From contig JAJFFZ010000058.1 in the NCBI GenBank assembly GCA_021776395.1, positions 1-63,624 of the forward strand: a stretch of 63,624 nt of DNA, written 5' to 3'. The translations under genes and the position numbers were made by a program. The notes beneath the pieces were generated by a model, which was given only the letters and a program-made list of their open reading frames with translations, searched no databases and had not been told where the DNA came from. The first letter of the stretch is position 1; every line of letters starts with the position of its first letter. Source of the stretch: Hyphococcus sp. GTDB taxonomy: Bacteria; Pseudomonadota; Alphaproteobacteria; Caulobacterales; Parvularculaceae. This document shows, in pieces, positions 1 through 63,624 of the stretch.

Positions 1-189
1 CTCACCGCGTTCTGCGGCGCGCGCGAGATTGGACTGAATTGACGAGGCGGCCTCGGCGAAGGCTGCATCGATGAGGGCGGCGGCCGGCGCGATCTCCTCG
101 CGCGCGACGCGTTCAATTTCCGCGCCCGCCTCGCCAAGCCCGGCGGCGAGCCCGCTGGCGTCGATTTTGAGGTTGATATGTTCGGTCAT
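1..189 (-). CDS. GTA tail tape measure protein, N-terminal part (orfg11 type)
   Basis: Partial gene: 63 codons are present and the reading frame continues past base 1. The product begins MTEHINLKIDASGL and is rich in Ala and Glu, as expected for the helical start of a tape measure protein that sets tail length and scaffolds tail tube assembly. Its ATG overlaps the stop of the preceding tail chaperone frame in an ATGA, so the two are translationally coupled. The function is assigned mostly from position (after the g10/g10.1 pair in the conserved GTA gene order), because too little sequence is present for a domain match. Confidence 0.7.
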   Translation of the reverse strand, partial: MTEHINLKIDASGLAAGLGEAGAEIERVAREEIAPAAALIDAAFAEAASSIQSNLARAAERGE

Positions 190-422
190 GAGTTTTTATC
201 CGTGTAAAGATGAATGAGAGATTGAAGTGTGGCGGGATCGGTCGCGGCGTTGCTTGCATAAGCGCCAAGACTGGCGGCGAGGAGCCAGCGCCATTCGGCG
301 AGCGGCAGCGCCCAGAAATCGCCGGGGGCGAGCCGAAGCGTGAGAACCGCAAATCCATACCATTGGCGCCATTTGTCTACGCCTCCGCCGACGACGCCAA
401 TGGGGCCGCCTGAGACTTTCCC
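186..422 (-). CDS. GTA tail assembly chaperone extension (orfg10.1 type, TIGR02216/DUF2376-like), reached by -1 frameshift
   Basis: This frame holds the family hallmark: LRLAPGDFWALPLAEW resembles the pattern in which a Trp follows a Pro-x-x-Phe and a short helix ends the protein. It is open only from base 434 down to 186 and contains no ATG, GTG or TTG codon, so independent initiation is unlikely. It overlaps the 3' end of the g10 frame and is entered at GGGAAAG (416-422). A -1 slip there gives a 178-residue fusion: the first 102 residues of g10 plus 76 from this frame. The stop overlaps the tape measure start (ATGA). The fusion would be the counterpart of lambda gpGT, a chaperone for the tape measure protein. 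An initiation at ATT cannot be excluded. Confidence 0.75.
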   Translation of the reverse strand, partial: GKVSGGPIGVVGGGVDKWRQWYGFAVLTLRLAPGDFWALPLAEWRWLLAASLGAYASNAATDPATLQSLIHLYTDKNS

Positions 423-721
423 GGCGCCTCCGCATCATCGCCGAGCGCCTCGAACGCCGCGGCGATGGCGCGCGCGGCTTGCGTCAGATCCACATCGCTG
501 GCCTTTAACAGCTGCAACGAAAGCCCCGCGCCGCCGCCGGTTAACAACGCATGCAGAATTAAAATCACATCGCTGATGCGCGGGGCTTGAAGCCGCGCCT
601 GCAATGCATCGAAATCACCGCCCAGCGCATCTTCAATTTGCGCCAGCGCGCCGAGCGTTAAGCGCAGCTTCATGGCCTCGCCATTGATGGTGATTTCCGT
701 GTCGCCGGGACGATGGGTCAT
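377..721 (-). CDS. GTA tail assembly chaperone (orfg10 type, GTA family protein)
   Basis: A 114-residue protein starting MTHRPGDTEIT, with a clear Shine-Dalgarno (GGAGG) about seven bases before the ATG. The core LRLTLGALAQIEDALGG is typical of the small GTA protein that follows the major tail protein gene. Its role is in tail assembly, by analogy with lambda gpG. The last twelve residues, after the slippery site, are low in complexity (Ala/Ser) and look like a default tail read only when no frameshift occurs. It lies downstream of the major tail protein and a palindromic repeat, and overlaps the g10.1 frame. Confidence 0.8.
   Translation of the reverse strand: MTHRPGDTEITINGEAMKLRLTLGALAQIEDALGGDFDALQARLQAPRISDVILILHALLTGGGAGLSLQLLKASDVDLTQAARAIAAAFEALGDDAEAPGKSQAAPLASSAEA
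416..422 (-). promoter_or_regulatory. -1 ribosomal frameshift slippery heptamer GGGAAAG
   Basis: Read on the minus strand the zero-frame codons are CCG GGA AAG, which gives the canonical X XXY YYZ layout G GGA AAG. This is the same heptamer used for the lambda G-GT tail chaperone frameshift. After a -1 slip the next codon is GTC in the g10.1 frame, which is open to its stop at 186. The following 30 bases are very GC-rich and could form a stimulatory structure. I did not fold them. Confidence 0.75.
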
Positions 722-750
722 ATTTTTGCCTCCAACATTTTCCAAAACCT

Positions 751-838
751 CCGCTCATCCCCGCGAAAGCGGGGACCCAGAAACACAGCAATATGTTTTC
801 CCACTATTCTGGATCCCGGCTTTCGCCGGGATGAGCGG
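751..838. repeat. Palindromic intergenic repeat (family 1, CTCATCCC type), copy 1
   Basis: An 88-bp element with perfect 11-bp ends CCGCTCATCCC / GGGATGAGCGG and inner hairpins (CCCCGCgaaaGCGGGG; CCCGGCtttcGCCGGG). It fills the gap between the tail chaperone and the major tail protein gene. A second copy with the same ends is at 39173-39298. Confidence 0.85.
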
Positions 839-869
839 GGCGTGGTTTGCCTGTGTAAGTTCGCCCCCA

Positions 870-1292
870 TCACACGCCCTCCGGCGTAAACACCAGCGCG
901 CCGGCTGATTCCAGCGCCAGCGACATGGTCGCCTCGCCGTCATGATCGCCGGCGTAATCGAGATTGGAAATCTGGAACGCGCCGGCAATTTCGCCGAAGC
1001 CGGGAACAATCACTTGCCAGTTTCTAATCTCGCTGTTAAAGAACGCCGAGCGGATGTCTTCCGCCGCGCCGGCGCTTAAAAAGACGCCGGCCCCGGCGAT
1101 TGACGCCTGGCGCACCCCGGCGCCGGCGAGTAACTCGCGCCAGCCGCCGGTGGAGTTTGAATGGGTGATGTCAACGCTTTGCGCATTGAGCGACAGGCTT
1201 CTTGTGCGCAGCCCGCCAATGGTCGTAAAAATTTCCGGCGCGCCATTATCGCCGAGCTTTAACAATAGGTCTTTTCCTCTTTGTGCGGACAT
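870..1292 (-). CDS. GTA major tail protein (orfg9 type, TP901-1-like)
   Basis: A 140-residue protein starting MSAQRGKDLLLKLGD. The opening and the central stretch SVDITHSNSTGGWRELL match the phage major tail protein family of the TP901-1 type, which polymerises into the tail tube. Length fits the family (about 135-140). It follows the tail terminator-like gene and precedes the two chaperone frames, which is the conserved GTA order. The gaps on both sides are occupied by palindromic repeats. Confidence 0.88.
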   Translation of the reverse strand: MSAQRGKDLLLKLGDNGAPEIFTTIGGLRTRSLSLNAQSVDITHSNSTGGWRELLAGAGVRQASIAGAGVFLSAGAAEDIRSAFFNSEIRNWQVIVPGFGEIAGAFQISNLDYAGDHDGEATMSLALESAGALVFTPEGV

Positions 1293-1329
1293 ATTTGTGT
1301 TCCTTTAATTAACTGTGGGCGTCGCCGAT

Positions 1330-1383
1330 GCTTGTGTTGCAAGAACCCCCTTCGACGCTTGTGTTGCAAGAACCCCCTTCGAC
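1330..1383. repeat. Perfect 27-bp tandem duplication at the edge of a palindromic element
   Basis: The 27-bp unit beginning GCTTGTGTTGCAAGAACC occurs twice head to tail (1330-1356 and 1357-1383) with no mismatch. The unit includes the left terminal sequence of the adjacent palindromic element, so the duplication looks like slippage or a failed insertion at the element end. Confidence 0.9.
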
Positions 1384-1495
1384 CGCTTAGCGGCCACTTC
1401 CCCCGCAAGCGGGGGAAGAAAAGGGTTGAGCTTGGTGCTAGGTTTTCTTCCCCCGTTTACGGGGGAAGTGTCGCCGGAGGCGACGAAGGGGGCTC
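1370..1495. repeat. Composite palindromic repeat (family 2), copy 1
   Basis: The ends GAACCCCCTTCG and CGAAGGGGGCTC form a near-perfect inverted repeat. Inside are hairpins CTTCCCCCgcaaGCGGGGGAAG-like on the left and CTTCCCCCGttta-type on the right, then a small GC hairpin. Copies with the same plan are at 4933-5059 and 6612-6738; all three lie between GTA genes. Confidence 0.88.
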
Positions 1496-1531
1496 TTTCG
1501 GCACAAAACATATTTATATTCAACACACCAA

Positions 1532-1939
1532 TTACTCCGGTTCCGTCACGGCGCGAAAGCGAATGGCGCCTTGATAGGTTTCTCCGTCCTGGCGGCGAAA
1601 CGCGTCGCCGAAGACGAAACGGATATTGACCAGGCGATGGCCGGTAAGCGTCAGCGTTGCGTCGTGGAGCGCGTCATAGACCGCGCCCATAATGCGCTTC
1701 ACTTCGCGCCGTCCCGCGTAACGCGAGAACACATGGAAGCGAACCTCATGTTCGAGCCCGCCATCAACCCCGCGCCAGTCGCGCGCACGCGCCTCGCCCA
1801 ACGTCATGTATGGAAACGCCGCATCGTCGGGCGGGTCGTCATAAATCCGCGGCGGGTCGCCAATTTCCGCCTTAACCGCCACATCGGCGGCGAGCGCCTG
1901 ATAGACGACGCGTTGCAGCTCCCATTGCGCATTACTCAT
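1532..1939 (-). CDS. GTA tail terminator-like protein (orfg8 type, DUF3168)
   Basis: A 135-residue protein. I start it at MSNAQWELQ because this ATG overlaps the stop of the upstream connector gene (ATGA); a longer version begins six codons earlier. The motifs YMTLGEARARDW and HEVRFHVFSRYAG followed by a conserved GHRLV-like stretch fit DUF3168, the tail terminator or tail completion family that joins head connectors to the tail tube. Position after the head closure gene agrees. Confidence 0.83.
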   Translation of the reverse strand: MSNAQWELQRVVYQALAADVAVKAEIGDPPRIYDDPPDDAAFPYMTLGEARARDWRGVDGGLEHEVRFHVFSRYAGRREVKRIMGAVYDALHDATLTLTGHRLVNIRFVFGDAFRRQDGETYQGAIRFRAVTEPE

Positions 1940-2253
1940 CCGCCGACCTCCTCGCAAATTAGCGTGATACGCCGGCCTTGTTCGTCTTCACTCTCGATAC
2001 TGACGACTTCGAAATTATCATTATCGAATTTGAGCTGCTGGCCGAGGGCGACATCAGCGCGATAACGGATCGACGCGGCGATGCGCATCAGACGATTGTT
2101 GCGGTCGCCAGCAAAGTCACGCGTTGATGTCAGCCGTTCGACCCGCGCCCACAGCTCCGGGCCAGGCTGCCATGTCACCATCGCGCCGCCGGCGTCGTCG
2201 ACCACGCGCAACTCGGTCAACAATTCAATTTTATGTCTGAGCGCGCCGATCAT
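1936..2253 (-). CDS. GTA head closure / head-tail adaptor protein (orfg7 type)
   Basis: A 105-residue protein starting MIGALRHKIELL, the usual opening of the phage head-tail adaptor family (SPP1 gp16-like). The segment PGPELWARVERLTSTRDFAG and the end RRITLICEEVGG are typical. It would sit between the connector ring and the tail terminator and close the packaged head. It overlaps both neighbours by 4 bp (ATGA), indicating translational coupling. Confidence 0.85.
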   Translation of the reverse strand: MIGALRHKIELLTELRVVDDAGGAMVTWQPGPELWARVERLTSTRDFAGDRNNRLMRIAASIRYRADVALGQQLKFDNDNFEVVSIESEDEQGRRITLICEEVGG

Positions 2254-2810
2254 AACCGCACCTCGCGATAAGGCGCGATCAGCGCATCGACGCTTTGCGG
2301 CACGGTAAACAGGCGGTCCTCGCTTGCCGCCTCGCGGGCCTCAAAAAAATGCGCCGCGAGAATTTTCACCGCTTGCTTGAGCGGTTCCGGCGTTGATGCC
2401 GCGTCGGCATAGCCGACGGTGAAATCAATCCGTACGCCATCAAGGCGCGGGCCGGGATTGGGCCACGGCGCAGCCGGGCGCAACCTTCCGGGCGAACCGG
2501 GCGCGGTCTCGTATAGCGCCGGGGCCAACACTTGCGGGGCGCCCGCCGCATCGATGACGCTCACCGCATCGATGCTGACGACCGGGCTGAGCGGCAGGAT
2601 AACGGTCTCGCCCGGCGCCGCATCAAGCGTCAGGCGCCATTGCTGCGCCAGCAACGCCAAGCTCGCGCGCGCCTCAACCGCGCGCACCGCCGCCACCAGC
2701 GCGCCATTAATCAGCGCGTCTTCATTGGCGTCGGTAATGCGCAAATGGTCTTTCAGTTCACTGAGCGTTATCGGTTCCGCCGAGGGCGGAGAAATCTGGG
2801 TTAGGGACAT
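2250..2810 (-). CDS. GTA head-tail connector protein (orfg6 type, phiE125 gp8 family)
   Basis: A 186-residue protein. I use the start MSLTQISPPSAEPITL, about 11 bases after an AAGGA; a start four codons upstream sits too close to that ribosome site. The stretch EPITLSELKDHLRI followed by an acidic loop is the signature of the DNA packaging connector family (phiE125 gp8, HK97 gp6-like), which forms the ring under the portal. It is coupled by ATGA overlap to the head closure gene downstream and separated from the capsid gene by a long palindrome. Confidence 0.87.
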   Translation of the reverse strand: MSLTQISPPSAEPITLSELKDHLRITDANEDALINGALVAAVRAVEARASLALLAQQWRLTLDAAPGETVILPLSPVVSIDAVSVIDAAGAPQVLAPALYETAPGSPGRLRPAAPWPNPGPRLDGVRIDFTVGYADAASTPEPLKQAVKILAAHFFEAREAASEDRLFTVPQSVDALIAPYREVRL

Positions 2811-2854
2811 TACGCAACTCATCCTTATTGTTGTACTGGGGGCCTATTTCCCTC

Positions 2855-2989
2855 CGTCATCCCGTGCGCAATGCGGCGCAAAGCGCCGCTTTGCAGACAC
2901 GGGATCGTTTACAGCAGCCTCCACACGCGCCGAACGAGATCCCGTGTCTGCGACGCAGCACATCGTGCTGCATCGCGCACGGGATGACG
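2855..2989. repeat. Long palindromic intergenic repeat (family 3) between connector and capsid genes
   Basis: Perfect 15-bp ends CGTCATCCCGTGCGC / GCGCACGGGATGACG enclose a second inverted pair (AGACACGGGATC / GATCCCGTGTCT). The whole 135-bp unit could form one long stem in mRNA or single-stranded DNA. I saw no other copy in the window. Confidence 0.9.
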
Positions 2990-3007
2990 CCTAGAGAGAG
3001 CCAACAC

Positions 3008-4243
3008 TTAGCTCAGCGAAAATTTCAGAAACTTGATCGCGTCAAAATCCTGAACGCCGCCGCCGACGCGTTTGGTGGTGTAGAACAACACAAACGGTTT
3101 TGCCGAATACGGATCGCGCAATACCCGCACGCCGACGCGGTCGACAATCAGATAGCCGCGCCGGAAGTCGCCAATCGAAATCGCGTGACTGGCGGTGGCG
3201 ATATCGGGCATGTCTTCGGCCTCCGACACCGGATAACCGAGCAGCCGCGCCGGCTCGCCCGGCCGGACATTAGGCTGCCACAGATAATTGCCGGCAGAGT
3301 CCTTGAATTTGCGCAACTGTCCGAGGACGGAACGGTTAAGCACGAACCGGCCATTGGCGCGGAACGCCTGTTTCGGTGCATAGATGAGGTCAAGCAATAC
3401 GTCCGACGGATTGGACGCCGGGAAACCGCCGTCAACGCCGGTGGCGATATAACCAAGCTCGCCCGCCGCCTTCACGCTATCTTCCGCAATCGTGTAGGAC
3501 AAAAATCCTTTGGGTTGATTGACGCCGTCGCCGGTGACAAACGCCGCCGATTCCTGCACCGCAAACTCGCTCTGGACTTCGTCAGCCAACCATTGGTCGA
3601 TATCGACAATCGAATCGTCGAGCAGTGTCTGGCTCGCCGCCGGCATTGCGTAAAGCTCCATGGTCGGAAAATCGATGGCGGTAATGGTCGGCGATGTGGT
3701 TTCAACACGCGCGCCAGTCTCGCCAACCCAGCCTGCGGCGCCGTCGCCATTGGAGACGGGTTTGCGGAAAATATTGGCGCCGATTTCACGGATGCTCGCA
3801 ATCTGGCGGATCGGCGAGATGTCTTTCACCGCCGCGGCGATCATCGCCTCGGTCTGTTCCGGCGCCAGATAGCCGCCCTCCGGGTCGGTTCCGGTATTCA
3901 GGGATTTCGCCTCCAGCGTGGTGATCGCCGTCGCATCGCCAATGCGCATATAGCGCTGGAACGCGGCTTTGGTTTCATCGGGCAGCGCGCGCGCTGTTCC
4001 ATCGAGGCGCGGGCGTTGGCCTTTCAACGCAATACGGTCAACAGCGGCTTTTTGTTCGGTGACGGCGTCGTTGATGCGGTCGATTTTGTCGCGCAGAACG
4101 ACATCGTCTTTGCGTTTTTTCTCCAGCGATTTCAGGCGCTGGTCATTGGCGTTTTTGAACTGTTCAAACGCGCCCAGAAACTCACGCATTGCCGCGCGCA
4201 CATCCGCGCCGCCTTCGGTTCCGGCTTTGGTTTCGATAGTCAT
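3008..4243 (-). CDS. GTA major capsid protein, HK97 fold (orfg5 type)
   Basis: A 411-residue HK97-type capsid protein. Residues 1-85 form a charged helical delta/scaffold region (for example EQFKNANDQRLKSLEKK), normally removed by the prohead protease. The mature part then starts with the LNTGTDPEGGYLAPEQ motif typical of this family, followed by the HK97 fold to the C-terminal FDAIKFLKFSLS. It packs the 4-5 kb DNA fragments of GTA particles, as known for the family. It lies directly downstream of the protease, as in phage HK97 and RcGTA. Confidence 0.95.
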   Translation of the reverse strand: MTIETKAGTEGGADVRAAMREFLGAFEQFKNANDQRLKSLEKKRKDDVVLRDKIDRINDAVTEQKAAVDRIALKGQRPRLDGTARALPDETKAAFQRYMRIGDATAITTLEAKSLNTGTDPEGGYLAPEQTEAMIAAAVKDISPIRQIASIREIGANIFRKPVSNGDGAAGWVGETGARVETTSPTITAIDFPTMELYAMPAASQTLLDDSIVDIDQWLADEVQSEFAVQESAAFVTGDGVNQPKGFLSYTIAEDSVKAAGELGYIATGVDGGFPASNPSDVLLDLIYAPKQAFRANGRFVLNRSVLGQLRKFKDSAGNYLWQPNVRPGEPARLLGYPVSEAEDMPDIATASHAISIGDFRRGYLIVDRVGVRVLRDPYSAKPFVLFYTTKRVGGGVQDFDAIKFLKFSLS

Positions 4244-4293
4244 TACTCTTTTACTCCTTATACCGAGGGCCTCGCCCTCAAAGATTACTAAGC

Positions 4294-4899
4294 TTAGGCA
4301 GTCATGGTAGAAGCGATTTTTGCCGCGCTGCGAAGCGTGTCAGCAAAGTGGCGGACGTCTGTTGGGGGGGAGCCAGACGCCCGCCCGGGTCGTGAATACG
4401 ACCCGTTTTCCGTTTGCGCGCCTTCGCGCGCGGGTTGCGAAAGCAGCCCATATTCTAACTGCGCATCTTGGCGCGCAGGCCCCACATGGGTGATGCGCGC
4501 GGCCTGGGCCATCGGGAAGGTGACGATAGAGACCTCCCACAAATCTGCTTCGGTGATGCGCCGCCCATTCAACGGGCCTTTGCGGGCTTTGGCCGCCTGA
4601 TAGCCGATCGACAGGCCATCCAGCGCGCCGCCGCGCAACAACGCATGCACCTCGCGTGCTTTTGACGACGATAAAATTATCTCGCCACGCACGAACAATC
4701 CGCGCCGGTCTTCAACAAAAGACGTCCAGCGGCCAATCGGCGTGTCGGCGGCATGCTGATAAAGCATCCGCACCGGCGCCGCGCGGCGCGTGAGCGAAGA
4801 TTTAAACGCGCCCGGCGCAACAATGTCGCCGTTTAAGTCGCGGGTATGAAACACCGAGGCGTAGCCTTCTATGTCGGCGATGAGGGAGGCGTTGTTCAT
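4294..4899 (-). CDS. GTA prohead protease (orfg4 type, peptidase U35)
   Basis: A 201-residue HK97-family prohead protease. The N-terminal part IEGYASVFHTRDLNGD, the catalytic His region VRMLYQHAADTPIG and the catalytic Ser region ALDGLSIGYQA are all visible. It cleaves the capsid delta domain during head maturation. The last 60 residues are low in complexity and probably not part of the protease fold. It is followed by the capsid gene after about 50 bp and preceded by a composite palindrome in the gap to the g3.5-like gene. Confidence 0.92.
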   Translation of the reverse strand: MNNASLIADIEGYASVFHTRDLNGDIVAPGAFKSSLTRRAAPVRMLYQHAADTPIGRWTSFVEDRRGLFVRGEIILSSSKAREVHALLRGGALDGLSIGYQAAKARKGPLNGRRITEADLWEVSIVTFPMAQAARITHVGPARQDAQLEYGLLSQPAREGAQTENGSYSRPGRASGSPPTDVRHFADTLRSAAKIASTMTA

Positions 4900-4932
4900 G
4901 TGCGGCTCCGTGGGTTTTTGTTTTTGCCGAAA

Positions 4933-5059
4933 GAACCCCCTCCGCCCACTTCGTGGGCACCTCCCCCGTGAACGGGGGAGGAATAGAGTTGAGCTTGAGA
5001 CAAATTCTTTCTTCCCCCGCTTGCGGGGGAAGTGTCAGCGAAGCTGACGAAGGGGGTTC
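4933..5059. repeat. Composite palindromic repeat (family 2), copy 2
   Basis: Ends GAACCCCCTCCG and CGAAGGGGGTTC, with four nested hairpins: CCCACTTCGTGGG, CTCCCCCGtgaACGGGGGAG, CTTCCCCCgcttGCGGGGGAAG and TCAGCGAAGCTGA. The 35 bp in the middle differ from the other copies. It fills the gap between the g3.5-like gene and the protease gene. Confidence 0.9.
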
Positions 5060-5101
5060 TTTCGGTCCAAGTAACTATCCATACGGAGGGGTTTTGGCGC
5101 C

Positions 5102-5380
5102 TCATGACCCACTCTCCATCATCGAACGGTCGAGCTTCGCCTCAATGCGCACCAGCGTTGCCGACGCAAAGCGGGCCTGTTCTTCGAGCCGCGTTGTGCG
5201 TTCAATAATTTCGGCGTTTTGCTCCGCGCCGCGCTCCAGCTGCGCAAGGCGTTCTGACGCGGCGCCAGTCCAGACCAGCGCCAGCGCCGCCTGGACCATG
5301 AGCGCCGCGCCAATCGCAAACGTGATGCGCAATTCCGGCGGCCGCTCAATCGCCAGTTTCGGCAACGTCACCCTATGCAT
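5102..5380 (-). CDS. Small GTA membrane protein (orfg3.5 position)
   Basis: I start this 92-residue protein at MHRVTLPKLAIERPP because that ATG overlaps the end of the portal gene; a longer frame upstream lies inside the portal gene and is not needed. One membrane segment is clear (TFAIGAALMVQAALALVW, about residues 21-40), followed by a coiled-coil-like stretch ERLAQLERGAEQNAEIIER. Small genes between portal and protease are common in GTA clusters (g3.5) but their role is not known. The function is therefore left open. Confidence 0.7.
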   Translation of the reverse strand: MHRVTLPKLAIERPPELRITFAIGAALMVQAALALVWTGAASERLAQLERGAEQNAEIIERTTRLEEQARFASATLVRIEAKLDRSMMESGS

Positions 5381-6572
5381 GTTCGCCTCGCTCGTCTTCT
5401 TCGAAAGCCGGCGCATCAAGCCGCGGAAAACCGAGTGCGGCGCGTTTTTCGTCATCGGTGAGAAAATCCGCGCGGGAAATCCGCGCCCACGCCGCGTCGC
5501 GCTCTGCGGCGAGCGCGTCAATCTCCGACGTCTGACAAATAATTTGCGCGCCCGCATAGGCCGGCGCCAACCAACCGGTGAGCGCCGCGGCGGTCTTCTT
5601 CACCAGCGGCAGGACGGTCTGTTTCCAGAAGGCGAGATTGGCCTCCCGGTAGTTCGAGTAAGTGTTGTCGCCGGGAATGCCGAGCAGCATCGGCGGCACG
5701 CCAAACGCCAGCGCAATCTCGCGCGCGGCCATGTTTTTGGCATCGATGAAATCCATATCCGACGGCGATAACGACATTGAGCGCCATTCGAGCCCGCCAT
5801 CGAGCACCAATGGGCGCCCGGCATTGGCCGAGCCCTGATAGGCGTCTTCGAGCTCGGATTTTAGCCGGTCAAACTGCTCAGCAGAAAGATTTTCAGCGCC
5901 GTCCGGACCTTTATAAACCAGCGCGCCAGACGGCCGCGCGGCGTTGTCCAGGAGCGCCTTGTTCCAGGCCGAGGCGGCGTTGTGCAGGTCAACCGAGGAG
6001 GCCGCAGCCTCCAGCGGCGACAGGCCGTAATAATCATTGGTCGGATGAAAGAGTTTCAGATGCAGGATCGGCGAGGCGCCATCCTCCGGCTTGACGAACA
6101 CCACCTTGCGGCCGCCGGCGGCATATTCATAACTTTCCGGCCAACCGGATTTACCGGGCCGCGCCTTCATCCGGTCGGGTCTGAGCGCATATAATTCGCG
6201 CGGGGTCCCATCAAGCGCTGCCGCTTCGAGATAGGCGTTGCCGGCGGTTTGTAAAAACCCGTAGAAACTTTCCAGCAATTCAGCGCCGGACTGGGCCGGG
6301 TTCGGCCGCGCCAGCAAATCAATCAGCGGGTGGTCGCACAACACGGCGCCGTCTTCGACCACTTTCAGCGGCGCGGACGCAGCCGCCTCCGACACCAGCC
6401 GGACGCAACGATAGGCGATAACGTTTTTCTCATAGCCCTGGCGCGCCAGCGACGCATAATCGCGCGGCGTCCAGGCCGGGGCGCCAAGCCGTTGCAGCGC
6501 GATCAGCCCCTTGGCGGCGGACGCTTTCGCCTCGGGCGCTCTTTGCAAAAAGATTTTCGGGATTAACGGCAT
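5373..6572 (-). CDS. GTA portal protein, HK97 family (orfg3 type)
   Basis: A 399-residue portal protein starting MPLIPKIF, with AGGAG at good spacing upstream. Typical family segments are visible: NVIAYRCVRLVSEAAASAPL near the N-terminus, LLARPNPAQSG, and PPMLLGIPGDNTYSNYREA near residue 300, followed by the C-terminal clip region. The dodecameric portal is the DNA entry channel and terminase docking site. It lies between the large terminase gene and the small membrane protein gene and overlaps the latter. Confidence 0.94.
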   Translation of the reverse strand: MPLIPKIFLQRAPEAKASAAKGLIALQRLGAPAWTPRDYASLARQGYEKNVIAYRCVRLVSEAAASAPLKVVEDGAVLCDHPLIDLLARPNPAQSGAELLESFYGFLQTAGNAYLEAAALDGTPRELYALRPDRMKARPGKSGWPESYEYAAGGRKVVFVKPEDGASPILHLKLFHPTNDYYGLSPLEAAASSVDLHNAASAWNKALLDNAARPSGALVYKGPDGAENLSAEQFDRLKSELEDAYQGSANAGRPLVLDGGLEWRSMSLSPSDMDFIDAKNMAAREIALAFGVPPMLLGIPGDNTYSNYREANLAFWKQTVLPLVKKTAAALTGWLAPAYAGAQIICQTSEIDALAAERDAAWARISRADFLTDDEKRAALGFPRLDAPAFEEDERGEHA

Positions 6573-6611
6573 GGGCTGGCTCCTTTTGGGCAAACGTAAT
6601 AGGCGCCAACA

Positions 6612-6738
6612 GAACCCCCTCCGTCAGCTTCGCTGACACCTCCCCCGTAAACGGGGGAGGAAAAAGTGCGGGCTGTAGGCAGAAGCTCTTTCTTCCCCCG
6701 TTTACGGGGGAAGTGGCCCGAAGGGCCGAAGGGGGTAC
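6612..6738. repeat. Composite palindromic repeat (family 2), copy 3
   Basis: Same plan as the copies at 1370 and 4933: left end GAACCCCCTCCG, a TCAGCTTCGCTGA hairpin, CTCCCCCGtaaACGGGGGAG, a unique centre, CTTCCCCCGttt-type hairpin, GGCCCGAAGGGCC, and right end CGAAGGGGGTAC. It fills the gap between the large terminase and portal genes. Confidence 0.9.
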
Positions 6739-6756
6739 TCAGCATAACAATCATTC

Positions 6757-8055
6757 CTAATTCAGCCGCCGCACGCCGGGTCGCGGCGCGGCGGGGTTCA
6801 ACATTAAATCGGTGAGCGCCCAGACCAGGGCGTCGAGGCGGTCGGGGCTTTTGCCGGCGCCGCGCGAAGGCGCACCTGTGTAAGACGTCATCTGGTCTTC
6901 GAGCGCCGGGAAGGCGCCGACATGGCGCACGCGCCCCTGTTCATAAAGCGCGGCGATCGGTTCGGCGCGCAGGCATTTGCCTCTGGTTGCATAAACGCTT
7001 TTGACAGGCGCTGCGGCGTCAACCTGGGCGATCACGGCCTTGACCATCTCGCCGCCCTGATTGACTTCAACCACAATCCGGTCGGCTTCATATTCATGAA
7101 AGGCGGCGACGGCGCGCTCCGCCCATTGGCGCGGCGATAGTCCGGATGCGGAACGATCCGCCAGAACATAAGCAATGCGCTCGCCCATAACCTCGCCAAT
7201 ACCGGCGACAATGACGCCGCATTCATCGGCATCGGGACCACTGGTCGCCGGCGGGTCAACCGCGACGACAATGCGCGACAGCGGCGGATAATGGGAAATC
7301 CGCGAGGCTTCAATCATGTTCCACGACCACAAGGCGCCGATGACGTCATCGACAATCTCGCCGAGCAGCTCCTGTCGGCCGAGCGCAGTGCCCTCATAGG
7401 CGGCGGCGATTTCGGTGAAGAACGCTTCGGATAAATTCGCACGGTTGGCGTAGCTGGAGGCGCGCGTTAGCGTTGTCGTCGCCGCGGCGATGAGACGTTT
7501 GATCAGCGCCATCGGCCGCGGCGTGGTGGTTGCGATCTGGCGCGGTCTTTTACCGAGCCGCAAGGCCAGCTGAAGGTTTGACCATGTCTCTTCCGGATAG
7601 CGCCATTTACACAATTCGTCCGCCCACGCAGCATCGAACTGATAGCCGCGCAACCCGTCGGGGTCTTCTGCGGAAAACGCATAGGCGACCGCGCCATTGG
7701 GCCATACCAGGCGGCGGCGCGACGGCTCATAGGTTGGGCGCGACAGATCCGCGGCGACCGCGCAGAGACCGGACGGGCCCTCAATCATGACTTCCCTCGC
7801 ATCGGCATATGTCTCAGCCACCAGCGCGATGGCGCGCGCAGTATGGCGGTCCACGCCGTCGTCGCTGACGACGCCGTTGTCATTGGCCGCGCCACCGTCG
7901 CTGACGGCGCCACCGTCGCTGGCGGCGCCGTCGGCGACGAGCGCCCGGATCCATTCAGCGCCGGCTCTGGTTTTCCCCGCGCCGCGGCCGCCGAGAATGA
8001 GCCAGGTTGTCCAGTCGCCGATGGGTTCGATTTGGTGTTTATGCGCATGGGTCAT
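6757..8055 (-). CDS. GTA large terminase subunit (orfg2 type)
   Basis: A DNA packaging motor with N-terminal ATPase and C-terminal nuclease. I choose MTHAHKHQIEPIGDW (432 residues) as start because it overlaps the end of the small terminase gene and fits family length; a frame opening 60 codons earlier lies within that gene. Walker A GGRGAGKT is at 22-29, the Walker B/DE region WADELCKW near residue 140, and the first nuclease acid in VVAVDPPATSG. Unusual: between RALV and the next beta strand there is a run of four hexapeptides (A/V-A/V-S/N-D-x-G, residues 44-67) encoded by an 18-bp tandem repeat. Confidence 0.94.
   Translation of the reverse strand: MTHAHKHQIEPIGDWTTWLILGGRGAGKTRAGAEWIRALVADGAASDGGAVSDGGAANDNGVVSDDGVDRHTARAIALVAETYADAREVMIEGPSGLCAVAADLSRPTYEPSRRRLVWPNGAVAYAFSAEDPDGLRGYQFDAAWADELCKWRYPEETWSNLQLALRLGKRPRQIATTTPRPMALIKRLIAAATTTLTRASSYANRANLSEAFFTEIAAAYEGTALGRQELLGEIVDDVIGALWSWNMIEASRISHYPPLSRIVVAVDPPATSGPDADECGVIVAGIGEVMGERIAYVLADRSASGLSPRQWAERAVAAFHEYEADRIVVEVNQGGEMVKAVIAQVDAAAPVKSVYATRGKCLRAEPIAALYEQGRVRHVGAFPALEDQMTSYTGAPSRGAGKSPDRLDALVWALTDLMLNPAAPRPGVRRLN
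7855..7926 (-). repeat. Four in-frame 18-bp tandem units inside the large terminase gene
   Basis: Four contiguous 18-bp units (7909-7926, 7891-7908, 7873-7890, 7855-7872) encode AASDGG, AVSDGG, AANDNG and VVSDDG. The two first units differ by one base pair; the later ones have diverged further. They lie just after the Walker A helix of the terminase, where relatives have a short loop. Confidence 0.85.
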
Positions 8056-8488
8056 CCACGCCTTGTGCTTTTGCTGTTCCAGCGCCAGCGCGATCGCCGC
8101 CCGCACCGTCTGTGACCGGACCATCAGCTTTTTCTTCTTCCTCGCGTTCAATGCGCTCGACCCGCGCGGTGATGTCGCGGTAGATGTTTCGGATATCTTC
8201 GTCGCTATAGGCTGGCGTTTTGGATGCTCCGTCATGGAGGTCTGTTTCCTTTTCGTCCTGGGTTTTCATGCGGCGGGCGATTTCCGCTGCGCTCATCAAC
8301 GTGCGCAGCGCCCGTGCGCCGCGGTCAAAGGCTTCGTCGACGGCCTCCTCTTCCATGAGGACGGCCGTTCGGCGCAGCGCAATGACGCGAATGCGTTCAT
8401 AGAGCCGTTCCCAGCTCTGGTTTTCATCTGTGTGCGGCGGGTTTTCCGCAATTGGCCCATCAAAGCAATTTTTCATCATGAAAAGCAT
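8039..8488 (-). CDS. Putative GTA small terminase subunit (orfg1 position)
   Basis: About 149 residues from MLFMMKNCFDG; a TTG five codons earlier (8503) is an alternative start. The protein has a central helical part (WERLYERIRVIALRRTAV, then a repeat-like segment ALRTLMSAAEIARRMK) and a charged C-terminus. GTA small terminases (g1) are poorly conserved, DNA-binding helical oligomers. The assignment rests mainly on position as first gene of the cluster and on the 17-bp overlap with the large terminase start. No phage-type integrase or repressor lies beyond it. Confidence 0.65.
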   Translation of the reverse strand: MLFMMKNCFDGPIAENPPHTDENQSWERLYERIRVIALRRTAVLMEEEAVDEAFDRGARALRTLMSAAEIARRMKTQDEKETDLHDGASKTPAYSDEDIRNIYRDITARVERIEREEEEKADGPVTDGAGGDRAGAGTAKAQGVDDPCA

Positions 8489-8805
8489 GATAGGACCGCC
8501 CAAATGCGTGAGGATAACTTTTCACCAAATATAGGTTTTATGGCCAACTACCCTCTCAGGGTTGTATTTTCGAAGAATCGACTCGCCTTATTGGGGTGCG
8601 ATTTGGAGGGTTTTTTGGGGGTGTGGCGCCGGGCGCGAGATTTTGCCGGGATTTCGCGGATTTTTGAGATATTCGCGGCTTTATCCGCCTACGGATAAAT
8701 TAATAAAATCGCACTCCGCAGCCCGTCCTTCGAGACGGATTGGATATTTTAAAATATCCAACCCTCCTCAGGATGAGGACGCTTCTTGCCTAGACGAGGC
8801 TTATC
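8489..8805. other. Intergenic region upstream of the GTA cluster
   Basis: 317 bp without a credible gene. It should contain the GTA promoter, but I could not pick a convincing -35/-10 pair. It also carries a palindromic repeat (8724-8781) close to the end of the TonB-C/TPR gene. Confidence 0.6.
8724..8781. repeat. Palindromic repeat (family 4, CCTCAGGATGAGG type), copy 1
   Basis: Begins CGTCCTTCGAGACGG and ends CCTCAGGATGAGGACG. Its centre is a perfect 22-bp palindrome (8740-8761) around TATTTTAAAATA. A longer relative is at 24216-24325. This sequence type is a familiar interspersed repeat in alphaproteobacteria. Confidence 0.85.
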
Positions 8806-9873
8806 TTACTGGCGGGCGCCGCCTTTCTCTTCCGCCTGTATTGCCTTAATTTGTTCGATATATTTTTGGGCGCTCGCTACCCTCTCCTCAGAGAGTGCGC
8901 CAGTCGCAATGGCATCTTCGAAATCCGCAACCGCGCCATCCCAATCATGCAAGTTGCCCTTCACTGATCCACGAAGCTCCAATGTTGTCGCTAAATCAAA
9001 CGGTTTTAGATTGTCGCGCTCTTCAGCAAGAAGTCTATCTAGATCTTCAAGCGCGCCTTCGTTATCGCTGGCGTTCATTTTCTTGAGTATGGCCGACAGC
9101 TTCTGGGCAACCTTTCTGTTTAGCGTTGGTGATTTTGCCCTAACACCAGGAAGTTTGTATATAACTCGAATTTTTTCATTGGTTATTTCACCCGCCTCGC
9201 CATCGATTGAGGGCGGTTCATATTTCCATTTCGAAACAGCTTTCGTTGCCGCTTCGATGAAACATTCATCACTTGCTTCAAGGGCGCGGATGTTTTCTAC
9301 ACGCCCTCTTGTAGTAATATCGAATTCGAGATCGACATGCGCTTCAAAGGATTTTTTGCGGTCTTTGATGCATTCAACCGGAAATTTCGACGGCTTTTGA
9401 GAAGCGAACACGAGTGTCGGATTACCGGCCTGGACGGGGACGTAGCGGGAATTGTTGGAAACGCCATTATCATACCGAAACGTTATTTGCGTTTTTTCAT
9501 TAGCAGATATGCCGGGTACACCATCGATGATAAGCGGGTCATATTCCCACTGAGAAACAGCCTCTATAGCCGCATCGTTGAAACATTTATCGGATGTTTC
9601 AACGATGCTGATGTTTTCCACCGAACCGTCGCTCATGACGTCAAATTCAAGTTCCACATAGGTTTCAAACGATGCTTTACGCCCCCTTAGGCATCGATCA
9701 GGAAAGAGCGGCGGCACGCGCTTCACGGGAGGCCCCAGCTGCCCTTGAGAAGCAGGCGGCCGCGTGGAATTTTCTATACTCTCATTGGCGGCCGTTGCCC
9801 CAACTGGAAGGATAAACGAGGCGGCGTATAGTGATAGGATTACCGCCCGTACGGCTTCTTTCAGCTGACGCAT
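8806..9873 (-). CDS. Secreted protein with two TonB C-terminal-like domains and a TPR-like tail
   Basis: 355 residues with an N-terminal signal sequence (cleavage near ATAANES). Residues 49-135 and 155-240 are two copies of a TonB-C-like module, each with the pattern P-x-FP...C...F..YVELEFDV..DG.VENI and WEYDP/WKYEP. Residues 255-350 form a TPR-like region whose core, LELRGSVKGNLHDWDGAVADF, closely resembles the TPR protein of the TonB operon at 50146-51720. There is no transmembrane energy-coupling N-terminus, so it is not a classical TonB; it may bind periplasmic partners of that system. It stands alone on the minus strand between the GTA cluster and ycgN. Confidence 0.75.
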   Translation of the reverse strand: MRQLKEAVRAVILSLYAASFILPVGATAANESIENSTRPPASQGQLGPPVKRVPPLFPDRCLRGRKASFETYVELEFDVMSDGSVENISIVETSDKCFNDAAIEAVSQWEYDPLIIDGVPGISANEKTQITFRYDNGVSNNSRYVPVQAGNPTLVFASQKPSKFPVECIKDRKKSFEAHVDLEFDITTRGRVENIRALEASDECFIEAATKAVSKWKYEPPSIDGEAGEITNEKIRVIYKLPGVRAKSPTLNRKVAQKLSAILKKMNASDNEGALEDLDRLLAEERDNLKPFDLATTLELRGSVKGNLHDWDGAVADFEDAIATGALSEERVASAQKYIEQIKAIQAEEKGGARQ

Positions 9874-9967
9874 GATTTTTCCCCTGTTCCAAAACTGAAA
9901 CTATGCTTGAATTATTCTTGGGAAATATCAAGCCTTCTGATACTCAACATTTGCACACCTCTTTGAT

Positions 9968-10411
9968 CTACCGAGTCTTGGTAATCCGCGACTCCAGCAA
10001 CGCGTCATCAATATCGTCTTCGCAAATCAAATCCGGTGAGACCGCGACGCCGGCGCGCGCGACGCTCGCCGCATCGCCGGTGATCAGCGGGTGCCAATCC
10101 GGCAGTGTCTGGCCGTTGGCGAGCCGGCGATAGGCGCAGGTCTTCGGCATCCAGTTCAGCGTCTTGGCGTTTTGCGGCGTCAGCTGCACGCAATCGGGCA
10201 CGCGCGCCAGGCGATTTTCATAATCGGTGCAGCGGCGCTTTTTGGCGTCAAACAAGGTGCAGCCCACATCGGTCTCAAACACATCGCCGGTCTCTTCATT
10301 ATGGAGAATATAAAGACAACACCGCCCGCAGCCATCGCATAGCGATTCCCATTCGGAGGGCGTCATCTCGTCGAGGGCTTTTGTTTCCCAGAAAGGTCGG
10401 TCTGTGGCCAT
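9968..10411 (-). CDS. ycgN: YcgN family cysteine cluster protein (UPF0260)
   Basis: A 147-residue protein with the YcgN/YkgJ cysteine cluster: LCDGCGRCCLY near the N-terminus (CxxCxxCC), then a Cys in DVGCTLFD, CTDYENR, PDCVQLTP and KTCAYRRLANG. The family is thought to bind a metal or Fe-S cluster, but the reaction is unknown. The length fits the family (about 150). It faces the AraC-type gene across about 150 bp. Confidence 0.9.
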   Translation of the reverse strand: MATDRPFWETKALDEMTPSEWESLCDGCGRCCLYILHNEETGDVFETDVGCTLFDAKKRRCTDYENRLARVPDCVQLTPQNAKTLNWMPKTCAYRRLANGQTLPDWHPLITGDAASVARAGVAVSPDLICEDDIDDALLESRITKTR

Positions 10412-10557
10412 AGATTTTGTTTAACAGCTTTACGCCGAAGCGCCACCACCGGAGCTATCTATGCGACAAAACGAACAACAACTGCTTGTAGAGAGCAAGA
10501 AAGAGCGACAATATCACGTCATCAGTTGCTGGACGCGCGCGAGGTTAAATAGGCTGG

Positions 10558-11292
10558 ATGAGAAAAATCGCCACGCGTTACGCTAAAAAAACGCACCATA
10601 AGCCAAACGATAGCCTGGCTCTGCACCGCCACAGTCACGGCTATATAGCAGCGGTGCTGGAGGGCGGTTACGAAGAGGCAAGCGTCGATGGTCTTTATTC
10701 TTGTGTGACGGCAACCTTAATCTGGCATCCGCCGTTTCACCTTCATAAAAATCGTTTTGGCGTGCGGGGCGCAACCGTATTAAACCTTCCCTCACCAGCA
10801 AACACTCCATTGCCAGAATTTTACCGGGTGCGCTTCAACGCAGACATAGGCAAAATCATCGCTTTGGCGGTCAAGCACCCCATCGCCGCCGCCACCGCAG
10901 CTTTTGCCGACCTGCAAATTTCCTCCGTCCCAACCTGTCCCGCGCCGTCCTGGCTCACCGCTATAGCGCAGACGTTGCGACACGACAGTCGTGTTGGCGC
11001 CTCTTCTCAGATTGGAAAGCTCGCGAAAGATCAGGGGGTCTGCCCTGAACACGCAACGCGCCGTTTTAAAACTTATTTTGGCGTCAGCCCGTCGATTTAC
11101 CGGCGAGAACATCGGGTCAGGCGGGCAATCCATTTGATTCGTCGCGGCGTCACGTCTGTTGAGACTGCGTATCGCTGTGGCTATGCGGACCAGAGCCATC
11201 TGGTAAAGGAATTTCGAAAAGTCACCGGCCGCACGCCTGGCGCATTTCAAAACGCAGAAAATATCAATTTTGTACAAGACAGGATTTGCTAA
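10558..11292 (+). CDS. AraC family transcriptional regulator
   Basis: 244 residues. The N-terminal half has a cupin-like sensor (LHRHSHGYIAAVLEGGY, then ATLIWHPPFHLHKN). The C-terminal 100 residues carry the double helix-turn-helix of AraC proteins: the second HTH SVETAYRCGYADQSHLVKEF followed by GRTPGAF is diagnostic. The ligand and targets are unknown; the next gene is a peptidase on the same strand but 180 bp away. The upstream 150 bp contain a 41-codon frame at 10461 that I do not trust. Confidence 0.9.
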   Translation: MRKIATRYAKKTHHKPNDSLALHRHSHGYIAAVLEGGYEEASVDGLYSCVTATLIWHPPFHLHKNRFGVRGATVLNLPSPANTPLPEFYRVRFNADIGKIIALAVKHPIAAATAAFADLQISSVPTCPAPSWLTAIAQTLRHDSRVGASSQIGKLAKDQGVCPEHATRRFKTYFGVSPSIYRREHRVRRAIHLIRRGVTSVETAYRCGYADQSHLVKEFRKVTGRTPGAFQNAENINFVQDRIC

Positions 11293-11312
11293 TATGGTGA
11301 AATGAAATTCGT

Positions 11313-11348
11313 TCGGAGCAGTAGGCGGAATCGGAGCAGTAGGCGGAA
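11313..11348 (+). repeat. 18-bp tandem duplication
   Basis: TCGGAGCAGTAGGCGGAA occurs twice in direct succession between the AraC gene and the peptidase gene. No function is evident. Confidence 0.85.
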
Positions 11349-11471
11349 ATTGTCCACGTATAGCTAATAAGCGCCTGATGGGGCTCAAAATCGTGCTGCA
11401 TCTGAAAACTGGCAATCTGAAAATTTGCAATCTTAAGTCTGGCCAATAGTTCTTTATCAGGAGGGGTTCTA

Positions 11472-13121
11472 ATGCGTTCCATTATACTTGCCGGTCTGGC
11501 GGCGGCCTTAACCGTCAGCTGCGACAATCTCACCACATCCGCAGCACCGGCGCAAACCCGCGCCCATGACAACGCCGCCAATCAAAACCGCCTTGAGGCT
11601 GATCTGCGCTATCTGGCGGATGACCTTCTCGAGGGCCGGGAAGCGGGAACGCGCGGCTATGATCTCGCAGCGAAATATGTCGCGGAGCGATATCGCGCCG
11701 TAGGTCTTACGCCTGCCGGAAATGACGGCGCCTATTTTCAGAATGTACCGATGCGTGAGGTAAAGAATGGATCTGAAAATGGCGGTACGATCACATTTTC
11801 AGGCGAAGGCGCACCGAATGGCCTGGCGCCAGGCGTTGATTATTTTGTCGGCGGCTCTGCACTGGCGCTCGAAGGCGCGGTCGAGGCGCCGGTGGTCTTT
11901 GTCGGATACGGGCTTGTCGCTGAAGACCATGACCGCAATGACTATGAGGGACTTGATGTCGACGGCAAAATCGTCGCCGTCCTGTTCGGCGCGCCAAAGT
12001 TTTTGAACAGCGAAGAACGCGCCCATTACCGCGCAACAACAGCAAAACGAGCGTCGGAGCGCGGCGCGGTCGGCATGATTGTCATCTGGACGCCAACACT
12101 GGGCTCACTCATACCGTTCGATGTTCTGCTGAATATTCAAAAAGGCAGCACCAATATGTCGTGGCTGCGCGATGACGGAACGCCATTCACCAATTCACCT
12201 AATTTAAAAGGCGGCGGTGTTTTAAGCCCGGACCTTTCCGAAAAACTCTTCTCCAGCATGCCGCTTAGCTGGGAAGAAATCGCCGCCGCCGACGCCTCTG
12301 ACGAAGGCTATGTCAAAGGCTTCGACATGGGGCTGACGGCGCGGATCGAGTCCAAATCGACGCATCGCGAACTGACAAGCCCGAATGTTATCGGCATGCT
12401 GCCAGGGTCCGACCCGGCCTTGCGTGATCAATATGTTGTCTTGACCGCCCATCTTGACCACGAGGGCGTAAAGCCGACGCCAGAGGAAGATGACGACGAA
12501 ATTTATAATGGCGCTATGGACAACGCTTCGGGCATCGCCTCGATGCTTGAAGTGGCGCATCTCTTGGCCCAAAACCCGCCGCGGCGCTCGGTTTTGTTTG
12601 TTGCGTTGACGGCGGAAGAAAAAGGCCTCGTTGGTTCCGATTATTTCGCACGAAATCCAACCGTGCCGGCCGAGCAGGTCGTAGCGAATATCAATCTTGA
12701 CATGCCGATCCTGACTTACAAATTTTCCGATATCATCGCCTTTGGCGGCGAGCGCTCCAACATGTATCCGGTCGTCGAGGCCGCCGCGGAACGCGCCGGA
12801 CTGATCCTCAGCCCCGACCCGCAACCCGATCAGGGCTTCTTTGTTCGCTCGGACCAATACAGCTTTGTCAAACAGGGCGTACCGGCGGTCTATCTCGACC
12901 TTGGCTTTGGCAATGACGGCGAAGCTGCGCAAACCGCGTTCCAGAAAGACCATTACCACCAGCCGTCCGACGAAGCAGACGGCGTTGACTACGAACAATT
13001 GCGTCGCTTCGCGCAAGTCAATTACGAAATCGCCAGCGGCGTCGCCAATATGGACGAGCGCCCGCTATGGAAAAAAGACGACTTCTTCGCCACAATATTC
13101 AACGGTCCGATGGAAGAATAG
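11472..13121 (+). CDS. Lipoprotein M28 family zinc peptidase with PA domain
   Basis: 549 residues, start supported by CAGGAGGGG. The N-terminus ends in a lipobox-like LTVSC (Cys17), so it is probably a membrane-anchored periplasmic protein. A PA-domain-like insert spans about residues 90-240. The M28 metal ligands are visible in order: LTAHLDHEG (His), GAMDNASG (Asp), LTAEEKGLVGSD (Glu-Glu), NINLDMP (Asp) and DHYHQPSDE (His). It would act as an aminopeptidase on peptides in the envelope. It stands alone and converges on the SufR-like gene. Confidence 0.92.
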   Translation: MRSIILAGLAAALTVSCDNLTTSAAPAQTRAHDNAANQNRLEADLRYLADDLLEGREAGTRGYDLAAKYVAERYRAVGLTPAGNDGAYFQNVPMREVKNGSENGGTITFSGEGAPNGLAPGVDYFVGGSALALEGAVEAPVVFVGYGLVAEDHDRNDYEGLDVDGKIVAVLFGAPKFLNSEERAHYRATTAKRASERGAVGMIVIWTPTLGSLIPFDVLLNIQKGSTNMSWLRDDGTPFTNSPNLKGGGVLSPDLSEKLFSSMPLSWEEIAAADASDEGYVKGFDMGLTARIESKSTHRELTSPNVIGMLPGSDPALRDQYVVLTAHLDHEGVKPTPEEDDDEIYNGAMDNASGIASMLEVAHLLAQNPPRRSVLFVALTAEEKGLVGSDYFARNPTVPAEQVVANINLDMPILTYKFSDIIAFGGERSNMYPVVEAAAERAGLILSPDPQPDQGFFVRSDQYSFVKQGVPAVYLDLGFGNDGEAAQTAFQKDHYHQPSDEADGVDYEQLRRFAQVNYEIASGVANMDERPLWKKDDFFATIFNGPMEE

Positions 13122-13152
13122 CGCGTTTCGTTGCCGTCTATGGCGGGGGAGT

Positions 13153-13851
13153 CTATTTCTTCCCCGCCACCCTATAAACGCACCGCCGCGCGCCGGCGAG
13201 GATGTGTTCTTCGCGGGTGACTTTCGCGTCCTTGCCCAGAACATCTGAAAAAACTTTTAGCTCATTGGCGCAAAGGCCGGTGCAGGCCTTTGCCGCGGAA
13301 CAGATCGGGCAGTGGTTTTCTATCAGCAGCCAGTCGCGGCCGTCGCGTTTGGCTTCGGCCATATAGCCTTCGTCGCTGCGCGCGCCGGCGAGGCGTCGGA
13401 CGCGATCGCCAAGGGTTTTGGCGGGCTTAAGTTTTTCGCCATAAGCGGCGCGCTGGCGGGTTCCATGTTTTTTCACCAGCCTGGCGAGGCCCGCCGCACC
13501 GAACAATTCTTCAACCGATCGGATCATCTCCACCGCAAGGCCTTGATGCGCATCGGGGAAGACGCGCGCCGCCGCCGCTGTCAGCGACCAGTATTTGACC
13601 GGCCGGCCTCTGCCCCTGCTTTGGGCCTTTGCTTCGGAGCGCTCCTCAACCAGACCCTCCGCTTGCAGATCATATAGATGCAGCCGCGCCGCCATCGGCG
13701 TTACGCCAAGCGCCTTGCCGAGGGCGGAAGCGGATTGCTCGCCCTGGCGCTTGAGGAGATCAACAATCGCCTGGCGCGTGGGCGCGCTGGCTTTGCTGGA
13801 TTTCTGCGGCCTATCGGTTTTTCCGATGGGCTTGTTCGATATTTTGCTCAT
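13153..13851 (-). CDS. SufR-like winged-helix regulator with C-terminal cysteine cluster
   Basis: I start the 232-residue protein at MSKISNKPIGK, which follows AAGAAG; the frame is open further upstream but without support. A winged helix at about residues 25-95 (RQAIVDLLKRQGEQSASALGK, then MAARLHLYDLQAEGLV) is followed by a sensor part with CPICSAAKACTGLCANEL near residue 190 and a final Cys in AGARRCVYR. This four-cysteine layout is that of SufR-like Fe-S-sensing repressors. It is divergent from the VOC/FMN reductase pair, about 90 bp away, which are the obvious candidate targets. Confidence 0.85.
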   Translation of the reverse strand: MSKISNKPIGKTDRPQKSSKASAPTRQAIVDLLKRQGEQSASALGKALGVTPMAARLHLYDLQAEGLVEERSEAKAQSRGRGRPVKYWSLTAAAARVFPDAHQGLAVEMIRSVEELFGAAGLARLVKKHGTRQRAAYGEKLKPAKTLGDRVRRLAGARSDEGYMAEAKRDGRDWLLIENHCPICSAAKACTGLCANELKVFSDVLGKDAKVTREEHILAGARRCVYRVAGKK

Positions 13852-13938
13852 AGCTTCTTTTATAAAGCTATTGCTTTTAAAAACAAGGGCGATTATTGAA
13901 AGGATATGCTTTATTAAATGCAATAACAGGAGAGCAAT

Positions 13939-14358
13939 ATGCCCAAACTTGAACATGTCAATCTGGTGGTTGCGGACATCGACCCGACGCTAACCTTGCT
14001 TGGCGCGGCGTTTCCGGAATGGCGCCTGCGCGGCGAGGGGCGTGATGAATGGTGCGGCATGGCGCGGCGCTGGGTGCATTTTGGCGATGACGAGACTTAT
14101 GTGACGCTCAATGATTTCGGTGAAGGGCCGCAGCGCGACCTTCAAAGCCCGACGCCGGGCCTTGCCCATATCGGGTTTGAAGTCGCCTCCGTTGACCTCA
14201 TCATTGCGCGGCTGAAAACCGCCGGCTTTGAGCCCCGTACCTGGGGGCCGGACCACCCGCATCGCCGCAATGTCTATTATATCGATGGCGCTGGGCTGGA
14301 GTTTGAATTTACCGAATATCTGAGCGATGCGCCCGAGGAGCGGAACCTTTATGTCTGA
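13939..14358 (+). CDS. VOC (glyoxalase/bleomycin resistance) family protein
   Basis: 139 residues with the beta-alpha-beta-beta-beta repeats of the vicinal oxygen chelate fold: LEHVNLVVADIDPTL opens the first, GLAHIGFEVASVDLIIARL the second, and GLEFEFTEYL supplies the late Glu. Substrate is unknown. Start supported by AGGAG. It overlaps the flavin reductase start by 8 bp, so the two are one transcription unit, opposite a SufR-like regulator. Confidence 0.88.
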   Translation: MPKLEHVNLVVADIDPTLTLLGAAFPEWRLRGEGRDEWCGMARRWVHFGDDETYVTLNDFGEGPQRDLQSPTPGLAHIGFEVASVDLIIARLKTAGFEPRTWGPDHPHRRNVYYIDGAGLEFEFTEYLSDAPEERNLYV

Positions 14359-14947
14359 TGGTGGTGAACTGGCCGAGGTGCTGCGCCGCATCTTTGAGCG
14401 GCGACGCGGAGAAGCCGCGCCGAGTGAAATCCTTGGCGTCCTCGGCACAAGCAACAATGACGGCAACACGGCAGCGCTCACAGCCGCCGTGTTCGCGCCC
14501 CTGCCTAGTGCGGAGCTCGTCAATCTTAACAAGCTCGCCATCGCGCCCTATGATTACAAAAACCGTCATGACAAAGACGATTTTCTCCCGCTGGCGGAAA
14601 AACTCGTCGCAGCCAAAACCATTGTCTTCGCTTCGCCGGTCTATTGGTATGCCATGAGCGCGCAGATGAAGCTGTTTTTTGACCGGCTGACGGACCTAAC
14701 CGGCGCCCACAAAGAGCTTGGCAAGGCGCTGGTTGGAAAATCCGCGTTTTTAATCGCTACCGGCGGAAGCCCCGCCCCGCCGGCCAGCTTTGAGCCGCCA
14801 TTTTCCGAGACCGCGCGCTATTTCAGCATGCGCTGGGGCGGGATGTTGTACCAGCCGGGCGACGAGGCGGTCGATGCGGGCGCCGCGAAAGATTTCGCAA
14901 ACCGCATCGCCGGCGGCGTTCGTGAGGCTTCCATGCAGGCGGCGTAA
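14351..14947 (+). CDS. NADPH-dependent FMN reductase / flavodoxin-like oxidoreductase
   Basis: 198 residues from MSDGGELAEVL, whose ATG overlaps the VOC gene end. The flavodoxin-like phosphate loop GTSNNDGNTAAL near residue 30, the YDYKNRHDKDDF stretch and the flavin-binding FASPVYWYAMSAQMKLFFDR (about residues 95-115) mark the NAD(P)H-dependent oxidoreductase family. It probably reduces a quinone or flavin in the cytoplasm. Pairing with a VOC protein and a Fe-S-type regulator suggests a small redox stress unit; this is inference. Confidence 0.88.
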   Translation: MSDGGELAEVLRRIFERRRGEAAPSEILGVLGTSNNDGNTAALTAAVFAPLPSAELVNLNKLAIAPYDYKNRHDKDDFLPLAEKLVAAKTIVFASPVYWYAMSAQMKLFFDRLTDLTGAHKELGKALVGKSAFLIATGGSPAPPASFEPPFSETARYFSMRWGGMLYQPGDEAVDAGAAKDFANRIAGGVREASMQAA

Positions 14948-15148
14948 ACCATAGTTCCGGGGTTGTATTCATCACGAACCTCTCCCCTTACAGGGAATTA
15001 AGCCGCGTCGCCGCCAGCCTGGCCCCGGCAAACCCCTAAGCCTTTGGCCCCCGCCATAAAATCTCTCCGCTTGCGCCTTGATGCCGCCGCCATTATCGAC
15101 GCATAAAAGAGGCTGTTTTCGGGGCTGGCGCTGACATAGTATGGGGCG

Positions 15149-17311
15149 ATGACAAAATCTGGCGATCATAGCGATGATGGCGGGCTGCCGGCTCGGATGG
15201 GGCCGGCTCGCGAGGAGCCCCCGCTTGAGCGCCCGGCCCGTAAGGGGCTGGCCGCGACGCTGTTGGCTGACTTTATGCGCGGCGCACGGGCGCTATCGGG
15301 GGATGCCGCGCGATTGTTCCGGCGCAAACCCAAACCCGCCGCCGCTACTGGGCCTTATGCGGAAACCGTCAAATATGAGCGCGAACCGGGCGATGGCCGG
15401 GCGTGGCGCGATTTGTGGTGGAGCTTTGCGGCGGCGGCAACCTCGCTCGGGTTCTTCGGGGCGATTGCCGGGTTGTGGCTGGCGTTTATCATCATGGCGC
15501 CGCGCATTCCCGGCGGCGCGGATATGTGGAACGTCAACCGCCAGTCGGCGATTATCGTCCTGGACCGCAATGGCGAGGAGATCGCCGCGCGCGGCGCACG
15601 CTATGGCGAACAGGTAGAGCCGGAAGAATTGCCTCCCTATTTCATCCAGGCTATTCTGTCTACGGAGGACCGCCGGTTCTTTGAACATGGCGGCGTTGAT
15701 CTGCGCGGCACATTGCGTGCGGCGATGGCCAACGCCAAATCCGGCAGCGTCGTCCAGGGCGGCTCGACTATCACCCAGCAGCTCGCCAAAAACTTATTCC
15801 TGTCGCCGGCGCAAACTTACGAGCGCAAAATCCGCGAGGCGCAACTGGCCATGTGGCTTGAGGGCCATTACACCAAAAACCAAATCCTGTCGTATTATAT
15901 CAACCGGATTTATCTTGGCGCTGGAACTTACGGCGTTGAATCCGCGGCGCAGACTTATTTCGCCAAATCGGCGCGCGACATAAGCCTGGCGGAGGCGGCG
16001 ATGCTGGCGGGCCTGCCCAAGGCGCCCTCGACCTATGCGCCGACGCAAAACCTTAAAGGCGCGCAGCGGCGCGCTTCTGAAGTGCTCGACAACCTTTTGG
16101 AGACCGGCGCAATCACGCCGTTCGATGCGCGCGCGGCGCGCCAGAACCCGGCCGAGGTGATTAATCAGAACACGGACAGTGACCTTGGCTACTTCTTTGA
16201 CTATGCAGCCGCGAAAGCCAAAGCGCTGGCGGTCAACATCGTCGGCGACATCGTGGTGACGACAACCATCGACCAGAAACTGCAACGCGACGCCGAAACG
16301 GCGGTCGCCGCCGGGCTGACGGTTGAAAACCGGCTCAAAGGCGCCGACCAGGCAGCGCTTATCGCCTATGACGCCGACGGCGCGCTGCGCGCCATGGTTG
16401 GCGGGCGGTCCTACAAAGAAAGCCAGTTCAATCGCGCCGTGCAAGCCAAACGCCAGCCCGGTTCGGCGTTTAAACCGTTCGTCTACGCCGCCGCCATGGA
16501 AGCCGGGCTGACGCCGCAATCGCGGTTTATCGACCAGCCGGTAACCTATGACGGCTGGTCGCCGACCAATTACACCGACGGCTATATCGGTCCGGTGCGC
16601 CTGACCGAGGCGATGGCGAAATCGATTAACACCGTCGCCGCGCAAGTCTCCGAGCAGGTCGGCCCGTCAAAAGTTGCAGCCCTCGCCATGCGCTTTGGCA
16701 TTCCCGATGTCTCGTCCTATCGCGCGATTGCGCTCGGCGCGGTTGACCTGACGCTTGAAGACCTCACCGGCGCTTATCTCCCCTTCGCACGCAACGGGCT
16801 GAAGCCGACGCCTTATGCGATTGCGAAAATTGAAACCCTTGATGGCGTCGTGATCTATGAACACCGTAGTCCCAAACCTGCGCGCGTGATGTCCAAACGC
16901 TCGGCTAAATATATGAACCACCTGCTCTATCAGGTGATGCATTCCGGCACCGGCCGGCGCGCCAGTCTCGGGCGGCGCAACGCCGCCGGCAAGACCGGCA
17001 CCACCAATGATTGGCGCGACGCCTGGTTTGTCGGCTACACGCCGCAAATCACCGCCGGCGTCTGGGTCGGCAATGACGACTACCGGCCGATGGACAAAGT
17101 CACCGGCGGCGCGATCCCGGCGGAAATCTGGAAACGGTTTATGATCTCTTCGCATCAAGGGCTGCGGTTGGCCAAGATTGACGGCGCATACCCGGCGGTC
17201 TCTTACGCCTCTGAGCCGACGCTGCTTACTTTCTACACCGATGTTTCCGACGGCTTCACCCGCGTCCGCCGCGACGGCAACGAGCGCCGCACGAGGCGAC
17301 GCCGACGGTAG
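15149..17311 (+). CDS. Penicillin-binding protein 1A-type bifunctional peptidoglycan synthase
   Basis: 720 residues. A Pro/Arg-rich cytoplasmic part is followed by one membrane anchor (about 90-116). The GT51 transglycosylase follows, with EDRRFFEHGG (catalytic Glu173) and GGSTITQQLAKN near 205. The transpeptidase has all three motifs: S439-A-F-K442, S492-I-N494 and K615-T-G617. It polymerises and cross-links peptidoglycan at the outer face of the inner membrane. The C-terminus is short and Arg-rich with no OB-like extension visible. It stands alone and converges with the hybrid histidine kinase gene. Confidence 0.95.
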   Translation: MTKSGDHSDDGGLPARMGPAREEPPLERPARKGLAATLLADFMRGARALSGDAARLFRRKPKPAAATGPYAETVKYEREPGDGRAWRDLWWSFAAAATSLGFFGAIAGLWLAFIIMAPRIPGGADMWNVNRQSAIIVLDRNGEEIAARGARYGEQVEPEELPPYFIQAILSTEDRRFFEHGGVDLRGTLRAAMANAKSGSVVQGGSTITQQLAKNLFLSPAQTYERKIREAQLAMWLEGHYTKNQILSYYINRIYLGAGTYGVESAAQTYFAKSARDISLAEAAMLAGLPKAPSTYAPTQNLKGAQRRASEVLDNLLETGAITPFDARAARQNPAEVINQNTDSDLGYFFDYAAAKAKALAVNIVGDIVVTTTIDQKLQRDAETAVAAGLTVENRLKGADQAALIAYDADGALRAMVGGRSYKESQFNRAVQAKRQPGSAFKPFVYAAAMEAGLTPQSRFIDQPVTYDGWSPTNYTDGYIGPVRLTEAMAKSINTVAAQVSEQVGPSKVAALAMRFGIPDVSSYRAIALGAVDLTLEDLTGAYLPFARNGLKPTPYAIAKIETLDGVVIYEHRSPKPARVMSKRSAKYMNHLLYQVMHSGTGRRASLGRRNAAGKTGTTNDWRDAWFVGYTPQITAGVWVGNDDYRPMDKVTGGAIPAEIWKRFMISSHQGLRLAKIDGAYPAVSYASEPTLLTFYTDVSDGFTRVRRDGNERRTRRRRR

Positions 17312-17323
17312 GGCTGCTTCGCC

Positions 17324-19087
17324 TTAAGCAGCGGCATATTTTTTTGAGCCTTTGCCCGCTAACACGATCCGCAAGGCGTCGCGCAGCTTGTCCGCCGATA
17401 TCGGTTTTAGCAAAAATTCATCAAACCCGACTGCCAGCAGCACCTCGCGCTCACCGCTCATGGCGTCCGCCGTGCAGGCGACAATCGGTGTCGCGCCGAC
17501 AGGCGCGGCCATGGCGCGAATTTTTGCCGTCGCTTCCACCCCGTCCATCACCGGCATATGTTTGTCCATCAAGACCGCATCGAATTTTTGCTGCTTCATG
17601 AGTTCGAGACATTCGCCGCCATGTTCTGCGGTTGTCGTTTCCACACCCAGGCTCAATAACAGCTTCTCGGCGACCACACGGCTGACGATATTGTCTTCAA
17701 CAATAAGGACGCGCAGTCCGGTTAACGCCGCGACCGCATTTTCAATGCTCGCTTCGACTGGCGCTGGTGCGGCGACTTCAATCGGCACGGTGAGATAGAA
17801 CGTCGTTCCCTTGCCCATTTCGCTTTCATAATGGACTGTGCCGTTCATTGAACTCGCCAGCCTTTGACACAGAGCGAGCCCCAACCCGACGCCGTCATGG
17901 CTTCGCGACATTCCCAATTCGGCCTGCTCAAAGGGATTGAAAATCCGCTCGCCGGCGCCGTCCGGTATGCCGGGGCCAGTGTCTTTGACGGTGATTTGCA
18001 AGTTTGTGCTGTCATCACCCTTAACGATAACGTTCGCAGAAATCCCAACGCTCCCGGTTTGGGTATATTTAACTGCATTAGAGACAATCTTGGTGACAAT
18101 CTGACGGATACGGAGCGCATCGCCGATAAAATTTTGCGACGCGCCATCGTCAACTGCGAAGCCTAAAATTAGCCCCTTTTCTTCAGCCGGCAAACGCCAG
18201 GCGCTTGCGACACCACTAAGCAGGCCATGAAGAGCAAACGTCTCCGATTTTATCTCAACCTTGTCAGCATCGATATTGAGCATATCCATGATGTCGTTCA
18301 AAATGTTCAACAGCGACCGTCCCGAGCCCTCAATAGCATTCATCAACCGCGCCTGCTCGTCATCGAGCGAAGTCTTTTGCATCACCTCGGTCAGGCCGAG
18401 CACGCCGTTTAGCGGCGTGCGCAACTCATGGCTCATCGCGGCGAGGAATTGCGCTTTGGCGGCCTCTGCCTCCCGCGCGCGGCTAACGCTAGCTTCCAGA
18501 AGGCCAAAGGCGCGGAAAATATTGGCGCTGAATACTGTGGATATGACCGTCACCGTGACGACGACGAAGCCGGCTTGCATCGCCCTTTGCAGATCGCGCA
18601 CTGGATCGCTGACCACGCCCGCAACTTCATGGGCGGCGCTACAATAATAAAGCACGCCAATCGCCCCGAGCATCACGACCCCTGTCGCAAAGGAAACGCG
18701 CGGGCCAGAGATAAACCCGGTCAACATTGGCGCCATGATCAATACTGGAAGCAATGCTGTATTAATGCCGGCATGGTCCGGCAGAGCCGCGGCGAACACG
18801 GCGGCGCAAGCAAGCACCATTATGTATAGGCCGTATACGGCGAAGTTTTTATAATACCGGTGACTATGAATAGCCGCCAGTAGAGCCAGCATTAGCGTCG
18901 CGGCGATCATATGGTTGCCGGTCCAGCGGCCATAACTAAAGCTCAAGCTGACCATATTCATGGCCGTAATCAACACCATCAGCCAGCCGAACCAAACAAA
19001 GGCGCGCGCGCGCACCACATCCTTCGCCTTGCCGCGCGGGTCAATCCTCAAAAAAGCTTCGTATGCGACAAAAGCAGCCCGCAGCAA
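17324..19087 (-). CDS. Hybrid sensor histidine kinase with receiver domain
   Basis: 587 residues, apparently starting at TTG preceded by GGAGGGG. About five membrane segments lie in the first 200 residues with no large periplasmic domain. HisKA follows with SHELRTPLNG (His220), HATPase with the N box VSNAVKYT and DTGPGIP, GVGLGLALC, and a C-terminal receiver with D508 in VLMDKHMPVMDG. The signal sensed is unknown. No response regulator lies adjacent, so phosphotransfer probably goes through the fused receiver. Confidence 0.92.
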   Translation of the reverse strand: MLRAAFVAYEAFLRIDPRGKAKDVVRARAFVWFGWLMVLITAMNMVSLSFSYGRWTGNHMIAATLMLALLAAIHSHRYYKNFAVYGLYIMVLACAAVFAAALPDHAGINTALLPVLIMAPMLTGFISGPRVSFATGVVMLGAIGVLYYCSAAHEVAGVVSDPVRDLQRAMQAGFVVVTVTVISTVFSANIFRAFGLLEASVSRAREAEAAKAQFLAAMSHELRTPLNGVLGLTEVMQKTSLDDEQARLMNAIEGSGRSLLNILNDIMDMLNIDADKVEIKSETFALHGLLSGVASAWRLPAEEKGLILGFAVDDGASQNFIGDALRIRQIVTKIVSNAVKYTQTGSVGISANVIVKGDDSTNLQITVKDTGPGIPDGAGERIFNPFEQAELGMSRSHDGVGLGLALCQRLASSMNGTVHYESEMGKGTTFYLTVPIEVAAPAPVEASIENAVAALTGLRVLIVEDNIVSRVVAEKLLLSLGVETTTAEHGGECLELMKQQKFDAVLMDKHMPVMDGVEATAKIRAMAAPVGATPIVACTADAMSGEREVLLAVGFDEFLLKPISADKLRDALRIVLAGKGSKKYAAA

Positions 19088-19270
19088 GACAGCCCCTCCA
19101 ACTCACCAATTTCAGGTGTTCTATCGTTAACAATTGCGCAAATAGCTTAAAAATACGCCAAGTTCGAGCTGTGAAAGCCAGCTATCGGCGTCAACTTCAG
19201 TTTACGGATGCTCTGAAAAGCACGCCGCGCCAAGCCGCGCGCCAGATCCTAATTCTGGCGTGCACAAGGG

Positions 19271-19879
19271 CTATTCCTTAATCTTATGCGCCAGAGCCTC
19301 AATTCTGATTGTCACATCCGTGCCGACGAAGTTGGCTGCGGTTTCCATGCCCCAGTCGAGGCGGTTTAGCGCGCCGGTGATGGAAAACCCCGCCGCTTGT
19401 TTTTTTGCCGCACGGTCGACGCCAATCTTGTTGAGCGTGACATCGAGTGTGAGTGGTTTGGAGACGCCAAGCAGGGTTAAGTCGCCAGTGACGCGGGCGT
19501 GATTTTCACCGTCAAGCGCAACCGATGTTGACTTGAAGCTCATGGTCGCAAATTTCTCGGCGTTAAACCAAAATGCCCCGAGCACGGCCGCATCGCGGCT
19601 GGCGTCGCCGCTGGCGAGGCTGGCGACGTCGATGTCGACCTCGACGCTGCTGTTTTCGGGCGCGTGGCTGTCGAGGCTGATGATGCCGCTGACGCCGGTA
19701 AAGGTTCCGATCGTGTCGGCGAAACCGAACCGCAGCACCGAAAACTGCACATGGGTGTGGCTGGCGTCGATTTCATAACGGTCCGCCGCAAGCGCCGTGC
19801 TGGCTGGCGCACAGGCGACGACGAGGATGCCGGCGGCGGAAAAGATGGCTATAATTCTGGCTCTCGGCAGGGGCGGCAT
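19271..19879 (-). CDS. YceI family periplasmic protein
   Basis: 202 residues from MPPLPRARIIAIF, with GAGGAG upstream. A signal peptide with a Cys (VVACAPASTALA) precedes the mature start near ADRYEIDASHTHVQF, the diagnostic YceI opening. The fold is a lipocalin-like barrel that binds long polyisoprenoid or fatty chains. It is divergent from a padR gene, and the space between holds a perfect inverted repeat, so PadR control of yceI is likely. Confidence 0.92.
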   Translation of the reverse strand: MPPLPRARIIAIFSAAGILVVACAPASTALAADRYEIDASHTHVQFSVLRFGFADTIGTFTGVSGIISLDSHAPENSSVEVDIDVASLASGDASRDAAVLGAFWFNAEKFATMSFKSTSVALDGENHARVTGDLTLLGVSKPLTLDVTLNKIGVDRAAKKQAAGFSITGALNRLDWGMETAANFVGTDVTIRIEALAHKIKE

Positions 19880-19898
19880 TGACGTCTCCTCAATTTGT

Positions 19899-19911
19899 AC
19901 TACAATGTAGT
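19899..19911. promoter_or_regulatory. Operator-like perfect inverted repeat ACTACAATGTAGT
   Basis: A 13-bp dyad (ACTACA-A-TGTAGT) in the short divergent space between yceI and padR. TACA...TGTA half-sites are typical of winged-helix repressors of the PadR or BlaI type. It probably serves as operator for both genes. Confidence 0.6.
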
Positions 19912-19931
19912 TGATATATCGGAAGCCAATC

Positions 19932-20294
19932 ATGCGCAAGTCAAAAAGCGGGCCGAAAAATTTGGGCGAGTTTGAAATTCTCGTTCTCGCCGCTCTGGTT
20001 CGTCTGGGGACGGATGCTTATGGCGTTACCATCCGCCGCGAGATAGAACAGCGCACTGACCGTACGGTGTCGGTTGGCGCGCTCTATTCAACGCTCTCCC
20101 GGCTTGAAGAAAAGGGTTATGTCGGCTCACGCATTGGCGAGGCCACCGCCGAACGCGGTGGCCGCGCAAAACGCCATTATGAGATTAAGGCTGAGGGGCA
20201 AGCGCAACTTCAACGATCCGTGACAGCTTTGGGCGCCATGCTGAAAGGGGTTTCTCCATGGCTGGAGACATTAAACCGCCTCACAACGCGTTAG
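19932..20294 (+). CDS. PadR family transcriptional regulator
   Basis: 120 residues from MRKSKSGPKNLGEFEILV. The winged helix LGEFEILVLAALVRLG...YGVTIRREIEQRT, then SVGALYSTLSRLEEKGYV, is the PadR signature, followed by RRHYEIKAEG-like wing and a dimerisation helix. It overlaps the next gene (membrane protein) by about 37 bp. This class of PadR protein is often coupled to a membrane protein with a permease-prefix domain, as here. Confidence 0.93.
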   Translation: MRKSKSGPKNLGEFEILVLAALVRLGTDAYGVTIRREIEQRTDRTVSVGALYSTLSRLEEKGYVGSRIGEATAERGGRAKRHYEIKAEGQAQLQRSVTALGAMLKGVSPWLETLNRLTTR

Positions 20295-20899
20295 CCCCGC
20301 CGCAGCTGGCGCGTGCGCTAATCGTCATCATGGCCAGCGCGCCTGAGCGCGCAGCGCTGATCGGCGATATGGAAGAAGAATTCGCCCAGCAGAGCCAACG
20401 CTCTCCGCATCGCGCCCGCGCCTGGTATTGGCGGCAAACGGTGATGTCGGCGCCCTATCTTGCGCTCAAACGTCTGCGGTCGGAACAAACACGCCGCCTC
20501 GGCGTCGCCCTGGCCGCAACGCTTGGCGCATTTTTGTTGATCCATTATTGGGACATCTTCATTGCGCGCGGCGCGGCGCGCGGTTTTGCGGCGGCAACGG
20601 GGGCGCAAACTTTTTTCCTGACGCGCAGCCTTTATCTTCTCGTGCAAATGACCGGCGTCGGCGTCGCCGGCGGCGCTATTGCCGCGCTTACCTTCCGGGA
20701 GCGGGACAGTTTGGCCCGCAATACGCTTCGCCGTCTTGCGCCGGCGGGAGCCATTATCCTTTCGCCAACGCTTTTTGCGATGATCGTGCCAGCCGATCAC
20801 TATGATCTGTCTTTCCGGTTGCTCCAGCTCGCCCTTTCGGTTCCGGCGTTGTTTATCGGCGCCCGGATTGCGATATGGTTGCGAGAGCGATATCGCTAA
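20258..20899 (+). CDS. Membrane protein with permease-prefix-like domain, coupled to PadR
   Basis: 213 residues. The N-terminal cytoplasmic part (PPQLARALIVIMASAPERAALIGDMEEEF, read as two motifs: LARALI and LIGDMEEEF) resembles the prefix domain found in PadR-linked permeases, followed by about four membrane segments. No transporter domain follows, so it is a stand-alone version. It overlaps the padR reading frame, suggesting coupled translation. Function unknown. Confidence 0.7.
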   Translation: MAGDIKPPHNALAPPQLARALIVIMASAPERAALIGDMEEEFAQQSQRSPHRARAWYWRQTVMSAPYLALKRLRSEQTRRLGVALAATLGAFLLIHYWDIFIARGAARGFAAATGAQTFFLTRSLYLLVQMTGVGVAGGAIAALTFRERDSLARNTLRRLAPAGAIILSPTLFAMIVPADHYDLSFRLLQLALSVPALFIGARIAIWLRERYR

Positions 20900-20909
20900 C
20901 AGGCTGGGG

Positions 20910-22685
20910 TCAGTCCGCCCGGAACAGTTTCATGAAATCGCCGAAGGCGGTGATATCCCCGAGACCGCCGGGAAACTTGATGGCGCCGGTTGCAATGGCG
21001 ACGCCGGCGCGGCGCTGACCGAGAAGAAGGTCTATCCACACAAGGCTGGTGGTTTCCACCACGAAGTCGGGATTGTCCGCCGGCGCCGGCGTAACGATGG
21101 CGACGCCGCGTCGAATTTCGATGGTGAACACCTCGCCTGTATCGGTGAAACGAAATTCAACCCTGCGCTCCACATCCAGCGCCTCTTGCGCATTCAGATT
21201 AACCGGTAGCGACGCCATAAAATTCCCAACCGGGACGGCGCGCGTAAACGCGATGCTGCGCTCGTCGGGAATTTCTTTAATTGTAAGGTTTCCGCGCAGC
21301 TCATGGGCCTGGGTGAGAAGATAGTTGCGGCCATTGGGCGAGATGCTCTGATAACCCATCGCCGCCAGCGCATCGGCTTTGAGCGCGCGGGCGCGGTTCG
21401 CCTCCTCGTCCGCATCCATCGCCAAGGTTGCAAGCTCTGCGGCGAGCGCAAACTTGTCCGCGGCCAACGCCCCAGCGGCGGCATCCGCCAGCGTCGTCTC
21501 ATCACGCGCCATCTTCGCCATCGCGCCCGCGCGCGCGGCTCTTGTTGGCGGGTTCAGCGCCGCGCCATCGCCATTAAACCAGCCGAGATATCCATCATAA
21601 ATCGCCCGCACCGACCAGCGCACCGTGCCGTAATATTCCTGCAGATAGGGATGATTTTTAAGATGCGGCGGCAATTCGACAAACTCCACAAGCGCACCAG
21701 GGTCCATCCCCATATTCATGCCGCGCACAGTTTGATCGTGTACGAAGCGAATGCCGTCGGCATAGGCGGTGAGCAAATCGCTGATTGTCTCGCGGCCGGA
21801 GACCGGCCTGGTATGGCTCGGCACAAGATGTTCCGCGCCAAGCGCCCGCATCGCATCCAGGCTCTGCGCCCATTTCACGACATCTCGATAACTTGTGCCG
21901 CGGATGGTGTAGAGATTAGGGAACGCCTTGTAGATATTATCGCCCGGCATCAGTACGTTTTCATCGGGCAGGTAAACATAAGTATGATCGTCGGTCTCGC
22001 CCGGCGCGTTCTGCAAAATGACTTTGCGCCCGCAAATCTCCGTCTCCAGACGATCACTGTAAGTGATCGTCGGCGGCAGATAGCCGATTGAACCGCCATT
22101 CGGCCCGGTAACGCCTAGCCCCGGGCCGAGCCCGGCATTGATAAAGCCATTATCGCCGGCATCAAGATAGGTCCCGAACATCCGCGCCGAACGCCGCGAC
22201 AAAATCGGCCGGATAATATTGACCGCCTTGTCAACTTCGCCCGCGGTCGTCTCATGGGCGTAAATATCGATATCGCGACCGTTTTTCACAGCACCCGCCG
22301 CAAACACATCCGCGCCGAACACATGGTCGGCATGGTTATGGGTGTAGATTATCGCTGCAATCGGTAAATCTGTGAGCTGATTAAATTCAGCGGAGATCGC
22401 TTGCGCAATTTCGCGGCTCTCGGTGGTGTCGATAATAAATGCGCAAGTCTGTCCTTTGACCAATATGGAATTTCCAAGCCCGAAACCGATCGCGACAGTG
22501 ATGCTGTCGGTCACCGCCACAACATCGCGGCGCAGCTCGTTGGAGTGACCTTCTAGGCCCTTAGCGGCGGCGCCTGATGAAGGCGGTGCGGCCGGCGCCG
22601 GCGCGGCGCGTTCCCCCTCGCCCTCCCTTCCGCATGCGGCAACCGTCAATATCGCAAGTGCGATAATTCCGTTGCGATTTATCAT
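20910..22685 (-). CDS. Alkyl sulfatase, MBL fold (SdsA1/BDS1 family)
   Basis: 591 residues with a lipobox-like signal (LTVAACG). The metallo-beta-lactamase motif is THNHADHVFG near residue 130, followed by the family-specific regions APGETDDHTYVYLP and MPGDNIYKAFPNLYTIRG and HLVPSHTRPVSG. The C-terminal third contains a dimerisation part and an SCP2-like domain (VNLNAQEALDVERRVEFRF). These enzymes hydrolyse primary or secondary alkyl sulfates such as SDS. Start supported by GAGGAGG. It is convergent with the PadR-linked membrane protein gene. Confidence 0.93.
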   Translation of the reverse strand: MINRNGIIALAILTVAACGREGEGERAAPAPAAPPSSGAAAKGLEGHSNELRRDVVAVTDSITVAIGFGLGNSILVKGQTCAFIIDTTESREIAQAISAEFNQLTDLPIAAIIYTHNHADHVFGADVFAAGAVKNGRDIDIYAHETTAGEVDKAVNIIRPILSRRSARMFGTYLDAGDNGFINAGLGPGLGVTGPNGGSIGYLPPTITYSDRLETEICGRKVILQNAPGETDDHTYVYLPDENVLMPGDNIYKAFPNLYTIRGTSYRDVVKWAQSLDAMRALGAEHLVPSHTRPVSGRETISDLLTAYADGIRFVHDQTVRGMNMGMDPGALVEFVELPPHLKNHPYLQEYYGTVRWSVRAIYDGYLGWFNGDGAALNPPTRAARAGAMAKMARDETTLADAAAGALAADKFALAAELATLAMDADEEANRARALKADALAAMGYQSISPNGRNYLLTQAHELRGNLTIKEIPDERSIAFTRAVPVGNFMASLPVNLNAQEALDVERRVEFRFTDTGEVFTIEIRRGVAIVTPAPADNPDFVVETTSLVWIDLLLGQRRAGVAIATGAIKFPGGLGDITAFGDFMKLFRAD

Positions 22686-22947
22686 GAGCGCGCCTCCTCG
22701 GTGTTAGGCAAACAACGTCCCGCAGATCGCGGCCCAACGTCAATCGATTTGCGCAGCCGCGCAGGCCAGGCGCAAGCAATACCGGTTAAAAGCTAGCGCG
22801 CAGATGCGCTTTACTGTGGCCGGTGCAGCAGACTCGCAACCTCGCCATAACGCACTGCAAGGCCGGCCCAGTCGTGTTGACGCACGCCATACTCTCGGTT
22901 TTGTGACCGGCTGGTTTGGCTCGCCGTCTTGACGCTCCGGCATTTAG

Positions 22948-22959
22948 GTGTAGATACAC
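22948..22959. promoter_or_regulatory. MarR operator copy 1, GTGTAGATACAC
   Basis: Perfect inverted repeat GTGTA-GA-TACAC five bases before the marR start codon, where binding would block its own expression. The same dyad with spacer AC occurs before the next gene (23422-23433). Confidence 0.7.
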
Positions 22960-22963
22960 GCCC

Positions 22964-23404
22964 ATGACCAGAACCCGACCCCATATGAGCGATCCCGGTA
23001 ATTGCCTGTGCTTTAATTTGCAGCGCGCCGCACGACTGGCCGCGCGCGCCTATGATGATGCGTTGGCGCCTGCCGGGCTAACATCAGCGCAGTTTTCCGC
23101 GCTCGCGGTTCTCGCCAAGGCCGGCCCGTTGACGACCAGCAGCTTTTCTAAAGCGATGGAGACCGAGCGCACAACATCGACGCGCAACCTTGCGCTTATG
23201 GAAAGCCAGGGCCTCGTTAAACGCAAAGCCGGCGATGATAAACGCGTCCGGCTGATCGATATTACTGCGCGCGGGCGCAAGCGCTTTGAGGCGGCAGCGC
23301 CGTTGTGGCGCGCGGCGCAAAAATCTCTGGCGGCAAAACTTGGTGAGGCGAATGCAGCGGGCGTCCTGAAACGCACGCAAGGTGTGGTCGCGGCTTTAGA
23401 ATAA
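22964..23404 (+). CDS. MarR family transcriptional regulator
   Basis: 146 residues from MTRTRPHMSDPGN. The winged helix LTSAQFSALAVLAKAGPLTTSSFSK, split here as LTSAQFSALAVL and LTTSSFSKAM, with RNLALMESQGLVKRK and the wing DKRVRLIDITARG, is a standard MarR domain; a Cys pair CLCF near the N-terminus could be a redox or metal sensor as in some OhrR/MarR members. A perfect dyad overlaps its promoter region, and the same dyad precedes the membrane protein gene downstream, which is therefore a likely target. Confidence 0.92.
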   Translation: MTRTRPHMSDPGNCLCFNLQRAARLAARAYDDALAPAGLTSAQFSALAVLAKAGPLTTSSFSKAMETERTTSTRNLALMESQGLVKRKAGDDKRVRLIDITARGRKRFEAAAPLWRAAQKSLAAKLGEANAAGVLKRTQGVVAALE

Positions 23405-23421
23405 AAATTTTATCAATATAT

Positions 23422-23433
23422 GTGTAACTACAC
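23422..23433. promoter_or_regulatory. MarR operator copy 2, GTGTAACTACAC
   Basis: Perfect inverted repeat with the same half-sites GTGTA/TACAC and two-base spacer as the site before marR. It lies 16 bp before the start of the membrane protein gene, next to its AAAGGAG ribosome site. Confidence 0.7.
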
Positions 23434-23449
23434 TTAAAGGAGAAAACTG

Positions 23450-24139
23450 ATGACCACACAAACCTACGATGCTGAGAACGCCAATCCAAGGCGCGACCAG
23501 GGCTTCACCACATCCGAACCGGCGCCAGACAACAAACGCAAACTCTCCCGAACGCCTTATGTCTGGGCAATCCTTAGCGTCTGGGGCTACGCCGCTTTCG
23601 CCCTGAGCCAGAACGGCGTCTTTCAAAGCACAGCGGCAACGCCGCCCATCGCCGTCGCCATCGCCGCGCTTGGCCCCGGGCTGGTATTTTTATCTGTATA
23701 CAGTGTTTTAGCGCCATTGCGGCGTTGGGTCGATGGGCTCGATCTTGCGGAAGTCATCGCATTACAGGCCTGGCGCATTTTAGGCTTTACGTTCCTCGCC
23801 TTTTGGGGACTTGGCGAGCTCCCCGCAGTGTTCGCCTTGCCGGCCGGCATTGGCGACATGGCCGTCGGCCTGGCCGCGCCCGCCGTCGCGCTCGCCGTAG
23901 AGCGCCGCAGCAAAGGCTGGCGCATCAGCGCCTATGGGCTGATCGCCGCCGGGAGTTTCGATTTTATCGTCGCCTTCGCAACCGGCATCCTGTCGCGCCA
24001 AGGCGGCGCGCTCGATTTCGACGGCCATGTCGCTTCAAGCCTGCTTGGCGTTGCGCCCTTAAGCCTATTCCCGGCCTTCATCGTCCCGGCGTTTTTTATC
24101 CTGCATATCATCGCGCTGCTCAAACTGCGACGCGCATAA
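23450..24139 (+). CDS. Predicted integral membrane protein under MarR control
   Basis: 229 residues with a 35-residue hydrophilic start and about six membrane segments, e.g. VWAILSVWGYAAFAL, FTFLAFWGLGELPAVFALPA and FPAFIVPAFFILHIIALL. I do not recognise a family with certainty. It is preceded by AAAGGAG and by the MarR-type dyad, and is followed by a GC-rich hairpin. It is probably induced together with marR; the chemical signal is unknown. Confidence 0.75.
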   Translation: MTTQTYDAENANPRRDQGFTTSEPAPDNKRKLSRTPYVWAILSVWGYAAFALSQNGVFQSTAATPPIAVAIAALGPGLVFLSVYSVLAPLRRWVDGLDLAEVIALQAWRILGFTFLAFWGLGELPAVFALPAGIGDMAVGLAAPAVALAVERRSKGWRISAYGLIAAGSFDFIVAFATGILSRQGGALDFDGHVASSLLGVAPLSLFPAFIVPAFFILHIIALLKLRRA

Positions 24140-24149
24140 ATGAAACAAA

Positions 24150-24176
24150 CCCCGGCGGGATGATGTTCCGCCGGGG
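24150..24176 (+). terminator. GC-rich hairpin after the MarR-controlled gene
   Basis: CCCCGGCGGGA and TTCCGCCGGGG pair with one G-T wobble around a short loop, ten bases after the stop codon. There is no T-run, so termination is likely but not certain. Confidence 0.5.
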
Positions 24177-24215
24177 TGCGTAGCGCACCTTATGCATGCG
24201 TTGAATCCCATGCCG

Positions 24216-24325
24216 CCATCCTTCGCGACGGGCCTTTGGCCCTCCTCAGGATGAGGTTTTTAGTATTTTAAACCTATACCTCATCCTGAGGAGCGAACCG
24301 ATAGGTTCGCGTCACGAAGGATAGG
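24216..24325. repeat. Palindromic repeat (family 4), copy 2, long form
   Basis: Ends CCATCCTTCGCGACG and CGTCACGAAGGATAGG with internal CCTCAGGATGAGG / CCTCATCCTGAGG pair around an AT-rich centre. It lies between two convergent genes. The short form is at 8724-8781. Confidence 0.88.
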
Positions 24326-24379
24326 CCGTTTCTTGGGCCATAAAATATCAGCAACGCCGTATGCAAGCCTTCATTCGCT

Positions 24380-25231
24380 CTACTTCGCGCGGCGCCATGG
24401 CGCGGCGATGTAACGGCCTTTCTGGTGCGCGCGAAACAGAAAATATAACGCCAGAATGAGCCCGATGATGATGGTGACCACCGACGCTTCAACCCCGAAA
24501 GCGCCGCCGGTCATCAGCTCCGGGCCAGACATTGTCGTGTCGAGATAACCCTCTTGCGCGAAGCCGGAAACCGCGCCGCCATAAACGCCGCCAAGGGTGA
24601 AGTTCCAGCCCGCATGAAGGCCGATCACCACCCACAGCCGGCGCGTCACCATATAGACCGCCGCCAGTAAAACCCCCGCCTCAAGCGCGATGGCAAGCGC
24701 GGCGGTGAGCGTTGCATTGTCATTGCCAAGATGCAGCGCGCCAAACAAAGCCGCGCTGAACAGCAGGGAAATCCAGGTGCCGAGCCATTCCTCGATGATG
24801 CGGAAAATTACGCCGCGCAGCGCGATTTCCTCAATAAACCCGGTGACCACCGCCGCAATCAACGGCGCGGCAAGAAGGTCGATGCTGCGCACGCCGTTGA
24901 CCTCGAAATATCCCAGTACATAAAGAACACCGATCACCGATGAGATGAATCCTGCGCCAATCAGCATGCCGATAAATAATTCCGGGACTGCATAACGGGC
25001 GGAAAATTCCGTCACCGCGCGCCCTTCAATAAGCCGCACCAATACCCAGTAAGAAAAGCACGCAGCAAAGATTGCAAAGCCTGCATTCAACGCCGCTGCA
25101 GCATTTGCATTTTCTATCGCCAATCTAGCGGCTACGGCCTGCCCAAAACTTCCCGCCGCAAACACAAAGCCGAGCAGCAAGGCAATGCCGAGGACAAGTC
25201 GCGTCAGCGGGTATCTGATAATTGTTGTCAT
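24380..25231 (-). CDS. CPBP family intramembrane glutamic protease
   Basis: 283 residues from MTTIIRYPLTRLV; an upstream TTG that overlaps the SH3 lipoprotein stop would add eight codons. About eight membrane segments. The CPBP (Rce1-like) motifs are present: EEIALRGVIFR (EExxxR), FGALHLGN (FxxxH) and GLHAGWNFTLGG (HxxxN). It is a predicted membrane-embedded protease of unknown substrate. It follows a secreted SH3-type lipoprotein gene closely and may form an operon with it. Confidence 0.9.
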   Translation of the reverse strand: MTTIIRYPLTRLVLGIALLLGFVFAAGSFGQAVAARLAIENANAAAALNAGFAIFAACFSYWVLVRLIEGRAVTEFSARYAVPELFIGMLIGAGFISSVIGVLYVLGYFEVNGVRSIDLLAAPLIAAVVTGFIEEIALRGVIFRIIEEWLGTWISLLFSAALFGALHLGNDNATLTAALAIALEAGVLLAAVYMVTRRLWVVIGLHAGWNFTLGGVYGGAVSGFAQEGYLDTTMSGPELMTGGAFGVEASVVTIIIGLILALYFLFRAHQKGRYIAAPWRRAK

Positions 25232-25251
25232 CTTCGGCGCCTCTGCTTCGT

Positions 25252-25974
25252 TCAAAGCCCAAGCAAGTTGTCATTTACGGCGGCCGGCGCAGCAACTGAA
25301 CCGGCGCGGCGCCAGGCGACGCCGTCATGACAGGCCGCATCCGCCCATTCATCTTTTTCGCTGAAAATACTGATCCGCTGGGTAAACTCAACGCACCGGA
25401 CCGGGCGCCGTCGGGGGCCGCCGGCAAGCAGCAGTTCCGTTCCCGGCGCCTTGACGGCCAGGCTTTTATGGATATAGCCGCGCACCTTGCCATCAACCGC
25501 CGCCAGCATCCATGTCCCATCAGTCAGCCTACCGACGATTTCAACGCCCGAACCGGCCGGCAACACTTCGGCAATCTTATATTGCGTGCCCGGGCCGATG
25601 CGGATGTTGGAATTGCGGGTGAGGACATAAAGCCCAAGCTCGGTCTCCATCACATAGCCGACATCGATATCGGCGCGCGCAAGCGCAATGCGCGCATTCG
25701 GATCAGGCCGTAGGTTGGCGATGGAGTACCCGCCCGGCATCACAATACCCGCCGCCCGCACGCCGCGCCAGCGCTGCGGCTTGCCGCTCTGCACCGCCGC
25801 AATGACAGCGCCGCCAAGCGCCTTGCGATCGCTGGAAGCAAGCTTCACCGACAGGGCTGAGCCAGCAGCGAAATTCTCCGCTTCATCGCTAAGGCCGAGC
25901 GATGACAGGCTGGAGCAGCCGCCAAGCGTGAGCGCGGCAAGGCAAGCAAGACAGAAGGAGCGCGGCCAAAACAT
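25252..25974 (-). CDS. SH3-domain lipoprotein
   Basis: 240 residues from MFWPRSFCLACLAALTLGGC; the lipobox LGGC puts the lipidated Cys at residue 20. After a linker, residues about 120-185 form an SH3b domain (LTRNSNIRIGPGTQYKIAEV, then GSGVEIVGRL and GYIHKSLAV). The C-terminus has a short Cys-containing segment (RRPVRCVEF ... ADAACHDG). Such proteins usually bind peptidoglycan or peptides in the periplasm. The stop is next to the start of the CPBP protease gene. Confidence 0.85.
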   Translation of the reverse strand: MFWPRSFCLACLAALTLGGCSSLSSLGLSDEAENFAAGSALSVKLASSDRKALGGAVIAAVQSGKPQRWRGVRAAGIVMPGGYSIANLRPDPNARIALARADIDVGYVMETELGLYVLTRNSNIRIGPGTQYKIAEVLPAGSGVEIVGRLTDGTWMLAAVDGKVRGYIHKSLAVKAPGTELLLAGGPRRRPVRCVEFTQRISIFSEKDEWADAACHDGVAWRRAGSVAAPAAVNDNLLGL

Positions 25975-26064
25975 AAGCGGGGACCTTTCAAACAACATAG
26001 CTTCCAGGTTGGCATATTTAAGGCCAGATGTGGAGGGCGTCGGTGACGACGTCATAAAAACTGG

Positions 26065-26388
26065 TTAATCGAGAAACGTCCGTCCCTCACGGTCCTCGAT
26101 TTCGACGATCCACAGATCCGGGTCGATGGCGATCTCTTTCTTGAGCCAGGCGTCGATCTTGTCTTCGCTCAGATCATCTTCAAACGGCTCGCGCCAGACC
26201 GGGGCGCCATCAAGGTCGCGGCTCTGAACGAATAGCTTCGCCGCCCCGCGCCCAAGATAGATTTTGACCGCGACCGCACCCGCATCAGGGTCGCCCTTGC
26301 GCGCCACCGTTGCAAATGCGCCCTCGCCTTGCGCCCGGCGCATATGCGCGGTGACGCGGATTTCAGTTTTAAGGCGCGGTTCGGTCAC
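26065..26388 (-). CDS. DUF1491 family protein
   Basis: 107 residues, starting at GTG that overlaps the stop of the upstream gene (GTGA). The pattern LKTEIRVTAHMRRAQGEGAF (start), DPDAGAVAVKIYLG and the end DPDLWIVEIEDREGRTF is that of DUF1491, a small alphaproteobacterial family of unknown function. It is translationally coupled to the sterol desaturase family gene. Confidence 0.88.
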   Translation of the reverse strand: MTEPRLKTEIRVTAHMRRAQGEGAFATVARKGDPDAGAVAVKIYLGRGAAKLFVQSRDLDGAPVWREPFEDDLSEDKIDAWLKKEIAIDPDLWIVEIEDREGRTFLD

Positions 26389-27218
26389 GGCCCCGCATCC
26401 CGCGGCGCTGGCTTCGGGATCGCCGCATGGCCGGGTTTGCGAAACGGGTCGAGCGCAAGATTGGCGAAACTGTCGGGCATGATTGCTTCCGGGCCTTCAA
26501 TGCCAAAAATTTCATCCCTCCGCAGGCGATCGGATGGGGTAAACGTGCTGAACATCTGGTCCCTCACAGAAAAAATCGTACCGAGATTGGTGTCGAGATA
26601 TTCCGGCGCCGCTGAGTGATGCAGGCGAGGAATATGCGGTGTCACCAGGATGCGCGAGGCCACGCGTTCGACGGATGGCGCCAGCGCAATGTTGGTATGG
26701 GTGAAGGTGTTGATCACAGACAGCACCACAAAATTGACCACAATCGCCTCCTCCGGCAGGCCGAGGAGGAACACCACCGGCAGGTCAATGACCGAGCGCA
26801 GCAGCGCCTCAAACGGGTGAAACCGCAGCGAGGTGGTTGCATCAATATGCGCGTCGCCATGATGGGTGCGATGGGTGCGCCACAGAAAATACCATTTGTG
26901 TAAAGCGCGATGGACGCCATAGGCGACCAGATCAAAAGCGATGACCGCCGTCAGCGCCGTTGCCCAAAATGGCGTCGAAATCTGATTAAACAATCCAATG
27001 CCGCGCACCTCCGCGATCACCGCGGCGCCATAGGACGACAATAACGGAAGCAAGCCGAGAAGGATAAACCCGTAAAAACTCATCGATGCATTACGCACCC
27101 AGCGCGCCAGGCTGATTTTCACGCCGCGTCGCCACGGCATGATCGCTTCCAGCACCAGCGCCGACGCCAGCACCCCAAGAGCAAAATAAAGTCCCGTCAC
27201 GCCTTTGAAAAAATCCAT
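26385..27218 (-). CDS. Sterol desaturase / fatty acid hydroxylase family protein
   Basis: 277 residues with four or more membrane segments and the three His clusters of the di-iron hydroxylases: HRALHKWYFLWRTHRTHHGD (HxxxH and HxxHH), HTNIAL, and HIPRLHHS. The substrate could be a sterol-like lipid, carotenoid or fatty acyl chain in the inner membrane; nothing nearby decides this. It is followed by the coupled DUF1491 gene. Confidence 0.92.
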   Translation of the reverse strand: MDFFKGVTGLYFALGVLASALVLEAIMPWRRGVKISLARWVRNASMSFYGFILLGLLPLLSSYGAAVIAEVRGIGLFNQISTPFWATALTAVIAFDLVAYGVHRALHKWYFLWRTHRTHHGDAHIDATTSLRFHPFEALLRSVIDLPVVFLLGLPEEAIVVNFVVLSVINTFTHTNIALAPSVERVASRILVTPHIPRLHHSAAPEYLDTNLGTIFSVRDQMFSTFTPSDRLRRDEIFGIEGPEAIMPDSFANLALDPFRKPGHAAIPKPAPRDAGP

Positions 27219-27568
27219 ATTGATTGGCCTGCTGATCTCTCAATGGCGCCGGTGTTCAGCGCTTTAGCATAAAACTCTATTGCCCCTGCATGCTAGTCTG
27301 ATTTTTGAGCCGTGCAACAAACGCTACAGCTGCGCCGTTTTGGCGCATGAGCGCAAAGACTAAGCGCGAGCTGTCTGCGCCAGACACAACCATGGCGGGC
27401 TGTGCGTTGCAATCAACCTTGCCAAACTGTATCATTTTGGGAGACGGCAGGTTTGGCTGTCTCTACGGTAGGAATGGGGGAGTGAAATATTTCACGATTG
27501 CGCCGGCGTTGCGCGGTTCTGCTGCGATTGCCGGAACAATGAAACCCGTAAATCAAGGAGTGATGAGG
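27219..27568. other. Intergenic region upstream of the three mini-proteins
   Basis: 350 bp between the divergent sterol desaturase gene and the first VPEM-type gene. I see no convincing gene. The last 20 bases contain the AAGGAG ribosome site. A promoter for the mini-protein genes must be here, but I could not choose one with confidence. Confidence 0.5.
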
Positions 27569-27736
27569 ATGACGAAATATATTATAGCGGGCGCTCTGAC
27601 GCTGATGTCAACGGCGGCCTTAGCAGGCCAGGCTTGGGATGAAGTGCCGGAAATGAGCGCTGGCGCGGGTGTTGCAGCGGTTGCGTTGCTGATCGGCGTT
27701 GCCGCGATTATTCGCGAGCGCAGCAAACGTAAATAG
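27569..27736 (+). CDS. Mini exosortase substrate 1 (VPEM-type C-terminal sorting signal)
   Basis: 55 residues. I start at MTKYIIAGALTL because AAGGAG lies eight bases upstream; an earlier in-frame ATG is too close to it. A signal peptide (cleavage after LMSTAALA, residue 19) is followed by only six residues, then the motif VPEMSAG, a membrane segment (about 33-49) and the basic tail RERSKRK. This tripartite end is that of VPEID-CTERM/PEP-CTERM proteins, processed by exosortases. After both cleavages almost nothing would remain, a peptide of about 6-9 residues. It is a close paralogue of the next gene. Confidence 0.8.
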   Translation: MTKYIIAGALTLMSTAALAGQAWDEVPEMSAGAGVAAVALLIGVAAIIRERSKRK

Positions 27737-27749
27737 AGGGGATATAACG

Positions 27750-27917
27750 ATGACGAAATTTATTTTGGCGGGAGCCTTTGCTTTGATGTCGACGGCGGCC
27801 TTAGCTGGCGAGCCTTGGGTTGAAGTGCCGGAAATGAGCGCCGGCGCTGGCGTTGCCGCAGTTGCGTTGCTGATCGGCGTTGGTGCGATTATTCGTGAGC
27901 GCAGCAAACGAAAATAA
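27750..27917 (+). CDS. Mini exosortase substrate 2 (VPEM-type C-terminal sorting signal)
   Basis: 55 residues, 14 bp after substrate 1 and nearly identical in plan: signal peptide MTKFILAGAFALMSTAALA, six residues (GEPWVE), VPEMSAG, membrane segment and RERSKRK. GAGGGGA serves as ribosome site. A recent tandem duplication is evident: the C-terminal 30 residues differ from copy 1 by one position (Ala to Gly). The Trp four residues before the Pro of VPE is kept in both. Confidence 0.8.
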   Translation: MTKFILAGAFALMSTAALAGEPWVEVPEMSAGAGVAAVALLIGVGAIIRERSKRK

Positions 27918-27947
27918 ACCAACCATAAGAACGGGGAGACAATGACG

Positions 27948-28178
27948 ATGAAAAATCTTACGATCATAGGCGCGTTGGCGCTGCTTACGGCGCCTGCAAA
28001 AGCGACGGACTACATGGACTGCAATGTATCTTCAGTCACATCTGCAATAAAGAATTTGGTGGTTATTGCAGAACCATGCAACCAAGTGCCTGAAATGAGC
28101 GCTGGCGCGGGCGTGGCGGCGATTGCATTGCTGGTCGGCGTTGCCGCGATTATTCGTGAGCGGACCAAACGCAAATAG
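27948..28178 (+). CDS. Mini exosortase substrate 3 (VPEM-type, with cysteine-bearing mature part)
   Basis: 76 residues from MKNLTIIGALALL (GGGGAG nine bases upstream; an ATG two codons earlier is too close). The signal peptide ends at APAKA. The mature part before the motif is longer than in copies 1 and 2, about 28 residues, and has two Cys (YMDCNV and AEPCNQ) that could form a disulfide. The C-terminus VPEMSAGAGVAAIALLVG with RERTKRK is the same sorting signal. It is followed by a hairpin terminator, so the three mini genes form one short unit. Confidence 0.8.
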   Translation: MKNLTIIGALALLTAPAKATDYMDCNVSSVTSAIKNLVVIAEPCNQVPEMSAGAGVAAIALLVGVAAIIRERTKRK

Positions 28179-28202
28179 GCTTTGATTTCGTTAACCATTA
28201 AG

Positions 28203-28230
28203 ACGGCCCTTCACCTTCGTGGAGGGCCGT
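28203..28230 (+). terminator. Hairpin after the mini exosortase substrates
   Basis: ACGGCCCT and AGGGCCGT pair around a 12-base loop, followed by TTCCTT. Placed 24 bp after the third mini gene, it separates these from the exosortase gene. Confidence 0.7.
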
Positions 28231-28311
28231 TTCCTTGCGTGTTTTCTTAGCCGCCATACGCACCCGCGCGCAGCATGGCGTATTTCTGGCATCCCCGCAG
28301 GTCGTTAGCTT

Positions 28312-28340
28312 TTGCTTCCAGAGGCGCGCGCGGTTATAAA
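28312..28340 (+). promoter_or_regulatory. Predicted promoter for a leaderless exosortase mRNA
   Basis: TTGCTT (28312-28317) and TATAAA (28335-28340) are separated by 17 bp. Transcription would start six to eight bases later, at or next to the GTG start codon at 28346, which has no ribosome site. This would be a leaderless transcript. Confidence 0.45.
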
Positions 28341-28345
28341 TAGAC

Positions 28346-30004
28346 GTGGCTGAGACATCTTCATACCCAACAAGTGCGGCGCCCGGAAGCACGCCTGTGA
28401 TATTGCGCGGGGCGCTAATTTTAACGCTGGCGCTGATTGAGCTGCCGGTTCTGGCATTCCTTTACGACCCGATGACAATTAACGCCACCGACCCGCGCTG
28501 GCTGACGGCGCGTGAATGGTTACGGGAAATGGTCCCTGCCGCGATCTTTTTTGGCGTCGCGCTCGGCGTCTTGCTGACCCCGCAGCGGCGCGCACTGCTT
28601 GCTGATTGGCGATCGGCAGCAGCTCGGCGCGGTTGGGCGCCGTGGACGCTCGCCAACCTTATCGGCTTTGCCGTCCTTGCCGTTGCGACCGTCGCGTTTA
28701 ACGCCTATGGCGCAAGCCTTAGCAAGCCGCCTTGGGCTTTATTTGGCTTATGGAGCGTCGGCGTGATCGGCCTTTATGTTCCGTTGGCGCTGGCGTTAGC
28801 GCCGATCCCATTCTTTGTGCGACTGATAGATCGCGAAAAATGGATATTCACCCTGGCGGGAGGCGCTGCGGGATTTGTCACCGGCGCCTCGGTACTGTCG
28901 CGACAGTCCTGGAATTTTCTTTCCGAGGCCACGTTCCAGGTCTCCGCCTTTATTCTTAGCCTTTACGAAAAAGATGTGTTCGTCGATCCGGCGCGGCGCC
29001 TGCTCGGGGCGGATGGGTTCATTGTCAGCATTGCCGCCGCCTGTTCCGGCTATGAAGGGATCGGTCTGGTGACGGTGTTTTTGACAATATATCTGTGGGT
29101 ATTCCGCGCCGCGTTGCGGTTTCCGGGCGTCTATCTGATCTTGCCGGCGGGCATTGCCGCAATCTGGATATTAAACAGCGTGCGCATCGCCGCGCTGATT
29201 AGTCTCGGCGCTCATGCCTCGCCAGAGGTCGCCATCGCCGGGTTTCATTCCCAGGCCGGGTGGATGATGTTCCTGATCGTGACGATAGGCATTATGCTGG
29301 CGACCCACCACATTGGGTTTTTCCGCAACGAGACCGCGCATGCGTCAGACGCTGTGCCCGCCCCGGCCTTTCGCGAAGCGATGTTTTTACTGACGCCGTT
29401 CCTGGCGATGACGGCTGCGGGGATTGTCGCCGCCGCTTTCACCGCCGACGGTTATTGGCTTTATAGCTTGCGGGTGATTGCGATTGGCGCGGCGCTTGTC
29501 GCCGGCTGGCGGTTTTATCGCAATCTTGCCCTGCCGGAGAACTTGCGCGCTTACGCCGAGCCGGCGCTGATTGGCGCAGGCGTCGGTATTGCTTGGATTG
29601 CGAGCGATCCCGGACGCGGTGAGGCGAGCGATCTCGGCATATGGCTGGCGGGCATGCCAGCGGCGATGGCGGCTTTCTGGATCGTTATGCGCACCATCGG
29701 CACAATCCTCCTTGTGCCGATTGCCGAAGAGCTCGCCTTTCGCGGCTATCTACACCGCAAACTGATCGCCGACCGCTTTGAGGCGGTGGCTGAAGGCGCC
29801 TTTACCTGGAAGGCGTTCGTTATCTCATCAGTTTTGTTCGCGGCGCTGCACGACCGCTGGCTCGCCGGCGGCCTCGCCGGCGCCGCCTTCGCGCTCGCGC
29901 TGTATCGCTCTGGCAAAGTCTCTGGCGCCATCATCGCGCTTATGTCGGCCAATGCAGTGATCGCCTTCTGGGCGATTGCCTTCGGGCAGTGGAGTTTGCT
30001 TTAG
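28346..30004 (+). CDS. xrtE: Exosortase E fused to CPBP intramembrane protease (XrtE type)
   Basis: 552 residues, GTG start. Residues about 20-325 form an exosortase with many membrane segments and the catalytic triad in its usual motifs: Cys233 in AAACSGYEG, Arg280 in NSVRIAAL, His301 in AGFHSQAGW. Residues about 345-552 form a CPBP/CAAX-type protease with EELAFRGYLHR (Glu461, Glu462, Arg466), His502 in FAALHDRW and an Asn in MSANAV. This fusion is known as the exosortase E/protease of the VPEID-CTERM system. It would cut and transfer proteins with VPE-type C-terminal signals, here the three mini-proteins just upstream. It seems to have its own promoter. Confidence 0.93.
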   Translation: MAETSSYPTSAAPGSTPVILRGALILTLALIELPVLAFLYDPMTINATDPRWLTAREWLREMVPAAIFFGVALGVLLTPQRRALLADWRSAAARRGWAPWTLANLIGFAVLAVATVAFNAYGASLSKPPWALFGLWSVGVIGLYVPLALALAPIPFFVRLIDREKWIFTLAGGAAGFVTGASVLSRQSWNFLSEATFQVSAFILSLYEKDVFVDPARRLLGADGFIVSIAAACSGYEGIGLVTVFLTIYLWVFRAALRFPGVYLILPAGIAAIWILNSVRIAALISLGAHASPEVAIAGFHSQAGWMMFLIVTIGIMLATHHIGFFRNETAHASDAVPAPAFREAMFLLTPFLAMTAAGIVAAAFTADGYWLYSLRVIAIGAALVAGWRFYRNLALPENLRAYAEPALIGAGVGIAWIASDPGRGEASDLGIWLAGMPAAMAAFWIVMRTIGTILLVPIAEELAFRGYLHRKLIADRFEAVAEGAFTWKAFVISSVLFAALHDRWLAGGLAGAAFALALYRSGKVSGAIIALMSANAVIAFWAIAFGQWSLL

Positions 30005-30023
30005 GCGCCGTTAAAGCGACGCC

Positions 30024-30401
30024 TTATTCCTGATAATAATCACCTGACGGCGGTTGCGCCAACATGCTCATCAGGGCCTGTATGTCATCAGGCGATATCG
30101 CAGCTGCGGCGACTTGATGATCTTCGACCGAACTCCATTTCTCGATAACAATAATGGTTTCCTGCATATCAACCGCCGAAAGGATCTCATGGGAAATATA
30201 GCCATGCGCGTTCTCAATCGGTTGCACGGCCTCAGCTAAAGTTTGTTTCACTGTTTCGGCTTGTCCCGGTTGAGCCGTAAATGTGTTGATGCGCGTAATC
30301 ACGGCCTCACCACCCGGCGCCTCTGCGAACGCGCTGAACAACGATATCCCAGCAATAACTATTGCCGCGCCGGCAAACATTTTGATTCGTAACGCCGTCA
30401 T
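30024..30401 (-). CDS. Secreted protein with antibiotic biosynthesis monooxygenase (ABM)-like domain
   Basis: 125 residues from MTALRIKMFAGAAIV. A signal peptide (ending near FSAFAEA) precedes an ABM-like dimeric alpha/beta-barrel: VITRINTFTAQPGQAETVKQ, AHGYISHEILSA, TIIVIEKWSSVEDHQ. Most ABM proteins are cytosolic, so export is unusual. Catalytic activity cannot be inferred. It converges with the exosortase gene and follows the histidine kinase gene on the same strand. Confidence 0.78.
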   Translation of the reverse strand: MTALRIKMFAGAAIVIAGISLFSAFAEAPGGEAVITRINTFTAQPGQAETVKQTLAEAVQPIENAHGYISHEILSAVDMQETIIVIEKWSSVEDHQVAAAAISPDDIQALMSMLAQPPSGDYYQE

Positions 30402-30429
30402 GTGAACCTCTGAGTAAATATGCGCCAGT

Positions 30430-31731
30430 TTACGCCGCATCCGCGGCGCGGTCGCGGCGATAGGCGTTGACGCGGTCGAGCTGGCTTTGGATGTCGCAGG
30501 CCGATGGGCTGACGGCAGGGCTTTGCCCGCCGGCAAATGCGCGCCGCACCGGCAGGGTAAAGCGCGCGCTCGTGCCTTTGCCGGGTTCTGATTGCAGCCG
30601 CAAGGCGCCGCCATGCAGCTTGGCCAGCGAGAACGCCAGCGACAGGCCGAGGCCTGAGCCTTTTGCTCCGCGTACGCCATTTTGATGGGTGTCGGAATAT
30701 CGCCCACCCTGTTTGGCCAGCACCATTGCGTTCATGCCAATGCCGGTGTCGCGCACGGTGAAATCGAGCGCGCCGCATTTTTCTTCAACCGACAATTCAA
30801 TCTCGCCTTCGGCTGTAAACTTCACCGCATTGGTGAGGAGGTTGATCAGGATTTGTTTGACTACGCGCGCATCAATCATGGTTTCGGGCAGGTCGGGCGC
30901 AATATTGACCCGCAAGGAAAGTCCCGCCCGCGCCGCCTCGCTGCGGATCATCGCGGCGCATTCGCGCGCTGCCGGTCCCGGCGCGGCCAGCACGGGATTG
31001 AGACCATAGCGCCCGGTCTCCACCTTGGCGTAGTCAAACAGCGATGCGATCAGCTCTTGCAGATGCGCGCCTGCGGCATGGATATCGCCGACATATTCGG
31101 CGTATTTCTCATGCCCGAGCGGGCCATAGGTCTCCGCCCGCATCGCATCGGCAAAACCCATAATCGCGTTGAGCGGGGTTTTCATCTCATGGCTTAAATT
31201 CGCCATCAACTCAGGCGGCGCGGGTGTGGGCGTTGGATTTGATTCAGGCGATATTTGCGGCGCGGATTGCACGCCAACCGAATGCGGCATCGCCTGGCGG
31301 GCGACGCGCTCTTCGGCGATGCGCGTCTCGCGGCTTCGCGCCAACTCCTCGCTGCGGTCGCGAATGAGCGCCATCAAGCGGCCGCGGCCAAGCGGCGTAA
31401 AGGTGATTTCCGCCAGCGCCGCCGCCCGGCGCACCCGCAACAGCCGGAAATTTGCGCGCAGCCGGCTCGCCGGCGCATAAGCGCTAGTCGTCGCCGCAAC
31501 CATCGCCGCGCGCACCGCCGCACGGTCCTCCCGGCGGACAAAATCAAACAATGAGCGGCCGACCAGATTGCCCGCCGCGCCAATCATCTCCGCCGCCGAT
31601 GGCGAGACTTCCAGGAAAATGCCGTCATCATACAGCGAGGCCACTATATCGCCGGTTCCGCCGCGCCAGACCGGGCCGCCGCGCGCAGCCGAGGCGAGCT
31701 TTTTAATGAGGGCAATAGGGCGAAATTCCAT
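30430..31731 (-). CDS. PAS-type sensor histidine kinase
   Basis: 433 residues with no membrane segment, thus cytosolic. An N-terminal PAS-like domain (about 25-125, e.g. VSPSAAEMIGAAGNLVGRSLF) is followed by a Pro-rich linker, HisKA with NLSHEMKTPLNA (His181), and the ATPase domain with ILINLLTNAVKFT, DTGIGM and GSGLGLSLA. Tail residues are poorly conserved. No partner regulator is adjacent. Confidence 0.9.
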   Translation of the reverse strand: MEFRPIALIKKLASAARGGPVWRGGTGDIVASLYDDGIFLEVSPSAAEMIGAAGNLVGRSLFDFVRREDRAAVRAAMVAATTSAYAPASRLRANFRLLRVRRAAALAEITFTPLGRGRLMALIRDRSEELARSRETRIAEERVARQAMPHSVGVQSAPQISPESNPTPTPAPPELMANLSHEMKTPLNAIMGFADAMRAETYGPLGHEKYAEYVGDIHAAGAHLQELIASLFDYAKVETGRYGLNPVLAAPGPAARECAAMIRSEAARAGLSLRVNIAPDLPETMIDARVVKQILINLLTNAVKFTAEGEIELSVEEKCGALDFTVRDTGIGMNAMVLAKQGGRYSDTHQNGVRGAKGSGLGLSLAFSLAKLHGGALRLQSEPGKGTSARFTLPVRRAFAGGQSPAVSPSACDIQSQLDRVNAYRRDRAADAA

Positions 31732-31999
31732 GGGATATCAGAGGTCTGGGGCCGCTGCCTTCTTAACTATTTCGACAGATTCGTTAACGCCGGTTCACCA
31801 TGGAGCGATTGTCGTTAATAAAGACTGAATGAGCAAAAACCCCATAAAAATTGCATATTGGTCCCCGAACGCTCGAATTTGGTGATAATTCAGTTAGGAT
31901 CGTCAGCGCGGTGTTAATCGATAGGGCGGTAATGTGACGGGCATGTCGGGGGGGCTTTTGCGCGCCCGATGGACTGTCACATTCTGGGAGAAGTTATCT

Positions 32000-33037
32000 A
32001 TGTCGCGTAACAGATTGCAAAACCCGGCGAGCGCCGCTGCGTGTTTTGCCCCGCTTAGGGCCCGCCGCCGAACCGCCTCCAAACCACTGATTATCGCTGC
32101 CGCCCTCGCTGTCGGCTTTGCCGTCACCGGCGTTTCCGCCGACACGCTGGCGCAACCCAAAGACGAAGCGCTGGAGCGCGCGGCCGCCAACTATATCCGC
32201 TTTCGCGAAGATGTTTCAGCGATTGAGGCGATGACGTTTGACAACGCCAAAGTCACGCGCGAGGCGCATCGCCGCCTGGCCGCGCATGATTCTAGCGAAT
32301 TATCATCCGGCTGGGTCGCCTATGCGGCGCTGGTCGCCGCCGACACGCCGGAATTTGCCGCCGCGCTCAAGAAAGAAATGAAGAAGAAAAAACGCCGCAA
32401 CGAGCTTGGCGGCGCCAAAGGCCTGCTCTCGCATCTGGCCCAGGACCCGTCTTACGCCCGCAAGCTCCCCGGCGCCAAAAAAGCCATCGCCGCCATTCTG
32501 GCCATGACCGCCCATGACGGCGCGCGCATCGCCGCGCTTGGCGAAGCGTTCAAGACCCAGGCCTATGCGATGCAGAAAACCAAATGGGGCAAGCAACGCA
32601 TTGCCGGCAGTCAGGAACGCATCAAGGACGCCTCCGCCTATCGCCGCAACCGCGGCGCCGCGACCGCGCCGTCGCTTGTGCACTCTAGCGAAGGCGGCGT
32701 CATCGCCCCCTCGCTCGCCAGCGCCAATGCAAATTGGGACGCCAACTGGGGCGAGGATGCGCCGGCCAGCGCCATGAGCGAGAAAAACGCGCAAGTGATT
32801 ATGGACCGTGTGCTGAACTTAGCGGCGCGCTATTCCACCGGGACGCTCAATGCCACCGTCGTCAGCGCCTACGCCAAGAACAACAAATCCGACCGCTGCC
32901 TGTCGATGGCCAAGCTGACGCTCGACCAATGCATCGCCGCCACGCGCACGCCCTATGAAGAAGCGTTCTGCCTCGGCGAGCACGGCCTTAACGATATCGC
33001 CACATGCGTCGGCTGGGTCGGCGCCCCGTCATCATAA
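32000..33037 (+). CDS. Secreted hypothetical protein
   Basis: 345 residues from MSRNRLQNPAS, with GGGAG nine bases upstream. An unusually long basic N-terminal region precedes a hydrophobic signal (IIAAALAVGFAVTG, cleavage near VSADTLA). The mature part is helical and Lys/Ala-rich (KKEMKKKKRRNELG), and the last 70 residues contain four Cys (DRCLSMAKL, DQCIAATR, AFCLGEHG, ATCVGWVG) that suggest two disulfides. I do not recognise the family. It ends in front of a shared terminator. Confidence 0.75.
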   Translation: MSRNRLQNPASAAACFAPLRARRRTASKPLIIAAALAVGFAVTGVSADTLAQPKDEALERAAANYIRFREDVSAIEAMTFDNAKVTREAHRRLAAHDSSELSSGWVAYAALVAADTPEFAAALKKEMKKKKRRNELGGAKGLLSHLAQDPSYARKLPGAKKAIAAILAMTAHDGARIAALGEAFKTQAYAMQKTKWGKQRIAGSQERIKDASAYRRNRGAATAPSLVHSSEGGVIAPSLASANANWDANWGEDAPASAMSEKNAQVIMDRVLNLAARYSTGTLNATVVSAYAKNNKSDRCLSMAKLTLDQCIAATRTPYEEAFCLGEHGLNDIATCVGWVGAPSS

Positions 33038-33090
33038 AACTGGCGTCTTAAAGCTGGCGTCATAAAACTATAAACTTGCACGACAATAAA

Positions 33091-33120
33091 AAGGCCGCTC
33101 GTTATGAGCGGCCTTTTTTC
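33091..33120. terminator. Bidirectional terminator shared by convergent genes
   Basis: Perfect 10-bp stem AAGGCCGCTC / GAGCGGCCTT with a GTTAT loop, T-run on the plus side and A-run on the other. The stop codon of the minus-strand hxlR gene (33102-33104) lies in the loop. Confidence 0.88.
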
Positions 33121-33476
33121 TGCGCCCTGCGTTTGGCGCGTTGTTTGAGCTTGTGACCAACCTCGGCGATCGCCTCAAGCGCCGGCAACAAGGCGCGACC
33201 ATCGCGCGTCAGCGCATATTCGACCGAGGGCGGCGAGGTTGGCTTGACCGCGCGGCTGACAATGCCTTTTTCCTCAAGCTGTTTCAGCCGCACCGTTAAA
33301 ACTTTTGCCGAGATCGGCGGAATATCCACCCGCAGCTCGCTGAACCGGCGCGGGCCGGCGGTGAGATTCCACAAAATATTCGGCGCCCAGGCGCCGCCGA
33401 TCACCGACATGCATTGCGACAGCGGGCAATCATGAGGGACGGGCGGGCTTTGGTTTTTGCGAATTTTCAAGGCCAT
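33102..33476 (-). CDS. HxlR family transcriptional regulator
   Basis: 124 residues. The opening CPLSQCMSVIGGAWAPNILW and the winged helix RRFSELRVDIPPISAKVL, LKQLEEKGIVSRA are the HxlR signature; the first Cys residues (CPLSQC) may sense electrophiles or oxidants as in HypR/YodB-type members. It is divergent from the GST gene, and the intervening 127 bp carry two dyads. Its mRNA ends inside the bidirectional terminator. Confidence 0.93.
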   Translation of the reverse strand: MALKIRKNQSPPVPHDCPLSQCMSVIGGAWAPNILWNLTAGPRRFSELRVDIPPISAKVLTVRLKQLEEKGIVSRAVKPTSPPSVEYALTRDGRALLPALEAIAEVGHKLKQRAKRRAQKKGRS

Positions 33477-33488
33477 GAGATGTCCATC

Positions 33489-33552
33489 AGTTACCGGTTG
33501 GAAACTCTATAATTCGGTTTCAATAGAAAATCTAGTTTACAAAGGTAACTAG
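33489..33552. promoter_or_regulatory. Two HxlR-type operator candidates in the hxlR-gst divergent region
   Basis: AGTTACC-ggtt-GGAAACT (33489-33506, one mismatch between arms) and CTAGTT-n9-AACTAG (33532-33552, perfect arms). Both share AGTT/AACT half-sites. They are well placed to control both hxlR and the GST gene. Confidence 0.5.
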
Positions 33553-33603
33553 TGTTTGTAAATCAGCGCCTCATCCGCAAGCAAACCTCAAGGATTATCC
33601 TTC

Positions 33604-34215
33604 ATGAAACTCTATTATATGCCCGGCGCGTGTTCCCTCGCCTCTCATATTACCCTGCGTGAAGTCGATGCTGATTTTTCGCTTGAAAAAGTCAATGTCA
33701 AAGAACAAAAAACTGAAAGCGGCGAGGACTACTCCAAGGTCAATCCGAACGGATATGTTCCGGCGCTGCGCTTTGACGATGGCGATATTCTGAATGAGGG
33801 CGTGGCGGTGTTGCAATTCCTGGGCGAACAATATCCCGACGCAAAGCTTCTGCCGGCGCCCGGAACGCGCGAGCGCGCCCGCGTCGTGCAACATCTCAGC
33901 TTTATCGGTTCAGAGCTGCACAAGGCCTTTGCGCCGTTCTTCTCCGACACGCTTGAGGGCGAGGCGCGCACCGCCGCCGAGGAAAAAGTCGCCAAACGCA
34001 TGGGCTATATTGAAACCCTGCTTGCCGACGGGCGGACTTATCTGACCGGCGACCAGTTCACCATCGCCGACGCTTACCTTTTCGTGGTTGCAAACTGGAC
34101 GAACTTTGTCGACATCGATTTGGGCCAATGGCCGAATGTCGCCAGCTTCGCCAAACGCGTCGCCGCGCGGCCGACGGTTGAGGCGGCGATGAAGGCCGAA
34201 GGCCTGCTCCAATAA
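33604..34215 (+). CDS. gst: Glutathione S-transferase (beta class)
   Basis: 203 residues starting MKLYYMPGACSLASHI, the hallmark of bacterial beta-class GST with the catalytic Cys10. The thioredoxin-like domain contains NPNGYVPALRFDDGDILNEG (cis-Pro and glutathione-binding region), followed by the helical domain with LTGDQFTIADAYLFVV. It conjugates or reduces electrophiles with glutathione. It sits opposite hxlR and is followed closely by a tautomerase gene; likely one stress-induced unit. Confidence 0.95.
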   Translation: MKLYYMPGACSLASHITLREVDADFSLEKVNVKEQKTESGEDYSKVNPNGYVPALRFDDGDILNEGVAVLQFLGEQYPDAKLLPAPGTRERARVVQHLSFIGSELHKAFAPFFSDTLEGEARTAAEEKVAKRMGYIETLLADGRTYLTGDQFTIADAYLFVVANWTNFVDIDLGQWPNVASFAKRVAARPTVEAAMKAEGLLQ

Positions 34216-34252
34216 CAACGCGGGCGCCGGCGCCGCCAATGGGAGACAATCC

Positions 34253-34462
34253 ATGCCTTACGTGAACATAAAAATCACCCGCGAGGGCGGCGTGACGCCG
34301 GCGCAAAAAGCCGAACTTATCAAGGGCGCGACGGAACTCCTCCAGCGCGTCCTCAACAAGTCGCCGGCGACAACTTTCGTGGTGATCGACGAAGTTGAGC
34401 TCGAAAACTGGGGGATCGGCGGCCTGCCTGTGGAGGACTATCGCCGCCAGGCGAAGGAATGA
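34253..34462 (+). CDS. 4-oxalocrotonate tautomerase family protein
   Basis: 69 residues, MPYVNIKITREGG: after Met removal Pro1 is the catalytic base. The stretch ATTFVVIDEVELENWGIGG is typical of the short 4-OT family, which forms hexamers and acts on enol/keto compounds. Start supported by GGGAGA. It follows the GST gene by 37 bp, so they are probably co-transcribed and co-regulated by HxlR. Confidence 0.93.
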   Translation: MPYVNIKITREGGVTPAQKAELIKGATELLQRVLNKSPATTFVVIDEVELENWGIGGLPVEDYRRQAKE

Positions 34463-34528
34463 GGCGGGCGCTATGTGCGCTTGCCGCGCATTGTTGCCTT
34501 TACTCCGCTGGCATATTACCTCACGCCC

Positions 34529-34942
34529 ATGGCCAGTTTCGATGATATTCGCGCCGACTTTGAATTCCTTGATGCGTGGGATGAGCGCTATAAATATCTC
34601 ATCGATCTCGGCCGCGAGCTTGCGCCCTATCCGGAAGCGCATCGCGATGACCGCCACAAGGTGCGCGGTTGCGCCAGCCAGGTCTGGCTCTATGTGAAAG
34701 ATGACGGCGCGACGCTCTCATTCAAGGGCGACAGTGACGCGCATATCGTCAAAGGCTTGGTCGCCTTGTTGATCGCTTTATATTCCGGCAAAAGCGCCGC
34801 CGATATTCTCGCCGTTGATCCGGCGGCGGCGCTTGCGCCCTTCGACCTCAAAGACCATCTGACGCCGCAGCGCTCCAACGGGCTCCACTCGATGGTTAAC
34901 CGGATACGCGCCATCGCCGCTGAAAAAGCGGGTGAAGATTAA
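34529..34942 (+). CDS. sufE: SufE family Fe-S cluster assembly protein
   Basis: 137 residues from [15 protein letters not shown]. The catalytic Cys48 is in [12 protein letters not shown], and the rest fits SufE ([15 protein letters not shown]). SufE accepts sulfur from SufS in Fe-S cluster biogenesis. No other suf gene is nearby. Its stop codon overlaps the stop of the convergent DnaA-like gene. Confidence 0.93.
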
Positions 34943-35337
34943 CGCCGGGTCAAAAAAGATTTGCCCTTTGGCGCAGTTTCGTTCGCTACCTCCTTGCCAG
35001 ACCGCCATTCGCGCAATCGGGCGCGCATGCGCTTTTCCATAAACTCCAATTGCAAATCGAAAACCGGACCGTCGCGGCGGTCTTCAATATTGATGCAAGC
35101 ATGGCTCACCGTGGAACGCTCACGTTCGAAAATCTCGGCGACCTCGTTCAGGGTGAGCTGGCCGACCACATGCGCCAGATACATGGCCGTCTGGCGGGCC
35201 AGCGCCAGCTCGCCGAGGCGGTTTTCAGTCCGCAACGCTGCGTGCGGTATGCCATAAGCCTCGCAAACAACCTCTCTGGCCATGCGCGCCACCACCCTGC
35301 AAGCATGTTCCGAAAAGGCGTTTTGTTGTTCTACCAT
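34939..35337 (-). CDS. DnaA domain IV-only DNA-binding protein (possible GafY-like GTA activator)
   Basis: 132 residues. Residues about 15-95 match the C-terminal DNA-binding domain of Dna[21 protein letters not shown] and the signature region [15 protein letters not shown]. There is no AAA+ domain, so it is not an initiator. The published GTA activators GafA (Rhodobacter) and GafY (Caulobacter) have a DnaA-like DNA-binding part, so a role in turning on the GTA cluster in this genome is conceivable; this is inference. A GafZ-like partner is not seen next to it. Start ATG at 35337. Confidence 0.7.
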
Positions 35338-35479
35338 TGACGTCTCCCGCTCATGTTAAACCGGCAAAGCGCGCCGGTCACATGAACAAGGATAAGACTT
35401 GAGTTTAAGTTGAGGATAAGTTTACGAGCGTGTTTGACGCCTGGTTAAAACTTAACCTTAAGCGGGGAGCGAAACAGCG

Positions 35480-37222
35480 TCACCCAAGGAAAGACAAGAT
35501 CAAAACAAAGCCAAGCAAAACCGCAGTCCACAACGCCATAAAGCCTATCGGCCAGGAGCGCGCCATTTGTCCTTCCGGGCCATGCATGGCGTAAATTCTT
35601 GCCATCAGAGCGTGTATGCGGCCGGCGAAAATCCCCCATAGCGCGTTCCATGTTGCGCGCGACGCACCACTTGCCCATGACAGCAGTGCCCGTCCCGGCA
35701 CCCGCCACAGCCAATCAACGTCGAGATTGGTCGACGGGATTTCCGGCGGATACCATTTGATCAACACCAACACCGCGAAGGCCAACACCGCCCATAGGAG
35801 CAGCTGTAACTGCTCGATGATGTGATAGGCGGTGTAGGGTTCATAGCCGGCGATTTGTTCCTGGTTTGGCAACAGCGCGAAAAGCGGCTCGGGGAAAACG
35901 CCGATGCCAATGGAAAGCACTGCGGCAATCGACATCGCCACCAGCATACCAATCGGCGCCTCTTTCGGACGCTTGCCGCTGTCATGGCCGAAGAATGTGA
36001 AATAAGGGATTTTGATGCCCGCATGTTCAAGCACCCCGGCGGAGGCAAATAACAACGTCAGCCAGATCCAGAACATGCCCGCGCCGCCGGCGCCGTCGAT
36101 GATGAGGCCCTTGGTGACGAAACCGGCAAAGAACGGAAACGCCGAAATCGACAAGGCGCCGATGATGCAGAACGTCATGGTGAGCGGCATGGTGCGGTAA
36201 AGGCCGCCAAGCTCGGTCGCCTTCGACGTGCCGGTGCGGAACATCGCCGCGCCCACCGCCATGAACAACAGGCTTTCAAAGATGATGTTGCTGAACGCAT
36301 AACCGGTGGCGCCGTTGAGCGCGCCGGCGGTGCCAATGCCGATGCCGACCACCATAAAGCCGACCTGGTTGTTGATGGAATAGGTCAACACTTTACGCAA
36401 ATCGTTTTCGATCAGCGCAAAGAAAATCGGGAATATCGTCATCACCGCGCCGATATAAATCAGCTCATTTGTGCCCGGAAACGCCCGCGCCAGCGCATAG
36501 ACCGCAAGCTTGGTGGTGAACACCGACAAGATGATGGTGCCAGAGATGGTCGATTTCGGATAGGCGTCCTGCACCCAGGTGTGGAGCAGCGGAAACGCGC
36601 ATTTAATCCCGAAGGCGAGGAACATCACGAGGGCGGAAAGTTTTATCGCGCCCGAGGCATCACGCAGGCCGACTAAGTCAAACGCCAGCGATCCGGTCTC
36701 GCGAAAGATGAGCACAATCCCGGCGAGCAACATCACGCCGGACAGAACCTGTATCGCCAGATAGCGCATGCCGGAAACATACGTCGCGCGCGTGCCCGGC
36801 GCCCAGACCAGAAACACCGATGTGATCGCGGCAATCTCCCACCACACAAACAGCGTGATCATATCGCCGGCGAGCACACCGCCAAGCGCGGCTGCCGGAT
36901 AGGCGAGCGTTGCAAAGTTCTGCGCCCGGTCTTTTTGGCCCCAGGCGTAAATAATGTTGAGCGCGGCGGCGATATGGAACGCGATGGCGAACAATCGCGA
37001 CAACCGGTCGAGCCGCAGCGTGACGATTTGCTCGCCAAACAGCGTGATCGCGCCATATTCGCCAAGCCCGAGCGTCGACAGCTTAATCGCCGATAGCGCC
37101 GTGGCGATCAGCAATATCGGGCTCGCCAGATGGCGCGGCGTGGCGATGCACATGAGCGCACCCACCATCATGATGATCGCGGGATTGCCGGCAAAGAAAG
37201 CAAAGATGCTACTCGCGCTCAT
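35480..37222 (-). CDS. mnhD: Mrp antiporter subunit D-type protein (third copy)
   Basis: 580 residues from MSASSIFAFFAGN; the frame is open 57 codons further but that part lies in the preceding small gene. About 14 membrane segments of the NuoL/M/N-MrpA/D family. The conserved TM5 Glu is in LFVWWEIAAITS, TM7 Lys in AFGIKCAFPLLHTWVQD, and a further Lys in FTTKLAVYALA. The C-terminus has two extra membrane segments and an amphipathic part beyond usual MrpD length (about 490). It is last in the operon, after a small membrane protein. Confidence 0.9.
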   Translation of the reverse strand: MSASSIFAFFAGNPAIIMMVGALMCIATPRHLASPILLIATALSAIKLSTLGLGEYGAITLFGEQIVTLRLDRLSRLFAIAFHIAAALNIIYAWGQKDRAQNFATLAYPAAALGGVLAGDMITLFVWWEIAAITSVFLVWAPGTRATYVSGMRYLAIQVLSGVMLLAGIVLIFRETGSLAFDLVGLRDASGAIKLSALVMFLAFGIKCAFPLLHTWVQDAYPKSTISGTIILSVFTTKLAVYALARAFPGTNELIYIGAVMTIFPIFFALIENDLRKVLTYSINNQVGFMVVGIGIGTAGALNGATGYAFSNIIFESLLFMAVGAAMFRTGTSKATELGGLYRTMPLTMTFCIIGALSISAFPFFAGFVTKGLIIDGAGGAGMFWIWLTLLFASAGVLEHAGIKIPYFTFFGHDSGKRPKEAPIGMLVAMSIAAVLSIGIGVFPEPLFALLPNQEQIAGYEPYTAYHIIEQLQLLLWAVLAFAVLVLIKWYPPEIPSTNLDVDWLWRVPGRALLSWASGASRATWNALWGIFAGRIHALMARIYAMHGPEGQMARSWPIGFMALWTAVLLGFVLILSFLG

Positions 37223-37490
37223 CGTAATACTCCTCCTTGCGGCCAACAAGCTTGCGCAAATGCTGGCCGGCGAGCACGATGAAGGCGAAGGCGACAAACC
37301 CGTAAATCGCAAAGAACACCGGCGCGCGTTCGACATCGAAATGCGGATGCGGGTTGTGCCAGGCCGGGTTGAGCCCGGCCAGCCCGGCGGCAATCGCCGA
37401 GACGGTCAGTATACCGATAAAAATGCGGATGAAGGTCGGGTTATCGGCCCAACCGGGTTTTTCTTGGTTATTTTCAGGATGTTCAGCCAT
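37209..37490 (-). CDS. Small membrane protein of the Mrp/Mbh-like antiporter operon
   Basis: 93 residues: a hydrophilic start (MAEHPENNQEKPGW), two membrane segments (IRIFIGILTVSAIAAGL and FFAIYGFVAFAFIVLAG) and a charged end (RKEEYYDERE). It lies between the second and third D-type genes and overlaps the start of the third by 14 bp. I do not recognise it in standard Mrp operons. It is probably a structural accessory subunit, inferred from position. Confidence 0.8.
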   Translation of the reverse strand: MAEHPENNQEKPGWADNPTFIRIFIGILTVSAIAAGLAGLNPAWHNPHPHFDVERAPVFFAIYGFVAFAFIVLAGQHLRKLVGRKEEYYDERE

Positions 37491-37520
37491 CGTGTCGCTC
37501 CTTGGCTGTCGCCAGGACTA

Positions 37521-37607
37521 CCTCCCCTTGAAAAGGGGAGGTCGAAATCTCTGATTTCGGGTGGGGATCAAAGCGTGGCGTGATCCCCCCCTTTTTAAGG
37601 GGGGGAT
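37521..37607. repeat. Cluster of hairpins between antiporter genes (family 5)
   Basis: Three consecutive perfect hairpins: CCTCCCCTTgaaAAGGGGAGG (37521-37541), CGAAATCtctGATTTCG (37543-37559) and CCCCCCCttttAA-type with GGGGGGG (about 37584-37606). They occupy the gap upstream of the small membrane protein gene and could slow or attenuate transcription. Confidence 0.85.
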
Positions 37608-37637
37608 TAACGCCGGGATTGAATTCAAATTCCAACA

Positions 37638-39146
37638 TCACCCACCCCCAACCAGCGGCAGCAAGAACCGATAGAGCGGGTCGATGAAGAAGAACAATGC
37701 GATGACGCCGGCGGCTGTGAATATCGGCGGCGCGATGCACAAGATTGGCGCTTCTTTCAACGCGCCCCAGTCGATGAAGGCGCCGCCGGCGCCTTGGGGT
37801 TTGGCGCCGTCTTGCGCCGGGTTCATGTAAAACGCCTGTACGGGTATCGACAGCAAGTAGACCACATTAACGATGGACGAGATAATCAGCACCACGATAA
37901 TCGCCAGTTGTCCGGCGTCAGCGGCGCCCCACATCAGGAAAAACTTCGGCCACGATCCGGCCATGGGCGGCAGGCCGACGATAGACATCGCGCCAAGGAA
38001 GAACGCACCGAAAGTGAACGGCATCACCCGGCCGAGACCGCGCATTTCGGAAATCAGCGTCTTGTGATGGGCCACATAAATCGCGCCGGCGCACATGAAC
38101 AACGTCATCTTGCCAAGCGCATGGGCGGCGATCTGCATCGCCCCCCCCATCACCCCCATTTGGGTTGCGAGCATGGCGCCAAGCGTGATGTAGGACAGTT
38201 GCGAGACAGTCGAATAGGCAAGCCGCGCTTTCAGATTATCCTGGTTCATGGCAATCGCCGAGGCGAGCAATATCGACCCGGCCGCAATCCACATGAACGG
38301 GATTGAGGCGCCAGTATCCTTGAGGAGATCTATCCCGAAAATATAGACGACGATTTTTAAGATCGCGAACACCCCCGCCTTGACCACCGCCACGGCGTGC
38401 AGGAAGGCCGAGACCGGCGTCGGCGCGACCATCGCATTGGGCAGCCACGGATGCACCGGCATCAACGCCGCCTTGCCGATGCCGAAAGCGTATAGCCCCA
38501 GCAAGATGCCGACAATCGGGCCCGCCGCATCAACATGCTGGGCGAGAAGGCCGCCCTCCACGAAATCAGTGCTCCCGGTGATGACATAGGTCCAGACAAT
38601 CGCCGGCAGGAACAGCCCGATTGATGTCGCCATCAACACGCCAAGATAAATCCGCCCACCGCGGCGCGCGGCCTCGTCGCCCTTATGGGTGACCAGCGGG
38701 AAGGTCGATAGCGTCAACACTTCATAGAAGATAAACAGGGTGAAGAGATTGGCCGCAAACGCAACGCCAATCGCCGCAGAAATCGCCACTGCAAACGACA
38801 TGTAAAATCGCGTCTGGTGCTTCTCATTGCCGGCGCGCATATAGCCAATGGAGTAAACCGAAGTCACCAGCCACAGGCCGGAGGCGATGACCGCAAACAA
38901 AGCGCCCAAGGGTTCGGCCTGGAATGCAATCGGCAGGCCGTCAATGACTTCCAGCGCCTGAAAGCCGGGGCGCTGGCCGGTGCTGACGGCGATAAAGATC
39001 GTTACCGTCAGCGCAAAGAGGATAGCGCCGGTAATCAGCGTCGCCGCCTCGCGCAGATTGGGCGATTTGTCGAGCAGCCATATGGCCAGGCAGCCGAGCA
39101 GCGGAACCCACAACGCCAGCGGAATGGCGAGACCGGGAGAGATCAT
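37638..39146 (-). CDS. mnhD: Mrp antiporter subunit D-type protein (second copy)
   Basis: 502 residues from MISPGLAIPLALW (GGGAGGTG upstream). Family residues: TM5 Glu in FIFYEVLTLSTFPLV, TM7 Lys in FGIGKAALMPVHPWLPNAM, His/Lys in LHAVAVVKAGVFAI, and YSTVSQLSYI. It differs clearly from the other two copies and looks closer to the NuoL/NdhF type in the VHPWLPNAM region. It forms proton-translocating channels in the antiporter complex. A family 1 palindrome separates it from the preceding D gene. Confidence 0.92.
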   Translation of the reverse strand: MISPGLAIPLALWVPLLGCLAIWLLDKSPNLREAATLITGAILFALTVTIFIAVSTGQRPGFQALEVIDGLPIAFQAEPLGALFAVIASGLWLVTSVYSIGYMRAGNEKHQTRFYMSFAVAISAAIGVAFAANLFTLFIFYEVLTLSTFPLVTHKGDEAARRGGRIYLGVLMATSIGLFLPAIVWTYVITGSTDFVEGGLLAQHVDAAGPIVGILLGLYAFGIGKAALMPVHPWLPNAMVAPTPVSAFLHAVAVVKAGVFAILKIVVYIFGIDLLKDTGASIPFMWIAAGSILLASAIAMNQDNLKARLAYSTVSQLSYITLGAMLATQMGVMGGAMQIAAHALGKMTLFMCAGAIYVAHHKTLISEMRGLGRVMPFTFGAFFLGAMSIVGLPPMAGSWPKFFLMWGAADAGQLAIIVVLIISSIVNVVYLLSIPVQAFYMNPAQDGAKPQGAGGAFIDWGALKEAPILCIAPPIFTAAGVIALFFFIDPLYRFLLPLVGGG

Positions 39147-39172
39147 ATCTGCACCTCCCATATATCTCTCCA

Positions 39173-39298
39173 CCGCTCATCCCCGCGGAAGCGGGGACCC
39201 AGCCCCTCGCGATGAATCTCGATGTCTCTGGATCCCGGATAGCGCGCTTTGCCAACGAAATCAGAGATTTCTGGCAAACCGGCTTCCGGGATGAGCGG
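39173..39298. repeat. Palindromic repeat (family 1), copy 2, in the antiporter operon
   Basis: Same ends as the copy in the GTA cluster (CCGCTCATCCC / GGGATGAGCGG) with a longer central part that contains its own hairpin (GCCAACGAAATCAGAGAT...). It lies between the first and second D-type genes. Confidence 0.88.
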
Positions 39299-39309
39299 GG
39301 TGTGCTGGT

Positions 39310-40812
39310 TCATGGCGCGCCTCCCGCAACCAGCATTAAGGCTTCCGCGGCGCGCGCAGCCATGTCGCCGGTGAATTCCGTGCGAACCCCGAAATAAATA
39401 TTGGCCGCCACCAGCACCCACATGGGGATCAGCATCGACATCGGCGCCTCTTTTGCCGCCGCATAGGGTCCCTCGCTTGGCGGCTCGCGCAACAACATCA
39501 TTTCCGCAACCCGCCCGATATAGGCCATCGCAATCAAGGAGCTCGCGACTATCAGGAACGCTGCATACCAGTGACCGGCGGCGAAGGCTGCGGTGAGCAA
39601 ATACCATTTGGAAATAAACCCGACCGTGAGCGGCACGCCGATCAGCGACAGACCGCTGAGGATGAACGCCCATGTGGTCACCGGCATGCGTTTGGCAAGC
39701 CCGGCAAACGCCTGAATGGAATGACTGCCGGTGCGGAAGACGACGCAGGCCACCGCCATGAACAAGGCGCCCTTCATCAGCGCGTGATTGAGAATATGCA
39801 CCAGCGACGCCGTCAGCCCTTCAACCGTTGCGAAGGACAAGCCCAGCAACATGTAGCCGATTTGCGCCACCGACGAATAGGCGAGCATGCGTTTTACATC
39901 ATCCTGGAACAACGCCACCAGCGAGGCGATGAACATGCCGGCCAGCCCCAGCGGCAACAACACATAGGTGAAAGCGTGGCCGACAAAGGCGAAATCAAAC
40001 CCGAAGACGGAATAGAAAAACCGGATCAGCACATAGACCGCAACTTTTGTTGCGGTCGCCGCGATAAACGCACTCACCGCCGAGGGTGCGTAAGTGTAGG
40101 CGTTGGGCAGCCATAGATGCAGCGGGAACATCGCCAGCTTCAAGCCGATGCCGACAACGATAAACGCAAAACCCGCCTCGACCATGCGGTTCGACTGACC
40201 GGCGAGCCGGTCATGCAAGTCGGCCATGTTGAGCGTGCCGGTCGCCTGATAGAGAAGGCCGATGCCGATGACGAAGAACGTCGCGCCAATGGTGCCCATC
40301 ACCAGATAGTTGAACGCCGCCGTTAAGGCGCGGCGGTCGCTCTTGGCGCCCATGGCGATCAGCGCATAGGTCGAGAGCGATGAGATTTCCAGGAACACAA
40401 ACACGTTGAACGCATCGCCGGTGATCGTCACGCCCATCAGACCGGTGAGGCAGATCAGCATCGCGCAGTAGAAAAATGTCGACTGGCGCGGGTCGACTTC
40501 GCGCTCAACCGAGCGATAGGCGAAGGCGAACACCACCGCGCCAATCCCCGAGACCAGCGCCAGCACCAGCGCATTAGCCATGTCGATGCGATATTCAATC
40601 CCGAGCGGCGGGGCCCAGTCACCCAGATGATAGGAGATGACGCCAGCGTTGCTGACCATGCTGACAAGGGCGATGCTGACGGCGAATGTCAGCCAGCTGA
40701 TGAGTGTCGCCCAAAGATGTGGCGCCCGGCCCTGGGGCAGGAGCAGCGTGATCGGCGCGGCGACCAGCGGAATGATCACCGGCAGAACGGCGAGCTGGGC
40801 GGCGAGATTCAT
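39310..40812 (-). CDS. mnhD: Mrp antiporter subunit D (first copy)
   Basis: 500 residues, the usual MrpD length, about 14 membrane segments. TM5 Glu in FVFLEISSLSTYALIA, TM7 Lys in IGLKLAMFPLHLWLPNAYTY, Lys in AATATKVAVYVLIR. It follows the C subunit gene with a 4-bp overlap, the canonical mnhC-mnhD arrangement. It is part of the cation/proton antiporter in the inner membrane. Confidence 0.95.
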   Translation of the reverse strand: MNLAAQLAVLPVIIPLVAAPITLLLPQGRAPHLWATLISWLTFAVSIALVSMVSNAGVISYHLGDWAPPLGIEYRIDMANALVLALVSGIGAVVFAFAYRSVEREVDPRQSTFFYCAMLICLTGLMGVTITGDAFNVFVFLEISSLSTYALIAMGAKSDRRALTAAFNYLVMGTIGATFFVIGIGLLYQATGTLNMADLHDRLAGQSNRMVEAGFAFIVVGIGLKLAMFPLHLWLPNAYTYAPSAVSAFIAATATKVAVYVLIRFFYSVFGFDFAFVGHAFTYVLLPLGLAGMFIASLVALFQDDVKRMLAYSSVAQIGYMLLGLSFATVEGLTASLVHILNHALMKGALFMAVACVVFRTGSHSIQAFAGLAKRMPVTTWAFILSGLSLIGVPLTVGFISKWYLLTAAFAAGHWYAAFLIVASSLIAMAYIGRVAEMMLLREPPSEGPYAAAKEAPMSMLIPMWVLVAANIYFGVRTEFTGDMAARAAEALMLVAGGAP

Positions 40813-41609
40813 GACGCGGCCCCTGCGCTCACCGTTACGGCCTCGCCAAACTCGGCGATATGGTCAAGCGCCTCCAGCTCGTCTTCTTCAATCGTGCCAT
40901 AGGCTTCGCGAATGCGCACCGCCAGCGCAAGCCCCACCGCCGTGGTTGCAACGCCGACGACAATCGCCGTCAGGATTAAAACATGCGGCAGCGGGTTGGA
41001 GTAAATCACCTCACTCACCTGATGGGCCGCCTCGCCCATTGCATTGGCGGCGGCGTCTCCGTGCAGGCTAGTGTCGCTAAGGTCGAGCGCCAGGGCTGGC
41101 GGCTTTTCGATAGCGGCCAGCGCATCATTGGCGATTTTGCCGGCGTCGATATCTGGCGCCGTGTGCAGCGAAGCGCTTGCGTCGGCGGGCGGTTTGATGC
41201 TTTCCAGACCGGCTTTTAAATCATTGGCGGGAAAGTCGTTGATGATTTTCCCGTGCAGACTTTGCGTAGTGTTGTCGATCTTGTCGTTGACATCCGGCGA
41301 CACGGCGTCGCCAAGCGTATTGGCGCTGTCAGCGGGCGCTTCATGCAGCGCGCCTTCGCCCGCAGCCTCACCCTCGCCGCCGCTTTCACCGTGCTCCAGC
41401 TCGCCGCCAATATAAATTGGCGCGGTGCCGCCGGCGATTTTACCGATGGTGATATAGAAAATGAACACGCTGGTCTGGAACAGGTTGAGCCCGACCACCT
41501 TCTTCACCAGATTGCCGCGCTCATAAACGATATAGAGCCCGGTCATCATCAAGATGATGGCGATCCAGTAATTGTATCGCCCGAGCGCGAAATCAATCCA
41601 ACCGTCCAT
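40809..41609 (-). CDS. mnhC: Mrp antiporter subunit C with a large periplasmic insertion
   Basis: 266 residues from MDGWIDFALGRYNYW. MrpC/NuoK-like proteins have about 110 residues and three membrane helices. Here TM1-TM2 (about 14-63, with YERGNLVKKVVGLNLFQTSV) and TM3 (about 205-232, NPLPHVLILTAIVVG) are intact, but the loop between them is expanded by about 135 residues (68-203), acidic and Ala/Asp-rich, with Gly/Glu start and helical end. The C-terminus is also extended by an acidic tail. The start overlaps the end of mnhB closely and the end overlaps mnhD. Confidence 0.9.
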   Translation of the reverse strand: MDGWIDFALGRYNYWIAIILMMTGLYIVYERGNLVKKVVGLNLFQTSVFIFYITIGKIAGGTAPIYIGGELEHGESGGEGEAAGEGALHEAPADSANTLGDAVSPDVNDKIDNTTQSLHGKIINDFPANDLKAGLESIKPPADASASLHTAPDIDAGKIANDALAAIEKPPALALDLSDTSLHGDAAANAMGEAAHQVSEVIYSNPLPHVLILTAIVVGVATTAVGLALAVRIREAYGTIEEDELEALDHIAEFGEAVTVSAGAAS

Positions 41610-41611
41610 GC

Positions 41612-42052
41612 CTACCAGTCCTCTTGATCGATATCCGGCTCGCGGCCGGTGAAATGGTAGAAAATCGTCAGCATGGTCGAGGCGACGGTGACGCCAACGC
41701 CCCACTCGACCAGCAAGATGCCGTAATGCTGGCCGGCATGATGGGTCGAGCCCGGAACGATGACGTCATAGGCGAGCAGCTTGCCGCCAAGCAGCATCGT
41801 CGCAACGCCAGTACCCGCGTAAAACATCAGACCGATCACCATGGCGACGATTAACGCGCGTTGCGGCAACGCTTTTTTGGTTTCTTCCAGGCCGAAGCAA
41901 AAGGCGTGGAGAATGAACGCCACCGCAAAAATAATCCCCGCCTGAAAACCGCCGCCGGGACCGTAATCGCCGTGAAACTGCACATAGAGCGCATAGAGAA
42001 TAATCGGGGCAAAAAAGATTTTTGTCGTCACCCGTAAAATCGCGCGCTCCAT
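41612..42052 (-). CDS. mnhB: Mrp antiporter subunit B
   Basis: 146 residues with four membrane segments. The motifs FFAPIILYALYVQFHGDYGPGGGFQ (split: APIILYALYVQFHGD, GPGGGFQAG) and VEWGVGVTVASTMLTIFYH are those of the MnhB domain. It starts at the stop of the preceding gene (TAATG). It works as part of the hetero-oligomeric antiporter complex. Confidence 0.94.
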   Translation of the reverse strand: MERAILRVTTKIFFAPIILYALYVQFHGDYGPGGGFQAGIIFAVAFILHAFCFGLEETKKALPQRALIVAMVIGLMFYAGTGVATMLLGGKLLAYDVIVPGSTHHAGQHYGILLVEWGVGVTVASTMLTIFYHFTGREPDIDQEDW

Positions 42053-42687
42053 TATTTCGCCTCCCTGTCGGAGGTTTTATGGTCAGAACTATCGTGCCCC
42101 GGTACAGCGCGATCGGCGACTTTGCGTCCGCCGCGTCCCGAACCCGCGCCAAGCAACAAAATCACCGCGATCCCGGCGGTAAAAATCACCATGGTCTCGC
42201 CCAGCGTATCAAACCCCCGATAGCTCGCCAGCACTGCGGTGACGATATTGGGAACCGCGATATCGTTCGGCGTATCCTCCACATAAAGTTGGCCCACATA
42301 AGAGTTCGCTGGCGAATTCGGATCGCCAAAGGCCGGCATGTCGGTGGTTGCGTAAATCAGCGCCGCGCCGGTTGCCAGCACCACCGCCAGCGCTATGGGC
42401 GCGCGCGCTTTTGCCGCCGGTTTTTCCCGCCGCACCGTCAGCAACATGCCGCCCAGCATCAACACCGTGGAAATGCCAGCGCCCACCGCCGCCTCGGTAA
42501 AAGCGACATCGACCGCATCCAGCGAGACAAAGAACGCCGCCGAGAGCAGCGAATAAATCCCCGACAGCATCACCACCGCAAACAAATGCCGTGAACGGAG
42601 CATCGCAAAGGCGACAACGATCAGCATCGTTAACAGCGACACATCCAGCAACACAATCGGGCTGATATGGGCGGTGAAATCGGTCAT
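42052..42687 (-). CDS. MrpA C-terminal-like subunit (DUF4040, MbhD/MbhE-like)
   Basis: 211 residues. The first 90 match DUF4040 (DVSLLTMLIVVAFAMLRSRHL; AVDVAFTEAAVGAGISTVLMLGG), equivalent to the region after the NuoL-like part of MrpA and to MbhD. The rest, with NSYVGQLYVEDTPNDIAVPNIVTAVLASYRGFDTLGE (recognisable: VPNIVTAVLASYRGFDT), resembles MbhE/the end of MrpA. So the MrpA C-terminal modules exist here as a separate protein without the NuoL-like N-terminal part. It overlaps mnhG upstream and abuts mnhB. Confidence 0.9.
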   Translation of the reverse strand: MTDFTAHISPIVLLDVSLLTMLIVVAFAMLRSRHLFAVVMLSGIYSLLSAAFFVSLDAVDVAFTEAAVGAGISTVLMLGGMLLTVRREKPAAKARAPIALAVVLATGAALIYATTDMPAFGDPNSPANSYVGQLYVEDTPNDIAVPNIVTAVLASYRGFDTLGETMVIFTAGIAVILLLGAGSGRGGRKVADRAVPGHDSSDHKTSDREAK

Positions 42688-43043
42688 TCGCCATCCTCGT
42701 CATAGCGCAAGCGCGCGCCGACCAGCGGCCGGAAGCCAACCATCCACGCCGCATGGGCGATCGCATGGGTCGCCACCGGCGAGGTGAGGCCTAAAAACAC
42801 CGCGATGAAGCCAAGCTTGGCGAAAATCAGCCAGCCGTTCCCATACTCCGGACTGAACGCCTGAAGCATCATGCCGAAGATAATCAGCTCCGCGCCGGCC
42901 GTATCGGTAACGCCGGCGGCATGGAGCCTTGTGTAGAAATCGGGAAACCGCACCAGACCGAGCGCGCCCGTGACGACGGCGGCGCTGCCGACGACAATCA
43001 GCACCCAGGACGCAATATCGCGCAACAGCCACCAGTCGATCAT
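42684..43043 (-). CDS. mnhG: Mrp antiporter subunit G
   Basis: 119 residues, three membrane segments. The pattern GALGLVRFPDFYTRLHAAGVTDTAGAE (core: GLVRFPDFYTRLHA, VTDTAGAELI) and the end SPVATHAIAHAAW are diagnostic of MnhG/PhaG. It overlaps the F subunit gene and the DUF4040 gene by four bases each. Confidence 0.95.
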   Translation of the reverse strand: MIDWWLLRDIASWVLIVVGSAAVVTGALGLVRFPDFYTRLHAAGVTDTAGAELIIFGMMLQAFSPEYGNGWLIFAKLGFIAVFLGLTSPVATHAIAHAAWMVGFRPLVGARLRYDEDGE

Positions 43044-43357
43044 GGCGCGCCTTCTTTCTGTGACGGCTCGGTGTGGTTATGCGGCGCTGCTGGCGCTGTC
43101 GATGACTTGCGGTAGGAGAAAAACCGCAAAATCGCCAGCGTTCCGGTGAAATTTATCAACGCATAAAGCAGCGCAATATCAAGAAAATCCGGCCGCCCGG
43201 TTAAAAAACCCATCAGCCCGATCAGCAACACCGTCTTGGTGCCGAAGGAATTGCCCGCCAGCACCCGGTCATAGAGCGACGGCCCGGCAATCGCGCGGGT
43301 GAGCGCCAGGACCATGGCGATGACAATCGCGGTGGTTGCAACGGCGAACATCGTCAT
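43040..43357 (-). CDS. mnhF: Mrp antiporter subunit F
   Basis: 105 residues, three membrane segments; RAIAGPSLYDRVLAGNSFGTKTV is the MnhF signature (GP..DRV.A.N). It overlaps both neighbours by 4 bp. The C-terminus is extended by an Ala/Pro-rich hydrophilic tail. Confidence 0.95.
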   Translation of the reverse strand: MTMFAVATTAIVIAMVLALTRAIAGPSLYDRVLAGNSFGTKTVLLIGLMGFLTGRPDFLDIALLYALINFTGTLAILRFFSYRKSSTAPAAPHNHTEPSQKEGAP

Positions 43358-43854
43358 GCTTGCCCCCGCTCAATTTTTGCAACCCGCTCGCCCATCGCCT
43401 TGAGGCCGGCCTCATCACATAATTCATCGGTGAGGCCGTGCACCAGAATTTCATCCTCGCGCAAATCGATGCTCACCGTGCCCGGCGTCAGCGTGATCGA
43501 ATTGGCGAAAATCACCTTGCCCAGCGTCGAACGCGGCGGATTGGGGACAAGAAACAGCCGCGGCGACAGCTTTGGCTCAACCGCCAGCGCCTGGCGCGCA
43601 ACCATGAGGTTGGCCTTGCCGATCTCGAAAGTCAGCCAGACCATATAGCCCAAAATACCGGGGAAAATTCCCAGCGGCACGCCTTCGGTATCGAGAACCT
43701 TGGCGCGGCGCGCCAGAAAAGCGGCGAACAGCACCGAGGCCGCGCCGAAACCGAGCAGCAGCGGTTTGTCGAAATAGCCAGACAGCGCAAGCCAGATCGC
43801 CGCCAGCGCTATAACCAGAATGATAAATCGCCCCATCGACCCTGCTTTGCCCAT
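43354..43854 (-). CDS. mnhE: Mrp antiporter subunit E
   Basis: 166 residues, first gene of the operon. Two or three membrane segments, then VWLTFEIGKANLMVARQAL and NSITLTPGTVSIDL, the MnhE signature, with a cytoplasmic end. An alternative start is six codons in (MGRF). The order from here, E-F-G-(DUF4040)-B-C-D, equals that of archaeal mbhA-H. Confidence 0.94.
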   Translation of the reverse strand: MGKAGSMGRFIILVIALAAIWLALSGYFDKPLLLGFGAASVLFAAFLARRAKVLDTEGVPLGIFPGILGYMVWLTFEIGKANLMVARQALAVEPKLSPRLFLVPNPPRSTLGKVIFANSITLTPGTVSIDLREDEILVHGLTDELCDEAGLKAMGERVAKIERGQA

Positions 43855-44131
43855 CGTCCCTGTTTGTTTGAGGCCCCGAAAAGCCTCGTTCCACCCGCCC
43901 CAACGGGCAAAAAACCTAGTAAAGACACCGCAATACGAGTCGGCCCGTTACGCAATAACAACCGACGGCTCGACAATGACGCAAAAGACAATCACGCAAG
44001 AAACGAAAGCCTCGCGGAAGGACATTGAATTTCGCAGATTTTGCGCAAAAATCAACGGCTTGCCGCACTGAAAAGATGCCGCAGCCGGTTTTTGCCTGGG
44101 GAAATCTTGAGCCGCTGGCTCCCCTCGCGGC

Positions 44132-46192
44132 TTACCAATCTTTCAAAGGATAATGGATCGGCGAGACCGGCGGCCATGCAAACCCCGCCTCCTCTATCCT
44201 CGCTGCAAAATTCGGCGTCGCCTCAAGGTCAAACGGCGCGCCGCACAAGCATTCATAAACAGCAAGCGCCAGACGGGCCGACCCAAATGGCCGCGCGTCA
44301 ATCCTGGCCGCGGCCGCGTTTGCCGCGTCCCGCTCGCCAAGGAGCGGCGATATGGACAATATCAGGGCGTCAGCACGGTTGCCAAGCGGCGCCGCAAGCT
44401 CTCCTGATGAAATCTCACTGCTTTGTTGATAAAGCGCCTCGGCTAGCTGCTTTGCCGCGCCGCCCTCGCCCAGCGCGGCATGCAACCCGATTTGCTCAAT
44501 TATACGAACTCTTCCGGAAAGGTTTTGGAGCGCTTGGTTAGCTTCCTCATACCGGCCGGCTGCCAGCAACGCCTCAAACCGGGTGCGCTCAAGCAGGGGC
44601 GTAAATCCGACTTTTCCTTTTGCCGCACCAAGAATCGATAGCGCCCGAGGAGCTTCGCCAAGATATAGGCTGGCCATGGCAGCATTAACCCAGGCTATCT
44701 GCACAATCGGGTCGCATTCCACGTTCTTATAATAAAGCTGGCGCGCTTGCCTTGCCTGACCAAATGGAACAGACAGCACTTGCGTCCATTGCTCGTGTCG
44801 GCCGCAATTGGAAAGTTCAAAGGCGCGACTCAAATAACTTACAGCGTCCGTCCAGTCATTTGAAAATAGGGTTTTAACCACGCCAACATAGGCGCGTTCT
44901 TTGTCGTTTCGCGCGCCATCATAGGCCGCCGCCAGAATCTTGGCCAGCTCATCATCAGCGCGATCGATATACTCAGCCGAGAGGTTTGGCTGGCTTTCTC
45001 CAGCAGCCGCATTAAGTAATATGTGCGTGTAAAGATCTGTTTTTACAAAATGCGCAGGCCAAAACCCCGGCGCTTTATTGGTTGCGCTATCATACAGCTT
45101 ATTAGCCTCGATAAGCGTTGGGATTTGAGGCAAATCCCCATGCGCCCTGGATTGCAGAACGGCGGCTTTTTGAAACGCGATAAAAGCGTCAACGTTTTGC
45201 AATCCGGCACTTTTCATTGCCGCTCTTTTTTCACCGTCAATGACAACATCAAGCGCTTCGGCAATTTTTTCGGCGATATCCGCCTGAATTTCGAGCACAT
45301 TTTGAATAGGCCGATCATAAGATTGCGACCATACTTGAATGCCGTCCGTTGCGCGGATGAGTTTGGCGGTAACGCGAACATCGTCTTCAGCGCGGCGTAT
45401 TGACCCTTCGACAATATAAGCGACACTGAGCGTTTTAGCGATCTCGCCTAGCGATGCTTGTTTGTCTTTATAGTAAAATGACGACATGCGCGCGGTTACG
45501 TTTAGCTCTGGCAACGCAGCCAGCGAATTTAAAACTTCTTCCGTCAGCCCATCGGCGAAGTAGCCGTCATCTTCACCAGACGAAAGCGCAACGAATGGCA
45601 AGACGGCGACGGAATTTTTAGTTTGCGGCGCCGGCATGAACGATCCGAAAAACAACACAAGCCCGAAAACCAACAAGATGGCAATCAACGATGCGTATAC
45701 AGCTGGCTTGGGCGTTCTGTTCAATGGCCACAACCGACGCCATGCGGCGCCAAAGTTGCGCACGCCGATAGCCTCGCCCTGGCGGTCATCGGATTTCATA
45801 TCCGCACCCTGCGCCGGCGCAACCGGCGCCGTCAGCCGGTAGCCTCGCTTCGGGATCGTTTCAATCAGGCGCCGCGCGCCGCGACCATCATGAAATGCCT
45901 TGCGCAAGATAGAAATCGCCCGCGTCAGGCTTTCATCGCCGCCATACTCAACCCGCCAGATTTTCTCAATCAGTGCGTCTCGCGTGACAACCTCGCCGGG
46001 GTTGTCGCAAAGGGCGAGCAACACATCCATAATCTTCGGCTCGATATGAACGACGCCCGACGGGCCTGATATAGAGGTGGCGGCCGGGTCGATCAAAAAG
46101 TCGCCAATTTTCAAAAGCCCGGTGCGTTGATCTGACGACGAAAGGTTTGACAACTTACTATTCGTCCCCAGCTCATAGACTTGTTGGGGCAT
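44132..46192 (-). CDS. CadC-like membrane-bound winged-helix regulator with TPR-like periplasmic part
   Basis: 686 residues. An OmpR-type winged helix lies at about 28-118 (IDPAATSISGPSG, VVTRDALIEKIW, LTRAISILRKAF, ETIPKRGYRLTAP). One membrane segment (about 165-185) follows, then a TolB-N/adenylate-cyclase-associated region (NSVAVLPFVALSSGEDDGYFADGLTEE) and TPR-like helices to the C-terminus. It probably senses envelope conditions and binds DNA from the membrane. It is divergent from an UrcA-like gene. Confidence 0.9.
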   Translation of the reverse strand: MPQQVYELGTNSKLSNLSSSDQRTGLLKIGDFLIDPAATSISGPSGVVHIEPKIMDVLLALCDNPGEVVTRDALIEKIWRVEYGGDESLTRAISILRKAFHDGRGARRLIETIPKRGYRLTAPVAPAQGADMKSDDRQGEAIGVRNFGAAWRRLWPLNRTPKPAVYASLIAILLVFGLVLFFGSFMPAPQTKNSVAVLPFVALSSGEDDGYFADGLTEEVLNSLAALPELNVTARMSSFYYKDKQASLGEIAKTLSVAYIVEGSIRRAEDDVRVTAKLIRATDGIQVWSQSYDRPIQNVLEIQADIAEKIAEALDVVIDGEKRAAMKSAGLQNVDAFIAFQKAAVLQSRAHGDLPQIPTLIEANKLYDSATNKAPGFWPAHFVKTDLYTHILLNAAAGESQPNLSAEYIDRADDELAKILAAAYDGARNDKERAYVGVVKTLFSNDWTDAVSYLSRAFELSNCGRHEQWTQVLSVPFGQARQARQLYYKNVECDPIVQIAWVNAAMASLYLGEAPRALSILGAAKGKVGFTPLLERTRFEALLAAGRYEEANQALQNLSGRVRIIEQIGLHAALGEGGAAKQLAEALYQQSSEISSGELAAPLGNRADALILSISPLLGERDAANAAAARIDARPFGSARLALAVYECLCGAPFDLEATPNFAARIEEAGFAWPPVSPIHYPLKDW

Positions 46193-46376
46193 AGCCTAGA
46201 TGCTGCCCGAGGCGTTGTGAATGCAGAAAGTAAACAAAAATTGCAGCTATTTCAATGTCTTGCCTTCCATCACATATCCATCAGGGCGGTATTATTTCTC
46301 CCACGGGATTTTCATGCGCCAACCAGGGATCCTTCGATTGCAGCCAAACCGGTTGCTTCATCGAGAGGACGCCAAC

Positions 46377-46703
46377 ATGAACCACCGCCAAAATATGCTT
46401 GCCGCCATTGCCGTGACAACCGCTGCGATAACGGCCACCAGCGTTTCGGCCAAACCTGAAGGGTTGGAAATCACCTTCACCTATGATCCGTCCGACTCTA
46501 TCGAAGAAATTTACAGCGATTTTAAACGAACAGCGCGCAAAGCGTGTAAATCGCGCCGTATCCTTCACACGGGAGAATTGAAGGGTGAATATCAGTGCCG
46601 CAGGCAACTTCTGGCTAAGGCGGTTGCAGCTTCTGGCCACCAGGAACTAGCTATGCACCACGAGCGCATCGGAAAGAAAAAAAGCAAACTTGCGAGCAAA
46701 TAG
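46377..46703 (+). CDS. UrcA-like secreted protein
   Basis: 108 residues from MNHRQNMLAAIAV with GAGAGGA upstream. The signal peptide ends near TSVSA. The mature part has the UrcA pattern: Y-D-P-S-D-S..EEIYSDFKRTARKACKSR, then EYQCRRQLLAKAVAA with a Cys pair (KACKSR and YQCRRQ) likely to form a disulfide. Function is unknown in the family. It is divergent from the CadC-like regulator across about 180 bp. Confidence 0.8.
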   Translation: MNHRQNMLAAIAVTTAAITATSVSAKPEGLEITFTYDPSDSIEEIYSDFKRTARKACKSRRILHTGELKGEYQCRRQLLAKAVAASGHQELAMHHERIGKKKSKLASK

Positions 46704-46760
46704 GCTGGCGGCGGCGTAAACGGGTGCGGACTGTACAGGGATGTTCGGGAAATTACCGGC

Positions 46761-47363
46761 CTATCGCCCTCGCGCCTTGGCGAGCGACTGGATCAGTTTT
46801 TCAACCTCGGTTTTGCAGACCTCTTCAGAGACCGGCTCCACATCGTTGCCGTCGAGATAGGCGCCGAGCGCATCAAGGATGATTGACTGGCATGACATTT
46901 CAAAGTCGCGCGAGGCAAAGCGCAGCCTTACAAAATCTTTCGCCGGCATCCGAAACGTCACCGTCGCCCTGCGGTCGCCCTCAATGGCGGTCTCGCGGCG
47001 CAGGTTTCTGCGCACCAGACGCGAGCGAACTCTTGGCGGGATCGTCCAGTTGGCGGGCGGATGGTCGTCGCGGTCTTGTGGATATGGCGTTGGCGCGCCA
47101 GACGGCCCCGGCAAGGTGCGCGCCGCATCGCCCCCCTCTATTCTATTGGCGCTCGCCGGATAAAGCGTCTCAATCGTTTTCTGACTGACCGCGCGGGGCG
47201 TATCGCGCGCCGGCTTCAAATTTAGCTTGGCGATATCAACGCCGGCATGGGCCTCCGCATCCACCGCCGGCGCGGCTTCGCCCTTGCGCGCGAGCAATCC
47301 CGCTGTCAGCGAAGCGGCGCCGTCTTCAGCGCCCGGGGTGGGGTTCGGGGCATAGGGGCTCAT
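46761..47363 (-). CDS. ParA-associated protein with putative ribbon-helix-helix domain
   Basis: 200 residues, with a long disordered Ala/Pro-rich part (1-120) and a C-terminal 60-residue module: RRATVTFRMPAKDFVRLRF (beta strand plus helix), then CQSIILDALGAYLDG, which resembles a ribbon-helix-helix DNA-binding fold. Its start codon overlaps the end of parA. Small RHH proteins next to ParA act as ParB/ParG-like adaptors, so this may be the adaptor for the ParA. The fold call is mine and unconfirmed. Confidence 0.65.
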   Translation of the reverse strand: MSPYAPNPTPGAEDGAASLTAGLLARKGEAAPAVDAEAHAGVDIAKLNLKPARDTPRAVSQKTIETLYPASANRIEGGDAARTLPGPSGAPTPYPQDRDDHPPANWTIPPRVRSRLVRRNLRRETAIEGDRRATVTFRMPAKDFVRLRFASRDFEMSCQSIILDALGAYLDGNDVEPVSEEVCKTEVEKLIQSLAKARGR

Positions 47364-48073
47364 TACGCACGGCGCCCAAATACGCGGTTTTGCGGGTTGG
47401 CGGCGGCAGCGGCCTGGTCCTCGGCGCTATAACCACCGTCGGCGCGCTGCAGGCGCTCATATAAATATTTCCACAGCGCGCTGATTTCCAGCGACGACTG
47501 GCAGAACGGATCGATTTCCATCACCGTGCGGCCGTCAATCATCGAGGCGGCGAAATCGACCCGGTGGTGGATGGTGGTCGGCGCGACAGTGCCGTGCTGA
47601 GACAGCGCAATCGCCGCCTCGGAGGTAATGCGCGCACGCGGGGTTGCGCCATTGACGACAAAGATCAGCGGCTTGCCGCGGCCCTCGGCGATATCGACCG
47701 TTGGCCCGACGGCGCGCAAATCATGCGGGCTCGGCCGGGTCGGCGCGACAACAATATCGGCAAAACTCACCACTTCGGAAATCGCCCGCGTCACCGCTGG
47801 CGGCGTATCGATGACGACCATGCGGAAGCCTTCGTCGCGGGCGCTGTCGAGGTCGTAAAACAGGTTTGAAAACACCGACTGAATAAACGCCGGCGCCGGG
47901 TCTTTGCGGACATTCCACCATTTCGCCAGCGAGCCTTGCGGATCGGTGTCGATCAACGCAACCGGTCCCGCGCCCTGGCGTTCGGCTTCCACAGCGATAT
48001 GGCCGGACAATGTTGTCTTGCCAGACCCGCCCTTTTGTGACGCAAAGACGATGACACGCATCGATGGAAACAT
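47363..48073 (-). CDS. ParA family ATPase
   Basis: 236 residues with the deviant Walker A FASQKGGSGKTTLSG, ALIDTDPQGSLAKWW and VVIDTPPAVT, and LVAPTRPSPHDLRA-like switch. GGAGGG lies before the start MFPSMRV. Such ATPases position plasmids, chromosomes or protein cargos on the nucleoid. It is not next to parB or oriC genes, and pairs with a putative RHH protein, so it is an orphan rather than the chromosomal parABS. Confidence 0.92.
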   Translation of the reverse strand: MFPSMRVIVFASQKGGSGKTTLSGHIAVEAERQGAGPVALIDTDPQGSLAKWWNVRKDPAPAFIQSVFSNLFYDLDSARDEGFRMVVIDTPPAVTRAISEVVSFADIVVAPTRPSPHDLRAVGPTVDIAEGRGKPLIFVVNGATPRARITSEAAIALSQHGTVAPTTIHHRVDFAASMIDGRTVMEIDPFCQSSLEISALWKYLYERLQRADGGYSAEDQAAAAANPQNRVFGRRA

Positions 48074-48280
48074 GCGCCCTCCAGAAATTCATCTTCGAAC
48101 AGAATGTTCCCCCCAATTGTGTCACAAGTCGCGTTAACACCGCGAGCAACGCACAGTGATAATTTTATTCAAATTGTTTGGAGGAGAAAAAAGTAACGCC
48201 GGAAGCAACCTAGATACGCAAGGCCGCGACCAGCGCAAACCTGTTATGACACACACCGATTAAGCGAGACTTAAGGCGGG

Positions 48281-48296
48281 GCGGTTTGCAAACCGC
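48281..48296. repeat. Perfect 16-bp palindrome GCGGTTTGCAAACCGC
   Basis: It lies in the 280-bp gap between the DUF2336 gene and parA, with no spacer. It could be a regulator site or a parS-like centromere for the neighbouring ParA/RHH pair; neither is shown. Confidence 0.5.
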
Positions 48297-48356
48297 GCTG
48301 AAAATAGATGTTTTGCTATGGCGGTTTTTTGCGGGCGCTATTTTACAGCCGCTGCG

Positions 48357-49589
48357 CTAATCGACGAATTCCTCGGCGAGGCCGAGCTTTTGCTTCAGGT
48401 CGGCAGTCTGTTCAATGCCCAGCCCCTGCTCAAGGCCCAACAGGCGGGTGATGAGAGCAATGCGCGGATTAGAATCCCAATCCCAATAGCGCAGGACCGC
48501 GCGGGAAAAATCGCGCGCCATGGAATCAAAAATCGCCAGGAGGTTTTCCGCCTTTTCCGTTGCAGCAGCGTCTTCCCCGTCCTCGGTCTCAAACAATGCG
48601 AAAAAATCATCGCGCGGGATGCCAAGGCTTTTGCACATCACCGCATAGGGCTCGCCGCTTTGATCGCGAAGGATGCGCGCGGCTAACTCGCGCGAGATGC
48701 CCGCCACCATCGCCACCGCATCAATAATTTCCTGCGCCGGATATTTTTGCGCCGCCGCCAGGGTGCGCAAAACCATCACCATGTCCACTCGTTCGCCGTC
48801 AATCCCGCGCGGGCGATGACGCCGTTCCGCGAGGATCAAAATATCACGCACAAACGGGTCCGGGTCTGTCTTTGAGCGGAATACTTTCGGATAGAGGTCA
48901 GCCAACACGTCTTGGATAATCCGTCGGTCAAGCGAGAACCGCGCAAGAATGCGCCGGCGGCGTTCGGTATCCACCCACCAGAACATCATAAAGCCATGCG
49001 CAGGCTCCAATTCGCTGCGACGCAAGAGCAAGGGTTGTAAATCCTTGCGGGTTGCGCTGAGCGCGACCAGCGTGTTGATAGCATTTGGCGACAATCGGCA
49101 TTCGTCGCGCTTTAAGACCGCAATACAAACATCCGGCTCGCCTTTTCGCAATACCGCATCCGCCACCGCCGTCGTCAGATCTATACGCTTTGCAATCATC
49201 AGCCGATGCGCCTGCCCGCCTTCGCGCGCGGCCTCGATCAACAAAGCTTCGGGGATGGTTTGGGCGCCGGAAATTATCTTCTCCGCAACCTCCGGCTCAT
49301 CGATCAGCAAGGCCTGGATCAGCGCCGGCGGGCATTCGGCCACTCTGGCGACACGCACCGCGATTTCCATGCGTAACTCGGTCTCAACGTTATCGACGAC
49401 CTGGAGCAAAATATCAGCCACCAGCGCACGCTCATTCGATGAGATCCGGCCCGTCGGCAAGACCACGATATCGGAGAGCTTGCGCACCAGCAGGGCGCGT
49501 GGCGTAGGGCCGATCTTGGTGATCGGCGTCAGCAGCGTTTCCGCATCAGGTGTGGGCGCGCCATTGCCTGCAATGTCAAAATCGGCCAT
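48357..49589 (-). CDS. DUF2336 domain protein
   Basis: 410 residues from MADFDIAGNGAP (a longer frame starts 22 codons upstream). Helical repeats such as ALVADILLQVVDNVETELR, LLIDEPEVAEKII and RLMIAKRIDLTTAVADAVL are typical of the alphaproteobacterial DUF2336 family, of unknown function. The C-terminal third is another helical region. It is single, with its start facing the small lipoprotein gene. Confidence 0.85.
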   Translation of the reverse strand: MADFDIAGNGAPTPDAETLLTPITKIGPTPRALLVRKLSDIVVLPTGRISSNERALVADILLQVVDNVETELRMEIAVRVARVAECPPALIQALLIDEPEVAEKIISGAQTIPEALLIEAAREGGQAHRLMIAKRIDLTTAVADAVLRKGEPDVCIAVLKRDECRLSPNAINTLVALSATRKDLQPLLLRRSELEPAHGFMMFWWVDTERRRRILARFSLDRRIIQDVLADLYPKVFRSKTDPDPFVRDILILAERRHRPRGIDGERVDMVMVLRTLAAAQKYPAQEIIDAVAMVAGISRELAARILRDQSGEPYAVMCKSLGIPRDDFFALFETEDGEDAAATEKAENLLAIFDSMARDFSRAVLRYWDWDSNPRIALITRLLGLEQGLGIEQTADLKQKLGLAEEFVD

Positions 49590-49731
49590 TTCCGCCAAAT
49601 TCCAGTGTTTCCTGCCAATCGTTGTAACCGGAACACCGTTAACGGGTGATTTCACTTTTAGGACGGGTTTTCCAAGACGCCGCGGCGGCCTTTTGCTATA
49701 GGTCGGGAGTAGATAAAAAAGGATCCGCGCC

Positions 49732-50028
49732 TTGTTGTATCGTATTATTCCGATTGCCGCCGCTGCCGCTCTCGCCGGTTGCGCCGCCTCCCCAGAAGAT
49801 TTGGCGTTGCGCGAGCAGCCGAGCTTTCACGTCGGTTTTGGCGATGGCTGCGCGACTTCCAATGAGGAAGATAAGAGTTTCTCAACCAAATCCGAGCGTG
49901 ACGCCTATGCTTTTGATAATGACCGGGCCTATCGGGCGGGCTGGCGCCAGGGCTATCTGGAATGCTCCAACCGCACGCCAGATGCGAGCGATGGCGGACG
50001 GATTTTAGGCGAGCGCAACGAATATTAA
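49732..50028 (+). CDS. Small lipoprotein
   Basis: 98 residues; the frame begins with TTG (49732) preceded by AAAAAGGA at ten bases. The signal is short with lipobox ALAGC (Cys17). The mature part has two more Cys (GDGCATSN and LECSNRT) and an acidic, polar composition, with AYRAGWRQGYLEC recalling small conserved alphaproteobacterial lipoproteins. It ends 65 bp before a bidirectional terminator. Confidence 0.75.
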   Translation: MLYRIIPIAAAAALAGCAASPEDLALREQPSFHVGFGDGCATSNEEDKSFSTKSERDAYAFDNDRAYRAGWRQGYLECSNRTPDASDGGRILGERNEY

Positions 50029-50093
50029 GGGAGCGTTAAGGCATGCGCGCTGAGCAGCCGCGCGGCCCGCCACTCTTTTCATAAACCCAAGCA

Positions 50094-50125
50094 CAAAAAA
50101 AGCGGCCCTTAATGGCCGCTTTTTT
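50094..50125. terminator. Bidirectional terminator between lipoprotein and TonB operon
   Basis: AGCGGCC and GGCCGCT pair around CTTAAT, with an A-run before and a T-run after. It can serve both converging transcripts. Confidence 0.88.
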
Positions 50126-50145
50126 GTTTTCAAATTGCGCAGTGT

Positions 50146-51720
50146 TTAGTTCGCATCGTCGCTTTCGCCTTCTTCAGGCGCCGCGATCTCGGCGTCGCCG
50201 CCGCCACCGCCAGCATCATCACCGCCGCTATCGGCATCATCGTCTAGCCCAAGCGGGCCTGTGCAGCGTTCCAGAAACTCGGCTTCAATCGCACGGCCTT
50301 CGTCCGTCTCCGGCCGGTTTTGCAGATCACGAATGCGTTGCTGTTGTTCCAGGCGGCCTTGGTCCTGCTCGCAGCGTTCGCGGATCTGACGTTTCTGCAA
50401 CTCAATTCCGCGCTTATAGGTGTCAACGACAGCATCGATATAGGTAATCCAGTCAGTGGCGCGTTTGCGCGCTTGCTCATAACGCTGGGCGTTGACGAAA
50501 GCCTTGCGCGCACTTGCCCAGATTTTGGTGTCTTCCGGACCGGCCTGGCTGAACCGCGCCGTACCAAGAAGCAGCCAGGCGTCGCCGGTGTTCTTGCGAC
50601 TCATGCCGCCCTTGTTAAGAGCGCCTTCAAGCGCAGTTTGTGCGCGGGCATATTGTTCGTCCGCCAGCAGCACCTGGCCCAAACGGTAAGATAGATCGCC
50701 CTTCTTCGCGCCGCGGGCGGCTTCACGCAGGATTGGGATCGATTTTTTATGTTCTCGCGACTGCGACCAAAGCTGCGACAGCAGCACCAGATTGTCCTTA
50801 GTGCGCTTGATATTGCCGGCGGCCATTTCGCGTTCAAGCATCTTTGCGCCGCGATAGGGATTGTCAAAAAATGAGTAATACTGAACCAGCGTTTTGAGCT
50901 CTGATTCCGTCGACAAAAGGCCGGCGCGATAAGCCACTTCCAGAACGGAAAACGCGTCGCGGTCTCTACCGGCGGTGGAATAGGCGCCGGAAAGCTGCGT
51001 CCAGTAACTTTTCTCACCCGGCCAGTTATTGACCATGACTTCCAGAATCTTCATCCGCTTGGCGTGTTCGTTCGTCTCGGAATAAACCAGATTGAGGATG
51101 TCGTAATAACCCTTCTTAGGGGTCGTCGCGCCAGCCACCGCCTGCTCTGCAGGGCTCCTGGCCGCACGATAGTTCGGCGGCGATAATTGCACATAAGCCG
51201 CCGCCAGAAGATAGTAGGCATTGGTGTCAACGGTTTCGCCGCAAGCTTTCGCGTCTTTAATCCACTTGCTGAGCCCGCGCACGGCGCCTTGATAGTCTTC
51301 TTCCTGGAAATTCAACTGAGCGATAAAGTAACGCAGCTGATTGTTGCGGGAAGCTGGCAACTCATTGGTATCAAGAGCAATTTTAAAGTCTCGTTGCGCG
51401 CCGCGAAAATCTTCGAGGTTGGCCTTCACCGACCCGCGCAACTCATAAGTTGTGGCTTTATCAAAACCCTTCATGCTATCGCCGCGCTGGGCGATCAGCT
51501 GGTCCAGACTTGTCAGCGCTTCGGCATATTGCTCAGCCTGCATCAGCTCAAAGACAGCGCCCAACGCCTGCGCGACACGGGTGTTGAGGGTCTTGGACGC
51601 CCCGCCCTCTTCAGCCTGGCATTGTTGCGCCAGCGCCGGCGTGCTCGCCGTCGCAACGACAAGCGCGACCGCAGAGGCGGTCATAAAGATTTTTGCGAAT
51701 TTCCAACGCATCTCAAACAT
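50146..51720 (-). CDS. TPR protein of the TonB operon
   Basis: 524 residues with a signal peptide (cleavage near STPALAQ). Many TPR-like helices follow (AEALTSLDQLIAQRG, ATTYELRGSVKANLEDFRGA, YYDILNLVYSETNEHAKRM, etc.), then a coiled coil and a very acidic Gly/Asp end. It is the last gene of a TonB/ExbBD operon and is periplasmic; such TPR partners (TtpC-like in Vibrio) help TonB2-type systems. Residues 30-105 resemble the tail of the TonB-C protein at 8806-9873. Confidence 0.85.
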   Translation of the reverse strand: MFEMRWKFAKIFMTASAVALVVATASTPALAQQCQAEEGGASKTLNTRVAQALGAVFELMQAEQYAEALTSLDQLIAQRGDSMKGFDKATTYELRGSVKANLEDFRGAQRDFKIALDTNELPASRNNQLRYFIAQLNFQEEDYQGAVRGLSKWIKDAKACGETVDTNAYYLLAAAYVQLSPPNYRAARSPAEQAVAGATTPKKGYYDILNLVYSETNEHAKRMKILEVMVNNWPGEKSYWTQLSGAYSTAGRDRDAFSVLEVAYRAGLLSTESELKTLVQYYSFFDNPYRGAKMLEREMAAGNIKRTKDNLVLLSQLWSQSREHKKSIPILREAARGAKKGDLSYRLGQVLLADEQYARAQTALEGALNKGGMSRKNTGDAWLLLGTARFSQAGPEDTKIWASARKAFVNAQRYEQARKRATDWITYIDAVVDTYKRGIELQKRQIRERCEQDQGRLEQQQRIRDLQNRPETDEGRAIEAEFLERCTGPLGLDDDADSGGDDAGGGGGDAEIAAPEEGESDDAN

Positions 51721-51809
51721 CCCGTCGCCTTATATTTATCCCGCCCTTTAGAGCAGCCCGGTTGTCGCGACCCATCTTGAAAAATCGGCGCCGCTCAAAA
51801 ATCTCCGGG

Positions 51810-52409
51810 TCACCCCTCAAGAACGAAGGTAATTTGCGTCACAACGCCGCGACGCCATTCCGCAGCATTATCGACAATCTTCGGTTGGTATTTCCAGCGT
51901 TCGACCGACCGCGCCGCCGACCGGTTAAAGCAACTATTGGAAGAATCGATGACCTTGATATTTGTCGTCTGCCCCTCTGGCGTCACATCAAATTGCAGCA
52001 GCACCGTTTCCTTTGCGCCCGCCCGGCCCTGACAACGGTCTGGAAACTGGGGTGGAATGCGCACCAGCGGTTGAGCATCGCGATCGGGATTAAACCCGGA
52101 GCCAATGCTGAGATTGGCGTCAATCGTCGGTATTGTCGCGCGCACGCCGTCCAGCGCCGGACGGTTTGACGGATCATTCACCGCCGGCGGCGGCGGCGGC
52201 GGCGCATCAAGCGTCGGCCGTTTGAAATCCTTGTTGGCGTTGTTGAGGTCGGTGTCGTCAATCTTCGCGGTAATGCTGATATTGACGGAATCCTTTTCTT
52301 CATTGAGCCGCGTCGGCCCTTTGATCATCGCCGCCATAAACAGGAACAATAGCCCCGTGACAGCAAAGGCCACAGGCACGCCCATTATTAAGCGAATGAA
52401 AGATCCCAT
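51810..52409 (-). CDS. tonB: Energy transducer TonB
   Basis: 199 residues with one N-terminal membrane anchor (LIMGVPVAFAVTGLLFLFMAA), a Pro-rich stretch (APPPPPPAVNDPS) and a C-terminal TonB-C domain (PPQFPDRCQGRAGAKETVLL, SCFNRSAARSVERWKYQP). It is short, as in TonB2-type systems. It is preceded by two exbD genes with 12-bp spacing. Confidence 0.92.
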   Translation of the reverse strand: MGSFIRLIMGVPVAFAVTGLLFLFMAAMIKGPTRLNEEKDSVNISITAKIDDTDLNNANKDFKRPTLDAPPPPPPAVNDPSNRPALDGVRATIPTIDANLSIGSGFNPDRDAQPLVRIPPQFPDRCQGRAGAKETVLLQFDVTPEGQTTNIKVIDSSNSCFNRSAARSVERWKYQPKIVDNAAEWRRGVVTQITFVLEG

Positions 52410-52421
52410 GCCGGCCCTCCT

Positions 52422-52829
52422 CTATGCGTCTTCGGTCGAGACAGCGACATCACTGATGCCGGTGGCGCGAATTTGGGTGACGACTTCGACGAGCATGCGG
52501 GTTTTAGACGCTGCATCCGCCTGTACTACCGCCGTTCCCTTGGGGTTTTCCACGCGCAATTGCGCAACGATAGTTTTGACCTCGGAAAGCTCGACCAGAT
52601 CGCCATTGATCCAGATTTCATCATCAGCAGAGATCGCAACGATTATTGAGGCGGCCTTTCGGTCCGTCGCCGACACCGCTTCGGGCCGCAGGACATCAAT
52701 GCCGGGCTCTTTAACGAAGGTCGATGTGACGATGAAGAAGATCAGCATAATGAAGACGATATCCAGGAGCGGCGTGACGTTAACGTCCTCGTCGTTTTCT
52801 TCCCTCTGAAATGTGCTGCGTCTGGCCAT
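52422..52829 (-). CDS. exbD: ExbD/TolR family protein 1
   Basis: 135 residues: a charged start (RREENDEDVNVTPLLDIVFIMLIFF) with the membrane Asp in PLLDIVFIMLIFF required for proton use, then a periplasmic domain (ISADDEIWINGDLVEL). Works with the ExbB-type proteins below as motor for TonB. Confidence 0.93.
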   Translation of the reverse strand: MARRSTFQREENDEDVNVTPLLDIVFIMLIFFIVTSTFVKEPGIDVLRPEAVSATDRKAASIIVAISADDEIWINGDLVELSEVKTIVAQLRVENPKGTAVVQADAASKTRMLVEVVTQIRATGISDVAVSTEDA

Positions 52830-52886
52830 GTTTAATCCGTTTGCAAACTAAATACGCTATCGTCGGAGAGGCGAGAGCCTCGCCGC

Positions 52887-53303
52887 TTATTCTTGTTCTT
52901 TCTGCAACGCGAGCGACACCGCCCGCGCGCCGCCATCTTGCGCCTGGTCCATCACCTGAACCGCAACGCCGGATTCAGAATCCGGCGCGGCGCTGACGAG
53001 CACCACGCCCTGCGGCTCGCGCGCAACAAACTCCTGCACCACCGGCTTGACCGACGCCGGGTCAATGACGCGGACGTTATTAACGCGCACAAACCCGTCC
53101 TCCTGCACCGCAAGCAATAGTGCGGGCGGCGGAATTTTAATATCGTCCGGGGGCGTATCTTCCGGCGTGCGGACATCGATGCCTTTTTCGCGCAGGAATG
53201 TCGCCGTGACGATGAAGAAGATCAGCAGGATAAAGACGATATCAAGCAGCGGCGTGATATCGACATCTGCTTCTTCGGCTGCATGGCTGGGTTTTTTTCT
53301 CAT
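52887..53303 (-). CDS. exbD: ExbD/TolR family protein 2
   Basis: 138 residues, MRKKPSHAAEEADVDITPL, with the same membrane motif (PLLDIVFILLIFF). It is a paralogue of the next gene, about 57 bp away. Two ExbD copies are typical of this extended operon. Confidence 0.93.
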   Translation of the reverse strand: MRKKPSHAAEEADVDITPLLDIVFILLIFFIVTATFLREKGIDVRTPEDTPPDDIKIPPPALLLAVQEDGFVRVNNVRVIDPASVKPVVQEFVAREPQGVVLVSAAPDSESGVAVQVMDQAQDGGARAVSLALQKEQE

Positions 53304-53307
53304 CGCC

Positions 53308-53841
53308 CTACTCGATCAACAAATCGTCAGAAATGCGGTGGGATGCTTTTTGAACGTTGCCGTCAAAGGTATTGATAAATATCAACCCGGACAGTGACGC
53401 CACCAGGCCAGCCATGGTCGGGATCGTCGCCTTGGAAATGCCCGCCGCCATCAGCCGCGCATTGGACGAGCCGGTGACCGCCATCACGTCAAAGACTTCC
53501 ACCATGCCGGTCACGGTGCCGAGCAGGCCAAGCAGCGGCGTCACCGCGACAAGCGCGCGAATGACGCTGTTGAAGCGCGAGGCTTCTTGCATCGCTTCGG
53601 AGATCAGCTTGTCACGCACCGCATGTGCGTACCAGGATTTGTGATCACTACGCGCAGACCATGCCCGCACGGCGCGCTTGGTGACGCCGGAATGAGCGCC
53701 GGACCAATACATCAGCCGTTCGACGATCAGGGCCCACATGAAGAATGTCGTGACCATGATGATGACAAGCACGTTGCCGCCCGCTGAAAGAAAGTCTCTC
53801 AGCGCATCAAAAGCAATCGCAGGGTTTAATAGCTCGAGCAT
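53308..53841 (-). CDS. exbB: ExbB/TolQ/MotA proton channel family protein
   Basis: 177 residues with three membrane segments and the family motif VAVTPLLGLLGTVTGMVEVFDV plus GISKATIPTMAGLVASL. It is the short ExbB of the pair and forms the pentameric proton channel with ExbD. Confidence 0.93.
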   Translation of the reverse strand: MLELLNPAIAFDALRDFLSAGGNVLVIIMVTTFFMWALIVERLMYWSGAHSGVTKRAVRAWSARSDHKSWYAHAVRDKLISEAMQEASRFNSVIRALVAVTPLLGLLGTVTGMVEVFDVMAVTGSSNARLMAAGISKATIPTMAGLVASLSGLIFINTFDGNVQKASHRISDDLLIE

Positions 53842-53867
53842 GTCTCGAGGTCCCTTTCCGTCGGGCC

Positions 53868-55250
53868 CTAGGCCCGACCGCTTTCTGCATGTTCGGCGAT
53901 GATGCCGGCGGCTTGCTCTTCCAGAATTTGGCTGACGCGCTTAGAGGCGCCGGCCGCAAACGAGTGGAGCAAGAGCAGCGGGATCGCCGCGATCAGACCG
54001 AGCACCGTGGTGACCAGCGCTTCGGAAATACCCGACGCCATAATCTGTGGGTCGCCGGTGCCGAATAGCGTGATCGCCTGGAAGGTGTTGATCATACCGA
54101 TCACCGTACCCAGAAGGCCCAGCAACGGCGCTGTCGCGGCCAGCACTTTGACCAGCGGCAAGCCGCTTTCCAGCTTCGGCAGCTCTTTCAAGATCGCATC
54201 GTCAAGCTTGAGCGACACCGTTTCGACATCATTTGACTGGGTGTTCTCGTAAGCCAGCATGACGCGGCCGAGCGGATTGGATTTTGACGGTTTCTTGCGA
54301 CGCACCTGGCTGCGCACGGCGCCGGCCAGCATCGTCAAGGTCACCCATTTGTAGATGCCAATCAGCATGCCAACAGCGGCGGCGACCAAGATCACCTTAC
54401 CGATAAACCGGCCCTGATCGATACGTTCCGTCACGGTTGGCGCCGAAACACTCAGATCAAGCAGCTGGCCCAGTGACGGATCAATGGCGCCGCGGACAAA
54501 TTTGTCTCCCTTGGCTTTTTCAACCTGGCTGGCCGCGCTGGTGATGTCGCCGGCGGGCTGGCGCGCAAGGAACTTCAAGTGGCCTTTACTATAGGTCACA
54601 TACTTGCCGCCGGAAAACGCCACAAACGGACCGATCCGCGTCACCGTTGCGTCTGTAGTCTCGCCACTGGCGAGCACAACCTGCGTTTGGTAGGTAACTG
54701 TTTTCGCCTGTTCAGCGATCTGCTGGATCATAATGTCCCAAAGATCGCGAAGCTGGTCTTCGCTTGGCAGTTTTTCGGTTTGCGCCAGCTCAGTCAGCGT
54801 CTCACTCCGGCCCGGGAACTGGGTGGAGATGATGGACCGCGTGACTTGCGCGTTAAGATCGGCGGCGGCGGAGCGCGCGGCGCCGAACAGCTCCTGAAAC
54901 TCGCCTTGTTTGTCGGCGAGCTCTTCGTCGAGCGCTTCGATGATCACCTTGTTGGCGTCCATCACCCCCTCGAGGCGGGTGGATTCTGCTTCCGCGGCGG
55001 CGACTTGTGCTTTGACGCGATTGAGCGCGGCCCGCTGCTGGTTGCGCTCGCGCACAAACTGCGCCTCTCGCGCCTTGTTTTCTTGGCTGACTTCGGTGCG
55101 TTCACGGCGCACCGCGTTGAGCACTTGATCGAGGGTCACTGCGGTATCCTGCGCTAATGCGGCGGATGTGAGTTGACCGTTTGACACGTCCATTCCGAGA
55201 GCGGCAACGCCGGCAACCAGAGAAAGACCTGCAAGTTTGAAGAATTTCAT
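53868..55250 (-). CDS. ExbB-like proton channel with long periplasmic coiled-coil N-terminus
   Basis: 460 residues. A signal peptide is followed by a coiled-coil region (about 45-130, KAREAQFVRERNQQRAALNR, AEAESTRLEGVM) and a globular part to about 260. The MotA/TolQ/ExbB domain follows with TAPLLGLLGTVIGMINTFQ and GISEALVTTVLGLIAAIPLLL. This is the large ExbB/TtpC-like protein known in TonB2-type operons. It sits just after a DUF3450 gene. Confidence 0.92.
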   Translation of the reverse strand: MKFFKLAGLSLVAGVAALGMDVSNGQLTSAALAQDTAVTLDQVLNAVRRERTEVSQENKAREAQFVRERNQQRAALNRVKAQVAAAEAESTRLEGVMDANKVIIEALDEELADKQGEFQELFGAARSAAADLNAQVTRSIISTQFPGRSETLTELAQTEKLPSEDQLRDLWDIMIQQIAEQAKTVTYQTQVVLASGETTDATVTRIGPFVAFSGGKYVTYSKGHLKFLARQPAGDITSAASQVEKAKGDKFVRGAIDPSLGQLLDLSVSAPTVTERIDQGRFIGKVILVAAAVGMLIGIYKWVTLTMLAGAVRSQVRRKKPSKSNPLGRVMLAYENTQSNDVETVSLKLDDAILKELPKLESGLPLVKVLAATAPLLGLLGTVIGMINTFQAITLFGTGDPQIMASGISEALVTTVLGLIAAIPLLLLHSFAAGASKRVSQILEEQAAGIIAEHAESGRA

Positions 55251-55279
55251 GACTTGTTATCCCTTGCCTTAAACTGGCG

Positions 55280-56047
55280 TTACTGAGCCGAAACTGGCGG
55301 TTTGACAGGTACGAAGAAAATGTCCGGCGCGGTTTGTTCTTTCGCCATTCGCAGGCCGAATTTTACGTCCTGCAGGTACTTGCCGCGATTAAGGTCGACA
55401 AAGTCGCCGACGGACGGATCGTAAATTTTCAACTCCGAATCGTCGGGGGTTTTAAACATCAACGCGATGCGGCCGACCCGGAGGAATTCCCCGGTAAGCG
55501 CATCGTCGCCTTCGCCAACCGTGCCCTCATAATAGCCAATGGTGCGGCCATATTCGTTTTCAATCTGATAGGCCTCAACAATCAGGCGGTAACGCTGCGC
55601 CGCCGACATCGAAGGATTATCAAGAATGGTGGCCAGGCGGGCCGCCCGTTCGGCGCGCTCGCCGACCATGAACGGCAGGTCGGCATTCACCAGATCGCCA
55701 AAGCGCGCAACCATGTCTTCCATCAAAGGCTGCATCGCACGCTGCAGGCCTTCAACATTTTCAATGTCTTCGCGCAGCCGCACAATCTCGTTGTTTTGCG
55801 CATCGATATTCCGGTTGAGCGAGGCGTTGTAGCGGCGCGCCGCTTCAAGCTGTTTCAAATTCGCCCGGTAATCGTTGAGCAAAGTCGCGGTCTGATCATC
55901 GAGTTGATCAATACGCTGCTGCGACTTGGCGGTGTCGCGCTGGGTTTGCTGGCTGGTGTCGATCGCAGATTTAAACTGCGCCTGAACGGGCGCACATATC
56001 ATCGCGAGCAATACCGCTGTTGAACCTAAAATAGCTGCTCTATTCAT
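55280..56047 (-). CDS. DUF3450 family protein of the TonB operon
   Basis: 255 residues from MNRAAILGSTAVLL; an in-frame TTG lies six codons earlier. A signal peptide (near CAPVQA) precedes a coiled coil (QRIDQLDDQTATLLND, RREEIVRLRED-like region) and the DUF3450 end (GEFLRVGRIALMF, PSVGDFVDLNRGKYLQD). First gene of the TonB operon; periplasmic partner of the large ExbB. Confidence 0.93.
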   Translation of the reverse strand: MNRAAILGSTAVLLAMICAPVQAQFKSAIDTSQQTQRDTAKSQQRIDQLDDQTATLLNDYRANLKQLEAARRYNASLNRNIDAQNNEIVRLREDIENVEGLQRAMQPLMEDMVARFGDLVNADLPFMVGERAERAARLATILDNPSMSAAQRYRLIVEAYQIENEYGRTIGYYEGTVGEGDDALTGEFLRVGRIALMFKTPDDSELKIYDPSVGDFVDLNRGKYLQDVKFGLRMAKEQTAPDIFFVPVKPPVSAQ

Positions 56048-56482
56048 ATTTGCCTCACCTACCAAATTGTTGCGGCTGCATTGTTTACGGCGCGAACGCC
56101 AACGAAAAAATTACGCGCGGCCCGACCTCTAACGTCCAGCCAAAACACATTGCTGGAAACCCGGACCTGAAGTCGGCGTCGTAAATTGTATAGAAAAAAT
56201 CTCTTCAACCCCGATACCGCCCCTGCCAACGCCCCTAGCGCCCCTTTGAATTCCATGATTGCGTGAATATTGAAACGGCGTTTTGATGAAAGAGTCAAAT
56301 GCGCGCTTTTTTCTCAAGACAATTTGCAACCGGCCGTTCCCTTGTCGCCACCCCTGGCTACCCCCGTTAATTTGTAACAACTCATTCTCGCGCTTGCAAC
56401 GAAAGATTATAGTAAATTTGAATTTTAAGCTGCTGGCGTGAATCTTTTAGAAGCGTGGTTAATTGCTGAAGATTGGATAGAT
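56048..56482. other. Intergenic region upstream of the TonB operon
   Basis: 435 bp. No credible gene is visible. The promoter of the DUF3450-to-TPR operon should be here; I could not choose it. A short AT-rich part precedes the tRNA-Gln gene. Confidence 0.5.
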
Positions 56483-56557
56483 TGGCTGGGGCGCCAGGAT
56501 TCGAACCTGGGAATGTCGATACCAAAAACCGATGCCTTACCACTTGGCGACGCCCCA
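56483..56557 (-). tRNA. tRNA-Gln (anticodon TTG)
   Basis: Reads TGGGGCGTCGCCAAGTGGT from the 5' end with anticodon loop TTTTGGT, the T-arm loop TTCGAAT, and an encoded GCCA end. The acceptor pairs TGGGGCG/CGCCCCA. 75 nt with CCA. Confidence 0.96.
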
Positions 56558-56785
56558 ATAACGCAATTTTACTCGCTTCCAGCGTTTATGAGCAAGGCTC
56601 CAAACGCCGATGGGTGCGGGGAAATAGCGCTTTCCACCCCGCCTTGCAATGGGGCCGCCCGCGAAAAATTCCAACCCCCTTATCGGCTTATCTGGACCTG
56701 TGTCGCCACATCGGCGAAACCTCATTGCGCATCGCCAAATCGGCGGCTATAGGAAGCGCCCCGCACCAACCTAAAGGGCCCATAT

Positions 56786-56862
56786 CGGAGTGTAGCTCAG
56801 CCTGGTAGAGCACTGCCTTCGGGAGGCAGGGGTCGGAGGTTCGATTCCTCTCACTCCGACCA
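56786..56862 (+). tRNA. tRNA-Pro (anticodon CGG)
   Basis: Begins CGGAGTGTAGCTCAGCCTGG and ends CACTCCGACCA, with encoded CCA. The anticodon loop is TTCGGGA between CTGCC and GGCAG. 77 nt. Confidence 0.96.
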
Positions 56863-56949
56863 TATTCTAAGCGGCGATTCCTAGGCCCCGGCGGCCATTA
56901 TAACACACGAAAATTTGATCGGCCGTCTGGTTTGCGGCCAATGCCTGCT

Positions 56950-57067
56950 AGAGCATTTCCGGATAAGTGTGACGCGTTGAAAGCTATTCACTTTCAACTC
57001 CGGTAGAAATGCGGCAACCAAAGACTCTAGAGCAAATCCATGATTTCATTTAACTCGGATTTGCTAG
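56950..57067. repeat. Pair of small palindromes (TCTAGAGCA type)
   Basis: First palindrome: CTAGAGCATTTCCGG...CCGGTAGAAATGC with an inner perfect TTGAAAG/CTTTCAA. Second: AGCAAATCC/GGATTTGCT (57031-57065). Elements starting CTAGAGCA are common interspersed palindromes in alphaproteobacteria. Confidence 0.7.
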
Positions 57068-57136
57068 CCAATTGCCGCGGCGATACGAGAGAGCGATAAT
57101 CGCACCATAGTTTCGCCGCCCGCGAAGGAACCCGCC

Positions 57137-58825
57137 ATGACCGATCTTCGACACACCGCCGCCCTCTTGTTTGCACTCGCCCTGGCCGCCTGTAGCGGCG
57201 AGGACGCGCCCATCGATGCGGCAAACGATGCACAAGTGACGATCTTCACCGGCGGGGTGATTTACACCGGGCTTGACGATGCGCCAACCGCCGAAGCGGT
57301 GGCGGTCGCCGGCGGGATTATTCTCGGCGTCGGCACAAGAGCCTTGATTGAAGACAGCGCCGGCGACAATGCTGCCATCATCGACCTTGACGGCGCGACG
57401 ATGTATCCGGGCTTTACCGACGCCCATGCGCATTTCCTCGGGATCGGCATGCGCGAGCTGACGCTTAATCTTGAGGCTGTCGGCTCAATCGATGCGCTGG
57501 TCGCAGTCCTTGCGGAAACTATTCAGAACACGGAGCAAGGCGAGACCGTCTATGGCCGCGGCTGGATTGAGACCGGCTGGCCGCAAGGGCGGATGCCGAC
57601 GCGCGACGATCTCGACCCGGCGAGCCCGGACAATCCGGTGATTTTCCGCCGCGCCGACGGCCATGCCCTGGTCGCCAACAGCGCCGCGCTGGAAGCGGCC
57701 GGCATTGATGACGCAACCCCCGACCCCGATGGCGGGCGCATTGAACGCGACGCGGCGGGCCGCGCCACCGGGATATTAATCGACAACGCGCAAAGCCTGG
57801 TTGCAGCGCTCATTGAGACACCCGGCGCGGAGACAAAACGCCAAGCCTACACAACAGCCTCAAAAGTTTACGCCGCCTACGGATGGACTGGTCTGCACAA
57901 TATGTCGGTCGAGCCAGCAAACGCAGATATGATCGCGGCCTTGTCCGAGGACGGAACGGTCGCTATCCGGGTTTATAACTCTATCGATCAGTCAGGTCTT
58001 GACGCGCTCGCCACGAATGGCCCGCAAGCCAGCAATAATGGCCGCATCCTCACCAGAGCCGTAAAGCTTTATATGGACGGCGCCCTCGGCTCACGCGGCG
58101 CACTGCTTACCGAGCCCTATAGCGACCAGCCCGAGACCAGCGGGCTGCTTTTAATGCAGCATGCAGAAGCGCTTGAGCTTTTCAACCGCGCACTGGCTGG
58201 GGGCGTTCAAATCAACACTCACGCCATCGGCGATGAAGCCAACAAGCTGCTGCTCGACTGGTACGCGGAAGCTTTCGCCGCCAACCCGCAAGCGAGCGAC
58301 CTGCGCTGGCGCATTGAGCATGCGCAAATTCTTCACACGGAAGATATCAAACGCTTTGCCGATCTGTCGGTGATAGCCTCGATGCAGCCGAGCCACGCCA
58401 TCGGCGATCTCTATTTTGCACCGGACCGGCTCGGCCCGAACCGTCTTGACGGCGCCTATGCGTGGCGTTCTTTAATCGACGCCGGCGTTATCATCGCCGC
58501 CGGGTCGGACGCGCCGGTCGAGCGCGGCGATCCGTTGATTGAGTTCTACGCCGCCGTCGCCCGGCGCGGCCTTGACGGAACCCAAACCCAAGACTGGCGC
58601 CCCGGCGAGGCGGTAACGCGTGCCGAAGCGCTCAAAATGTTTACCCTATGGCCAGCCTACGCCTCGTTTCAGGAGCAATCCCTCGGCACAGTCGAGCCCG
58701 GCAAGCGCGCCGATTTCACCGTCTTCTCCAAAGACATCATGACGGTTCCAGAGGCTGAACTCCTCACCGCAAAGCCGGTGATGACAGTGATCGACGGCGA
58801 GATTGTCTATCGCGCGGAGAAATAA
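57137..58825 (+). CDS. Lipoprotein amidohydrolase (YtcJ-like)
   Basis: 562 residues with a lipobox ALAACS (Cys19). The amidohydrolase metal motifs are visible: FTDAHAHFLG near residue 95, HAIGDEANKLLLD, a conserved His in RIEHAQILH and the Asp of IAAGSDAPVERGDPL. YtcJ-like members act on N-substituted amides; the substrate is unknown. Anchored in the periplasm. The start follows GGAACC weakly. Confidence 0.92.
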   Translation: MTDLRHTAALLFALALAACSGEDAPIDAANDAQVTIFTGGVIYTGLDDAPTAEAVAVAGGIILGVGTRALIEDSAGDNAAIIDLDGATMYPGFTDAHAHFLGIGMRELTLNLEAVGSIDALVAVLAETIQNTEQGETVYGRGWIETGWPQGRMPTRDDLDPASPDNPVIFRRADGHALVANSAALEAAGIDDATPDPDGGRIERDAAGRATGILIDNAQSLVAALIETPGAETKRQAYTTASKVYAAYGWTGLHNMSVEPANADMIAALSEDGTVAIRVYNSIDQSGLDALATNGPQASNNGRILTRAVKLYMDGALGSRGALLTEPYSDQPETSGLLLMQHAEALELFNRALAGGVQINTHAIGDEANKLLLDWYAEAFAANPQASDLRWRIEHAQILHTEDIKRFADLSVIASMQPSHAIGDLYFAPDRLGPNRLDGAYAWRSLIDAGVIIAAGSDAPVERGDPLIEFYAAVARRGLDGTQTQDWRPGEAVTRAEALKMFTLWPAYASFQEQSLGTVEPGKRADFTVFSKDIMTVPEAELLTAKPVMTVIDGEIVYRAEK

Positions 58826-58947
58826 ACCGCGCCACAGGCCCCGCACCGCTTGCAAAACCGATCACATTTCCCGCAATCGTTGTATTTCGGGCCTCCCGCG
58901 CATTGCCCGCACCGTCGCCCTTCCCATCTAGTAAGCCATGATGCCAT
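58807..58947 (-). CDS. Zinc-ribbon microprotein candidate
   Basis: 46 residues, MASWLTRWEGRRCGQC..., with seven Cys in a CxxC-n-CxxCxxxCxxCxxC layout: RRCGQC, DCGKCDRFC, KRCGACG. AGGAAGTGGAG lies right before the ATG. The stop lies 19 bp inside the 3' end of the amidohydrolase gene on the other strand. The Cys pattern is dense enough to suggest a real metal-binding protein, but it is short. Confidence 0.55.
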   Translation of the reverse strand: MASWLTRWEGRRCGQCAGGPKYNDCGKCDRFCKRCGACGAVYFSAR

Positions 58948-59045
58948 TTCTCCACTTCCTGATCTTTTTCGGGCTGTTGGTTTTCGTGCTCTGGAATGTC
59001 TGGATGGTGATCCGCTCCCTCGGCGATATTGGGGACGACGATTAG
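58938..59045 (+). CDS. Single-span membrane microprotein candidate
   Basis: 35 residues: MMPFLHFLIFFGLLVFVLW is one membrane segment followed by a polar end (IRSLGDIGDDD). No good ribosome site. Its first 10 bases overlap the start of the zinc-ribbon gene on the opposite strand, so at most one of the two may be real. Confidence 0.35.
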   Translation: MMPFLHFLIFFGLLVFVLWNVWMVIRSLGDIGDDD

Positions 59046-59210
59046 CGCGAAGGTGATTGCGACCCGAAGTTCGGTAGAAGCGGAGCGCTGCGCACAACTG
59101 CGCCGCGCTAGGACCAGCGCCGCATCGTAAAATGAGCGTCACTGGCGCCTTGCTTCCGCATGTCGCCCGCTCGTATTAGGTTTTTTACAAACCAATCAGG
59201 AGGCGGGAAA

Positions 59211-59516
59211 ATGATCGTAAGGCTATGGCACGGGCGCACGAAACTGTCTGACGGCGACGCCTATGAGCAATTCATGAAAGACCGCGCCGCGCCCGACTAC
59301 GGGTCGGTGAAGGGTTTGCAAAAAATTTATTTCCTGCGCCGCAACGAAGGCGACATCGCGCATTTTCTGCTCGTCACCCATTGGGACGACATGGCCGCAG
59401 TCATCCGCTTTGCCGGCGACGATCCCGACAAGGCGAAATACTATCCGGAAGATGACCGCTATCTTTTAGAGAAAGAAGAGCACTCGCAAAATTACGAAGT
59501 GTTTTTTAGCCAGTAG
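59211..59516 (+). CDS. ABM-like small protein
   Basis: 101 residues, CAGGAGGCGG before the ATG. MIVRLWHGRTKLSDGDAYEQF, then LQKIYFLRRNEGDIAHFLLVTHWDDMAAVIRFAG, resembles ABM/heme-degrading-type dimeric alpha-beta barrels. No catalytic residue can be assigned. Confidence 0.75.
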   Translation: MIVRLWHGRTKLSDGDAYEQFMKDRAAPDYGSVKGLQKIYFLRRNEGDIAHFLLVTHWDDMAAVIRFAGDDPDKAKYYPEDDRYLLEKEEHSQNYEVFFSQ

Positions 59517-59552
59517 GCGCAAGCGGCTGCACAGTTTGATTACAATAGAGCC

Positions 59553-59927
59553 TCAACTCTTGTCCCACGGTTGCCGGCTGCCTTCATAGACTTTGTGCGC
59601 CACGCTATAAGCCGCAGGATCATCAAGCGAGCCGACAAAGAAAAACATCAATTCCGGCGCGGCCGTTGTCGTTTTATAGATCGGCGATCCGCATTCACCG
59701 CAAAACCCAAGCTCAACGTCGTTTCCTGAATCTGATTTTAGGCGAAAGGTTTTTATTGGACCCGACTTGGAAACCGTGGCGCGCTTGACGGCAAACTGGG
59801 GTGCGTGACCACCACCCGACATGTGTTGGCAATCACGGCAGTAGCACTGAATGGCGTGCACAGTTTCTTTGTCGGTCTCATAACGGACTTTTTTGCACAG
59901 GCAACCGCCGGTTTGGATCGATGACAT
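59553..59927 (-). CDS. GFA family protein (glutathione-dependent formaldehyde-activating-like)
   Basis: 124 residues, MSSIQTGGCLCKKVRYE. Zinc ligands: GCLCKK, QCYCRDCQHMSG, and FCGECGSPIY. The fold (Mss4-like) binds zinc; the glutathione/formaldehyde role holds for only a few members. It converges on the ABM-like gene. Confidence 0.88.
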   Translation of the reverse strand: MSSIQTGGCLCKKVRYETDKETVHAIQCYCRDCQHMSGGGHAPQFAVKRATVSKSGPIKTFRLKSDSGNDVELGFCGECGSPIYKTTTAAPELMFFFVGSLDDPAAYSVAHKVYEGSRQPWDKS

Positions 59928-60030
59928 GGCTTTCTCCGTAGCTGGTTTGCGATACTGCGCGACAAACACAAATTCCAAGCCACGCCGCTCTCCTCGGCGG
60001 CGTGGCTTGATGTTGTTTGCGGTAGACGTC

Positions 60031-60342
60031 TCACAACTCGATGGCTTCCGCCACCTCGACATTGCCGCCGGCATCCAGGATCGGACAGCCTTTCGCCAGC
60101 CTGATCGCCGCATCCATATTGGCGGCGGTAAACAGCCCATAGCCGGACGCCGGATTGGCGCCGCCATCGTCCGTGACGCGGGTTTTGAACACAGTTTTTG
60201 ACGGCTGCACCGGATTGCCCGGATCGACAACGGCAGCGCCCATCGTCTCGAACCATGCGCCCCATTGGGCCAGTAGTTTTTCCATTTCCTCGGGCGCTTC
60301 TTCATGGCTGCCGCCATGATAGACAAACAAAAATTTCGGCAT
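60031..60342 (-). CDS. YCII-related domain protein
   Basis: 103 residues, MPKFLFVYHGGSHEEAPEEM, then LLAQWGAWFETMGAAVVDPGNP and SGYGLFTAANMDAAIRLAKGCP: the YCII/DGPF fold, usually with a catalytic or conserved His near the start (YHGG). Short alternative starts upstream lie in GC-rich non-coding sequence. It follows the TetR-type gene on the same strand. Confidence 0.85.
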   Translation of the reverse strand: MPKFLFVYHGGSHEEAPEEMEKLLAQWGAWFETMGAAVVDPGNPVQPSKTVFKTRVTDDGGANPASGYGLFTAANMDAAIRLAKGCPILDAGGNVEVAEAIEL

Positions 60343-60479
60343 TGATCTCTCCTCATTAAATGATGAAACAAAGCTTGAGGCGGGACGTTCCCCGCACCGC
60401 CAACAGACGGATGATGCTGCGCGCATTCGACAAGGCGGGATTAGAATTTTGGGCGCGGCGGGCCGGGCGATTATTACTC

Positions 60480-61034
60480 TTACCCGGTCTCCACCGCCGA
60501 CCAAAACGCGGCTGAGACATAGGCGTCGAGCGTTTTAGGCGGCGGGCGCGACGGCAGGTATAGCCGGACGGCCGCGAGCGGAAAAGCCACCAGCCCCAAC
60601 CTGCATGCCTCCAGCGTGTAGCCGGTGCGCCTGGCGTAGCGCCGGATGGCGGCGGCGGCGGCTTTGTTCACGCGGCTGATATCTTGTTGCAGATGGTGCG
60701 GCGTCGCTGACGAATAAAATTCCGCCGCACGGCAACACGACAGCACAATGGCGCGCTGACGCTCGCGCCTGCAAAACTGCGGCGTCGCCAGCGCCGCATG
60801 CACGCCGGCGTCATCGCCCTCGCTTTCAAGCGCGGCCAAAAACTGCGCCTGAAACGCCCGCACAGCATCAAGCCAGGTCAGCGCCAGCAAGCCTTCGCGC
60901 GAGCCATAGCGATGATAGAGCGAACCGACGCTGACGCCGGTCTCGGCGACAACCGTCTGCAATGTTATTGCGCCGTTCGCAGCAAGCCGCGCGCCCACCG
61001 CAGAAAAAACCTGATCGTCGCGTACTGTTGACAT
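60480..61034 (-). CDS. TetR family transcriptional regulator
   Basis: 184 residues from MSTVRDDQVFSAVGARL. The HTH TLQTVVAETGVSVGSLYHRYGSREGLLAL (motifs TVVAETGVSVGSLYHRYGS) is standard TetR; the ligand-binding helices follow. A perfect inverted repeat lies upstream (61055-61074), between it and the divergent membrane protein gene. Confidence 0.92.
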   Translation of the reverse strand: MSTVRDDQVFSAVGARLAANGAITLQTVVAETGVSVGSLYHRYGSREGLLALTWLDAVRAFQAQFLAALESEGDDAGVHAALATPQFCRRERQRAIVLSCCRAAEFYSSATPHHLQQDISRVNKAAAAAIRRYARRTGYTLEACRLGLVAFPLAAVRLYLPSRPPPKTLDAYVSAAFWSAVETG

Positions 61035-61054
61035 GCGTCCCATGCAAAACATAT

Positions 61055-61074
61055 ACTAGAATAAATGTTCTAGT
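61055..61074. promoter_or_regulatory. TetR operator candidate ACTAGAA-n6-TTCTAGT
   Basis: Perfect 7-bp arms with six-base spacer (TAAATG), a 20-bp dyad, in the 50-bp gap between the tetR gene and the divergent membrane protein gene. Confidence 0.75.
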
Positions 61075-61086
61075 AAAGGTTTATTG

Positions 61087-61464
61087 ATGATATTTTTTCT
61101 CTGGGGCGCAGCGGCAAGCGCGGCCGTGACATTCGTCATACACACTTTCGCCGGCGGCAAAGCGGTCGCCCGCCCGCTGCTGGTCGATGAAAGCCTGCCG
61201 AAAGAATCGAAATGGCTGAACTATTATTGCTGGCACATCACAAGCGTGGTCATCGCTTTCATTGCCGCAATGTTCGCCTGGCTGGCGATAACCGCTCCGC
61301 AGGCGGATATAATCATCGCTTTGTCGTCACTCACCACGGTGCTTTCCCTGCTCAGCGCCGGCGTCGCTATCAAAGCCGGGGTTAACCCGCTGCAGTTTCC
61401 ATCAACCACATTGTTCGCCGTCATCGCCGCCTTCGGCTGGCTGGCGTTGTTTGCGAGGCCATAA
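61087..61464 (+). CDS. Small four-span membrane protein, TetR-linked (paralogue 1)
   Basis: 125 residues, four membrane segments. The conserved core WLNYYCWHITSVVIAFIAAMF compares with VGWHITTLTWLGLAAML in the next gene. Unknown function. The start follows AAAGG; a TTG codon upstream is less likely. It is under the TetR dyad. Confidence 0.8.
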   Translation: MIFFLWGAAASAAVTFVIHTFAGGKAVARPLLVDESLPKESKWLNYYCWHITSVVIAFIAAMFAWLAITAPQADIIIALSSLTTVLSLLSAGVAIKAGVNPLQFPSTTLFAVIAAFGWLALFARP

Positions 61465-61473
61465 GGAGGCTTC

Positions 61474-61845
61474 ATGCTGCTCATCGCCGCCCTTATGACT
61501 GTCCTTGTCAGCGCCATGCATTCGGTTCTCGGCGGCAAGCGGCTAATCGCACCGATCCTGCGCATGGAGGGCCTGCCGATTATTCTCGGTAGCTTGAACA
61601 ATACCAGGCTAACGCTTTTGGTCGGGTGGCATATCACAACCCTCACCTGGCTGGGACTGGCGGCGATGCTGGTCTACCTGCACGTCACGCCGGACCATGC
61701 GGGCAGAGCGTTCCTGTGGATGGTCGCTGCAATATTTATGATTGGCGGCGTCGCGGCGCTGATTTTAACGCGCGGCGCGCATCTGTCCTGGGTGTTGTTT
61801 TTGCCCATCGCCGCGATTACCGGCTATGCGGCCTTCACGGGCTGA
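61474..61845 (+). CDS. Small four-span membrane protein (paralogue 2)
   Basis: 123 residues, 9 bp after paralogue 1, same topology (VLVSAMHSVLGGKRLIAP at start matches FVIHTFAGGKAVARP). The H-x(3-4)-GGK and WHIT motifs are shared. Probably forms a heteromeric membrane complex with its neighbour. AAGGAGG precedes the start. Confidence 0.82.
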   Translation: MLLIAALMTVLVSAMHSVLGGKRLIAPILRMEGLPIILGSLNNTRLTLLVGWHITTLTWLGLAAMLVYLHVTPDHAGRAFLWMVAAIFMIGGVAALILTRGAHLSWVLFLPIAAITGYAAFTG

Positions 61846-61867
61846 GACGCAGCCCAAGAAGGCAGCG

Positions 61868-62293
61868 TCACGCCGCAAAAAGCTGGCCCACATCTTCGAA
61901 ATATTTAAACTCCAGCGCATTGCCAGACGGATCGGTGAGGAAGAATGTCCCCTGCTCGCCAACGTCTCCTGCAAAGCGAATGCCCGGCTCAATGATGAAA
62001 TCGACCTTCGCCGCGCACAGCCGGTCCGCCAGCGCCTGCCAGTCGCCCCGTTCAAGCACGACCCCGAAATGCCTTGCCGGAACCTGTTTTCCATCAACCT
62101 CATTGGTTTGCGCGCGCCCACATTCCTCCGGCGCCAGATGCACAACCAGCTGGTGGCCGAAGAAATTAAAATCGATCCACCGCTTTGAGCGCCGCCCGGT
62201 GCCACAGCCGATGATATCGCTATAAAAGGCTTCGGCCTGTTGAAGATCATCAACCGGGATCGCCAGATGAAATGGTCGTAGATTTGCGGTCAT
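61868..62293 (-). CDS. VOC family protein
   Basis: 141 residues from MTANLRPFHLAIPVDDLQQAE. Glyoxalase fold: FHLAIPVDDL, HLAPEECGR, HFGVVLERGDWQALAD, and the late metal ligand in GNALEFKYF. Substrate unknown. It converges on the paralogue 2 gene and diverges from the phosphatase-like gene. Confidence 0.9.
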   Translation of the reverse strand: MTANLRPFHLAIPVDDLQQAEAFYSDIIGCGTGRRSKRWIDFNFFGHQLVVHLAPEECGRAQTNEVDGKQVPARHFGVVLERGDWQALADRLCAAKVDFIIEPGIRFAGDVGEQGTFFLTDPSGNALEFKYFEDVGQLFAA

Positions 62294-62372
62294 AGCAAAG
62301 CCTCTGTAAAATCCGGCGCCTCCGCAGCCATCAGGCCTTGCATCAGCGGCCCCGAAGGACGAAATTAAGCCA

Positions 62373-62954
62373 ATGAAAAAACTATCCATAGCAATGTTAG
62401 CGCTCGCTGCATCCCCCGCCTTTGCGGCGTCTGGCGCAAAAAATTCTGAAGCAGCGTCTCAACAGGCGGCGCAGGAGGAGGCGCAAATGACAGATAAGTT
62501 CAAAAAAGTCAGCGATGAGTTCTGGGTCTCGCCACAGATCAGCGTGAAGGACGTCGATGAGGCGGCGGCGATGGGGGTGAAGCTCATCATCAACAATCGC
62601 CCCGACGGCGAGGCGCTAGGCCAGCCCAATAGCGCCGAGATTGAGGCCGCAGCCAAAGCCGCCGGCATCGCCTACGTGCATATTCCGGTTGATCGCACAG
62701 GCATATCACCCAACCACACCACCGCCTTTGAACAAGCCATGAACGATGCCGAGGACGGCCCGGTGCTGGCGTTTTGCCGCTCCGGTACGCGCTCCATTCT
62801 GGTGCGCTCTTATGCGGAGGCGCGCTTTGGCAAGCCGGTCGATCTGATCATTTCCGAAGCCGCCGAGGCAGGCTACGATATTGCCGGCCATGAGCCGGCG
62901 CTGACGCTCCTGCATGACGCCAGCAAAGCACCGCGCACCGAACCGCCGGTTTAA
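62373..62954 (+). CDS. TIGR01244-type phosphatase/sulfur transferase with signal peptide
   Basis: 193 residues. A signal peptide (cleavage near AFAAS) precedes the DUF442/TIGR01244 domain: FWVSPQISVKDVDEAAAMG, LIINNRPDGE, IPVDRTGISP and the Cys loop FCRSGTRS (Cys135) of C-x4-R type. Most family members are cytosolic and linked to sulfide metabolism; export is unusual, though an internal start at residue 39 (MTDKFKKV) would give a cytosolic form. Confidence 0.88.
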   Translation: MKKLSIAMLALAASPAFAASGAKNSEAASQQAAQEEAQMTDKFKKVSDEFWVSPQISVKDVDEAAAMGVKLIINNRPDGEALGQPNSAEIEAAAKAAGIAYVHIPVDRTGISPNHTTAFEQAMNDAEDGPVLAFCRSGTRSILVRSYAEARFGKPVDLIISEAAEAGYDIAGHEPALTLLHDASKAPRTEPPV

Positions 62955-62957
62955 CAC

Positions 62958-63091
62958 CAAAGTGCAAAATGCGCTTTTCATTTTGTACTTTGGCAAGGCC
63001 GCCATTGTTCATTGTGGTTGGCCGCCGCGCCTTATGGCGCGTAAGCCTGCGTGGCGCTTGAACGCCCAACGGTCATTCTTTTGACCGTTGG
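62958..63091. repeat. Cluster of three intergenic hairpins
   Basis: CCAAAGTgCAAAATG with CATTTTGtACTTTGG (62958-62994, one G-T), GCGCCttatGGCGC (about 63028) and CCAACGGTCA with TGACCGTTGG (63066-63091). They lie between the phosphatase-like gene and the small secreted protein gene, about 30 bp before the latter. Confidence 0.75.
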
Positions 63092-63120
63092 TATTATATA
63101 ATTAGCGGAAATGGTTTTTT

Positions 63121-63531
63121 ATGTTGAGTATCAGCGCCGGTTTGATTTTTCTCATTACTGCTCTCGGCGTTCAGTCTGCGAACAATGACGCGCTGACCGC
63201 CCCGCCGGTGTTGCGCAAAGTCCCGGCGACCACATGCACATGTTCAGCTGCACGCGAGCCCGGCATTATCATTCTTGAAGGGCTGATTGTTGACGCCGAG
63301 GTCACGCTCGCGCCCGACCGCATCTCCATCAACGACCGTCAGGCGACGATTATGGAAGTCGTAAAATCAACCGAAGATATTAAAGGCCGCACCCGCATCT
63401 GGCATACGACAAGCGAGAAAAGCTGCGGCGTTACATTTGATTATGGGCGCACCTATGAAATCGCGGTGCGCACTACTGAAGACGGAGAGTTTGAAACCGA
63501 TCAATGTCTGATGCGGCAGGCTGGCGATTAA
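63121..63531 (+). CDS. Small secreted protein with NTR/TIMP-like cysteine pattern
   Basis: 136 residues with a signal peptide (cleavage near VQSANN). The mature part begins with a C-x-C (TTCTCSAAREPG) and later has a Cys pair (EKSCGVTFDYGRTYEIAV and TDQCLMRQ). This layout, CxC at the N-terminus with GVTFDYGRTYEIAVRTTEDG, recalls the netrin-like (NTR/TIMP) fold. It is inference from pattern only. Its stop overlaps the stop of a convergent gene at the edge. Confidence 0.7.
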   Translation: MLSISAGLIFLITALGVQSANNDALTAPPVLRKVPATTCTCSAAREPGIIILEGLIVDAEVTLAPDRISINDRQATIMEVVKSTEDIKGRTRIWHTTSEKSCGVTFDYGRTYEIAVRTTEDGEFETDQCLMRQAGD

Positions 63532-63624
63532 TAGTGCACAATAATTCGCGCGCTTGATGCGGCCGCAGGAATGACGATGGTCTCCGTCAGCGTCACGCCG
63601 CAGCGCAGCGTCGCCAGATCGCGG
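63528..63624 (-). CDS. C-terminal end of an unidentified gene
   Basis: About 31 residues end at a TAA (63528-63530) overlapping the stop of the convergent gene: RDLATLRCGVTLTETIVIP and an ending IIVHY. The frame is open to the window edge. Too short to assign. Confidence 0.5.
   Translation of the reverse strand, partial: RDLATLRCGVTLTETIVIPAAASSARIIVHY

Follow-up and report, generated by a model that had tools for sequence, protein, structure and literature searches.

Exosortases usually act on substrates that are large and many, and enzymes of the exosortase superfamily elsewhere are thought to anchor their substrates rather than release them. In the PEP-CTERM system, exosortase A (EpsH) serves many longer exported proteins and is accompanied by exopolysaccharide genes. 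We know of no CPBP domain in the archaeosortase ArtA and of no exosortase domain in the myxosortase MrtX, and to our knowledge the acceptor of bacterial exosortase substrates is an open question. PssA and PssD, both lipid enzymes, are required in Haloferax for ArtA substrates to be cleaved and lipid-labelled, and a section heading of the paper that describes this refers to artA, pssA and pssD as syntenic in Methanosarcina (PMC7157517). The named system closest to the present locus is that of exosortase E and VPEID-CTERM. The open-access literature search did not find VPEID-CTERM, and the matches listed for exosortase E or XrtE were unrelated by title.

The locus described here, from the marine bacterium Hyphococcus sp., places an exosortase E gene beside three genes for very small putative substrates (mini-substrates, or minis), which have next to nothing between signal peptide and C-terminal helix. 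The observations suggest that short peptides, attached to the surface or to a lipid, are made by this system, and that it does not carry out ordinary protein sorting.

Locus organization

The window, that is, the whole stretch of DNA analysed (63,624 nucleotides), holds the features listed in Table 1. An earlier note had described three consecutive mini-genes of 55, 55 and 76 residues with a fusion enzyme downstream. These coordinates were confirmed, the third length being obtained if mini 3 is started at ATG 27948; the note missed the linked fatty-acid-hydroxylase-family gene.

Table 1. Features of the exosortase E locus, with positions in the window
Feature	Position	Strand	Description
Fatty-acid hydroxylase/sterol-desaturase family membrane enzyme	26385-27218	-	277 aa; divergent from the mini array
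Mini-substrate 1	27569-27736	+	55 aa: signal peptide to ALA, GQAWDE, VPEM, helix, basic tail
Mini-substrate 2	27750-27917	+	55 aa: signal peptide to ALA, GEPWVE, VPEM, helix, basic tail
Mini-substrate 3	27942-28178	+	78 aa: mature part of 27 residues including two Cys, then VPEM, helix and basic tail
Terminator-like hairpin	28201-28232	+	14 pairs, then T-rich tail; between minis and xrtE
xrtE	28346-30004	+	Exosortase fused to a CPBP (putatively Rce1-like) domain, 552 aa, GTG start; TIGR04162, PF02517 and PF09721 matches
Histidine kinase gene	30430-31731	-	Downstream of xrtE

Mini 1 has an open frame that extends 5′ of its assigned start, and a TTG at 27305 would give 143 residues; we prefer ATG 27569, which agrees with the alignment of relatives. 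Purine-rich stretches resembling ribosome-binding sites, as judged by eye, lie 5′ of the mini starts. Equivalents of the intrinsic-terminator-like hairpin were found by script in eight of the 10 other genus loci, and in the remaining two, which the script missed, by folding (L040) or by eye (L038). No RNA family reached its gathering score in the region 24000-34000, and none of the six neighbour genes tested by profile is an exopolysaccharide gene.

Sequence and conservation of the mini-substrates

The 3′ part of the mini-genes (95 nt) is repeated with 88-89% identity. In 36 minis from 11 loci, there is no variation at M1, A19, VPEM, G32, A36, A37, A39, G43, R49 and E50, and A17 reaches at least 90% conservation. 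The C-terminal 29 codons have a median dN/dS of 0.046, with all values below 1 (135 close pairs, which are not independent of one another), indicating that this domain is under purifying selection; the signal peptide has a dN/dS of 0.205. Together, the repeat, the invariant residues and the dN/dS values rule out chance repeats or non-coding sequence.

The AxA motif is kept across the minis, and the residues that follow it differ in sequence and length. The spacer from AxA to VPEM is GQAWDE in mini 1 and GEPWVE in mini 2, in agreement with the roughly six residues between signal cleavage and VPE that had been proposed for these two. In mini 3, the spacer is 27 residues long with two cysteines, a class also present in L032, L033 and L034. 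Loci of the genus carry two to four different minis. Some mature parts (GEPWVE, GQAVK) are identical between loci, and many others differ freely between species.

Minis 1, 2 and 3 score 17.4, 17.7 and 17.0 bits against TIGR04161, below its cut-off of 33, and the VPEID-CTERM model therefore does not name them. They nevertheless have the VPEID-CTERM architecture, consisting of a VPE motif, a helix and a basic tail encoded beside an exosortase E gene. The earlier view of VPEM as a variant of the VPEID motif fits the wider alignment, which has VPEM in the genus and [VAT]PE[ILFV] in 48 other rows.

Distribution of small substrates with exosortase E

The earlier note suggested looking for xrtE neighbours shorter than 80 residues with VPEM ends and named long mature domains in relatives as evidence against its reading. 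In 28 genus genomes, Marinicaulis flavus included, there are 37 VPEM ends, every one in a mini-protein; they come from 10 genomes, each of which has xrtE. No long protein or long mature domain with a VPEM end was found among them. Minis are present in 10 of the 11 genus genomes that bear xrtE and in none of the 17 that lack it, a co-occurrence with a probability of 8.4e-7 if genomes are independent; in the exception (G024), the contig begins inside xrtE.

A broader survey covered 59 exosortase E loci, namely 11 from the genus (one of them, L037, cut) and 48 others, and found a small substrate beside xrtE in 51, including loci in other phyla. Since small size is usual for exosortase E, the locus is a variant of the named system; the description of the substrates as near-empty holds, and their supposed peculiarity does not. 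Substrates were started at the methionine nearest the motif that begins a hydrophobic stretch; counted from the first methionine of the frame, 79 of 81 are still at most 110 residues long, the others having 143 (L099) and 267 (L115). The cut rule placed some cuts a few residues early, and it found no signal peptide in 13 of the 81 rows, although inspection by eye shows one in some of these (L098). The substrate survey and the hydroxylase scan described below, with 48 loci each outside the genus, differ by one genome (G584 versus G056).

In another alphaproteobacterial family (198 genomes), the pairing of xrtE with VPEID-CTERM is not strict, as three of 24 xrtE genomes lack a VPEID-CTERM match and four genomes without xrtE have one, two of them above the cut-off.

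The genome survey bears on whether the true cargo could lie elsewhere, as longer proteins unrecognised by profiles, with the minis as minor or decoy substrates of ordinary exosortase sorting. The source genome has two PEP-CTERM matches (C129, C162), so that other exosortase traffic is possible, and about 17% of this draft genome is missing (completeness 83.06). PEP-CTERM matches, mostly weak, nonetheless occur alike in genomes with xrtE (10 of 11) and without it (10 of 17); the lack of any long VPEM-ended protein in the 28 genomes and the small substrates of other phyla also speak against such sorting, which we regard as very unlikely.

Outside the genus, two cysteines occur in 11 of 34 mature parts against a permutation mean of 3.7; the 34 are the survey's 35 minus one empty part, leaving aside 12 rows in which no signal peptide was found and L055, which has no cut. 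This two-cysteine class, together with mini 3, would suit a free short peptide of about 8-10 residues, or a disulfide-looped one, released by XrtE and signal peptidase as an intercellular signal or antagonist. The product size suits a peptide signal, as do the several different minis per locus and the mature parts shared between loci, and xrtE is followed downstream by a histidine kinase gene, both in the window and in eight of 11 other genus loci. The kinase is absent, however, from L038, L039 and L041, and the window copy would be a poor receptor for an outside peptide because it has no clear membrane segment (best 19-residue hydropathy 1.07). Among the families scanned next to the genus loci, no recurrent importer was found. 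Given also the free divergence of many mature parts and the anchoring role ascribed to the superfamily, release of a free peptide is unlikely.

The XrtE fusion enzyme

XrtE matches TIGR04162 over residues 53-551 with 240.9 bits, above the cut-off of 150, and its earlier assignment to exosortase E is thus upheld. Cys233, Arg280 and His301, which we take to be the exosortase site residues, are present and invariant in 26 aligned rows. In the CPBP part, EExxxR (E461, E462, R466), His502 and Asn536 are present, and HxxxN reads LxxxN; position 532 is leucine (codon 29939-29941) and is histidine in the 11 other aligned genus rows. The claim that both active sites are intact is therefore correct for the exosortase site and incorrect for the CPBP site. 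XrtE lacks the complete CPBP motif set (EExxxR, FxxxH, HxxxN), and its homology to the CPBP family holds (PF02517).

Among 263 chains, the best aligned with model residues 360-550 were SpdC (6u0o; Z 8.1, 137 aligned, 3.8 A) and Rce1 (4cad; Z 6.0, 179 aligned, 5.1 A), both at levels reachable by chance for helical bundles. A Foldseek search with the XrtE model gave no match at E 0.001, and a search of known structures by sequence gave none.

SpdC, here from the SagB-SpdC complex, works as a scaffold, and its place as the top structural match of the CPBP part would fit minis that XrtE does not cut and that act, whole or minus the signal peptide, as small membrane proteins regulating or scaffolding XrtE and the hydroxylase. 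The best conserved part of the minis is also the helix and tail, not the exported stub. Against this, VPE, helix and basic tail form a recognised exosortase signal, recognition of which would also conserve it, and the exosortase Cys, Arg and His do not vary. Uncut minis have, in our estimate, a low probability.

A linked hydroxylase-family enzyme

The neighbour upstream of the minis matches PF04116 with 88.4 bits, above the gathering score of 31. Members of the FA_hydroxylase family have many roles. Their metal-binding pattern consists of the boxes HxxxH, HxxHH and HxxHH. The window copy lacks the complete set, as the first histidine of the third box is Pro197 (histidine in 17 other aligned rows), and carries a second substitution, Trp219 to Arg.

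In every one of the 11 genus loci for which upstream sequence exists, the hydroxylase gene adjoins the minis. Of the 12 XrtE loci in the genus, 11 thus have the gene, and the remaining one is on the cut contig. In the 28 genus genomes, the linked type gives 13 matches above 400 bits, found only beside minis, and the next-best match reaches 246 bits; since the profile was built from the linked enzymes themselves, it is the gap and not the height of the scores that counts. L036 has two copies, each adjoining its own mini pair, and in L158 the gene adjoins a lone mini. Outside the genus, it adjoins minis or xrtE in four of 48 loci (L045, L046, L149, L152) against about 0.2 expected by chance, a rough figure computed for the 41 loci in which xrtE was re-found. 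The other 44 have no such hydroxylase in the stretch scanned, and the enzyme is thus not a universal exosortase E component.

Mere shared synteny is a less likely account of the linkage, because L038, L039 and L041 retain the hydroxylase without the other conserved upstream neighbours and other clades carry it too. Descent from one ancient partner is not favoured by a tree with 18 genus paralogs as background. The linked genus enzymes form one clade (100/100) with the gamma pair elsewhere, and the well-supported branches need at least two label changes, one gain plus loss being also compatible; the paralog background is narrow, and long branches lead to the L152 copies. By eye, presence of the hydroxylase did not convincingly go with shorter substrates.

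The histidine changes in the window may be base errors in a draft metagenome-assembled genome or real decay. The window copy may be partly decayed, as its CPBP site and hydroxylase look impaired (H532L in XrtE; H197P and W219R in the hydroxylase), and the minis would then be becoming relics, a view compatible with the other readings. The dN/dS of xrtE is 0.22-0.25 between the window and four relatives versus 0.14-0.18 among those relatives, and the window has three unique departures in XrtE and two in the hydroxylase, against 0-2 and 0-1 in the four closest relatives. In more distant genus members, however, such departures are at least as numerous (up to 11 and 6), and only two of the four comparisons show a raised dN/dS for the hydroxylase. 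All frames remain open, neither the minis nor the exosortase residues are damaged, and errors of assembly could mimic the signal; decay in the source strain is conceivable but rather doubtful.

Proposed function and significance

Our preferred, though tentative, explanation is a dedicated exosortase E module that handles peptides, the product being a short peptide on a lipid or other envelope molecule. The minis would form their own transcription unit and may be made in excess over the enzyme. Signal peptides would export them, with the C-terminal helix holding them in the membrane. Signal peptidase I would cut after AxA to leave a periplasmic stub of 4-11 residues before VPEM, or 25-27 in the two-cysteine class. 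XrtE would then cut at VPEM through its Cys-Arg-His site and hand the trimmed peptide, of about nine residues, on to an acceptor. Its CPBP domain probably assists by removing or positioning the leftover helix, and the hydroxylase-family enzyme may modify a lipid that is the acceptor or next to it. The dependence of ArtA on PssA and PssD in Haloferax offers a precedent. A bolder and distinctly improbable extension is that exosortase E, minis and hydroxylase constitute a pathway for ribosomally encoded lipopeptides, in which only the peptide head is gene-encoded, a protease-transpeptidase links the C-terminus of this head to a lipid bearing an amine, and the same lipid is tailored by the hydroxylase. 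If true, a protein-sorting enzyme would here be making a new class of peptide natural product or envelope lipid, of which other clades would have disulfide-looped versions.

In this genome, the only substrates recognised as matching the enzyme are three peptides, and a candidate lipid enzyme adjoins them. Mass spectrometry should be able to read so small a product in full, which would make the acceptor chemistry directly testable, and the genus has a cultured member, Marinicaulis flavus SY-3-19, whose locus (L038) has minis, hydroxylase and xrtE. If the pattern of the 59 loci holds, exosortase E would be generally a peptide-processing rather than a protein-sorting enzyme.

Comparison with known systems

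The locus shares an exosortase and a tripartite C-terminal signal with the PEP-CTERM/exosortase A system, from which it differs in that minis alone were found at the locus. ArtA of Haloferax volcanii likewise belongs to the exosortase superfamily and relies on lipid enzymes for cleavage and lipid labelling (PMC7157517), but its system has large S-layer cargo and other lipid enzymes. MrtX, an intramembrane protease of the CPBP family, acts on a tripartite signal at the C-terminus (PMC11980579); its cargo, in contrast, consists of proteins such as TraA, and the MYXO-CTERM signal has an invariant cysteine.

The exosortase E/VPEID-CTERM system (TIGR04162, TIGR04161) shares the fusion enzyme above cut-off, the adjoining small substrate gene and the V-P-E, helix and basic-tail signal. 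The present locus differs in having VPEM instead of VPEID, with minis far below the model's cut-off, and in carrying several minis. Relative to the named system, the hairpin predicted between minis and enzyme and the cysteine pairs apparent in many substrates elsewhere are new features, as is the linkage to a hydroxylase.

Mini-genes and the exosortase fusion

The window carries, at the positions reported in the earlier note, three small tandem genes (minis) followed by an exosortase/CPBP fusion gene, xrtE. Re-reading of the sequence likewise bears out the architecture described for each mini, namely a signal peptide ending at an AxA site, a short stretch, VPEMSAG, a helix and an RER(S/T)KRK tail. 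The 95-nt 3' ends of the mini-genes are 88-89% identical among the repeats. Against the exosortase E model TIGR04162 (cut-off 150) the fusion protein reaches 240.9 bits, and it contains both the Rce1-like and the exosortase Pfam domains. The VPEID-CTERM sorting model TIGR04161 gives the minis only about 17 bits against a cut-off of 33, and would therefore leave them unnamed.

Features of the window and of related loci
Feature	Position	Strand	Description
Mini 1	27569-27736	+	55 residues; 6 between AxA and VPEM
Mini 2	27750-27917	+	55 residues; 6 between AxA and VPEM
Mini 3	27942-28178	+	78 residues (76 from second ATG); 27 between AxA and VPEM
xrtE	28346-30004	+	exosortase/CPBP fusion
Hydroxylase gene	26385-27218	-	PF04116 fatty-acid-hydroxylase family, 277 aa, divergent, beside minis
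Histidine kinase gene	30430-31731	-	convergent, after xrtE; no clear membrane segment
L158 (G026:C89), lone mini	near 330-510	-	stub SIPVE before VPEM
L158, hydroxylase gene	785-1690	+	divergent
L106 (G466:C78), minis	about 3150, 3602, 3944	-	no recognisable N-terminal signal peptide
L123, mini	about 1315		no recognisable N-terminal signal peptide

XrtE was modelled with AlphaFold2 from 26 sequences (mean pLDDT 85.8, pTM 0.64). Of 263 chains compared with the model, the two that align best are SpdC (residues 360-550, Z 8.1) and Rce1 (residues 343-548, Z 6.0), with Z modest for helical proteins; a sequence search returned no structure match to XrtE. A hairpin with a T-run lies between the last mini and xrtE at 9 of 11 loci by script, and at two further loci a bulged hairpin (L040) or one recognized by eye (L038, Marinicaulis flavus SY-3-19) is present. 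The minis thus look like a separate transcription unit, an arrangement that would suit substrates in excess of the enzyme.

Distribution in the genus

Of 28 genomes of the genus, 11 carry xrtE above the cut-off and 17 lack it; the 11 hold 12 xrtE genes because one MAG (G007) has two. Marinicaulis flavus and several MAGs assigned to Marinicaulis are among the named relatives with equivalent loci. A VPEM-end profile recovers 37 copies in 10 of the 28 genomes, every one xrtE-bearing, and the eleventh xrtE genome (G024), where a contig begins at xrtE, has none. Ordinary sorting of an unseen cargo would be one alternative to a peptide-sized product. In the window's own genome the profile finds no VPEM end beyond the three minis (next match E 0.03), and no long mature domain, which would have spoken against the short product proposed earlier, was found with a VPEM end in the 28 genomes: all 37 proteins are minis. 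Their mature parts span 4-11 residues, or 25-27 with two cysteines in four minis, if cleavage is placed at the AxA close to residue 19; a few cuts were placed by eye. Of the VPEM ends, 36 come from 11 loci; the remaining one, on G026:C89 (locus L158), is away from xrtE, and no xrtE was found on its 8.5-kb contig. In the G007 MAG the exosortase E module is present twice in complete form (L032 and L034, contigs C47 and C37) and its flanking genes are duplicated too; two species may have been binned together.

Small substrates beyond the genus

Relatives of XrtE occur in other Alphaproteobacteria, Cellvibrionaceae, Porticoccaceae, Planctomycetota, Bryobacterales and others. They were found in 4 of 385 genomes of the class (own genome counted), in 24 of the 198 genomes searched from a single family of Alphaproteobacteria, and on 13 plasmid records, of which 12 carry an xrtE annotation. 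A VPEID-CTERM match is present in 21 of those 24 family members with xrtE, and also in four genomes of the family without it, two of them above the cut-off. Five plasmid regions were examined. One has a named 57-residue VPEID-CTERM neighbour and two have unnamed small genes of 64 and 75 residues; no small gene is listed in the fourth, and the fifth is unannotated.

Small VPE-type genes (81 rows in total) lie within 2.2 kb of xrtE at 51 of 59 loci. A signal peptide is called by script in 68 rows, and the longest protein among these has 103 residues; when every frame is counted from its first Met, 79 of the 81 do not exceed 110 residues. Near-empty substrates in tandem are also seen in a gammaproteobacterial MAG (L045, three), Planctomycetales (L049, two) and Bryobacterales (L056, two). 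Small substrates are therefore a trait of exosortase E, which appears to handle peptides; this makes the locus less novel and the claim wider. The motif in the 48 rows outside the genus is VPEI (34), APEI (6), TPEI (3) or, once each, VPEL, APEL, VPEV, VPEF and APEV; none has methionine in the fourth place, and VPEM stands as the variant it was thought to be.

Among 34 mature parts from outside the genus, some from nearly related loci, 22 have no cysteine, one has one and 11 have exactly two; when the cysteines are permuted, 3.7 parts on average have two, and none of 20,000 permutations yields as many as 11. Mini 3 of the window falls in the two-cysteine class, for which a disulfide loop would be the natural reading.

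The minis of L106 and L123 may insert a short N-tail without a signal peptide. The best of 60 relatives searched (L001/L153, G056:C21; 316.6 bits) aligns Tyr with both the exosortase Cys and the CPBP FxxxH histidine, and apparently lacks catalytic residues. An exosortase E relative of 36% identity (L059) comes from a record whose title reads Klebsiella pneumoniae MAG, which probably reflects how it was binned or named.

The hydroxylase partner and other neighbours

The hydroxylase gene adjoins the minis at every genus locus with upstream sequence (11 of 12). L036 has two, each next to its own pair of minis, and in L040 the gene lies between minis. A profile of the linked enzymes finds 13 matches above 400 bits in the 28 genomes, all adjoining minis, and elsewhere nothing above 246 bits; as the profile was made from these enzymes themselves, the score gap is what counts. 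Outside the genus, a hydroxylase adjoins minis or xrtE at 4 of 48 loci (L045, L046, L149, L152), about 20-25 nt downstream of xrtE in L045 and L046, and is absent from the stretch scanned at the other 44. At about 3.9 genes of this family per genome in the genus, roughly 0.2 loci would be expected to have one within two genes. The gammaproteobacterial copies fall outside the genus clade in the hydroxylase tree, suggesting more than one origin of the partnership. A partner recruited repeatedly would speak for a functional connection of the peptide system with a membrane lipid.

Besides xrtE, the hydroxylase and a histidine kinase are the only families recurring close by in most genus loci and several other clades. 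The kinase family is present at 9 of 12 genus loci, and at greater distance in L047 and L048; the convergent placement after xrtE is shared by 8 of 11 other genus loci.

Larger proteins accompany some loci. At seven loci of one alphaproteobacterial family (L138, L140, L141, L143, L145, L146, L147), the stretch upstream of mini and xrtE encodes large proteins that belong to a single cluster; their open frames span 617-1728 aa, and a CxC motif stands close to or at the C-terminal end. Plasmids L189 and L190 have large SdrD_B and Ig-type domain proteins in a similar place. Proteins rich in Pro and Gly that end in a PEP-type VPEPG or MPEPG motif (L194-L197; G011, G027, G012, G000:C129) lie, by eye, near a lysozyme-like gene and, in three, an MgtE transporter-like gene; this type occurs in genomes with and without xrtE.

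Substituted residues in the window copy

Both active sites of the fusion had been thought intact. This holds for the exosortase (Cys233, Arg280 and His301 present) and fails for the CPBP domain, where EExxxR, His502 and Asn536 are retained and the HxxxN histidine is Leu532. Position 532 is His in the 11 other genus rows aligned and at least 90% conserved over the 26-row XrtE alignment; in MrtX, the oxyanion hole is described as formed by the corresponding His and Asn (PMC11980579). In the window hydroxylase, His197 of the third His box is Pro (His in 17 other rows aligned), and Trp219 is Arg. The dN/dS of xrtE is 0.22-0.25 between the window and four relatives against 0.14-0.18 among the relatives; for the hydroxylase, only two of the four comparisons give a raised ratio, and genus members at greater distance equal or exceed the window in unique changes. 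Either the window copy is losing function or these are base errors in a draft genome (83% complete, 258 contigs).

Proposed mechanism and comparison with known systems

The mini/xrtE system is real; it is conserved, and selection acts on it. Cutting at both ends of the minis is suggested by the conserved AxA, the short and variable stub, and the conserved VPEM, helix and tail. The proposal here, by analogy with ArtA, is that the stub would be transferred to a lipid of the envelope that the hydroxylase modifies, with cuts, acceptor and lipid all inferred. ArtA of Haloferax, whose cleavage and lipid labelling need PssA and PssD (PMC7157517), is the nearest precedent for the peptide's fate. Rival readings are that the peptide is simply released, or that the minis stay uncut as membrane mini-proteins. 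The literature searched yielded no description of a hydroxylase partner or of a tiny-substrate rule. The system in the window belongs with the named exosortase E/VPEID-CTERM system as a variant of it, with the hydroxylase as a new partner gene and tiny substrates as a general rule.
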